Assembly (NCBI GenBank): GCA_017455845.1
Contig: JAFSYY010000021.1
Coordinates: 1-34,061, forward strand
Direction: 5' to 3'
DNA from: Prevotella sp.
GTDB lineage: Bacteria > Bacteroidota > Bacteroidia > Bacteroidales > Bacteroidaceae
DNA: 34,061 nt
Below are positions 1-34,061 of this stretch, one piece after another. The notes under the pieces were generated by a model that made no database searches, was not told where the DNA came from, and saw nothing but the letters and a program-made list of their open reading frames with translations. A program made the position numbers and the translations under genes. Position 1 is the first letter of the stretch; the number at the start of each line of letters is the position of its first letter.

Positions 1-2
1 CC

Positions 3-74
3 CTGACCATCTTCGGGAATCTGTTCACAACGGTCTCAATAGGAACCATTCGTACCTTCATGATGGATTCGTGA
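3..74 (+). CDS. C-terminal end of an unidentified upstream gene (partial)
   Basis: The plus frame entering the window at base 3 stays open until TGA at 72-74 and would encode a 23-residue tail ending in RTFMMDS. The stop lies 12 bases before the ATG of the next plus-strand gene, as expected within an operon. In Bacteroidetes, CcsA-like genes usually follow nrfH/nrfA or a ResB-like gene, so a cytochrome c maturation or nitrite reductase gene is one guess, but the tail is too short to recognise. This could be a chance open frame. Confidence 0.3.
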   Translation: MTIFGNLFTTVSIGTIRTFMMDS

Positions 75-86
75 AGGCTCGTGGTC

Positions 87-818
87 ATGTTTATGATAAA
101 GGGGAAAAAGTGGTGGGTGAGGGTGCTGCTGGTACTTATCACTTACCACTTCTCACTTCTCACTTCTTTGTCTGCTCCACGCGTCCTGCCCCAGCAGCAG
201 GCCGAGCATTTCTGTCGTCTGATGGTGAGCGACGGCGAGGGAGCCGTCTACCCTCTCTCCGTCTATGCCAGGAACCTCACACGCTATCTCTTCGGCACAA
301 CGGACTACGGTCCGTACTCTGCCCAGCAGGTGCTCACGGGCTATATCTTCTTCTACGACGACTGGGCGCAGGAGCCGCTGTCCTCGCGCGACGGCTTCGA
401 ACTGATCTCCGAACTGCACAGCGGTGCCACGCTGCGCATCTTTCCGCATAAGCAGCAGTCAATTCACAATTCTTTGACGAGCAAAGCGGCAGAGCCGAGC
501 GCACAATTCACAATTCACAATTGCCAGTGGTATGCCCCGACCGCCCATATTCCTGAGAGCGTACCCGCCGAGCATCGCCGTTATATGCACGATGTGTTCA
601 CCCGTCTGAACGGTGAGGTGCAGGCCGGCAACTGGGCTGTCGTCGACGCCTACATAGACCGTATGATGCAGTATCAGTGCCAGTATGGTGGCAACCGTCA
701 GGCCTCGCAGCCGTCGCTCTTCCACATTATTGGCATCTTTTCCGTTATTTCTATTTCAATACTTGTCATCCTATGCCATTCACGCATAAAGCAACTATTG
801 ACTTCTAACTCCCTCTAA
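87..818 (+). CDS. Shortened CcsA-type cytochrome c biogenesis protein: periplasmic part only
   Basis: The protein has 243 residues from the ATG at 87; an in-frame GTG at 81 is also possible. A lysine-rich start and a hydrophobic stretch (VRVLLVLITYHFSLLTSLSA) form a signal peptide. The next part (FCRLMVSDGEGAVYPLSVYARNL in pieces, then GYIFFYDDW, LRIFPH, QWYAP) resembles from memory the periplasmic region that precedes the multi-spanning CcsA domain in Bacteroidetes. That domain delivers haem for c-type cytochromes. Here the protein ends after one membrane segment (IIGIFSVISISILVILC), and the rest of the channel is absent. Repeat DNA occurs three times in the gene: a heptamer array encodes the signal-peptide core (138-165), a dispersed repeat sits between LRIFPH and QWYAP (460-523), and a decamer array supplies the last codons and stop. 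It is probably a decaying or split gene; the family assignment is moderately sure. Confidence 0.5.
   Translation: MFMIKGKKWWVRVLLVLITYHFSLLTSLSAPRVLPQQQAEHFCRLMVSDGEGAVYPLSVYARNLTRYLFGTTDYGPYSAQQVLTGYIFFYDDWAQEPLSSRDGFELISELHSGATLRIFPHKQQSIHNSLTSKAAEPSAQFTIHNCQWYAPTAHIPESVPAEHRRYMHDVFTRLNGEVQAGNWAVVDAYIDRMMQYQCQYGGNRQASQPSLFHIIGIFSVISISILVILCHSRIKQLLTSNSL
138..165 (+). repeat. Four heptamers (NNCACTT) inside a signal-peptide coding region
   Basis: Units ATCACTT, ACCACTT, CTCACTT and CTCACTT lie end to end and encode ITYHFSLLT of the signal peptide. Seven is not a multiple of three, so gain or loss of one unit would shift the frame. Confidence 0.8.
460..523 (+). repeat. In-frame dispersed repeat inserted in the CcsA-like gene
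   Basis: The segment is bounded by copies of CAATTCACAATT and centred on a 19-base core (483-501). The same core occurs inverted, with one mismatch, at 19011-19029 in the leader of the first susC. It adds about 21 residues (roughly SIHNSLTSKAAEPSAQFTIHN) between two stretches that look conserved in the family, so it is an insertion that kept the frame open. Confidence 0.6.
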
Positions 819-851
819 CTCCTTCTAACTCCTTCTAACTCCTTCTAACCT
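802..851. repeat. Five tandem decamers (CTTCTAACTC) between convergent genes
   Basis: Five 10-base units run from 802 to 851 with few mismatches. They contain the TAA stop of the plus-strand gene (816-818) and reach the stop of the minus-strand DUF4491 gene (850-852). The same decamer forms the arms of the large inverted repeat at 3682-3837. Confidence 0.85.
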
Positions 852-1134
852 AAGCCCGCTTGGGGTTCTTGGGAAACCAGCCCTTCTCCACACGTTTCTT
901 CTGTTCGAAGAGTTCACCGATGCCCCAGAGAGCCGACGCGCCGAAGACACCGACAATGGCAGAAAGTATGGTGTTCTCGATGAACAAAGCCCAGGCGATG
1001 CAGGCTATCCCAATAATAAGATACACTACCCAGGGTCTGGTGCCCCAGTAATACTCCGTCTTGATGACGATGGGATGCCAGATGCCTATGGTCAGGAAGG
1101 TGGCAATGGCTATAATGATTCCCGTGAAATACAT
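850..1134 (-). CDS. DUF4491 family small membrane protein
   Basis: The 94-residue protein matches DUF4491, a Bacteroidales family with no known function. Diagnostic segments are FTGIIIAIATFLTIGIWHPI, IKTEYYWGTRPWV, LFIENTILSAIVGVFG, and the C-terminal ELFEQKKRVEKGWFPKNPK. It has about three membrane helices (residues 2-20, 36-52, 55-75) and a basic cytoplasmic tail. The length is normal for the family. It starts 45 bases after the eptA-like stop on the same strand, so it is probably the last gene of that operon. The 45-base gap is AT-rich and resembles the AT repeat seen at other junctions. Confidence 0.9.
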   Translation of the reverse strand: MYFTGIIIAIATFLTIGIWHPIVIKTEYYWGTRPWVVYLIIGIACIAWALFIENTILSAIVGVFGASALWGIGELFEQKKRVEKGWFPKNPKRA

Positions 1135-1179
1135 TTAGAAAATTAAAAAAATGAATAATTATAAAATTAAAAGGCACGC

Positions 1180-2772
1180 TTATTCGGCAAAGATGTCGTA
1201 GTCTTTGTTGTAGGCCGGCGACTGTATGGACAGGAGGTTGAGCACAGAATGGAAGATATAATGCTGCTCGAGGACTGCCGGCAGTTCATCTTCCGACGAC
1301 GATGCGGATGCTCCCACCGTCGCTGACGGGTGCTCGCCAGACACCCGTTTGTAGTTTCTGAAGTGCTCCGATGTCCATACAAGGAAAGGTATCTCATACT
1401 GCACGCTGGGTGCCAGTTTCATTGGAAGGCCGTGCATGAACATCTTGTTCTCGCCAAGCGATTCGCCATGGTCGGAAATAAAGATCATGGCGCTATGCCA
1501 ATTGTCCATCGCCCGCAGGGTGTTGATGAGACCGTCTAAGAGGAAGTCGGTGTAGACTATCGTGTTGTCGTAGGCGTTCACCAGCATGCCGAGGTTTTTC
1601 TGTCCCTCCTCCACATTCTGTGCCACAGGCTTGAAGGTCTCAAACTCCTTAGGATATTTGCTGGCATAGTTAGGGCCGTGGCTGGTGCTGGTATGCAGGA
1701 TGATGAGCACTTTGTTTTTCTTGCTTGACTCAATACGCTGGCGAAGCCCGGCAAAGAGAATACCGTCGCAGTCTGTCACCACGTCGGGATACAGGTCACG
1801 GAGGTCGTTGTCAGAGAGATATTCGTCGATATGTATAGGCGGCTCTCCCCAGTTCGACGTGCGCCACGACACGTCGACGCCGGTCCTAAAGGCATAGTTG
1901 GGCAGCAACTCATACAGGTCGTCGCTGTTGACGGGCTCAAGGATAGCCTTGGTGCCGGCGGTGGTATAGGTGGCACACGACTGGGCCTGATACACCCTCA
2001 GCCCCTCCTGCCTGGACAGCAGCGGGTTGGTAGGCCGCCCATAGCCGTAGAGTTGGAAGTTGGCTTTCCTGGCCGACTCGCCGATGACGAGCACCACGAC
2101 GGCCTTCTCGTCGTCGGTGATCCTGCCGTCGGGCAGTTTGATTTCCTCAGCCTGCTTGTCGTGCTCGCTGCTCATCAGCCGTACAGTGTTCACCAGATAG
2201 GACCAAGGCTGCAGCAGGCCGCCCAGTTCTGTATCGTGCTGACTGATCCACAGTGTCTGGCTGATATTCGCCAGGGCTATCGCAAGGATGAGAGCCAACG
2301 AGCATCCGCAGGCAACAGCCATCTTCTTCGCCTTGCCGAAGACCACGGGCTGCAACAGGCACCACAAGGCAGGGAGCACGCCAAAGACAAAGATAAACAG
2401 CCAGAGCGACCAACTGAAGAATCCCGATGCCTCTGAATATCTGGTATTGAACACGTTGCCAACGGTTGTCTCGTCCATCATCACACTGTAGGTAATGATG
2501 AAATAGACTGCCGTGGCATTAATGACCGAGAGAATGGCAAGGAGGATACGCCCTACCCTTCTCATCAGAAACATGACGAGATAGGTCATCATGAAGTTTG
2601 CGGCCAGCATGATAACAACGAGCGATGCCAGCAGGAATATCTTCCCGCTGGCATTTTCATTGGTATTGTCGACGACATAGTTAAAGAAAGGGATGTTGTA
2701 TGACAATAATGTCCATACGCTGACAATACAGGAAAAAACGAAAAGGGAGATGGGGGGTAACTTACGTATCAT
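1180..2772 (-). CDS. eptA: EptA-type phosphoethanolamine transferase
   Basis: This 530-residue inner-membrane enzyme should transfer phosphoethanolamine from phosphatidylethanolamine to a lipid A or core phosphate on the periplasmic side. Four to five N-terminal helices (about residues 8-165) are followed by a sulfatase-fold domain. That domain opens with VVVLVIGESARKANFQLYGY around residue 230 (GES metal-binding motif). The threonine-rich segment CATYTTAGTKAIL follows, where the nucleophile is expected. Later come HTSTSHGPNY and ISDHGESLGENKMFMHGLP, with the Asp/His metal ligands. The length fits the family. Its ATG overlaps the end of the PAP2 gene by 11 bases, suggesting translational coupling. 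The pairing of a dephosphorylating and a phosphoethanolamine-adding enzyme points to lipid A remodelling against cationic peptides. The exact acceptor is not visible, so the symbol is by family resemblance. Confidence 0.85.
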   Translation of the reverse strand: MIRKLPPISLFVFSCIVSVWTLLSYNIPFFNYVVDNTNENASGKIFLLASLVVIMLAANFMMTYLVMFLMRRVGRILLAILSVINATAVYFIITYSVMMDETTVGNVFNTRYSEASGFFSWSLWLFIFVFGVLPALWCLLQPVVFGKAKKMAVACGCSLALILAIALANISQTLWISQHDTELGGLLQPWSYLVNTVRLMSSEHDKQAEEIKLPDGRITDDEKAVVVLVIGESARKANFQLYGYGRPTNPLLSRQEGLRVYQAQSCATYTTAGTKAILEPVNSDDLYELLPNYAFRTGVDVSWRTSNWGEPPIHIDEYLSDNDLRDLYPDVVTDCDGILFAGLRQRIESSKKNKVLIILHTSTSHGPNYASKYPKEFETFKPVAQNVEEGQKNLGMLVNAYDNTIVYTDFLLDGLINTLRAMDNWHSAMIFISDHGESLGENKMFMHGLPMKLAPSVQYEIPFLVWTSEHFRNYKRVSGEHPSATVGASASSSEDELPAVLEQHYIFHSVLNLLSIQSPAYNKDYDIFAE

Positions 2773-3457
2773 AATTCAAGATCTTTTTACTGGCATAGAT
2801 AAACAACACGCACGGCGTAAGAAAACCGATGATGCTACCCACGAACACATCGAACAGGAAATGCTGGGAGAGGTAGATACGCGAGTAGCCGCCCAGCGCA
2901 GCAAGCGTCAGCAGAAATAGCATCAACAGATTAAACAATATGCAGTTGAAAATCAGTTTATGCCTTTGGTTTCTTTCGCTCAGAGACCGTGCTTTACGAT
3001 TATAATTGTATGCCAGAAGCAATGCACAGCAAGTCATGAAGATGAAAAACGTAGAGGTGTGGCCTGAGGGGAAGGAATTACTATGGTGCAAGGTGATGCC
3101 TTCCACCACAGGAAGAGTCACGTCCGGATAGTTCTCGAACACGCTGGCAGGACGGGCGGCAATGAAAAAGAACTTCAATATCTGTACGATAGCCCCGCCC
3201 AACAGTTCACACAAGGCATAGAACACCGTTATCTTTATCTTCTTCCACAAGATGGGTAGCAGCGCCAAAGCAAATAATGGCCATTCCGCCAGCATGGAAT
3301 AGTATTTGAAAAACGTGTCTTCCAAACTGGTGTGATATGAATTCAAGAGCAGATGAAGTGCCTCCTTCGGATACATGACCTGCAATCCGATGACAAGCAA
3401 AAGCAACGCGCAAAATGCCAGTATGAAAACAAAAAGTGTTCCAAATATCCGTTTCAC
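2762..3457 (-). CDS. PAP2-family membrane phosphatase, probable lipid A phosphatase
   Basis: The protein has 231 residues from the GTG at 3457 (VKRIFGTLFVF...). It contains the three PAP2 phosphatase motifs in order: KFFFIAARP, SFPSGHTSTFF, and SRIYLSQHFLFDVFVGSIIG with the catalytic histidine. Six or so membrane helices surround them. By family and by its overlap with the EptA-type gene it probably removes a phosphate from lipid A or from undecaprenyl pyrophosphate on the periplasmic face. The frame is open further up to an ATG at 3568, but that ATG lies in the loop of a perfect 16-bp hairpin and the extra residues look non-coding, so I reject it. A -7-like box lies only a few bases before the GTG, so the start remains uncertain; the next ATG is at 3376 but would lose the first helix. 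Confidence 0.8.
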   Translation of the reverse strand: MKRIFGTLFVFILAFCALLLLVIGLQVMYPKEALHLLLNSYHTSLEDTFFKYYSMLAEWPLFALALLPILWKKIKITVFYALCELLGGAIVQILKFFFIAARPASVFENYPDVTLPVVEGITLHHSNSFPSGHTSTFFIFMTCCALLLAYNYNRKARSLSERNQRHKLIFNCILFNLLMLFLLTLAALGGYSRIYLSQHFLFDVFVGSIIGFLTPCVLFIYASKKILNYDT

Positions 3458-3461
3458 GCTG

Positions 3462-3469
3462 CAAAGATA
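3462..3469 (-). promoter_or_regulatory. Possible Bacteroidetes -7 box before the PAP2 gene
   Basis: The minus strand reads TATCTTTG, a match to TAnnTTTG. No good -33 box is seen at the 20-bp distance found for the other promoters here. If active, transcription would begin almost on the GTG start codon. Confidence 0.4.
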
Positions 3470-3550
3470 ATCCTTTTTTTTCAAATAAAGGAAAAAAAGA
3501 GCATGAAAATGCGATAGAAAAGTGGGACAACATATTGACACCACAATAAT

Positions 3551-3585
3551 AAAACCTACAAAAACCATTGGTTTTTGTAGGTTTT
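3551..3585. terminator. Perfect 16-bp hairpin, possible bidirectional terminator
   Basis: A 16-base arm (3551-3566) is followed by a 3-base loop and its exact reverse complement (3570-3585). The arms are A/T-rich at their outer ends, so U tracts would follow the stem on either strand. It lies between the end of the Sus operon and the lipid A genes, where an end to transcription is expected. Confidence 0.55.
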
Positions 3586-3681
3586 GCTTGGTTTGCTTAG
3601 TTGTGTGTAGACGCGAAGCGTAGTTTTGACACAGTTCCTTTTGTGTTACTTATTCAAGTTTCGCATTCGCTCAACTTTAGT

Positions 3682-3837
3682 AGTTAAAAGGAGTTAGAAG
3701 GAGTTATCGGCCTTCGGCCTTAGGAGTTAGAAGTCGTTAGTTTCGACTTCTTGAAGAGTTATGGAGCGACAGGTCTATCGACTTTTAACTCCTAAGCGGC
3801 CATAGGCCGCGATAACTCCTTCTAACTCCTTTTAACT
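3682..3837. repeat. 156-bp inverted repeat with perfect 28-bp arms
   Basis: Bases 3682-3709 are the exact reverse complement of 3810-3837. The pairing continues imperfectly inward through GCC/GGC-rich segments and a central hairpin (AGAAGTCG...CGACTTCT). The arms are made of the AACTCCTTCT decamer also present at 802-851. The element starts 22 bases beyond the stop of the last susD. It could be a large 3'-end stabilising or terminating hairpin, or an inert inverted-repeat element. The rest of the gene-free stretch 3586-3681 shows nothing I recognise. Confidence 0.8.
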
Positions 3838-3858
3838 CCTCAACTTGAGAAAGTTGAA

Positions 3859-5925
3859 TTACTTATAGGGCAGGTAACAGTTGAGGGTGGTTATGCCTGC
3901 CGCATTGTTCTGGAGTTTCTGCGAGAGCCAGAGGTCACCGAAGGTGCCACTGTAGGTGCCTGCCTTGTTCTTGTGGATGGCAAGACGGCGCAGGTCGCTG
4001 AAGCGTGTGCCCTCGAAGGCAAACTCCATGGCATACTCGTCGCAGAGGAGGTCCTCAACGGCGTTGATATAGTCGTCCTTGGTGTAGGCCGGCGTGCCGA
4101 GGTTGAACTTCTTATAGACATCGTCGATCTTGGCCTTTACCACCGTGCTGTAGCGATAGGTGGAGTAGAGGTCTTCCACGGCGCCGGCACCATGTTTGTG
4201 AATACCGACGAACGATGTGGAGGCGCCGTTTCTGAACACATCGGAATTTTCCTGGGCCAGGAAGGGCAACTTGGTGGTGAGGAGTTCGTATGACTCCGGT
4301 GTGAGATAATACTTGTCGTCGAGGTGCGACTGTGTCATGTCGAGCACCTTGTTGCCGTCGGCATCGATAGAGTCGTTGCCTTCCTGATCTTTCAGGTAGA
4401 CCTCCAGGTAACGGTAGTTGGCCAACTCGGTATGGATGCCGTTCTTCAGCACGGCGAAGGCAGCGTCGGGATAGCCCATGCGGTTGATGGCCTCGGCCAG
4501 GTGGAGCCATACGGTGGTGTTGCGATAGAGGTAGATGTATGCCGTGGAGGGCTTGAGGGTGTAGACGTATGTAGAGTCGGCTCCGCTGCCCTGTACGACG
4601 ATAGAGGCACGTGCATCGCCAACGGCCTCATTCTTGACAATCCAGTTGAAGGGCGACACCTTCACCTGCTCAGTATAGTAGTAATACTGTGCACGGCGGG
4701 CAGAGTCGCAATAGGCGAGCGAGGGCACCACCTGGATATTCTCCGTCTTAGGACAACTGAACACTTCGCTGGCATCGGTCTGGACAGCACCCCTGGACTC
4801 TGTGCCATAGTAGTTGTAGCCGAAGACGGCGGGGATGTCGGTCGTCTTGCCCATGGTATAGTTGACGGCCATAGGGATGTAGGAGATCACATCGCCTGAC
4901 ACGGCATTATGACTATAGGAAGAGGTCCATGTGAGCATGCCGATGGAGGAAGAGGAAGTGTTCTTACTCTGGTTGTAGTCGGCGGGCCACTCGGTAAAGT
5001 CTTTGAAGATGGGGCAATACCTGGAGTAAGTGTCGCGCATAGGCAATATGTAATTGACTGCGGCATCGCTGAAGTCATCCCTATGCAAGGCTACATAATG
5101 CAGATAGTCGTAATAGCAGGTAGCAGCCTTTTCATACTCTCCCATTTCAAGATAGAGGTCACCAAGCACGATGTTGAGCGGTATGAAGCACTTGCGGGGC
5201 TGGATAGTCTTATCTGATTCTCTCCAATTGAGTTTTCCTACAGATATAATGGTGTTGGGTCCAAGGCCGAAGGTGGGAACGGATATTTGCTCCTCTGAGT
5301 ACCGGTTTTTCAGGATTTCCAGATTCTGCGCCTCGTTAGCGAGTATGGTCTCGTAGGGTGTCATCGAGGTATTGGCATCTATCTGTGCAATGGTGGTGAC
5401 GGGCTCTGTTATATAGGGCACGGCACCGTATTGGCGGGTAAGTTGCAGATAGGTCCATGCGCGGAAGGCAGCCACGGCAGCATACTCGTTGCACACCACA
5501 TTCTGTGCGCCCGTGGCCAGAGTGGTGTCGCGGTGGGCCAGATAGTAGTTGCAGTTGTTGATGACCTTATAATACTGGTACACGCTGTCGTACTTGTTCG
5601 ACGCGTCGGCCGTAAACGATGCGAGGCTGCTCAGGTGTGTGGATGCCTTGGCGGTAGGCCTCACCAGGTCGCCGCGCATCTCGTTCTGGAAGTAGTATTG
5701 GTCGGCCAGTTCCTGCATAGCCTGCATGATGCCGTAGGCATAGAACACGGAGTCTGTTTTCTGGTTGAGGTCCGGTTCGAACAACTGTCGCGAACTGTCG
5801 GACTCGAGCATATCGGAGCAGGAAATGAAAGCCCACCCAAGCCCTCCCAAAGGGAGGGATGTCAAGATACAAAAGAGCCACTTACGAGCCGTTCCTTTTA
5901 TGTTACTATACATGATGTTATTCAT
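3859..5925 (-). CDS. susD: SusD/RagB-family glycan-binding lipoprotein (pair 2)
   Basis: This 688-residue outer-surface lipoprotein should lid its SusC partner and help capture a nutrient, probably a glycan. The signal peptide ends in the lipobox AFISC. The mature part has SusD hallmarks: helical TPR-like segments such as AAVAAFRAWTYLQLTRQYGAVPYITEP near residue 150, NIVLGDLYLEMGEYEKAATCYYDYL, and the C-terminal LLCDEYAMEFAFEGTRFSDLRRLAIH. The start ATG at 5925 has an AT-rich leader typical of the phylum. It follows its susC by 84 bases and is the last gene of the operon. Unusually, signal residues LTSLPLGGLGWAF are encoded by a dispersed G/C-rich repeat (5828-5863) whose inverse copy abuts the susC stop. 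A non-homologous FAS1 lipoprotein upstream has almost the same signal peptide. Confidence 0.92.
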   Translation of the reverse strand: MNNIMYSNIKGTARKWLFCILTSLPLGGLGWAFISCSDMLESDSSRQLFEPDLNQKTDSVFYAYGIMQAMQELADQYYFQNEMRGDLVRPTAKASTHLSSLASFTADASNKYDSVYQYYKVINNCNYYLAHRDTTLATGAQNVVCNEYAAVAAFRAWTYLQLTRQYGAVPYITEPVTTIAQIDANTSMTPYETILANEAQNLEILKNRYSEEQISVPTFGLGPNTIISVGKLNWRESDKTIQPRKCFIPLNIVLGDLYLEMGEYEKAATCYYDYLHYVALHRDDFSDAAVNYILPMRDTYSRYCPIFKDFTEWPADYNQSKNTSSSSIGMLTWTSSYSHNAVSGDVISYIPMAVNYTMGKTTDIPAVFGYNYYGTESRGAVQTDASEVFSCPKTENIQVVPSLAYCDSARRAQYYYYTEQVKVSPFNWIVKNEAVGDARASIVVQGSGADSTYVYTLKPSTAYIYLYRNTTVWLHLAEAINRMGYPDAAFAVLKNGIHTELANYRYLEVYLKDQEGNDSIDADGNKVLDMTQSHLDDKYYLTPESYELLTTKLPFLAQENSDVFRNGASTSFVGIHKHGAGAVEDLYSTYRYSTVVKAKIDDVYKKFNLGTPAYTKDDYINAVEDLLCDEYAMEFAFEGTRFSDLRRLAIHKNKAGTYSGTFGDLWLSQKLQNNAAGITTLNCYLPYK

Positions 5926-6011
5926 ATTATAATATATTTATTGATGAGTATTATTCTTTGTTGCAAGTCTAACCCGACATCCCTCCCTTGGGAAGGGCTT
6001 GGGTGGGCTTT
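5828..6011 (-). repeat. Inverted-repeat cassette A spanning susC stop, susD start and signal peptide
   Basis: Two 36-base arms, 5828-5863 and 5976-6011, are reverse complements apart from one inserted and one deleted base. The outer arm reaches the TAA of susC (6010-6012). The inner arm is read as signal-peptide codons of susD. Each arm also contains its own small palindrome (CCCTCCC...GGGAGGG). The whole 184-bp unit is closely similar to cassette B at 11147-11327, including the spacer and start-codon region. Confidence 0.9.
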
Positions 6012-9000
6012 ACAGATTGATTTTTACACCCATGGAGAACATGCGTCCCTGTGCGATATTGCCACAGTCGATACCCTGGTAAAGTTGATTGCTGGCGGCA
6101 GAGAACTCGGGGTCGCTGCCCGTGTACTTCGTCAGGGTGATGAGGTTACGGCCTTCGGCCCATACGGAGATGCCTTGCAGCCATGACTGCCACGACTCGG
6201 GGATGGGTATCTGGTATGAGAGCATGACGCTCTTCATCCTCAGGTAAGAACCGTTTTCTATCCATCGGTCGGAGAAGCGGTTGTTGCCCATGGGGTCGCC
6301 ATAGCATAGGCGCGGCAGTTCGGTCTGCTGTCCCTCATAGCGCCAGTGTCCTACCTCGGCCACCTGCTGGTTGTAGAGCGTGGCGCCGCTGTTGAGTATG
6401 GAGCGCTGGTAGTTGTACACATCGTTGCCCAGGCTGTAGTTGAAGTTCATACCGAGTGTGAAGCGTTTCCAGTTGAGGTTCAAGAAGATATTACCATAGA
6501 TGTCGGGGTTGGGGTCGCCGATAATGGTCTTGTCGCGCTCATCAATCTGGTTGTCGCCGTTGAGGTCGACAAAGCGCATGTCGCCAGCCTGGAAATACTG
6601 CTTGGCACCTGTCTCGTCGACGATATAGAGACCGGCAGCCTGTGCGTCGGCGGTGGTGGCGAAGACGCCATTGGTCTTATAGCCATAGAACACGCCCACG
6701 GGGTTGCCCACGGAAGTGAGGATGTTGTCGGTGCCATAGATGGATGAGGTATAGTCGCCGTTGGCCAGCGACTTAACCTCGTTCTTATAATGGCCCAGTG
6801 TGGCCCCGATCTCCAGATGCCAGTCCTTCAGTGCGATGGGTTTGCCGTTGATGCCCACCTCGAAGCCGGTGTTGCGCACCTCGCCGTCGTTGGTCCAGTA
6901 GTTGTTGATACCGCCGATGGGGTTCTGGAAACTCTTGAGCACCAGCAGGTCCTTGGTGTTATGGATGAAGTAGTTGGCATTGAGGCCCAAGCGGTTGTGC
7001 AGGAAATTGGCCTGCAAGCCGACGTTGAACTTCGATGTTGTCTCCCATTTGATTTCCTCGTTGCCCACGTTGGTGAGTTGTATGCCAATCTGGGTGGAGT
7101 TATAGCGCACGGTATTGAACGAGGTACGTGCTGCATAGTTGCTGATGTCGTCGTTGCCGCTGAGGTCGTAGCCCACATTAAGGCGCAGATAGTCGATGCC
7201 AGCGTTCTTGGGGAACCAGTTCTCGTTGGTCAGCACCCATCCCAACTGCACGCTGGGGAAGAGCGCCCACTTCACGCCTGCCATCTTCATGCCGCCGTCG
7301 GCATTGCTGCCGAAACGGCTGTTTGCCTCGGCCAGCAGCGACACGGTGGCGAAGTAGCGGTTCATGTAGTTGTAGTCGGCGTTGACATACCACTGCATGT
7401 TCTTCCACACATCGTCGGCACCAGTCACCGTGGAATAGACATTTTTGCCTGTGTCGAGTTTCGGGTTCTTGTCGTCCTCGCCCTTGGTTGAATACTGTGT
7501 GGCGAGGTCGCTGTTATCGAACGAGAAATAGGTGTAGCGGAAGCCGCCCATGGCATTGACGGTATGTGCCCCGAACTTTTTGTTCCAGTCCAGATGGGTG
7601 TTGCTCAGCACGCTAATCTCCTTGGAGAAGATGGAGGCCGTCTTGGAATAGACGGTGCCAAGGTTCTCGATAGCGAATGAGGGCAGTCCGACGTTGGGGC
7701 GGTAGTAGGCCTGCGAGTTGCGGTTGAGGTAGTAACTGAAGTGTGTTGTCAGTTTCCAGTCCTTTGAGAACTCGTAGGTGGGAGCAATGGCCACGTTGAA
7801 GAAAGTGTTCTCGTTGCGGTTCTTACGCTCTCCGCTGCCGTTTTGTATCAGCGCCAGGGGGTTGGCCTGTGAGTAGTTGCCATCGTTGAGGGTGCTGAAG
7901 AGGTCGTCGGCATCCGACAGCAGCGATGTAAAGGCGTTGATATTCTTGTTGTACTGATAGGGGTTGAGCAGCGGGCTCTTGACGAGCGACAGGAAGGCGG
8001 GCGAGGTGATGATGCCGGCGTTCATATCTTCGGCAATGCCGTCGTCGAAAATATTGGTGTTTGAACGTGAGATCGACATATCAAACTTCGTGGTGAGGTT
8101 ATAGAGCAGGCTGATGTCCGTATTAAACCTCACGCTGACACGGTCGAAACTGGTCTCCTTGATATTCTTCATCGTCTGGATATAGGTCACAGAGAGGTTG
8201 TACATACCTATATCGTCGCCACCCTGCACGTTGATGCTGTAGTTATGGGTCAGGGCAGTGCGGTAGATATAGTCACTCCAGTCGGTATCGTTGTGATAGG
8301 TATTGTAGTAGTAGCCATCCTTGGCATCGTTGAGGAAGTTGAACTGCAAGGCGTTGGTCGTGGAGCCTATGCGCTCCTGCACCTCGGCGATGGTGCCGAG
8401 TTGCTCTGCGGCATAGTTACGATACTGTGTTGCATTCATCATCGTGGGGTAGTTGGGCACGAAGGTCCACCCCACGCCCATCTTGGCATCGATGCGTGTG
8501 GCCATGGAGTGGCCGCGCTTGGTGTCGATGATAATCACGCCGTTGGCACCACGGGCACCGTAGAGGGCGGTGGCATTCTTCAGCACCGTCACCTTGTCGA
8601 TATCCTCTGGCGAGATGGCCGACAGCATATTGAAGATGTCGCCCAGGTGGAGTGACTCTCTGTTGCGCTGCATGTCGAGTTCCACGCCGTCAAGGATGAC
8701 GAGGGGCTGTGCATTGGCATTGACCGAACTGATGCCTCGGATAAACATGGCCGCACCCTGTTCAAGGCTTCCTGAATGCATGTTCATGCGTATGTCGCCT
8801 CCCAGCCGTGCCGTCATCTCCTCGTCGATGGACAGACCGCCACCATTGGAGGTGAAACTGTTGCGGGCGGTGATGTTGGTGCCGTCGGCATACATCGGTG
8901 CAAAGGCATCGCTGAGCATGCTGATGCGCACCTGCTGGCTCTCGTCGCCGGCAATGATGGCCACCTGCTGCGACAGGTACGTGGGTGTCTGTACATAGAG

Positions 9001-9339
9001 CGAGGTGGTGAAGGTGGGTATCTTGATGGTAAATGTACCGTCTTCATCGGTCATGGCCACATACCGGTTGTCGTTGAGAGCCTGTATGCGCACACCTGCC
9101 ATAGGTGCCTTGGTGACATCGTCGACGACGACACCCCGGACGCTGATGGTGGGATTGGTGTCTACCACCTGCTTGCGCTTGGGAGCCTTGATGGCGGTGG
9201 GAGCATCCTCGTCATCGGCTTCATCCTGGGCGAAAGCCACGGAACTGGTGAGCAGCATGGCGGCTACCAGCATGTAAGAATTGAATAATTTAAAAATTAA
9301 AAAATTATTTCGTCTCATAATTCTATCGTTTTTTTTCAT
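6010..9339 (-). CDS. susC: SusC/RagA-family TonB-dependent transporter (pair 2)
   Basis: The outer-membrane importer of the second Sus pair has 1109 residues from the ATG at 9339. The frame is open back to 9429, but that would overlap the upstream stop; ATG 9318 is the alternative. A type I signal peptide ends in SSVAFAQ. A carboxypeptidase-like regulatory domain follows (ISVRGVVVDDVTKAPMAGVR). Next are the TonB plug (MFIRGISSVNANAQPLVILD, VTVLKNATALYGARGANGVI), the large beta-barrel, and the terminal strand RMFSMGVKINL ending hydrophobically as barrels do. Uptake would be TonB-driven with the following susD as lid. The first 25 or so signal residues (RRNNFLIFKLFN...) are nearly identical to those of the FAS1 lipoprotein at 13573 although the mature proteins are unrelated. 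Confidence 0.93.
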   Translation of the reverse strand: MKKNDRIMRRNNFLIFKLFNSYMLVAAMLLTSSVAFAQDEADDEDAPTAIKAPKRKQVVDTNPTISVRGVVVDDVTKAPMAGVRIQALNDNRYVAMTDEDGTFTIKIPTFTTSLYVQTPTYLSQQVAIIAGDESQQVRISMLSDAFAPMYADGTNITARNSFTSNGGGLSIDEEMTARLGGDIRMNMHSGSLEQGAAMFIRGISSVNANAQPLVILDGVELDMQRNRESLHLGDIFNMLSAISPEDIDKVTVLKNATALYGARGANGVIIIDTKRGHSMATRIDAKMGVGWTFVPNYPTMMNATQYRNYAAEQLGTIAEVQERIGSTTNALQFNFLNDAKDGYYYNTYHNDTDWSDYIYRTALTHNYSINVQGGDDIGMYNLSVTYIQTMKNIKETSFDRVSVRFNTDISLLYNLTTKFDMSISRSNTNIFDDGIAEDMNAGIITSPAFLSLVKSPLLNPYQYNKNINAFTSLLSDADDLFSTLNDGNYSQANPLALIQNGSGERKNRNENTFFNVAIAPTYEFSKDWKLTTHFSYYLNRNSQAYYRPNVGLPSFAIENLGTVYSKTASIFSKEISVLSNTHLDWNKKFGAHTVNAMGGFRYTYFSFDNSDLATQYSTKGEDDKNPKLDTGKNVYSTVTGADDVWKNMQWYVNADYNYMNRYFATVSLLAEANSRFGSNADGGMKMAGVKWALFPSVQLGWVLTNENWFPKNAGIDYLRLNVGYDLSGNDDISNYAARTSFNTVRYNSTQIGIQLTNVGNEEIKWETTSKFNVGLQANFLHNRLGLNANYFIHNTKDLLVLKSFQNPIGGINNYWTNDGEVRNTGFEVGINGKPIALKDWHLEIGATLGHYKNEVKSLANGDYTSSIYGTDNILTSVGNPVGVFYGYKTNGVFATTADAQAAGLYIVDETGAKQYFQAGDMRFVDLNGDNQIDERDKTIIGDPNPDIYGNIFLNLNWKRFTLGMNFNYSLGNDVYNYQRSILNSGATLYNQQVAEVGHWRYEGQQTELPRLCYGDPMGNNRFSDRWIENGSYLRMKSVMLSYQIPIPESWQSWLQGISVWAEGRNLITLTKYTGSDPEFSAASNQLYQGIDCGNIAQGRMFSMGVKINL

Positions 9340-9364
9340 TATTACATTATATAATTTTTTAATT
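9295..9364 (-). repeat. AT-rich inverted repeat flanking the second susC start
   Basis: The 14-base arm ATAATTTTTTAATT (9351-9364) touches the stop codon of the upstream FAS1 gene (9365-9367). Its exact reverse complement (9295-9308) lies in the signal-peptide codons of susC (NFLIF region). The start codon lies between them. Confidence 0.75.
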
Positions 9365-11242
9365 CTAATTATCCTGATTAGCCCACATATCATTATATGC
9401 CTTCGGCACAAGATAGACACCTGCCACACGCATCTGCTGGTCGAACTTCTTACGGTTGGACGAGGAGGTGTAGCCCTTGGTGTGCATCATCATCAGACTG
9501 GGATAGGCATCCAAGCCATAGTAGCAGACAGGGAAGGTGAACTCACCAAGGTCGAAGACGTTGACACGACCCGGGTCGCCTATACACGTCAACTTATTGG
9601 TGCTGGTGCCTTCGTCGGTGGTCATCTCAATATCCTTGTTGGCACCCTGCGGCAACACGGTGAGTTGCTGTTTGTTGGAGGCATCGGTCCAACTGAGGTA
9701 GAAGCGCAGGTAGTAAGGCTTCACGTCGGCCAGCGGTTCTTCCACCTGTGCCGGCACGGTGATAACATAGATATGGTAGGTGGTAGAACGCACGCCCTCT
9801 AAGGCGAAGTTAAACTCGGGCTTACCCGTCGTACCGTCGATATTTGCACTGTCGACAGCCACGTAGGTGAAGAAGCGCGATGTAGCGGGGAAGAGCCACT
9901 GATGGAACATCTCGGGCACCTTGCTGAAGAGTGTGTCGCGGCGGCTTGCCAGGCTGTCGAGCGCTATATTATGAGTGGTGAGTTTGTTGACCTTCATCGT
10001 GGTGAGCACCTCGCGGCCATTAACCTCTACAGAAGGTCTTCTGGTAAAGATCATGGGGTTGTAGGTGTTCCACGGGCTGAAGGTCAGCGAGTCGATGACA
10101 CGTGTAATGCCGTTGCTCATCTGGCCGGTGGCAATGGTATGCTCGAGTACTGTCTGGGCGTTGGTCAGGTAGCGGCCGCTGGTGGCCACTACTGTGTCCT
10201 TGGCTGTCAGGGTGCCTTGGCCGAACAAGGGGTTGTTCTTAGGATAGCAGGCAGAGAACACGAGGTTGTTGACAATATTGCGGCATGTCAGCGAGTCCTG
10301 CAGTTCGCTGGTGGCCTCGGCCGCCTTGTCGGCCTTGGCATCGGTGGCCTTTACAGAGGAGGCAACGAGAGTCTTCTTCGTGAGGTCCATATAGTCCAAC
10401 TTTGCGATATAGTTGTAGCAGGGATTGATAGCGGCGTATGCATCGTTCCATGCCTTGTCGTTGGGCACCAGCATACAGTAGGTGCTGTCCTCATCCTCAA
10501 GGTCGGCACGCATGATGGTACGAATCACATTGTTGCGTTTCTTCATCACCGAGTCGAGATAAGTCTGCTTGCCGTCGCGCAGCGGGCCGATGACGGATGC
10601 ATTGACATCAAGGTAATACTCGTCGTATTTCTGTATGTAGGCCTTGATAGAGTCGCATCCCGTCAGGTCGTCGATGTTCTCGTAGATATTGTTATGGAAC
10701 TCCGACATACCGCTGATCTTGTGCATCACGCCGTTGGTGGCAGGCAGGTTGACGGCACTGTATGCAAAGCCGTCGAAGGAAGCCTGCGTAAAGTCGTGGT
10801 GCTTGTTGTTGAGCGAGGTAATCTTGGTATTGTCGAGAGCGGCCGAGACAAGATGGTTGTACTCGGTAATATGCTGCTGCATAAACTGCTTCACGATGGT
10901 GGCACTGTCGCTGGCCATGAGGCGGTTGTAGTCAGCATCGCTGATGGCCTCGTTGACAGGTGCCCACACGGTATAGAAGCGCGGACTGTTGAGAGTCTCG
11001 GAGAAGTTGCACTTACGTGCCAGTTCGGCAAACCTGGTGAGTTGCTGGTCGCTGGAGATATTCTCCCACAGCGTCTGGTTGGCACCGGGCACAATGGCGT
11101 CCGACGGCACCGTGTTGTAGTCGTCGTAATCGGAGCAAGAGGTGAGAGCCCACCCAAGCCCTCCCAAGGGGAGGGATGTCAAGGCACAAATGAGCCACTT
11201 ACAAGCCACGCCGGTTATATTTTTGAATTTGATATTACTCAT
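9365..11242 (-). CDS. FAS1 (fasciclin) domain lipoprotein, third in operon
   Basis: This 625-residue lipoprotein has lipobox ALTSC. One or two FAS1-like regions follow: residues about 60-290 hold the typical FAS1 pattern (LTRFAELARKCNFSETL, FYTVWAPVNEAISDADYN, FMQQHITEYNHLV, LPATNGVMHKI), with a second copy around CMLVPNDKAWNDAYA. The C-terminal third looks like a beta-sandwich (YHIYVITVPAQVEEPL..., YYLRFYLSWTD). In Bacteroidetes such proteins are found with SusC/SusD pairs as additional surface components; their ligand is unknown. Its signal peptide LTSLPLGGLGWALTSC comes from the same repeat cassette as that of the second susD. It lies between a sister FAS1 gene and the second susC in a single operon. 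Confidence 0.82.
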   Translation of the reverse strand: MSNIKFKNITGVACKWLICALTSLPLGGLGWALTSCSDYDDYNTVPSDAIVPGANQTLWENISSDQQLTRFAELARKCNFSETLNSPRFYTVWAPVNEAISDADYNRLMASDSATIVKQFMQQHITEYNHLVSAALDNTKITSLNNKHHDFTQASFDGFAYSAVNLPATNGVMHKISGMSEFHNNIYENIDDLTGCDSIKAYIQKYDEYYLDVNASVIGPLRDGKQTYLDSVMKKRNNVIRTIMRADLEDEDSTYCMLVPNDKAWNDAYAAINPCYNYIAKLDYMDLTKKTLVASSVKATDAKADKAAEATSELQDSLTCRNIVNNLVFSACYPKNNPLFGQGTLTAKDTVVATSGRYLTNAQTVLEHTIATGQMSNGITRVIDSLTFSPWNTYNPMIFTRRPSVEVNGREVLTTMKVNKLTTHNIALDSLASRRDTLFSKVPEMFHQWLFPATSRFFTYVAVDSANIDGTTGKPEFNFALEGVRSTTYHIYVITVPAQVEEPLADVKPYYLRFYLSWTDASNKQQLTVLPQGANKDIEMTTDEGTSTNKLTCIGDPGRVNVFDLGEFTFPVCYYGLDAYPSLMMMHTKGYTSSSNRKKFDQQMRVAGVYLVPKAYNDMWANQDN

Positions 11243-11327
11243 ATCTTCTATATATTTATTAATGATTGTAATAATTCTGTTGCATGTCTAATCCATCATC
11301 CCTCCCGTGGGAGGGCTTGGGTGGACT
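11147..11327 (-). repeat. Inverted-repeat cassette B spanning FAS1 stop, next FAS1 start and signal peptide
   Basis: The arms at 11147-11180 and 11297-11327 are near-perfect reverse complements of the GGGAGGGCTTGGGTGG type. One arm meets the TAA of the upstream FAS1 gene (11327-11329); the other encodes the signal core LTSLPLGGLGWAL. The spacer, start-codon region and first 20 codons match cassette A (5828-6011) although the genes on both sides are unrelated to those around cassette A. Confidence 0.9.
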
Positions 11328-13573
11328 TAGTACCAGTCCTCGGTCATGGTCTGGCTGTTGACAATGTCGAGGGGCACCAGTTCCACGAAGTCGAACGACC
11401 ATCCAAGGTTGGTATCGTTCACGAGGTTCTTGATGCGCAGCCAGTAGTCCTTGCCCTGTTCAAAGCGCTGGGAGGTGATGATACGTCGCAGCATCATGGT
11501 GCCGTAGCCTGTCTCTGAGCGACAACTGGTAGAGCCGATAATCTGGCTGGCGGCCGAATAGATGTCGTCGTCGGAATAGGTCAGCGGGTCGGTAACAGTA
11601 TTATAAGTACCGCGCGAGAAGGATGCCGGTGCACGCATGTAGCCGCGCACGTGCATGCGCTGGTCGCTCTCCACACCGCAGTCTGACGTCTCGTCGTCGG
11701 CACGGTTGATGATATCCTCGTAACCGATGGTGGCATCCTCGTAGGGGTTGGCGCAGGCATCGAAAGGAATGCCGATGGCCACCATGTCGCTCTGCTTCGA
11801 CGAGTTGCCCAGATAGAACTGCATCAGTCCGCCACGAGCCATAGGCGGATAGATGATACGCAACTCATAGTCGCCGGTAGGCACGTGCGGCAGTTTGATG
11901 GCAAAGTCATAGACATCCCATCCCTGGAACTGGTCGCTGTTGTGTGCACGCCATGCTCCCATGACGTTGAAGCGCAGCAGTGTGCCGGGGTTATAGCATA
12001 CGATATTGTCGAAATAGGTATTCTCGAAGGCCACACGGTTGCCGTCGCCGCCACCGTTGAGGGTGCTCACATATTGTGGCGTGGCACCACGCAGGCCGTT
12101 GTTGATCAGTTCGTAGAGGAACGTGGAGGAGTCGAAGCGCAGACGCTCGTGGAGGGCATCCTTGGCGTTCTGGTCGTATTTCAGTATGCCCTTGATGCGG
12201 TGGATATAGCCGTTGAGCGTCTCTACGCTGCCGTCGCGGTCTACGGGCACGCCGGCGAAGACCAGCGTATGGTCACCGTCGCCCGGTGTGCCGAAGAGTC
12301 CCAGTTTGGATGTCAGCGTGTTATTGGTCAGATAGCGGTTCAGCCACAGGTTCTTCGTGGTCTTGGGGTTGGTCTCCCATACCTTCAGGATGGTGTTGGG
12401 AAGCATCGTCTCGAAATACTCCTGGGGTTCATAGCCGAAGCAGAAGTTCCAGGAGGCATTGGTATCGGCGTTCTTCTCGTAGACGATACGGTCGACCGAC
12501 ATGCCTGCACGCAGGATATGATAGGCCACGAACATGTTCACCACGTTGAAGGGGTTGGTGTAGTCGTCGCCCGTGCTGATGGTGATATTCTTCTCGTTGA
12601 TATAGTCGTACCAGCCGCTGCAGTTGCCATACCACTCCACGCACTTGGCCTTCAGGTCGGCAAAACTGTTGATGCCGGCAGCACGGAACACATCGTCGGT
12701 CTCGGCAAAGACTGTCCACTTAATCATACACTCCTTGGGATAGTAAAGGGGGTTCTTGTCACGGTCGTTGTGGTTGTCGCCCAGGTCGTAGGTCTTGGTC
12801 GTACCGTCGGAATTAAGTTTCTTCTCTATCAGGAGGGTGTCGGTAAAGCCGGTGGCCTCCAGTGCGGCATAGAAGATGCTGAGGTCTTTCTCGCCCTCCA
12901 CACGCAACTGGTCGTCGGTGGTGCGGTCGGAGCGAGGTATCACATTCGAGATGACATGCAGTATGCCGTTGATGGCCTCGATGTCGCCCTCGACAATGGC
13001 GGAGACGTCGTTGAGGCTGGTGAGTCCCACGAACGCCGGGTCGTAGGCATTCTCTTCGAAGATGCCCACGCGGACGGTGCGTCCGGTCTTCATCGTGCTC
13101 CACGTCGTGGCAGTACCATCAAGATCCACCTGTTTGTGTTCTTCGCCTGAGAGGTGGAAGCGTGCGATGTCGTCGCACAGGGAGTCGGACATCAGGTTCA
13201 CCTTGGCCATCACGTCGAGGCTGCTCCAGTTGGCAACCTCCTGGATGCCGTTGTGCTTCACCTTGGCCTTTGAAATGAGGTACGACTCATCGTTATAGAG
13301 GCTGTCGAGATACTGGCTCACGCCGTCGTTCACGGGAGCGAAGCAGGTATATTCGCCATACGTTCCCATGTACTTGTCGAAGCCACCTTTCTCCAGTATG
13401 CGGTAGAAAGCCGACAACTCACTCCTGTCGCGCAGCAACTCGGCGATGGTCTTCTGGTCGGACGAGAAGAGGTTGGAGCCGTCGGGTTCCTCATTACAAC
13501 TGGCCAGCAGTGTTACTGCTGCCAGAATGTAAAAATTAAATAATTTAAAAATTAAAAAATTATTTCGTTTCAT
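11327..13573 (-). CDS. FAS1 (fasciclin) domain lipoprotein, second in operon
   Basis: This 748-residue lipoprotein has signal MKRNNFLIFKLFN... and lipobox LLASC. The first FAS1 domain begins near residue 40 (IAELLRDRSELSAFYRILEKG, GEYTCFAPVNDGVSQYLD) and ends with INGILHVISNVIPRSD. A second FAS1-like region follows (LSIFYAALEATGFTDTLL...). From about residue 500 comes a beta-rich C-terminal region with DYELRIIYPPMARGG and WSFDFVELVPLD, which could be a carbohydrate- or ligand-binding sandwich. Presumably surface-exposed and co-expressed with the SusCD pairs on each side. The AT-rich signal-peptide DNA is shared with the second susC. Function beyond adhesion or ligand binding cannot be read from the sequence. 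Confidence 0.82.
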   Translation of the reverse strand: MKRNNFLIFKLFNFYILAAVTLLASCNEEPDGSNLFSSDQKTIAELLRDRSELSAFYRILEKGGFDKYMGTYGEYTCFAPVNDGVSQYLDSLYNDESYLISKAKVKHNGIQEVANWSSLDVMAKVNLMSDSLCDDIARFHLSGEEHKQVDLDGTATTWSTMKTGRTVRVGIFEENAYDPAFVGLTSLNDVSAIVEGDIEAINGILHVISNVIPRSDRTTDDQLRVEGEKDLSIFYAALEATGFTDTLLIEKKLNSDGTTKTYDLGDNHNDRDKNPLYYPKECMIKWTVFAETDDVFRAAGINSFADLKAKCVEWYGNCSGWYDYINEKNITISTGDDYTNPFNVVNMFVAYHILRAGMSVDRIVYEKNADTNASWNFCFGYEPQEYFETMLPNTILKVWETNPKTTKNLWLNRYLTNNTLTSKLGLFGTPGDGDHTLVFAGVPVDRDGSVETLNGYIHRIKGILKYDQNAKDALHERLRFDSSTFLYELINNGLRGATPQYVSTLNGGGDGNRVAFENTYFDNIVCYNPGTLLRFNVMGAWRAHNSDQFQGWDVYDFAIKLPHVPTGDYELRIIYPPMARGGLMQFYLGNSSKQSDMVAIGIPFDACANPYEDATIGYEDIINRADDETSDCGVESDQRMHVRGYMRAPASFSRGTYNTVTDPLTYSDDDIYSAASQIIGSTSCRSETGYGTMMLRRIITSQRFEQGKDYWLRIKNLVNDTNLGWSFDFVELVPLDIVNSQTMTEDWY

Positions 13574-13652
13574 ACCTATAATCTTTTTTACATTATTCTT
13601 TTAGTCGCTACGCTTTATAAAGGCGCTTAAGCGAGTTCATTTTTTAATTTTT
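13547..13652 (-). repeat. AT-rich inverted repeat flanking the second FAS1 gene start
   Basis: The arm at 13639-13652 (ATTTTTTAATTTTT) lies 7 bases beyond the SusD stop. Its exact complement at 13547-13560 lies in the signal-peptide codons. Between them are the start codon and a copy of a dispersed repeat, AAAGCGTAGCGACTAAAA on the minus strand, also found in plus orientation at about 19033-19050. Confidence 0.7.
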
Positions 13653-13659
13653 ACATTTT

Positions 13660-15441
13660 TCAATATTTGGCCGTAGATTTATACACCGGATTCTGAACAA
13701 GGTTGGTGTTGATTTCCACCTCGTCCTGGTTAATCGGCATATAGAGGTAGCGTTCGTCGCGCATCTTGGCACGCATGGCCGAGGGTACGGTGTACTTACG
13801 CAGTGCCAACTCAAAGAACTCGTCGCTATTGTTCACATAGCCCTCAGTCAGTTTGTTCTTCAGACTGGCCTGTGTCTGGGTGTGACGGTAGTTATAGCGC
13901 ATGAGGTCGAACCAGCGCTTGCCCTCGAAGCACAACTCACGTGCACGCTCGGCCAGCACCAGTGCCTCCATCTTGTCGCGGTAGACGGAATACTTCAATG
14001 AATAAGATACCTTGTTGGCTTCCGACAGGGCGCGGTCGTTGACAAACTGGCAGATGGCAAAGGCCTCCTCGTTGCGGGTGTCGCCCTCGGCCTTGCCACC
14101 CAGTTCATAGAGTTGCACCAGGGCCTCGGCCTTCATGAGCATCACGTCGGTAAGGCGATAGAAGATCCAGTTCCTATTCATGTCAAACCCTCGGGAGCCA
14201 GAGGGGTTGGCATCTGCGCTGGTGAGGTAACCACTAATAATCGGAGCCACATACTTACGCACGCTGAACTGCTCTACGCTGCTGCTGTTGGCATCATAGA
14301 CAAATTCCAGGAGGCGCTGGTCCACGCCGTTCATCCACACCCCGTTGCCGGTAGCGTCGACCTTTCCGTAAACCGACGATGCCTTCAGGTAGCCATAGCC
14401 GTTATCGCTTTTATTATTATAGCGGTAGTACATCTGATCCATGCCGCTGTTGGCTGTGCTGGAAAGGCTGAACTGCAGTTCGAAGATGCTCTCCTCGGCA
14501 TTCTGGTTATCGACACCGAAGAGGTCGGCATACATGGTTGTGTAGTCGGCCAGATAGTAGTCCTTCACTTCTTCCTCGCCGCCCCAACTGCGCTGACGTG
14601 GTTTCTGCTCGTAGGCATACTTCTTGGCGGCAATCACCTTGTCGCAATAGTCTATGCATGCCTGATAGTCGCTGGCATCGCGGTTGACGGAGGCCCGCCA
14701 GAGGTAGATGTCGGCCAGAAGTGCGTTGATGCCGTCTTGGTTCAGGTAGCCCTTGTCGCGCCAGTCGCCGTAGGTGTTGCCCGGTATGGCATACTTCGCT
14801 GCCTCGGTGAGGTCGTCGATACACATGGAGAGCACGGCATCGGGAGTCCACTGCGATGCGTTGAGGTCGTCGCTGCTGTTGAGGTAGGCACCAGGTGTCA
14901 CGGGAATATCGTGGAACACCCGTGTGAGGTAGAAGTAGCAGAAGGCCCTTAGTGCGAGCATCTGCGACTTGTTGGCGTCATAGTCGCCCTGCGTATAGTC
15001 GGGGTCTACGGCAATGACACCCTCTGCCTTCTCCAGCACCAGGTTGCAATAGTTGATGGCGGAATAGAAAGGTGCCCAACTGGTGAACTCATTCTCCGAC
15101 GCGATGTTGAGAGAATAGATTTGCGACAGGGCATCCCTGTAAGTGGCAGAGGTGGGTAGTGTGGAGGTGTAGTCCAGTTCATCGGAACGGAAATCGCCCC
15201 ATATAATCATATTGCGTATGGCAGAGGCTTCGCGCAACTGTGCGTAGGCCGTTGCCACGACAGCATTCACCTCGCTCTTCTTCTGCCAGAAGTCATCGTC
15301 GACGGTCTTGTTGTCGGGTAGGATGACCGTATCAACACAGGAAGTGAAGAGTGAAGAGTGAAGAGTGAAGAATGTTGCACACAGCAACAACTTCATCGTC
15401 ATGTTCAAACTTCTTTTCCTGTTATAAATTACTTGTTCCAT
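13660..15441 (-). CDS. susD: SusD/RagB-family glycan-binding lipoprotein (pair 1)
   Basis: The SusD partner of the first transporter has 593 residues from the ATG at 15441. Alternatives are ATG 15402 and 15396; the open frame reaches 15495. I prefer 15441 for its AT-rich leader and the RKR charges before the hydrophobic core. The lipobox is LFTSC. SusD features include WQKKSEVNAVVATAYAQLREA, APFYSAINYCNLVLEKAEGV, LRAFCYFYLTRVFHDIPV, and the C-terminal LAERARELCFEGKRWFDLMRY with YLYMPINQDEVEINTNLVQNP. It starts about 75 bases after susC. The signal-peptide core FTLHSSLFT is encoded by four TTCACTC/T heptamers, so slippage by one unit would shift the frame. Confidence 0.92.
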   Translation of the reverse strand: MEQVIYNRKRSLNMTMKLLLCATFFTLHSSLFTSCVDTVILPDNKTVDDDFWQKKSEVNAVVATAYAQLREASAIRNMIIWGDFRSDELDYTSTLPTSATYRDALSQIYSLNIASENEFTSWAPFYSAINYCNLVLEKAEGVIAVDPDYTQGDYDANKSQMLALRAFCYFYLTRVFHDIPVTPGAYLNSSDDLNASQWTPDAVLSMCIDDLTEAAKYAIPGNTYGDWRDKGYLNQDGINALLADIYLWRASVNRDASDYQACIDYCDKVIAAKKYAYEQKPRQRSWGGEEEVKDYYLADYTTMYADLFGVDNQNAEESIFELQFSLSSTANSGMDQMYYRYNNKSDNGYGYLKASSVYGKVDATGNGVWMNGVDQRLLEFVYDANSSSVEQFSVRKYVAPIISGYLTSADANPSGSRGFDMNRNWIFYRLTDVMLMKAEALVQLYELGGKAEGDTRNEEAFAICQFVNDRALSEANKVSYSLKYSVYRDKMEALVLAERARELCFEGKRWFDLMRYNYRHTQTQASLKNKLTEGYVNNSDEFFELALRKYTVPSAMRAKMRDERYLYMPINQDEVEINTNLVQNPVYKSTAKY

Positions 15442-15510
15442 AGTTGAATTATTTTTGTGCCCGCAGGAAGCGGTAGCAAATTCTTCATTCTTCATTCTTC
15501 ACTCTTCATT
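15341..15510 (-). repeat. Heptamer arrays in inverted orientation flanking the first susD start
   Basis: The GAAGAGT-type heptamers at 15341-15373 lie in signal-peptide codons. The opposite-sense heptamers TTCATTC/TTCACTC at 15481-15510 lie 6 bases from the susC stop. The 14 bases 15360-15373 and 15494-15507 are exact reverse complements, so the junction has the same arm layout as the others. Confidence 0.8.
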
Positions 15511-15516
15511 AAATGG

Positions 15517-18500
15517 TTAGAATCCAAAACTGAGGCTGGCAGTCACCGACTTCGACCTTGGCGTGGTAGCACTGTCGGAGGCAGGCGAATAGGTACCTGT
15601 AGCAATTTCCGGATCGATGCCGGTGTACTTTGTCAAGCAGAAGAGGTTGTTCATCGTCACGTAGGCCGAGAGGCTGCTCAATCCAATCTTCTTGACAGCC
15701 TTCTTAGGCACGCTGTAAGACAGTTGCAGGTTGTTCAGGCGCAGGAACGAGCCGTCCTCGACGAAGCGCGAACTCACCTGGTAGTTATAGCCGGTGCCGT
15801 AGAGGGCACGGGGTATCGGAGTCACGTCGCCGTCCTTGCGCCAGCGGTAGGTCACCGACGAGCACTGGTTCTCCGTGCTGTACATGCTCTCCAGGCCCAT
15901 ACGTGCGGTGTTGATGATCTTGTTGCCCCAGCGGTAGTTGAAACGCGACACGAGTTTCCAGTTGCCATACTGCAGCGTGAGGCTGAAACCGCCCTGCATC
16001 TTCGGCAGTGAGTTGCCCAGATACTTGATGTCGAGTTCGTTGATGGTACCGTCGTGGTTCACATCCTCGTAGATGGCATCGCCACCCTTGAACTCATAGT
16101 TGGCGTCACCATAATAATATGTAAGGTGCTTGGGCACGCCGGTGTTGGTCATAATCACCTTGCCGTTCTCGTCGGTAGCCACTGGGAAGGTCTTGCCCTC
16201 AGCCAGTTGCTCGTTGATCCACGCCTCGTAGTCCCAATCGTAGGTCTTACCCTGTGCCACGGCCTGCTGCTGCAACTGCAGTTGCTTGGTGTTGTAGTTG
16301 GTCAGGTAGTCGTAGGAATACTGGAACACGCCCAGGCTCTGAAAACCGTAGATAGAGCAGAGGGGATCGCCCACGACGACGCGGTTGAGGATGGACTTAG
16401 AGCCACGGTTATCGTAATAGGGAGTTGTGTTCAGGTTGTTGAGCACGCGCTGGTCCATCTCCAGCAGTTTGTTCACGTTCTGAGCGATGTTGAAACTGGC
16501 AGACACCGAGAATTTCTTGACTCTGATGAACTTATTGCCCGTGAGGGTCAACTCCCAACCTTTGTTCTCCATCTCGCCCACGTTGCCGTAAGACAAAGTG
16601 GTGGAGGTGTTCCATGTGGCCGACGTAGGAATGGGTATGCCCTTCATGATCAGGTCCTTGGTATTCTCCTTGTAGAGGTTCAGGTCTACCTCCAGCATGT
16701 CGTCGAGGAAGCCTACGTTGAAGCCGAGGTTCAAGCCAATCTTCTTCTGCGGGCGCAGGTCGTCGAGTTTCATGCCGCTCATCGTGGTGTAATTCAAGGT
16801 GCCATAGCGTCCAACAAGTGAGGTGTACTGGTTGAAGTAGTTCTCCACGGACACGCTGGAACTACCGGTGATACCCCATGAGCCACGGATGCCAAACATC
16901 GACACCACCTTCTTCAGAGGTTTGAAGAAAGACTCTTCGCTCACGTTGTAACGCAACGACACGTTGGGTGAATAGAACCACGGGTTCTTGGGGCCGAACT
17001 TCGAGTTGCCGTCGGCACGCAAGCCAAAGCCGAGGCTATAGCGTGACTTATAAGAGAAGTGGGCACTGTAGACCCAGTCCTGCCACGCCGACTTGGTGGT
17101 GCTGGGCTGATTGTTCATGCCCAGCAGGTTGGCATCGATGGTGGCCGACTCAATGCCGTTGGGTATGGAGTTCTGACCGATATACTGATAGGTGTTCTTC
17201 TGCGTGCCGGCCTCATAGCGTGCGAACATCGTGAGGTAGAAATCCTCGTTCTTGAAGGCGGGCGTGTAGGTGAGGGTCACGCGAGAGCCCATCTTAAACT
17301 GGTTGGTCTCCGTATTCGTGGTGAAGTTATAGTCGCCGGCGGAATAACTGCCGTTAGACAGGCTGCCGGGCATATACGTAGGCTTGGAGTAGGCGTAGAT
17401 GTCGAAATAGACGCGGCCGTCGAAGGTCAGGCGGTGCTTGCCGTTCTCCGTGCCGAGGAGTTCGTACTTGATGTTGAAGTCGGGCACGATGCTGTAGGTC
17501 TTCTCCCGCTGCCAGGAGTTGTTGGCGTAGGCCACAGGGTTGCCTATATTCACGACGTCCTGCAACTGCAAGGAGGTGTAGTTACCATCGTCGGGGGTCA
17601 TGTTCTTGTCTGTGGGGTTCATCAGGAAATACTCGCCCGTATTGTTGTTATAGCGGTCGTAGCGGTAGATGCTGGCATTGGGTGCCATGGCGAGTGCCAT
17701 GGCGAGCAAGGCGCTGTTCGACGAGTTGTTCTTGCTGCTGCCATAGGTGTAGTTCTTCAGGTTATCGGTATAGGTCAGGGCGAAGTTCGTGGAGAAGCGT
17801 ATGCGGTCGCTGACGTTATAGTCCAATACCAGGCGGGTGGTCAGACGGTCCATCGTCTGCTTGATGACGGTACCCGTCTGGTGGTTGTAACTGGCCGAGA
17901 TACGGAACTGAGCCTTCTGGCCGCCACCCGAGATATTGAACGTGGCCTCGTGCTGCTCACCAAACTGCTTGATGGCGTCCACCCAGTCGGTGTTCTTGTT
18001 CCAGTTGTTGGCCTCGGCCCACGACTCGGCGGGCACGTAGTTGATCTCGTTGATGGTAGCGGTGGCCGACGAACTCTGGGTGGGGTTGTAGAACTCCTCC
18101 TTGAGCATCATGGTGTAGTTGTCACCGTTGAGCAGGTCGTAGCCGGCGGGCATCCATGTGCCGGTGAACTTATAGCCGAGTTTCACCTGCGGTTTGCCAC
18201 GTGCACCGCGCTTGGTGGTGATCTGTATCACACCGTTGGCACCCTGCGAGCCCCAGATGGCCGTGGCGGCGGCATCCTTCAGCACGGTGATGCTGGCGAT
18301 ATCGTCCACGCTGATGGCGAGCATCGATGAGAAGGCCTCCTCGTCGATGCTCTCCGGGTCGAAGTCGGCCTTGTCGTATTCAAAGATCTTGTCGTCGACG
18401 ACGATGAGGGGCTCTGCGCTGCCGTTCAGCGTTGACACACCACGCAGGCGCATCGACGTACCGGCACCGAGGTTACCCGAGTTGCTCACAATATCCAGAC

Positions 18501-18969
18501 CGGCGATCTCACCCTGCAGGGCCTCGTCGGCCGAGGTGAACGCCATACCTTCTACCTCCGAGAAATTAAAGGTCTGCTGCGAGACGGAGATCTCGCGCTT
18601 GTCGATGTTCAGGCCGCCGGAGGTGGTGCGGCGTCCTTTCACCGTCACCTCGCTGAGCGTGGTCTTGTCGTCTTCCAGACGTATGGCAAATGTCTTCTTG
18701 TCGCCAATAGGAATAATCTTGGTCTTACTGCCAACGTAAGAGACGACGAGTTTGTTTTTCGGGTTCTTGATCTCCATGGAGAAATTACCCATCATATCGG
18801 TCTGTGTGGCACTGACGATACGGTTGTTGCCGTCGCGCTCCACCACGTTGGCCATCATCACCGGCCCCATGGCATCTTCCACATTACCTGATATGACTCT
18901 TCCCTGTGCCCACATCGTCTGAGCGATGACGGCAAACAGGATTGTCAGTATAATTTTGGATTTAGACAT
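15517..18969 (-). CDS. susC: SusC/RagA-family TonB-dependent transporter (pair 1)
   Basis: The 1150-residue outer-membrane transporter has signal peptide MSKSKIILTILFAVIAQ with probable cleavage at WAQG. The N-terminal carboxypeptidase-like domain reads VISGNVEDAMGPVMMANVVE, with IRLEDDKTTLSEVTVKG at the end, the usual lead-in to the plug. The TonB plug is SMRLRGVSTLNGSAEPLIVV and ITVLKDAAATAIWGSQGANG. A full barrel ends in VTASLSFGF with the C-terminal aromatic. The start ATG is unambiguous. Unlike the other genes of this operon, its signal peptide is not made of repeat DNA, but the heptamer array after the preceding stop is present. It should import a substrate, probably an oligosaccharide, with the next susD. 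Confidence 0.94.
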   Translation of the reverse strand: MSKSKIILTILFAVIAQTMWAQGRVISGNVEDAMGPVMMANVVERDGNNRIVSATQTDMMGNFSMEIKNPKNKLVVSYVGSKTKIIPIGDKKTFAIRLEDDKTTLSEVTVKGRRTTSGGLNIDKREISVSQQTFNFSEVEGMAFTSADEALQGEIAGLDIVSNSGNLGAGTSMRLRGVSTLNGSAEPLIVVDDKIFEYDKADFDPESIDEEAFSSMLAISVDDIASITVLKDAAATAIWGSQGANGVIQITTKRGARGKPQVKLGYKFTGTWMPAGYDLLNGDNYTMMLKEEFYNPTQSSSATATINEINYVPAESWAEANNWNKNTDWVDAIKQFGEQHEATFNISGGGQKAQFRISASYNHQTGTVIKQTMDRLTTRLVLDYNVSDRIRFSTNFALTYTDNLKNYTYGSSKNNSSNSALLAMALAMAPNASIYRYDRYNNNTGEYFLMNPTDKNMTPDDGNYTSLQLQDVVNIGNPVAYANNSWQREKTYSIVPDFNIKYELLGTENGKHRLTFDGRVYFDIYAYSKPTYMPGSLSNGSYSAGDYNFTTNTETNQFKMGSRVTLTYTPAFKNEDFYLTMFARYEAGTQKNTYQYIGQNSIPNGIESATIDANLLGMNNQPSTTKSAWQDWVYSAHFSYKSRYSLGFGLRADGNSKFGPKNPWFYSPNVSLRYNVSEESFFKPLKKVVSMFGIRGSWGITGSSSVSVENYFNQYTSLVGRYGTLNYTTMSGMKLDDLRPQKKIGLNLGFNVGFLDDMLEVDLNLYKENTKDLIMKGIPIPTSATWNTSTTLSYGNVGEMENKGWELTLTGNKFIRVKKFSVSASFNIAQNVNKLLEMDQRVLNNLNTTPYYDNRGSKSILNRVVVGDPLCSIYGFQSLGVFQYSYDYLTNYNTKQLQLQQQAVAQGKTYDWDYEAWINEQLAEGKTFPVATDENGKVIMTNTGVPKHLTYYYGDANYEFKGGDAIYEDVNHDGTINELDIKYLGNSLPKMQGGFSLTLQYGNWKLVSRFNYRWGNKIINTARMGLESMYSTENQCSSVTYRWRKDGDVTPIPRALYGTGYNYQVSSRFVEDGSFLRLNNLQLSYSVPKKAVKKIGLSSLSAYVTMNNLFCLTKYTGIDPEIATGTYSPASDSATTPRSKSVTASLSFGF

Positions 18970-19055
18970 ATTTTGCTTTATTCTTAATGCTTAATTATTA
19001 GTGCGGTAGCCGCTCGGCTTTGCCGCTTTTACAAAGCGTAGCGACTAAAAGAAAT

Positions 19056-19097
19056 TCTTCACTCTTCACTCTTCACTCTACACTCTTCACTCTTCAC
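19056..19097. repeat. Six tandem heptamers (TCTTCAC) touching the FAS1 stop codon
   Basis: Six units, one with a mismatch (TCTACAC), run from 19056 to 19097. The next three bases are the stop codon of the upstream FAS1 gene. Next to it in the susC leader (18994-19055) lie dispersed G/C-rich repeats that can form hairpins. The 128-bp gap shows no clear promoter, so susC is probably transcribed from further upstream. Confidence 0.85.
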
Positions 19098-21977
19098 TTA
19101 ATACATCCGGTTTTGGTTGTAGCAAAGCGGTGTGTCAATGCCGTGAACGGTGACAAACGATGACGACTCGATGGTCTTGTATTCACCATATTGAGCGTGT
19201 CGGCTCGAAGAGGTCGTGATGTCGCGGGCAATGAGGTTGGCAGTGGCCGACGAGGCATTGACGGTCACGGCAGTGCCGCTGGCATCCTTCACTGTGAGTT
19301 GGTTGCCGCCGCCGGTGACGGTCAGCGTCTGGGCGATACCGAGGGCGTTGGAACAGAAGGTAGAGAACGAGGGCTCCGGCGTGGTCTTGCCGGTCTCGGG
19401 GTCATAGTTCTTGAAATACTGGTCGGCAAAGAGCGAACTGTTCTGCGTGTGATAGCGCACAAACCTGGTCATCTTGTCAAGCAGGCCTTTCACGTAGGCC
19501 GAGGCCTGGGCCTCGCTGGTGAAACCATACTGTTCGGCCACGCCCTCCCAGTTGTTGACGATGGCCATCACCTCTTTCCATGTAGGCAGGCCCATGGTCT
19601 GCTGTGCCTTCTGCATGGCCTCGAAGGTAGGTGCATAGATAGTATAGTTATAGGCGCTGAGCATGCCCCAGTTGTCGTTGTCGTCGATGATGCGGTATGC
19701 CTTCATCTTGGTGTTCTTCTGCGATTCCTTGTCAGCATCGGTAATGATGCCTGCAAAGGTGTAAATTTCCTCGTTGTTGAACTGCAGGCAGAAGTTGAGG
19801 AAATGGTCGTAGTCGGGCGCATCGGTGTCGTAGTCGGCATTCTCGTCGTAGAACTCCGGGCGCGAGAGGGTCTGCATCACACTCGTAATGGTGGGCTGCA
19901 GCGGATAGTCCAGGCGGTAGACGGTGCCGTTCTCTATCTTCGCGTCGGCACTGTTGGCATCGAAGGTCTCGGTGATGGTAGACCACTGCGAGGCATCGCT
20001 CACCTGCAGGCCGCCGGCCACCTTGCTGCCGTCGACGACGACAGCGCCGCCATGCTTCGTCTTGTAGTATTTGTTGCCGTAGAGACCATACTGTGCGCTG
20101 CCTTTACCCGTCTCAGTAGAGTCGGCCAGCACAATGGTGCAGTAGTCCAGGAAGTCCTTGATCTGGCTGTTGAAGATACCAGTCTCGATATTCACATCCT
20201 GCGCATTGGCTGTCTCGACGTAAGAACTGAGTTCATTATAGGGTCCCGACTGGTAGATATATCTCTTCACCAGCACATGGAAAGAGCCGTCGGCCTGCGG
20301 GTCGAAACGGAAGCGCAGTCCCTTCAGACCGTCTTCATCTCTCACCGAGGCAGGGTCGATGACGATAAACTGCGTCTCGTTGTCTGTCGGGACGAACAGG
20401 CCGTAGCGGGCCTTCATCGAGAGCAGGTAGTAGTACATGTCGGCACCGAGTTTCGAGGGCGTGCCGGCCGTGGTCTGGTGGTCGTTGAGCATCTCGCCCA
20501 TGGTGCGCATGTCCTTATACACGGATGCCGGACCGAGCACGGAGTTATACAGTTTCGGGCCGAAGAGTTTGTTCATCTTGTAGATGACACCGTTGTTGGC
20601 GATGGTCACGTCGTAGTTGCCGTCGCTCTTCTTATAGATGTCGTTCTTCGTCACGTCGAGGAATTCGAAGGCATCGTTCTGAACGGTAGAGAAGGTGCTG
20701 GGCACGGTCTTGGTGAGATAGGGCTTCATCACGTTGTTCAGGATGCTGGCGAAGATCGAGGGGTCGCTGTTGTACACGGCGTCGAGGTGTGCGTTGAGGT
20801 TGGCAGCGGTGATGCCAAGGGTGGGATCGCCGAGGTTTTTCAGGATATAGGCGGCCTCATTCAGGAAATAGTCCTCCACGGCCTTGTCGTCGGGAGCGAG
20901 GAAGGCGGCTATCTCTGCATCGTCGTCGCTGCTGCCGCCCTTCGGCGTCGGGTTATAATAGTTCCATCCCGGGTCGAAGTCGAGCAACTGGTTGTCGGCC
21001 ACCGTTGTACCGCGAACGGGCTGTGCCAACTTGGCACGCTGCGAGTTCTTGCTCAGGTAGCGAATGGCAAACACCGTGTCCTGGACACCGGCAACGGCCG
21101 AGTCTTGCAACTGCTGCGTCAGCGTCATGTCGGCATCGGGGAAGCAGTAGTAGTCCAGCATACGCGAGATATAGCGGGTGTCGCTGCCCGAGCGCAGGAT
21201 CTCGGCCATGTTGCCGGGGTTCACCAGCACCTCGTCGAGTTGGTGTATATATCCGTTCTGGCACACCACGTCGCCCCTCACCACCTTGCGGTCGAAGATA
21301 TAGGCGTCGCCGTCGTTATAGGCATGGCCGGTGAGCACCTTGAAGTCGCTGTCGTCGCCCGTCACGGTCATATTGTTGTTGAGCATATACTCACCCGTGA
21401 GGTGGACCATCGGTGCCACGGTATTGTCGAAGACGGCCTGGATAGCGCTACGGCCGCCGTTCTTGAAACGTGCAAAGTACTTGTTGTTGGCAGGCATCTG
21501 GTCGACGGTGAAATTAGTGACGGCATACGACAGACGCATGTTCGTGGCATGCTTCACCAGTTGGCCCTGAAGCATGTTGCCCTGGCTGTTCTGGCTGTTA
21601 GACAGTGTGCCAACGAGGATGGCATTGTCGAGCATGGTAGAGAACAGCAGTTCGGCCTTCTGCTCGTGGGTCAACTCGCTATAACTGCTCGCGCCGAATT
21701 TGTTGTTTCCACCTGCAAAGAACCTTTCAAAGGCTTCATCATTGGCGGGGAAGATGGTCTTACTACCAGTCTTGCTGAGCACCTCCGTGTACCCCAAGTC
21801 GTCAATCAACTGGCAGTACGTTTTAAACGTACCTTCTAGTTGCGAAGACTGCTGCAATTCTGTGTAGATACTCTCTCCAAGCCATGATGGCAGTTCTCCC
21901 TCCGGCACGACGTAGTCCTTTGTACAGGACCCGAGTCCAACGCACAAAAGGGAGGCATACAAAAAGAGTTTTTTCAT
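19098..21977 (-). CDS. Large FAS1 (fasciclin) domain lipoprotein, first in operon
   Basis: The 959-residue lipoprotein has lipobox VGLGSC. Several FAS1-type units can be followed: residues about 40-260 (FKTYCQLIDDLGYTEVL, KTIFPANDEAFERFF, GQLVKHATNMRLSY, ending QNGYIHQLDEVLVNPGNM), a middle unit (FLAPDDKAVEDYFLN ... GVIYKMNKLFGPKLYN), and further ones (FAGIITDADKES ... NYTIYAPTFEAMQKAQQ). A C-terminal segment holds VNASSATANLIARDITTSS. The length suggests about four domains, more than the usual one or two. It is probably surface-anchored with the Sus proteins. It is the first gene of the seven-gene group; no exact TAnnTTTG promoter was found in the 370 bases before it. Confidence 0.85.
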   Translation of the reverse strand: MKKLFLYASLLCVGLGSCTKDYVVPEGELPSWLGESIYTELQQSSQLEGTFKTYCQLIDDLGYTEVLSKTGSKTIFPANDEAFERFFAGGNNKFGASSYSELTHEQKAELLFSTMLDNAILVGTLSNSQNSQGNMLQGQLVKHATNMRLSYAVTNFTVDQMPANNKYFARFKNGGRSAIQAVFDNTVAPMVHLTGEYMLNNNMTVTGDDSDFKVLTGHAYNDGDAYIFDRKVVRGDVVCQNGYIHQLDEVLVNPGNMAEILRSGSDTRYISRMLDYYCFPDADMTLTQQLQDSAVAGVQDTVFAIRYLSKNSQRAKLAQPVRGTTVADNQLLDFDPGWNYYNPTPKGGSSDDDAEIAAFLAPDDKAVEDYFLNEAAYILKNLGDPTLGITAANLNAHLDAVYNSDPSIFASILNNVMKPYLTKTVPSTFSTVQNDAFEFLDVTKNDIYKKSDGNYDVTIANNGVIYKMNKLFGPKLYNSVLGPASVYKDMRTMGEMLNDHQTTAGTPSKLGADMYYYLLSMKARYGLFVPTDNETQFIVIDPASVRDEDGLKGLRFRFDPQADGSFHVLVKRYIYQSGPYNELSSYVETANAQDVNIETGIFNSQIKDFLDYCTIVLADSTETGKGSAQYGLYGNKYYKTKHGGAVVVDGSKVAGGLQVSDASQWSTITETFDANSADAKIENGTVYRLDYPLQPTITSVMQTLSRPEFYDENADYDTDAPDYDHFLNFCLQFNNEEIYTFAGIITDADKESQKNTKMKAYRIIDDNDNWGMLSAYNYTIYAPTFEAMQKAQQTMGLPTWKEVMAIVNNWEGVAEQYGFTSEAQASAYVKGLLDKMTRFVRYHTQNSSLFADQYFKNYDPETGKTTPEPSFSTFCSNALGIAQTLTVTGGGNQLTVKDASGTAVTVNASSATANLIARDITTSSSRHAQYGEYKTIESSSFVTVHGIDTPLCYNQNRMY

Positions 21978-22194
21978 AGAGATGTTAATATTTATAATTA
22001 TAAATTGATTTTAGCAGTTAGTTTATTTAGCCTCACGGCCACAAATACACCTTATTTATATATAAATGGCAGTGCAAAATAACAAAAAATTATTGAAACG
22101 TGCAACTTTTTAACACACTAATTTTCGCGAACCATTAATTTTGGCAAATATTCGTGTAGGATTACCAAAAAACAAGGTCGTTGTTGTCAGGATT

Positions 22195-22282
22195 CGAGGT
22201 ACGAGGTACGAGGTACGAGGTACGAGGTACGAGGTGCGAGGTACGAGGTGCGAGGTACGAGGTGCGAGGTGCGAGGTGCGAG
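22195..22282. repeat. Heptamer array CGAGGTA/CGAGGTG, 12.6 units
   Basis: Perfect 7-base periodicity runs over 88 bases. Only the seventh base varies (A or G), in the order AAAAAGAGAGGG. It lies just beyond the terminator of the 928-aa gene. Rare variation at one position suggests recent expansion. The rest of the gene-free stretch 21978-22194 is AT-rich leader of the first FAS1 gene with no feature I can support. Confidence 0.95.
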
Positions 22283-22320
22283 AAAAAAACGGGAGCACCA
22301 TGGCGGTGCTCCCGTTTTTT
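22283..22320. terminator. Bidirectional intrinsic terminator
   Basis: A perfect 10-bp G/C-rich stem (CGGGAGCACC at 22290-22299, GGTGCTCCCG at 22305-22314) with a 5-base loop is preceded by seven A and followed by six T. It can therefore stop transcription on either strand. It lies 30 bases after the stop of the 928-aa gene on the minus strand. Confidence 0.95.
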
Positions 22321-22350
22321 GCTATGGAGTGAGCATGATGCTCAGTTCAC

Positions 22351-25137
22351 TTACTTAACCACGAACTTCTTGCCGTTCTGGATATACATACCCTTGGCAG
22401 GAGCAGAAGTGAGTTTCTGTCCGGCGAGGTTGTAGACGGCAGCCTTGGCATTGCCGGCAACGGTCATCTCACTGATACCGTTCACGGGACCGGCGGCAAT
22501 CTGGTCAATCTTCAGGTTGTCGAACCAGCAGCGGCGGCCGATATAGTTCTTGTAGTTAGACTTCACCGTGAATGTAGCGGGTGCCAGTTTGTTGAAGGCA
22601 ACCTTGTCGGTGGCAAATACGCCGCTGGCGTTGGTCGATGTGAGATACATAGTACCCTCGCCATAGTCCAGTATGCACTCAATGTGCGAGCGGTTACCAT
22701 CGACACACGAGCCGGCATCGCCTGTGGTGTTGGAGGGGAAGAAACCACCAATATTTGCAATGGCAAAGTCATCGTAGCCGGCAGAGCCCAGGTTGTTGTT
22801 GTAAGGCACGTAGTACAAGCCAGCCACGCGCTCACCAGCCTCGTCGAGGAGGTCGAAGCCCACATGACCATCGCTCAGACGGATAAACCAGAAGTCCATA
22901 GCCACCTTGAGGATATTGGTGCCATATTCCTTGGCGGGGATGGTGGCAGTAGCAGAGCCGTTGCCCACGCGGAGCACGCCGGGCAGCACTTTCTCGCCGT
23001 TAGAGTCGAGGCCAAGTTCGAAGGTCATATCACCTATGCCCTTTTCGTTGGCAATCGGCGTTGTCTCTGAGAAGTTCTCAATCGTCATAACGGTGTTTGT
23101 GCCAGTCACCTCATAGAGGCCAGTCTCTGCATTCTGGGTTGCACCGCTTTCAAAGTCAACGCTGATGATTTCGGTAATGGCAGTAGCAGGAATGGTGGTC
23201 TTGAATGTTGCAATAGCCTCGTTGAGTTCGGCAATCGCAGTATTTACGGTAGCCTCATTCTCCTCGCTATAGTCGGTAGCCTTCATGTCGGCCAGGGTAC
23301 CCTTTGCCGTCTCGATGGCAGCCACCAGGTCGGCCTTGCCTGTAGCAGCGTCATAGATACGCTCATTCAGTGTAGTCGATGCATTGTCGATGGTCGACTG
23401 CAGTGAGGTCAGCAGATTGTTGCGGTTCAGGAACGTGCGGTTGGCGGCAATGATCAACTTCGTGGCGGTGTCATAGACCTCATGCTCCAGCAGGGCATTC
23501 TCGTTGGTGGCACCAGCCTCATAGACACTTTCATCGTAGGTGGCGATGATGTCGTCCTGGCTCATGGCCTCGTAAGCAGCAATCAAGGGCTCCACCTCGT
23601 TGACAGCAGCCTGCAGGTCGCTCTTGCCCCAGGCGTAGGACTCGTCGGCCAAATAGGCAGCAGCCGTGTTCAGGTTGTCGCGACCGGCAGTAATCTGTGC
23701 GCGGACAGCCGTCTCGTAAGCCAACTCCTTCTGGTTGTACTTGTTTCCATTCTTGCCCCAGATAGTAGCATTTTTCACATAGGTTACAGAACCATATTTA
23801 AAGGTTTTATATGCATCCTTACAATAAACCTTTATACCAAATTCGTATGTTCCGTCCTCAGGAACCTGAGCCGAAACGATAAACGTTGTGTAGTTCAGCG
23901 ACTCTACATCCTTGACAACAGACACAACGGTGTCGGTAGCAGCGCCGTCGACAATCTTCACGGCGTAGGCGATACCGTAGGCAGGATTCAAGCCTTCATC
24001 GGTTTCCCAGGTCTTAATTACGCCAGGTTCACGAAGTGCAGCAAGGGCATCAATGGTGAACACGTAAGAGCCGGCACTCAACTGCTTCTGAATGGTGACA
24101 CCCATGGCATTGTCGGGATTGGCATTAGCCCATGTATTACCTAACTGATAGTGACCCAGGTCGGGATAGGCACCGGTACTCCAGAAGCCGCGGTCAACAC
24201 AGGTCCAGTCGCCAAAGGCTGCCTGTTTCTGCAAGTTGGGGGTAGCCTCTCTGATACCCAGATAGTTGGCAGAATTATTTGCCAGATAGTCTTCCATGTT
24301 ATCCTTCAGGAAATCTGCAATCACCATACCACAGGTCTCCAACTTTTCATCAAGGTCAGCCTGGCTCGACTCGTCGCCTATACTTCTCAGGTCATCCAGA
24401 TTCTCGTCGAAGCCTACATCATCCAGCAAAGCAGCATCCCAGGCGTAGCAGTTCCTGTAAGCCTCCATCTTCTCCACCATGGCATCACGCTGGCGCAGGT
24501 CTGCAAACTGTATGGCTTGTGCAACCTGAAGGTCGGCAATCTCCATCGTTGCGGGAATACCAGTGAAAGCAAAATAGTATGTACGGTTGATACCATCACC
24601 TACGATGGCATAATTAAAGGTCTGCCATTCCTCTGTCAGTTCTTCGCCAGTATTGATAACCACCTCTTCGGCTGTTTCACCATAGGCATTGGCAGAGTTA
24701 CCTGCAAACCTCACCACATTTGGCACAATGACTTCTTTGGAAGGATTATTGCCATCCCAAACCGTCAGTTTCCTACGCACAGACATCAGCGACGATGACT
24801 TGGCCTTAAAACTAACCACGTAGGATTCGCTTGACGATGAAGGTACGAAGGTGTAGTACATACCTTCCTGAGCCGTACCGTCGATGCTCGACACGGAATT
24901 AATGTCCTGAGCATAGCCGTTGGCATTGATCGTGAAGATGTCGTCAATGGTTTTTCCTTCGGTAGCAGTAAGAACCGTCCAGCCAGACCAGTCCTGGAAT
25001 GTGCTGTTGGTATTTAAGTTCGACCCCGTAATCTGGAATCGGCCCTGCGGCGTGTAGACGAACTCACCCACTTCGAGTGCGAACGACGATACGCTTGTCA
25101 ACATGGCCATTGCAGCAAAAAGTAAACGTTTTTTCAT
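22351..25137 (-). CDS. Exported protein with helical repeats and a C-terminal sorting-like tail
   Basis: The 928-residue protein has a type I signal peptide (MKKRLLFAAMAMLTSVSSFA). The N-terminal part is beta-rich; there are jelly-roll-like segments at about 320-460 (GDWTCVDRGFWSTGAYPDLG, SAGSYVFTIDALAALREPG). A helical FIVAR-like region follows at about 470-640 (repeats of the LLTSLQSTIDNASTTLNE and DLVAAIETAKGTLAD kind). A LamG-like sandwich follows (NILKVAMDFWFIRLSDGHVGFDLLDEAG). The last 35 residues (AAVYNLAGQKLTSAPAKGMYIQNGKKFVVK in part) resemble type A tails used by the type IX secretion system; this is inference. It has its own promoter and strong terminator and sits next to the lyase gene. 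A glycan-binding surface role is plausible but not shown. Confidence 0.7.
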   Translation of the reverse strand: MKKRLLFAAMAMLTSVSSFALEVGEFVYTPQGRFQITGSNLNTNSTFQDWSGWTVLTATEGKTIDDIFTINANGYAQDINSVSSIDGTAQEGMYYTFVPSSSSESYVVSFKAKSSSLMSVRRKLTVWDGNNPSKEVIVPNVVRFAGNSANAYGETAEEVVINTGEELTEEWQTFNYAIVGDGINRTYYFAFTGIPATMEIADLQVAQAIQFADLRQRDAMVEKMEAYRNCYAWDAALLDDVGFDENLDDLRSIGDESSQADLDEKLETCGMVIADFLKDNMEDYLANNSANYLGIREATPNLQKQAAFGDWTCVDRGFWSTGAYPDLGHYQLGNTWANANPDNAMGVTIQKQLSAGSYVFTIDALAALREPGVIKTWETDEGLNPAYGIAYAVKIVDGAATDTVVSVVKDVESLNYTTFIVSAQVPEDGTYEFGIKVYCKDAYKTFKYGSVTYVKNATIWGKNGNKYNQKELAYETAVRAQITAGRDNLNTAAAYLADESYAWGKSDLQAAVNEVEPLIAAYEAMSQDDIIATYDESVYEAGATNENALLEHEVYDTATKLIIAANRTFLNRNNLLTSLQSTIDNASTTLNERIYDAATGKADLVAAIETAKGTLADMKATDYSEENEATVNTAIAELNEAIATFKTTIPATAITEIISVDFESGATQNAETGLYEVTGTNTVMTIENFSETTPIANEKGIGDMTFELGLDSNGEKVLPGVLRVGNGSATATIPAKEYGTNILKVAMDFWFIRLSDGHVGFDLLDEAGERVAGLYYVPYNNNLGSAGYDDFAIANIGGFFPSNTTGDAGSCVDGNRSHIECILDYGEGTMYLTSTNASGVFATDKVAFNKLAPATFTVKSNYKNYIGRRCWFDNLKIDQIAAGPVNGISEMTVAGNAKAAVYNLAGQKLTSAPAKGMYIQNGKKFVVK

Positions 25138-25203
25138 TTTAAATAATTTTATAGTTAATAATATAGATAAAGTTGTTCTTTCCAGTAGTCAGCAATTCGG
25201 GTG

Positions 25204-25235
25204 CAAAGTTAATGATTTCCTTGACATAAAGCAAG
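25204..25235 (-). promoter_or_regulatory. Bacteroidetes-type promoter of the 928-aa gene
   Basis: On the minus strand CTTG (25235-25232), 20 bases, then TAACTTTG (25211-25204) match the TTTG/N19-21/TAnnTTTG consensus. Transcription would start near 25198 and give a leader of about 60 bases. Confidence 0.7.
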
Positions 25236-25301
25236 AAAAACCGGCAAAATTTTTGCTTTTCTACCACATTTTTTGAGACACCGGCCTTACTCTCCTACTC
25301 A

Positions 25302-28300
25302 TCACTCCTTGCCATAGACATTGCCCGTGAGGATGATGTTTGCCACTCCGATGTAGTCGCTCACGTCGATGATACCGTCGCCGTTCACGTCGGCAGCCAC
25401 GGCATTGAAGCCCTCGGGCGTCTGACCCAGGATATGGTTGGCAATGCCGATATAGTCGCTCACGTCTACCTTGTCGTCGCCGTTAATGTCGCCAACGGTG
25501 TACACTTCGGTAACACGCAGGATGCCACTGCTGATATCACTCGTGTCCCACACATAGCCCAGGGGCAGGTCGAACTGTGGTGTGCCTCTGAACGAACTGC
25601 TGGCTGTCCACAGCGTCAGTTCGTCGCCGGCCTTCAACTGGCGGTTGGCCACGAAGTTCAACTTCACGGTGCCGTTGAACACGATGGTCTTTGCCTCTAT
25701 CGTCGAGTTCTTCGATGCGTTGACCAGGAACACAATGGTGGAGCCCTCCTGTGCCTGGAAGGTGTTGTTCACGGTAATGGTGCCCGGCGAGGTCTCGTTG
25801 ACGGCCGAGGCACAAGGCATTAACTCGCCACCGCCCATCACGTTGCACGAGTTGAGCAGCACCTGCCCCACAAAGCGGCCACCGCTCCTCACGATAGTAG
25901 GATTGGCACCATTGAGCAGGTCAGCGGGCTTGTATTTATAAGCCGTCACCGTGCCGCCTTCAATGGCCAGCGTGCCGTTCATCTTGCCCTCGGTCATCTT
26001 CATCTTGCCCGTGCCGCGCTTGGTCAGGGGCGAGGTGCTCACGGCGATGGTGCCGCCGTAGTCATCGGTACGCTCGGAGGTGATGCCCACCTCGGTTTTC
26101 ATCTCGAAGTCCTCGTCGCAGTCCACAATCCATGTGCCCGAGCCCACGAGGGCGCCCGTGCCGCTGAACTTCTTCACGGTGATACTATTGCCTTCGTTGC
26201 TGAAACGCGCATTGGCAGCCACGTTGACCGTTGCCTTTGGCAGACCGTTGGTGTTGCGGTACATAAAGGCTGGATCGTACGACTTCTTGTTCTGACGGTT
26301 GTTCTTGTCTATATTGATAGTGCCCTCGAAGTTGCTCCAGTCGCCGTCATAGTAGCAGCGCACGCCACCGGTATAGACATTAAACGTGCCCGCGCCCGTC
26401 AGCCTACCCGTATAGGTGGAACGGTAGCCGCCATAGAAGGTGCCCGTCTTGCCCTCGGGCACGATAAAGGCCGTTGAGCAGTCGATGTTGGTGCCTTCGT
26501 CGTTGGCAGCCGTGACAGAGCCGCCCTGGAACTCCACCACGCTAGGCAGTGTCTCTACGTGCGCCGAGGTGTAGTTGCTGGTCACCGAGCCGCCCTTGAC
26601 CACCAGTTTGGCCATGGGATTGGTCTGCGTGCCTATCTCCATCGAGCCGGCACCCGTCTTGTTGAGTGTGGCACCGCTGCCTCTGATGGCTTTGTTGAAG
26701 ATGACGCTCTTGTCGGCGGGCACCTGCAAGGTGACCTCGCCGCTGATGGACAGCGTCTGGTCGGTAATCATCACACCGTCGGTAACCAGCGTGGTGCCGT
26801 CTTTCATCGTAATCTGCGACGAGGCATTGCCCAGCGAGCCCCAGTCTTGACCGGCATTGTTGGCCAGCATGGCCACGGTCACCCGGCCGCCGTTGATGAC
26901 GGTAGAGCCGATATGATTCCAGTTCTTGAAGATCACACCGCCATTGCCGTTCTTGGTGACGATGCCGCCGCCCACGATGCTGTCGCCGGAGATGGTATAG
27001 TTCTTCGTCTCGTTGTTGAAGGTCACCGACTTGGCACTCACGGGGCCGCTGATGACCACATTGGTCGAGGCGGCATTGTCGTCGAACACCACGTCGTCGC
27101 CGGCCGACATATAGGTGGGCTGGCCGTCGTAGAGGAAGTTCTCGCTCACGGCCTGCTGCCAGGTGCTGTTGCCGGCGCTACCGTTCCAGATCACCTGTCC
27201 GGCTTCGCGCATAGACTCTACGACGAGTATCAGTTTGCCGTCCTCATGTTTGACCGATGCCTTCACGCTGGCGGGTGTGCCCTCGATGAGCAGGTCGGCC
27301 ACATCGCCTGTTATGGTGGCAACGGTGCCTATCTCGTATGTTCCCGGTTCCAGCGTGCCGCTATAGTTGACCTGCAGCACGGGGTTCTTATAGCGCGGAC
27401 CGAAGTTTTTCCATACATCACCGGTCTTAGCCTCTATGGAAAGGGTGGTGGCCGTCACCTGGTCAAACGCCCCGTCCTTGCCGTCGAGCACGATGCGCGA
27501 GCCGAAGCCCAGTGCCAGCGACGAGGCGCTGATGCTGCCCACCTGGTCCTGGCCGCCGGGATAGATGGTGGCGTTATAGTCGGCCTTCAGGCCGCCCATG
27601 AAGCGCCCGCCGTTGCTGATGAGCGTGGTGTGGCGGTTCAACCATACAGCACTGCTCTCCATGGTGCCGTCGAACATGAGCGTGCCCTGCCAGATGTCGG
27701 TCTCGCCCGTATGCTTCTCCGTGACGTTGGGCAGCACCAGCACGCCCTCGCCCTGCTTCACCAGGCGCGTAGCCCCACTGAAGGCACCGCCGGTCAGCGT
27801 GGTGGTATAGGTGGTCACGGTGCGGGTGGGCTGCTTCGGCGTGGATGATGTGGCCTGACGCGAGCCGCTGCCTGCCACCAGTGCGGGGGTGTTGACATAT
27901 AATATATAAGGTGAGGCGCCGTCCTGCACGCCGATGGTCTTGTTCTCATAGCCGGAGATCAGCAACTGGTCGTTGGTGGTCTGGATGGTGCCGCTCACCT
28001 CCGTACGGCCGTCCAGGGTCAGTGCGGGCGGCTCCTTGGTGATGCCCTCCAGTTCGCCGAGGAAGAAACTGGGGTGTGGCGGCTGGTTGTAGCCCACGCT
28101 CTGCCACGTCATGCCGTTGCGGTATTCATGGTCGTACCACAGCGAGGTGATGCCCCAGGGCGAGGGATAACTGGACATCTGGATAATCAGTTTGTCGCCG
28201 GTACGCGTCACAATCTCCTCGCGCCAGTCGCCGAGGATGTCGCCCAGGAAGCAGGGGTTGTTCTTCGACGAGTTGTTCAGGTTGCCCTGCCCCAGCCAGC

Positions 28301-30008
28301 AGCGGCCGTTCTTATAGGAGCGGTTGGTGCCCACCTCATTACCATATTTATATACGCACGGAGCACGCTCCACACCCGGCGAGTCCATAAACTCGTCGAG
28401 CAGGTCGCCGTCCCAGTAGATGCGCATGTTCATATAGTCATCATTGGCCAGGTTCAAGCCATCAATCACCTTGTCGGCCACCAGGCTGATGACATCATAG
28501 CCGAAGGTGTTGCCGATGGCACCGGGATACGTGCCCTGGAAGTTGCCGGCCATGCAGCGCCCGTTGTCGGCACCGGTGCCGGTGGTGAAGCGCAGCGTCG
28601 ACGACATGCCGTCGGTATAGGCGATGCCGGGCACGGTGCTGCCCTCCAGACAGACAAACTGCTCCAGTCCCCAGCGGTAGGGGTCCAGGTCGCCGCAGTG
28701 CTGCGCGTCGCCGTGGCCGAAGCCGGTGGTGGAGAGGCCGTAGCCGTTGTCGTCGATAATCATCGAGCCGAACACAATCTCGTCGCGGCCGTCCATGTCG
28801 ACGTCGGCGATGGCGAAGTTGTGGAAGCCGTTGCCAAACCAGGGCGACCGGCCGTCGTAGCAGTTCCAGCGCCAGCGCTGCGTCAGTTTATGGGTAGCGG
28901 GGTCTACATCCAGGGCGCAGAACTTATGGCGTGTGTAGCAGCCGCGGCCCAGGAAGATGCTGGGGTTGCGGCCGTCCAGGTAGGGTGCACCGAAGTAGTG
29001 CTTGTTAGAGCGGTGGCCGGTGTCGCTGGCACCCCACACGGCAGCATATTCCGACTCGGTGGCACTGTACACATTGGAGGCCTCGCCGGCCTCGTAGCGC
29101 GGCAGAGGATATTCCATGGGTGTCCAGGTGCTGCCGCCGTCCCAGTCGAGATAAGGCTCACCCGTGGCACCGTTCAGGTAGATAAGATACTCCTTGCCGT
29201 GCTTGGTGTATTCGTCGCGCGGGGCGTAGTAGGTCATATCGCCCACCTTGATGGTCTTGCCCGTAGACGTGTGGATAATCATATTGTCGGCACCGCGCAT
29301 CAGGGCCTCGGCCTTGCCGTCGCGGTCCCAGTCGTAGAGGATCAGGTCGAACTGCTCGTCGGGGCCGGCCATCATGTTCGGGCCCATGTCTATCCACCAC
29401 AGGCGCGTGCCGTCCATCTTATAGCACTCGTGCAGGTTGAAGTCGGTGGTGTTGCCCTCGGTGCGCAGGTTGCCACTGTCGTTGCGGCGCTTCACCACAA
29501 ACTCCATCTGGCCGTCGCCGTCGACATCGGCCACGGAACAGTCGTTCAATGTATAGGGGTAAGTGGTTGTACCATCAACGACCACAGGGCTGACGGTGGC
29601 ACCATTGCGGTTGACCACAGGCTTCACGGGAATCTCCCAGTACTGGTGGTCCCAGGGCGTGCACTCGGCAGCCAGGGCGGTCTGCTCCGTGCCCTTCACC
29701 ACCGGCACCACCTTGTAGGTGGCCGTCTTCGTGCCGCTGTTGTCCTGATAGTTGGTTGCCTCCAGGTCAGAGGCCACCTTCGTGCCGTTGCGATACACAT
29801 TGTATTTCGTGTCGAAATATTCCGACGGCAACTTTCGCCAACTCAGAAAGATGCCGCTGCCCGACATGCCGTAGTTGCTGTCCTGTCCGGTCTTGTCGCC
29901 TTGGGGTATGGCCACGAGGCCGCGAGTCAGTCTGTCGGTCACACGCTGAGCATCAACGGTCACAGTAGCCGCTGCCAGCAAGAACAATGCTAATAATACC
30001 TTTTTCAT
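25302..30008 (-). CDS. PL11 rhamnogalacturonan lyase with autotransporter-type repeats and dockerin-like tail
   Basis: The protein has 1568 residues from the ATG at 30008 (MKKVLLALFLL); the frame extends to 30074 but those residues look non-coding. Signal cleavage is after VDA. Residues about 20-620 match family 11 polysaccharide lyases (YesW/YesX type), which cut the rhamnogalacturonan I backbone of pectin by beta-elimination. Examples are RGLVAIPQG, calcium-loop blades DVDGDGQMEFVVKRR, DWDRDGKAEALMRGAD, DVDMDGRDEIVFGSM, and LGDILGDWREEIVTR. Residues about 690-1480 form a beta-helix with autotransporter-associated repeats (LVKQGEGVLVLPNVTEKHTG, LNKTGAGSMEIG, LTKRGTGKMKMTEG). The end has two dockerin-like calcium motifs (DINGDDKVDVSDYIGIANHI, DVNGDGIIDVSDYIGVANII). 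Plain PL11 enzymes are about 600-650 residues, so this is more than twice the usual size. Confidence 0.9.
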   Translation of the reverse strand: MKKVLLALFLLAAATVTVDAQRVTDRLTRGLVAIPQGDKTGQDSNYGMSGSGIFLSWRKLPSEYFDTKYNVYRNGTKVASDLEATNYQDNSGTKTATYKVVPVVKGTEQTALAAECTPWDHQYWEIPVKPVVNRNGATVSPVVVDGTTTYPYTLNDCSVADVDGDGQMEFVVKRRNDSGNLRTEGNTTDFNLHECYKMDGTRLWWIDMGPNMMAGPDEQFDLILYDWDRDGKAEALMRGADNMIIHTSTGKTIKVGDMTYYAPRDEYTKHGKEYLIYLNGATGEPYLDWDGGSTWTPMEYPLPRYEAGEASNVYSATESEYAAVWGASDTGHRSNKHYFGAPYLDGRNPSIFLGRGCYTRHKFCALDVDPATHKLTQRWRWNCYDGRSPWFGNGFHNFAIADVDMDGRDEIVFGSMIIDDNGYGLSTTGFGHGDAQHCGDLDPYRWGLEQFVCLEGSTVPGIAYTDGMSSTLRFTTGTGADNGRCMAGNFQGTYPGAIGNTFGYDVISLVADKVIDGLNLANDDYMNMRIYWDGDLLDEFMDSPGVERAPCVYKYGNEVGTNRSYKNGRCWLGQGNLNNSSKNNPCFLGDILGDWREEIVTRTGDKLIIQMSSYPSPWGITSLWYDHEYRNGMTWQSVGYNQPPHPSFFLGELEGITKEPPALTLDGRTEVSGTIQTTNDQLLISGYENKTIGVQDGASPYILYVNTPALVAGSGSRQATSSTPKQPTRTVTTYTTTLTGGAFSGATRLVKQGEGVLVLPNVTEKHTGETDIWQGTLMFDGTMESSAVWLNRHTTLISNGGRFMGGLKADYNATIYPGGQDQVGSISASSLALGFGSRIVLDGKDGAFDQVTATTLSIEAKTGDVWKNFGPRYKNPVLQVNYSGTLEPGTYEIGTVATITGDVADLLIEGTPASVKASVKHEDGKLILVVESMREAGQVIWNGSAGNSTWQQAVSENFLYDGQPTYMSAGDDVVFDDNAASTNVVISGPVSAKSVTFNNETKNYTISGDSIVGGGIVTKNGNGGVIFKNWNHIGSTVINGGRVTVAMLANNAGQDWGSLGNASSQITMKDGTTLVTDGVMITDQTLSISGEVTLQVPADKSVIFNKAIRGSGATLNKTGAGSMEIGTQTNPMAKLVVKGGSVTSNYTSAHVETLPSVVEFQGGSVTAANDEGTNIDCSTAFIVPEGKTGTFYGGYRSTYTGRLTGAGTFNVYTGGVRCYYDGDWSNFEGTINIDKNNRQNKKSYDPAFMYRNTNGLPKATVNVAANARFSNEGNSITVKKFSGTGALVGSGTWIVDCDEDFEMKTEVGITSERTDDYGGTIAVSTSPLTKRGTGKMKMTEGKMNGTLAIEGGTVTAYKYKPADLLNGANPTIVRSGGRFVGQVLLNSCNVMGGGELMPCASAVNETSPGTITVNNTFQAQEGSTIVFLVNASKNSTIEAKTIVFNGTVKLNFVANRQLKAGDELTLWTASSSFRGTPQFDLPLGYVWDTSDISSGILRVTEVYTVGDINGDDKVDVSDYIGIANHILGQTPEGFNAVAADVNGDGIIDVSDYIGVANIILTGNVYGKE

Positions 30009-30071
30009 TATAGATATAGTTTTTAATGTTTTCAGTAAACAAATGATAGTCATAGTTTTTATTGTTGGATG

Positions 30072-30103
30072 CAAAAATACATTATTTTTTCCATTCCTCC
30101 AAA
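30072..30103 (-). promoter_or_regulatory. Bacteroidetes-type promoter of the PL11 lyase gene
   Basis: On the minus strand TTTG (30103-30100), exactly 20 bases, then TATTTTTG (30079-30072) match the consensus fully. The transcript would start near 30066 and have a leader of about 58 bases before the ATG at 30008, which also supports that start. Confidence 0.8.
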
Positions 30104-30151
30104 CAGATTGTCATAAATTGTAGCAGAAAAACAAAAAACAGGCCAAAAAAA

Positions 30152-30203
30152 ACAAAAGGTATTATTTTAAAAGACAACAATGACAACAAAAACAACAATT
30201 TTT
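30152..30203. repeat. Dispersed 50-bp A-rich repeat, copy 1
   Basis: The stretch centred on TTTTAAAAGACAACAATGAC recurs with a few changes at 33340-33388 within the inverted-repeat element. It lies in the 324-bp gap between the lyase gene and the 51-aa peptide gene. The rest of that gap (30204-30398) holds the hairpin at 30283-30316 and two copies of CCTCACGGATG. Confidence 0.75.
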
Positions 30204-30282
30204 ATCCATCGGCCTTATCATCGCATAGGCTCGATGCGCTTGTCTCTGCCCCTCTCTTGCTACCGTATGAAGACAACATGGC

Positions 30283-30316
30283 GGTGGCGGCTCGTCCTCA
30301 CGGATGGGCCGCCACC
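30283..30316. terminator. 9-bp G/C-rich hairpin after the 51-aa peptide gene
   Basis: GGTGGCGGC (30283-30291) pairs perfectly with GCCGCCACC (30308-30316) across a 16-base loop. No T tract follows on the minus strand, so it is only a possible terminator or RNA-stabilising end for the peptide transcript. Confidence 0.4.
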
Positions 30317-30398
30317 TTATAAACTTTATTTTAAACTAACAATACCACAGGCCACCATCCTCACGGATGCACGCCCGAGGCTGTTCTATCCTTAGAGG

Positions 30399-30554
30399 CT
30401 ATTCCTCGTCGTCGTCCCAGAGGGAACCGCTTTCACGGGAAAGATTACCCGATGACTCTGTTGTAGAACCTCCGTAGCCGGGGGATGCAACCATTATGTG
30501 AGATGTCTGGATTCTGACATTCTTTATTTCCGGATTCTGATATATCTTTTTCAT
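30399..30554 (-). CDS. Short peptide with MKKIYQ start and SLWDDDEE end, copy 1
   Basis: The 51-residue peptide of unknown function begins at ATG 30554; an in-frame ATG at 30584 would add ten residues that the paralogue lacks. It shares MKKIYQxPE at the N-terminus, an xTxHIMxAS-type middle, and a very acidic end around one tryptophan (SLWDDDEE) with the 57-residue peptide at 33845-34018. The centre (GYGGSTTESSGNLSRES) is Gly/Ser/Thr-rich and variable. There is no clear signal peptide or membrane helix. It begins 64 bases after the stop of the 708-aa exported protein on the same strand, so they are probably co-transcribed. Conserved ends around a variable centre could fit a modified or secreted peptide; that is speculation. 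Confidence 0.75.
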   Translation of the reverse strand: MKKIYQNPEIKNVRIQTSHIMVASPGYGGSTTESSGNLSRESGSLWDDDEE

Positions 30555-30618
30555 TGTCGTGTTTCTTTTTGGGGTGTTAAACATGAATTACCATAAATAC
30601 CCATGAATTTCTCATGAA

Positions 30619-32745
30619 TTACTTTATAACAACTTTCTTGCCGTTCACAATGTAGAGACCCTTCATGGGCTGGGTGATGCGTTGGCCGCTCAGACTGTAG
30701 ACATCATTATTCTCTACATTTATCAATTTCTCAATTTCAGCAATGCCTGTACCCTCGCCACCGAAGAGCGAGAAGAAGGCACGAGCCGACGAACCGTCGA
30801 AGTCAGCAGGCAAGTAGGCCGTGTTGGCACCTACGGTGAACGCGTTGGTGTTCTTGTAGAAACCAAGACCATTGGTGGCATCGTTCATCAACACATAGCC
30901 GGCTTCGGCATCTATGGTTGTGTTAGCCGTCACACCGACCAGTTTATTGGCTGTCACGACGGTAGAACTGCTTGCAACAACGGGAATACTAGCAGTACCT
31001 TCATCACCCTGCAAAAGCAGTCCAGTGTTAGCAGGAACGGTGCCACCTTTCACCGAGGTTTTTGCGAGCACACCGTCAGCACCGCCAGTCACGATATAAG
31101 CCTCGGTCAAACCAGTAGCGTTTGCAAGGTCAAGAGCGTAAGGCGAGCAATAGGTAGCCCAGCCAGATGCGGTAATGGACTTGGAAACGCTGGTTCCAGT
31201 AGGTGTATATATATTAAGTGTTGTGAACGTGTTGTTGTTCACCTGCGAACCAAATGAGAATTTCCCATCCGTTGACGTGGAATAAATGCCATTACCTACT
31301 AAGTCAATTAAAGTAGCAAAACTGCCATCTATCCAGGTGTTGATAGTGAATGAACCTTTATTCCATCTTGGAGCAAGACCTTTACGTGTGTCTGAATTTT
31401 GAGCCTTGGTAATTCCAAAGATGCCTGTTCCAGAAAGAGTAATTCCCGATATGTGGTTGACATCGTTAATCTGATAAACCTGTACACCTGCACCCGTAAT
31501 TGTAATGTTGTTACCCACAACACTTAACCCAACGCGATAACTGTCTTGTGTGAAATCATATCTGCGAGACAGCAGGAATGCAGATGCATCAACGTCAAGC
31601 GTTGCAGCATCTGAAGTAGTATAGCCGTCGGCAGAGGCGGTTACGGAGATAGTTCCTGCGGTACTGGCAGTATATGGTGAACTAATAGGGTTGCCGCCAA
31701 GTGTAGCACTGAGCGTGATAGTGGGAGTTCCATAAGTACCAGTAGAAACGGCAGCAAACGTGTACTGCTTATAGTATTTCTCATTATCTAACCCCATTCC
31801 TGTCAACGTAATTATGGGTTGAGTTAACTTGATAGTGGTGCCGACTGCAACATCCTGTGAACCTACCGTAGATGCTGTGCTGGTGGAACTGACGCTGATA
31901 GCCTTTACCGTAACAGTGCTTTCACTTACAGAACCCTCACCAACAGTAATCTCCTGACTTGCTATTGTGAATGAATTGGGAGATGACGTTGTTGGCGTAG
32001 AACCGTCGGTAGTGTAATAAGTGGTAATATCATTACCAGCATCTGATGTACCTGATGTAATAGTCACCTTACGAGTATTGTTATATGCGCCAGTTATGGC
32101 GAAAGTTGGTGCCGTTACAGTTTCGTTACCTGTGGTTTTAATGACTATGCTTGCAATAGCAAAATTGTTATTGGTGAAATACAAGTCAAGATTGCCATCA
32201 GCTGCTACAGTGTATTCCGTTCCAGAAGAAAGTGCGGCATCTACAGCAATACCCGTCAACTGGCTCGCACTACATGTATAGGGGTCTGCTGCTTTACCAG
32301 ACTGCTTATAATAGGTAAACTTAATCTTGTCGCCTGCCTTTAGATTCAAGACAGAGAAACGTGCTGCTCCTTGTGCGTCGGCTGTACCATTACCATTCCA
32401 CTGACCAGCTAATCCATGCTGATAGTTGTTACTGCTTGAACGCCACATAAAACGGATCTGAGAACCAGCATTGTACTGGTAATCCACTGCGAAACGACCT
32501 TTAAGGTCAAGTGTCTGGGCATTAACAGTAAGATTATCAATAACCTTAACCGTACCAGCCTTGGCACTTGTTCCTGACTGAGCAATACCATCGCCCGAAG
32601 TCGTTAGGTTGCCAGTACCATTAGCGGTAATAAATGCGGCGAAATCGTAGGTCTCCGTAATGTCCACTGCCCACGCACTTGCCCCCACGCCCAGCAGTAC
32701 TGCGACGAGGAGCACTTTCATTGAATTTAGTAGTTTCTTTTTCAT
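30619..32745 (-). CDS. Exported repeat-rich surface protein with a C-terminal sorting-like tail
   Basis: The 708-residue protein has signal peptide MKKKLLNSMKVLLVAVLLG and cleavage near SAWA. The N-terminal 200 residues are beta-rich (ITETYDFAAFI...). A segment near residue 240 (ITTYYTTDGSTPTTSSP) matches the chitobiase/hexosaminidase C-terminal-like fold common in Bacteroidetes surface proteins. Ig-like stretches follow. The segment ASGWATYCSPYALDLANATG is typical of uncharacterised Prevotella surface proteins. The tail DVYSLSGQRITQPMKGLYIV ending KKVVIK resembles a type IX secretion sorting tail and that of the 928-aa protein. It is preceded by a leader of about 270 bases with the structured RNA. 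Base composition is somewhat more AT-rich than the lyase. Role unknown, perhaps adhesion. Confidence 0.7.
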   Translation of the reverse strand: MKKKLLNSMKVLLVAVLLGVGASAWAVDITETYDFAAFITANGTGNLTTSGDGIAQSGTSAKAGTVKVIDNLTVNAQTLDLKGRFAVDYQYNAGSQIRFMWRSSSNNYQHGLAGQWNGNGTADAQGAARFSVLNLKAGDKIKFTYYKQSGKAADPYTCSASQLTGIAVDAALSSGTEYTVAADGNLDLYFTNNNFAIASIVIKTTGNETVTAPTFAITGAYNNTRKVTITSGTSDAGNDITTYYTTDGSTPTTSSPNSFTIASQEITVGEGSVSESTVTVKAISVSSTSTASTVGSQDVAVGTTIKLTQPIITLTGMGLDNEKYYKQYTFAAVSTGTYGTPTITLSATLGGNPISSPYTASTAGTISVTASADGYTTSDAATLDVDASAFLLSRRYDFTQDSYRVGLSVVGNNITITGAGVQVYQINDVNHISGITLSGTGIFGITKAQNSDTRKGLAPRWNKGSFTINTWIDGSFATLIDLVGNGIYSTSTDGKFSFGSQVNNNTFTTLNIYTPTGTSVSKSITASGWATYCSPYALDLANATGLTEAYIVTGGADGVLAKTSVKGGTVPANTGLLLQGDEGTASIPVVASSSTVVTANKLVGVTANTTIDAEAGYVLMNDATNGLGFYKNTNAFTVGANTAYLPADFDGSSARAFFSLFGGEGTGIAEIEKLINVENNDVYSLSGQRITQPMKGLYIVNGKKVVIK

Positions 32746-32833
32746 TGTTTTTGTTTAAGTTAGATATTAGTTAGTTGTTAATAATGCATAGCCTTCTGTC
32801 TTGGCGGAAACTGGGCCAGAAGTGTATATACAC

Positions 32834-33013
32834 AAAAAAGCGCAGACTTCCGTCATACGCTTCACGGGCCTACCACAGCCCCTAATAATCTATGTAGAAG
32901 TCTGCGCATAATGCGCAACTTCAACGATTATTAGCACTTGCCCTTTAATCTCTTTCAGAGGTGGTAGTTCGTGAAGCGATTGAGCAAATAAAATGTTGTG
33001 TGTTCATGCAAAC
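32834..33013 (-). ncRNA. Long rod-shaped structured RNA ending in a terminator; 6S-like RNA or leader attenuator
   Basis: On the minus strand the segments pair in nested order: 32970-32978 with 32858-32866 (9 bp), 32961-32967 with 32870-32876 (7 bp), 32926-32934 with 32882-32890 (9 bp), 32918-32922 with 32897-32901 (5 bp) and 32912-32917 with 32903-32908 (6 bp, 3-base loop). All are perfect. They make a 121-nt rod with one large lopsided bubble (26 bases against 5) that holds a small hairpin. Downstream, 32840-32850 is the exact complement of 32897-32907 and is followed by six T, forming a terminator that would break the top of the rod. A promoter lies just upstream. Size and shape recall 6S RNA, but I do not recognise the family. 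Confidence 0.7.
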
Positions 33014-33019
33014 ACGGTG

Positions 33020-33051
33020 CAAAAGTAATCAATAATTCTGAGATGGGCAAG
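33020..33051 (-). promoter_or_regulatory. Bacteroidetes-type promoter of the structured RNA and 708-aa gene
   Basis: On the minus strand CTTG (33051-33048), 20 bases, then TACTTTTG (33027-33020) match the consensus. Transcription would start near 33013, about 35 bases before the rod begins. Confidence 0.7.
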
Positions 33052-33271
33052 AAAAAAGCGGAAAATCTGCGACGCGTGGCAAAAATCTCGCCTAAAAAAT
33101 CATATAACTCAACTTTCCAACCTTCATGCTATGGAAAGAAATGTGAATAATAAGAATAATTGAAGTTTCCCACCTTTATTTTCACGAATTAGAGAGTTTG
33201 TCACCCCACCCCTACCCTTCCCCTACATGGGAGGGGAGTGCCATGCGGCTTGTTCGCTGCGGTAGCAGGGA

Positions 33272-33416
33272 CTTTTTAACCCAAAACGGTCGTTAGACCG
33301 TTATAAGTTGTCTATGTTGTACATGTTGTTTTAAAAAGGACAAAAGGTGTTTTTTAAAAGACAACAATGACAATAAAAACAACATTTTCGGTCTAACGAC
33401 CGATGTGGGTTTAAAG
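33272..33416. repeat. 145-bp inverted-repeat element (MITE-like)
   Basis: CGGTCGTTAGACCG (33287-33300) is the exact reverse complement of 33389-33402, and each arm is itself a hairpin. Outside them CTTTTTAACCCA (33272-33283) and TGGGTTTAAAG (33406-33416) also pair with one gap. Inside, GTTGTC/GACAAC-rich sequences pair loosely. The interior right arm is a copy of the dispersed repeat at 30152-30203. No coding frame is visible. It could be a non-autonomous mobile element or a large terminator-like structure. Confidence 0.7.
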
Positions 33417-33440
33417 TAGACTCATTAATAGTGTAAAACA

Positions 33441-33550
33441 AATGCTGTTGACCTGTGTCGCGCGACCTGTTGACCTAGGTCAACAGATCGATTGACCTAG
33501 GGCGGCAGATCGGTTGTCCTAGGTCGGCAGATCGGTTGACCTAGGTCAGC
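33441..33550. repeat. Tandem array of five 22-bp units with a palindromic core
   Basis: Five consecutive 22-bp units run without gaps. The best conserved parts are AGATCGGTTGACCTAGGTC-like, and the core GACCTAGGTC is a perfect palindrome in several units. The box TTGACCT recurs at 33448, 33470, 33492, 33514 (TTGTCCT) and 33536, exactly two helical turns apart. Confidence 0.85.
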
Positions 33551-33561
33551 AACTAAGCAAG

Positions 33562-33633
33562 GAGCCTGTTTTGACCTGCAAACGAGCCTGTTTTCACCTG
33601 CAAACGAGCCTGCTTTGACCTGCAAACGAGCCT
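33562..33633. repeat. Second tandem array, 3.3 units of 22 bp
   Basis: Units of the form GAGCCTGTTTTGACCTGCAA (plus two more bases) repeat at 33562, 33584 and 33606, with a partial copy at 33628. The unit differs from the neighbouring array but has the same 22-bp period and also carries TTGACCT or TTCACCT (33571, 33593, 33615). Confidence 0.9.
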
Positions 33634-33660
33634 CCATCATAGTTTTTACTAATAACACTT

Positions 33661-33688
33661 CTCACCTCTCACCTCTCACCTCTCACTT
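33661..33688. repeat. Four tandem heptamers (CTCACCT)
   Basis: CTCACCT three times and CTCACTT once, 28 bases. This is the same class as the signal-peptide heptamers at 138-165, here in non-coding DNA. The flanking gene-free stretches 32746-32833, 33052-33271 and 33689-33760 show nothing further I can name apart from short G/C-rich palindromes. Confidence 0.85.
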
Positions 33689-33760
33689 CAACAGACGACG
33701 GCCGCCGATGCTCACGCACCAGCGGCCGTACTAAAACATTATATAAAAACTTTACTACAC

Positions 33761-33788
33761 ACCCTGCCGCTTTTCCCTCGGCAGGGGT
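33761..33788 (-). terminator. Probable terminator of the 57-aa peptide gene
   Basis: ACCCTGCCG (33761-33769) pairs with CGGCAGGGGT (33779-33788), with one bulged G, across a 9-base loop. On the minus strand it lies 57 bases after the peptide stop, and the sequence beyond becomes T-rich. Confidence 0.5.
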
Positions 33789-33844
33789 GCTCGGCTGCGG
33801 CCGCGGCAGCGCCGGCAAGACGGCGTGCGGCGGCCGTAAGGGGG

Positions 33845-34018
33845 TTAGTCCTCGTCGTCCCAGAGGCTGCTGCTGCGGCCGTAAGAAACGTCGGTGCTTG
33901 TGTATTCGTCGCCAGGTGTCCCTCCTGTGGCAACACCGCCTTGCGATGCTTCAAGCAGATGCTGTGTGTTGACGACCTTTACAAGAATTGTTTCCGGTGA
34001 TTGATATATCTTTTTCAT
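33845..34018 (-). CDS. Short peptide with MKKIYQ start and SLWDDED end, copy 2
   Basis: The 57-residue peptide begins MKKIYQSPETILVKVV at ATG 34018 and ends SSSLWDDED before TAA at 33845-33847. It is a paralogue of the 51-residue peptide at 30399-30554: the first nine residues differ at one position, the middle QHLLEAS aligns with SHIMVAS, and the acidic tryptophan end is kept. The centre differs in length and sequence (QGGVATGGTPGDEYTSTD). The leader is AT-rich (AACAAAGATT before the ATG), a normal Bacteroidetes start. No signal peptide or known domain is visible, and I do not recognise the family. Confidence 0.75.
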   Translation of the reverse strand: MKKIYQSPETILVKVVNTQHLLEASQGGVATGGTPGDEYTSTDVSYGRSSSLWDDED

Positions 34019-34061
34019 AATCTTTGTTCCTTTCTGATTTGTTAATACTTTGCTTTTTCAA

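Follow-up and report, generated by a model that had tools for sequence, protein, structure and literature searches.

How new bacterial signal peptides originate is an open question. The window analyzed here, a 34,061-nt stretch of a Prevotella sp. contig (JAFSYY010000021.1), contains an operon of SusC, SusD and fasciclin-domain (FAS1) genes in which an inverted repeat at each of five consecutive junctions links the upstream stop codon to the signal-peptide codons of the next gene. We asked what these repeats are and how they came to occupy this position. In this one conserved operon, a single leader DNA, reaching from the stop of the preceding gene through the whole signal peptide, could be followed between SusC, SusD and FAS1 genes of 15 genomes, so the origin and replacement of signal peptides become directly countable.

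Inverted repeats at five operon junctions

The five arm pairs described in the first-pass annotation are all present (Table 1) and enclose segments of 16-133 nt. The left arms generally lie at the upstream stop or within 7 bases of it, as had been stated; the exception is J1, whose arm starts 8-9 nt past the stop (15517-15519). At J3 and J5 the left arm overlaps the upstream stop. Beside its 19-nt pair, J2 has a longer and weaker arm match (13629-13668/13531-13570; 40 nt, 80%), and the core arms of J4 extend to 9338-9364/9295-9321 (27 nt, 81%). Three unrelated repeat families are indeed represented, but J3 and J5 are copies of one cassette (79.6% identity over 201 nt) and J2 and J4 have an RNNFLIFKLFN leader in common; therefore, the five pairs do not represent five independent events.

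Table 1. Genes of the operon, junction cassettes and a neighboring palindromic element in the window.
Feature	Position	Strand	Description	Start codon
susC1	15517..18969	-	TonB-dependent receptor plug and carboxypeptidase-regulatory-like domains	
susD1	13660..15495	-	SusD_RagB and SusD-like_3 domains	
FAS1a	11327..13573	-	Fasciclin domain	
FAS1b	9365..11242	-	Fasciclin domain	
susC2	6010..9339	-	SusC/RagA family, TIGR04056	
susD2	3859..5925	-	SusD_RagB and SusD-like_3 domains	
J1 cassette, susC1->susD1	15345..15508	-	Type M1, heptamer arms; left 15480-15508, right 15345-15373 (29 nt, 93%)	likely 15439-15441 (MEQVIYN...), from the ATG conserved across the M1 family
J2 cassette, susD1->FAS1a	13526..13668	-	Type M4, A/T-rich arms; left 13639-13657, right 13526-13544 (19 nt, 95%)	13571-13573
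J3 cassette, FAS1a->FAS1b	11147..11327	-	Type P, GC-rich arms; left 11304-11327, right 11147-11170 (24 nt, 92%)	11240-11242
J4 cassette, FAS1b->susC2	9295..9364	-	Type M4; core arms left 9351-9364, right 9295-9308	9316-9318 or 9337-9339
J5 cassette, susC2->susD2	5828..6011	-	Type P; left 5976-6011, right 5828-5863 (36 nt, 94%)	5923-5925
Further palindromic element beyond the operon	3670..3849	.	Fully intergenic; arms 3670-3709/3810-3849 (40 nt, 93%)	

Strong arm pairs exceed mispaired controls

A scan for reverse-complement matches between stop-side and start-side arms, of the kind the first-pass annotation had proposed for complete Prevotella genomes, was run on a sample of the source genome and returned strong pairs in excess of mispaired junctions. 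With the window included, 7/234 junctions scored at least 16 (3 of them in the window), against 0/1168 mispaired junctions and 0/234 direct (same-strand) matches. When the window was left out (535 kb), 4/226 same-strand junctions still reached at least 14, compared with 0/1120 mispaired ones, and direct matches were found at 2/226 junctions at 14 and at none from 16 upwards. Lowering the score to 12 gave more direct than inverted matches (6/226 against 4/226), so only the strong pairs are special. The automatic scan missed J1 because the start had been called inside its left arm.

Two further sets of genomes were scanned. In G034, the most family-P-rich of 60 genomes compared, 4/164 true and 2/816 mispaired junctions scored at least 14, in stretches picked around family-P sites. 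Among 14 relatives carrying the same operon, an ungapped pair scoring at least 12 was present at 11/70 orthologous junctions, and strong pairs were confined to the operon, with 0/37 at junctions outside it (Fisher test, p 0.015, the two sets having slightly different junction definitions).

These counts bear on the simplest account, that the complementarity between A-rich leaders and T-rich signal-peptide codons is an accident of composition. Short matches of score 9 do occur, at 32/1168 mispaired junctions. The mispaired controls at higher scores nevertheless refute the idea, and A/T content leaves the GC-rich family P unexplained; we regard composition alone as having a negligible chance of being correct.

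Arms delimit cassettes and are coding at one end

Besides J1, 20 copies of the M1 cassette (~170 bp) were found in 14 genomes, counting only matches of at least 130 nt; their length is about 160-185 nt. The edge alignment comprises 20 of the 21 copies (one had a short flank), which sit in unrelated flanks and precede proteins of 10 clusters, one protein being left out for its length. Mean pairwise identity was 0.85-0.92 and 0.82-0.93 in the left and right arms, with 0.44-0.70 between them; it was 0.25-0.31 in the flank to the left, and past the right arm it dropped to 0.39 at the lipobox and 0.27-0.30 in the flank beyond. The cassette edges coincide with the arm ends. As in MITEs, the elements have terminal inverted repeats, are short and dispersed, and contain no transposase gene; no target-site duplication was noticed at the edges of five aligned cassette pairs. 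In a survey of 150 genomes of the genus, M1 matches occurred in 104 and family P in 51, many of them to an arm only.

The right arms encode signal-peptide residues (FILHSSFF, LTSLPLGGLGWAL and NFLIFKLFNFY); in cytosolic enzymes they encode a short N-terminal extension instead (KHPSLGEGLGG). In most heptamer arms (7/9 heptamers tested) the strand at the left end has stops in all three frames. Its complement at the right end has none, and each of the frames yields one and the same repeating heptapeptide. Depending on the strand, a single repeat can in this way serve as an untranslated leader that is closed by stops whatever the frame, or as a hydrophobic coding stretch that can be read in any frame. 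The property was absent from the 9-mers and the 10-mer tested, and the argument does not cover family P. For annotation, extra N-termini or inserts such as KHPSLGEGLGG, LHSSFFI and TPDPSLRGRG in such genomes should be taken as repeat-derived.

Palindromic elements outside the operon

A 570 kb sample of the source genome contained 55 close inverted repeats against 6 mirror repeats. Most of the 55 are fully intergenic (35), 12 lie inside one ORF and 8 at gene 5' ends. Where both neighbors of an intergenic palindrome were known, 16/25 lay at same-strand gaps, compared with 243/338 gaps overall; the palindromes show no preference for operon junctions. The element just beyond the operon recurs, with the same arms and spacing, in L076 (3302-3481).

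Eight palindromes scoring at least 19 are located within other ORFs. Where MetY carries its insert (residues 256-301), a solved homologue passes directly from residue 231 to residue 232, and PriA, Mfd and fucokinase (whose element measures 82 nt) are likewise interrupted at the element, making 4/4 proteins tested in this way. In CoaD and IlvN, homology to relatives begins at or near the right-arm end, as seen in a comparison that displays three long gaps in shortened form (L166, L173 and L192). No convincing target-site duplication was found around 8 intragenic copies examined; direct repeats of 5-6 nt occurred in 3/8.

Leaders are copied between unrelated genes

The stretch from the upstream stop to the signal peptide has been exchanged between unrelated genes in the 14 relatives. 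Comparison of the five junctions in 15 genomes (75 junctions, the source genome included) gave 95 matching pairs of junctions that precede different genes (E<=1e-6). The start codon is spanned in both members of 43 pairs, 36 of which join different protein classes (SusC, SusD or FAS1), with 39/75 junctions involved, while control windows placed 600 nt into the genes produced 0 matching pairs. Relative to the upstream stop the median edge of the shared segment is at +2 nt, and relative to the mature-part anchor at -12 nt. Recent copying within a single genome is seen in L202, where the leaders of susD1 and susC2 share 97.4% identity over 117 nt, with genes of unlike families both before and after them, and those of FAS1a and susD2 94.7% over 152 nt; contig C22 of the source genome carries a pair 95% identical over 169 nt. 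The J2 leader also stands before susD1 and FAS1a of L204, susD1 of L198 and susC2 of the source genome itself.

At the FAS1b->susC2 junction, 13/14 relatives have another leader common to them, with stop and start overlapping in 9; therefore, the leader at J4 is a replacement. Simple insertion does not account for the junctions, where the native leader is gone; the leader must also have been replaced. Copying can proceed in the absence of arms, because a MITK-type leader was copied, as judged by reading, without visible paired arms. Also by reading, the family-P leader of L195 has lost its left arm and kept its start and signal peptide. In the source-genome sample, 67/208 start windows shared DNA compared with 11/208 mid-gene controls. 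Sharing on the coding side only (8/208 against 6/208) was not clearly above the control, so that gene-start sharing is in excess only when the 5' flank is counted. The suggestion that signal peptides may arise from repeat DNA is well supported, as some signal-peptide codons lie in the right arms and entire leader segments bearing these arms are copied between unrelated genes.

Weighing the explanations

We consider it probable that the inverted repeats are the ends of palindromic elements resembling MITEs or Rickettsia palindromic elements (RPE), together with leader cassettes built from them and copied between unrelated genes; on this best reading the repeats mostly mark cassette ends and not one shared RNA switch. 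Elements of several sequence families lie in intergenic sites, in conserved enzymes (in frame) and across stop/start junctions within operons. In the last of these positions an element would act as a leader cassette. Its left arm comes after the upstream stop codon and in some cases provides it, its loop would hold the start codon and the codons next to it together with an A/T-rich ribosome-binding region, and its right arm would be translated into signal-peptide residues or the short N-terminal extension of a cytosolic enzyme. For most heptamer arms one sequence can do both jobs, stopping on the left and staying open on the right, and entire cassettes are then copied among genes that are unrelated but share an operon and a genome. 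The arms, the cassette edges, this copying and the in-frame insertions are observed; a trans-acting enzyme or template switching may have moved the elements, selection would keep the in-frame events, and the encoded leaders presumably work as signal peptides. More tentatively, and at somewhat less than even chances, Prevotella would have a dispersed and still active leader-cassette system, with a stop and ribosome-binding leader at the left end and a signal peptide at the right (independent of frame for heptamer arms), in which gene-to-gene copying makes secretion signals and translation starts exchangeable modules. If true, it would be a bacterial counterpart of signal-peptide exon shuffling.

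An alternative, suggested in the first-pass annotation, is that each pair forms a long-range mRNA stem with the ribosome-binding region and start codon looped out, and that this structure fixes the proportions in which the proteins are made or shields the transcript. All five stems do fold in silico (mean arm-arm pairing probability 0.78-0.97). Moreover, M1 arms match better within one copy than after permutation (0/300, with copy kinship left in), and their left-G and right-C contents correlate (permutation p 0.009, n=21), but shared descent, or conversion of one arm by the other, would be expected to leave such matching as well. Gapped rescoring of orthologous junctions gave the same picture as ungapped scoring: 17/75 own arms reached at least 13, against 92/5250 combinations with other genomes and 22/300 with other junctions of the same genome. 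Since pairs are kept at only 11/70 orthologous junctions, any regulatory role is unproven; the MITK-type leader copied without visible paired arms, the L195 leader that has lost its left arm and the palindromes located between genes or within other ORFs also speak against selection for hairpins. Hairpins are possible but, as the reason for the layout, unsupported and, in our judgment, quite unlikely; we read them as a consequence of the palindrome.

The closest competitor to the cassettes is leader shuffling by recombination alone, through double-strand break repair or microhomology template switching, with the palindromes making the region fragile and not being mobile units. It overlaps with our preferred explanation and, taken as the sole route, appears rather unlikely, though clearly less so than the hairpins. 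The MITK-type copying, the lack of convincing target-site duplications and the replacement of the native leader at FAS1b->susC2 favor it; the agreement of M1 edges with arm ends in 20 aligned copies and the palindromes within enzymes, where nothing was visibly replaced (the MetY insert separates adjacent homologue residues), speak against it. Against the cassette explanation itself stand the MITK-type copying and lack of convincing duplications just named, the lack of a linked transposase in the PF01797 search, the excess of direct over inverted matches at score 12 in the source-genome sample and the 0/37 pairs outside the operon in relatives. Inverted repeats around a short segment are also a common layout of invertons, and a 16-133 nt segment flipping the start region on and off would fit it. 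However, a flip would leave the gene without its start codon, several recombinases would be needed to serve the three families of a single operon, and displays of the 20 M1 copies and of the 75 junctions, made for other purposes, revealed no reversed orientation. We set the inverton aside from its layout and these displays, as a very improbable explanation.

Comparison with known systems

RPEs are described as ~100-150 bp elements with terminal inverted repeats and many copies, found between genes and also, in frame, within unrelated proteins that are conserved (PMC10969869, PMC2229807). The Prevotella elements resemble them in size, terminal inverted repeats, copy number and sites, including palindromes of ~100-150 bp in frame within unrelated conserved proteins. 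They work like RPEs but show differences: the organism is another one, the arms are tandem 7-10-mers or a GC-rich palindrome, and the copies at junctions include a start codon and a signal peptide and pass from gene to gene as leaders. The YPAL/RU-2 MITE of Yersinia is reported to form part of a signal peptide at locus YPO1552 when translated, and it can be transcribed together with upstream genes (PMC2229807). The partial encoding of a signal peptide by a palindromic element is shared, but that report highlights one locus, whereas the Prevotella pattern is repeated, involves several families and exchanges leaders, start codon included, among SusC, SusD and FAS1 genes.

BrickBuilt of Porphyromonas gingivalis is a Bacteroidales MITE with a tandem repeat, reported as always intergenic, with promoter activity and translation judged unlikely (PMC4596501). 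Prevotella arms likewise contain tandem repeats, but the elements also lie within ORFs. An Rfam search of window positions 3500-16000 gave 0 matches at gathering scores.

REPIN and BIME are grouped with REP elements as close known systems. GTAG/CGTC REPs are reported to form inverted doublets mostly 20-100 bp apart, often to give flanking ORFs their stop codon and to have intragenic copies, many in replication and repair genes (PMC3733652). Inverted doublets, stop-supplying ends and intragenic copies are all found in Prevotella, with PriA and Mfd as comparable genes. In contrast to these systems, the Prevotella arms are longer, no RAYT was clearly linked, and, by reading, no GTAG/CGTC tag was seen at the element termini; GTAG occurs inside the heptamer-element core (GCGGTAGCAAATT), not at its end. 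The PF01797 (RAYT/Y1) profile matched 26/35 genomes, a set that did not include G034; the source genome (68% complete) has one match of 23 bits in a 376-aa frame. By eye, the J2 spacer holds a REP-like hairpin.

The stop-arm/start-arm layout in the operon and its genome

The first-pass annotation had described inverted arms, one at the upstream stop and the other in the signal-peptide codons of the next gene, at five consecutive junctions: susC1-susD1 (J1), susD1-FAS1a (J2), FAS1a-FAS1b (J3), FAS1b-susC2 (J4) and susC2-susD2 (J5). They were present at all five, as heptamer arms (M1) at J1, A/T-rich arms (M4) at J2 and J4, and GC-rich arms (family P) at J3 and J5. We scanned every called same-strand junction of 40 sampled stretches of the same genome and of the window, scoring one layout throughout. 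Arm matches scoring ≥16 occurred at 7 of 234 true junctions (three in the window, four elsewhere), against 0 of 1168 mispaired ones and 0 of 234 in direct orientation. The excess over controls anticipated by the annotation was borne out with the window left out (strong pairs at 4/226 true versus 0/1120 mispaired junctions). At score 12, again leaving out the window, direct matches (6/226) outnumbered inverted ones (4/226), so only the strong pairs are distinctive. The layout is genuine and found elsewhere in the genome, yet rare. Pairs at 5/5 junctions of one operon are exceptional (Fisher p ~2e-8), a value that describes unusualness only, since the operon had been picked for its pairs.

Leaders shared between unrelated genes

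We compared the operon with 14 named Prevotella or Prevotellaceae records that hold it complete, including P. communis E15-14, whose genome is complete. Between the upstream stop and the signal-peptide end, species differed block-wise at four of the five junctions, and the blocks recurred before other genes; at FAS1b-susC2 one leader was common to 13 of the 14 relatives. The J1 leader of the window was found before susD2 in one relative (L206), the J3/J5 leader before FAS1b and susD2 in both the window and L194, and the J2/J4 leader before FAS1a and susC2 in the window, susD1 in L198, and susD1 and FAS1a in L204. At E≤1e-6 there were 95 cross-gene junction pairs and none in control windows 600 nt downstream; 43 pairs spanned the start codon in both members, of which 36 linked different protein classes, with 39 of 75 junctions involved.

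In L202, where susD1 follows susC1 and susC2 follows FAS1b, the leaders of susD1 and susC2 were 97.4% identical over 117 nt, from the stop to the right arm. Plain homologous exchange between paralogous genes was ruled out for this pair, because neither flank is held in common. At FAS1b-susC2 the common leader of the relatives was replaced, rather than displaced, in the window and L202. The earlier suggestion that signal peptides arise from repeat DNA gained support, as the right arm encodes signal-peptide residues and leader blocks were copied before different genes. In the open-access literature searched, no description of leader-cassette exchange between genes turned up.

Searching 150 genus genomes with the J1 cassette DNA, we obtained matches, many of them arm-only, in 104; from the near-full-length matches listed we read 20 copies of at least 130 nt besides that of the window. 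The upstream stop lay −7 to +14 nt from the cassette start in 18/20 (−22 and −42 in the others), and 18/20 had an in-frame ATG within the cassette, the two lacking it being on contig C4 of the window's genome. Across 20 aligned copies (including the window's, one with a short flank being left out), identity was 0.82–0.93 in the arms and at background immediately outside except at the lipobox, with a query of cassette length and flank identity measured past its ends. The downstream proteins of these copies formed 10 clusters.

Elements at other junctions and inside enzymes

The family-P arm had 16 matches in the genome, 14 of them forming seven inverted pairs spaced 100–191 bp. Each of the nine sites separates two genes of the same strand; in seven the left arm begins no more than ~10 nt from a stop, and in the other two (L005 and L010) the called upstream ORF extends into the element. 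The right arm is inside the coding part of the downstream gene in six of nine. The extra N-terminus derived from it, of the form KHPSLGEGLGG, was seen in CoaD (TIGR01510) and in proteins taken to be IspH, IlvN and a chromate transporter; family-P junction elements are not confined to secreted proteins. Alignments with relatives start at query residue 23–28 of IlvN in all matching genomes except G021 (residue 5) and at residue 15–26 of CoaD, in both at or near the arm end. No family-P arm was seen in the displayed junctions, many of them short or overlapping, of 25 other ilvN and 29 other coaD genes, among which L192 has a related GC-rich palindrome within a long gap. The tandem family-P arms of genome G034 indicate that single arms multiply too. 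The heptamer motif, with ≤2 mismatches, gave 467 matches in the window's genome versus 112 for the reversed control.

Close inverted repeats scoring ≥15 numbered 55 in 570 kb, versus 6 mirror repeats: 35 fully intergenic, 12 with both arms within one ORF, 7 with one arm upstream of a gene and the other in its 5′ part, and 1 across two ORFs. One of the twelve is J1 of the window, its start being called within the left arm, and three score just 15. The remaining eight lie in ORFs of MetY, PriA, Mfd, fucokinase/fucose-1-phosphate guanylyltransferase (FKP), an ABC-F protein, an alpha-glucosidase-like protein, a second putative glycosidase (assigned by eye) and a TPR/OmpA protein. In all four enzymes compared with solved structures the alignment is broken at the element: MetY residues 35–255 and 302–495 align to and from the adjoining residues 231 and 232 of 8sf5, and the interruption falls between 378 and 418 in PriA, 606 and 651 in Mfd, and 58 and 92 in FKP. 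The elements in FKP and the TPR/OmpA protein have heptamer arms and a TTTGCTACCGC core identical in type to the J1 cassette, so that one element type occurs both within genes and across junctions; its arms were found between genes as well. The fucokinase gene may be a tolerant target.

The elements work like Rickettsia palindromic elements (RPEs) and MITEs, and partly like REP doublets, the RPE likeness being one of behaviour. Interruption of conserved proteins is described for RPEs in PMC10969869 and PMC2229807, the latter also giving a MITE-derived signal peptide at one Yersinia locus. Unlike MITEs, the elements here showed no convincing target-site duplication at 8 intragenic copies, and none was noticed at the edges of five cassette pairs. 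REP doublets are reported to provide flanking ORFs with stop codons from their ends, and to occur in replication/repair genes as well (PMC3733652).

Hairpin pairing and the proposed working of the cassette

Some arm pairs may have a pairing function in the mRNA. All five stems of the annotation's proposed hairpins fold in silico. In the 14 relatives, only 11/70 junctions had arm pairs scoring ≥12 (16/75 with the window, versus 66/5250 mispaired). Arms within one M1 copy match better than shuffled arms; since related copies share arms, however, descent or arm-to-arm conversion would give the same result as pairing.

As a leader cassette, the element would supply an A/T-rich leader from the left arm (in families other than P), at times with the upstream stop, the start and first codons from the loop, and signal-peptide residues from the right arm. 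Seven of nine heptamers tested (AATGAAG, AGTGAAG, AATTGAT, AATTGAA, TGAGAAA, CAATAAA and TGAGAAT) have stops in every frame on the left-end strand and none on the other, so the right arm gives one repeating heptapeptide whatever the frame. ATTAGTA and ATTAGAA have stops on either strand, and the one-strand property is absent from the three longer units tested (9- and 10-mers). No ATTAG-type right arm in reverse orientation was noticed among the listed junctions of the window and the 14 relatives. Given the coding capacity of each strand, selection would remove heptamer insertions that break genes, leaving those with a stop at one arm and signal-peptide codons at the opposite one. The reasoning for M4 and P arms goes no further than the arm being read in an open frame. 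Leader replacement could have proceeded by insertion then loss or by template-switching copying, both of which fit the sequences.

Coordinates of the operon, of further repeats and of related loci (L, fetched stretches; G, genomes, G000 being the window's own and G034 rich in family P; C, contigs of the own genome)
Location	Feature	Observation
Window (C82)	Contig	Genome of 2.43 Mb, 124 contigs, 68% complete
Window, minus strand	susC1, susD1, two fasciclin-domain genes, susC2, susD2	Operon
Window 87-818	First gene	N-terminus LITYHFSLLTS apparently from heptamer array (134-167, ACTTCTC); further repeat-derived signal peptide
Window 3670-3849	Gap after susD2	180-bp palindromic element, 10-mer (TAACTCC-type) arms
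L076 3302-3481	Element on another contig	Arms and spacing as in window 3670-3849
Window 22195-22282	Between two genes	7-bp tandem repeat CGAGGTA, 12.6 copies
Window 33274-33686	Near contig end	Tandem and inverted repeat cluster (22-mers GTTGACCTAGGTCAGCAGATCG, GAGCCTGTTTTGACCTGCAAAC)
L063 19657-19790	Pair GTCTAACGACCGATGTGGGTT of that cluster	Second occurrence
L195	susC2-susD2 junction	In-frame hairpin segment (GTCGCAATGTCATTGCGAC) in leader n-region; apparently an element inside the leader (by eye)
L180 (G028); L184 (G027)	coaD	N-termini look repeat-encoded too (AACAGCCAACAGCC / ATTGTGAATAGTGAATTG), different repeat families
L133 5360-5762, L121, L123 (G034)	Family-P arms	Tandem, period ~45-58 bp, also within/beside genes
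L010/L284 (C95); G000:C123:351-689	Two ispH-like genes of own bin	Copy with family-P N-terminus: 139 aa, stops early at contig edge; may reflect assembly or mixed strains
L081 3847-6711; L132 11806 and 12772	Fucokinase gene	Palindromic insertions of a different family in each of two genomes: in the own genome heptamer-type, in G034 two arms of family P
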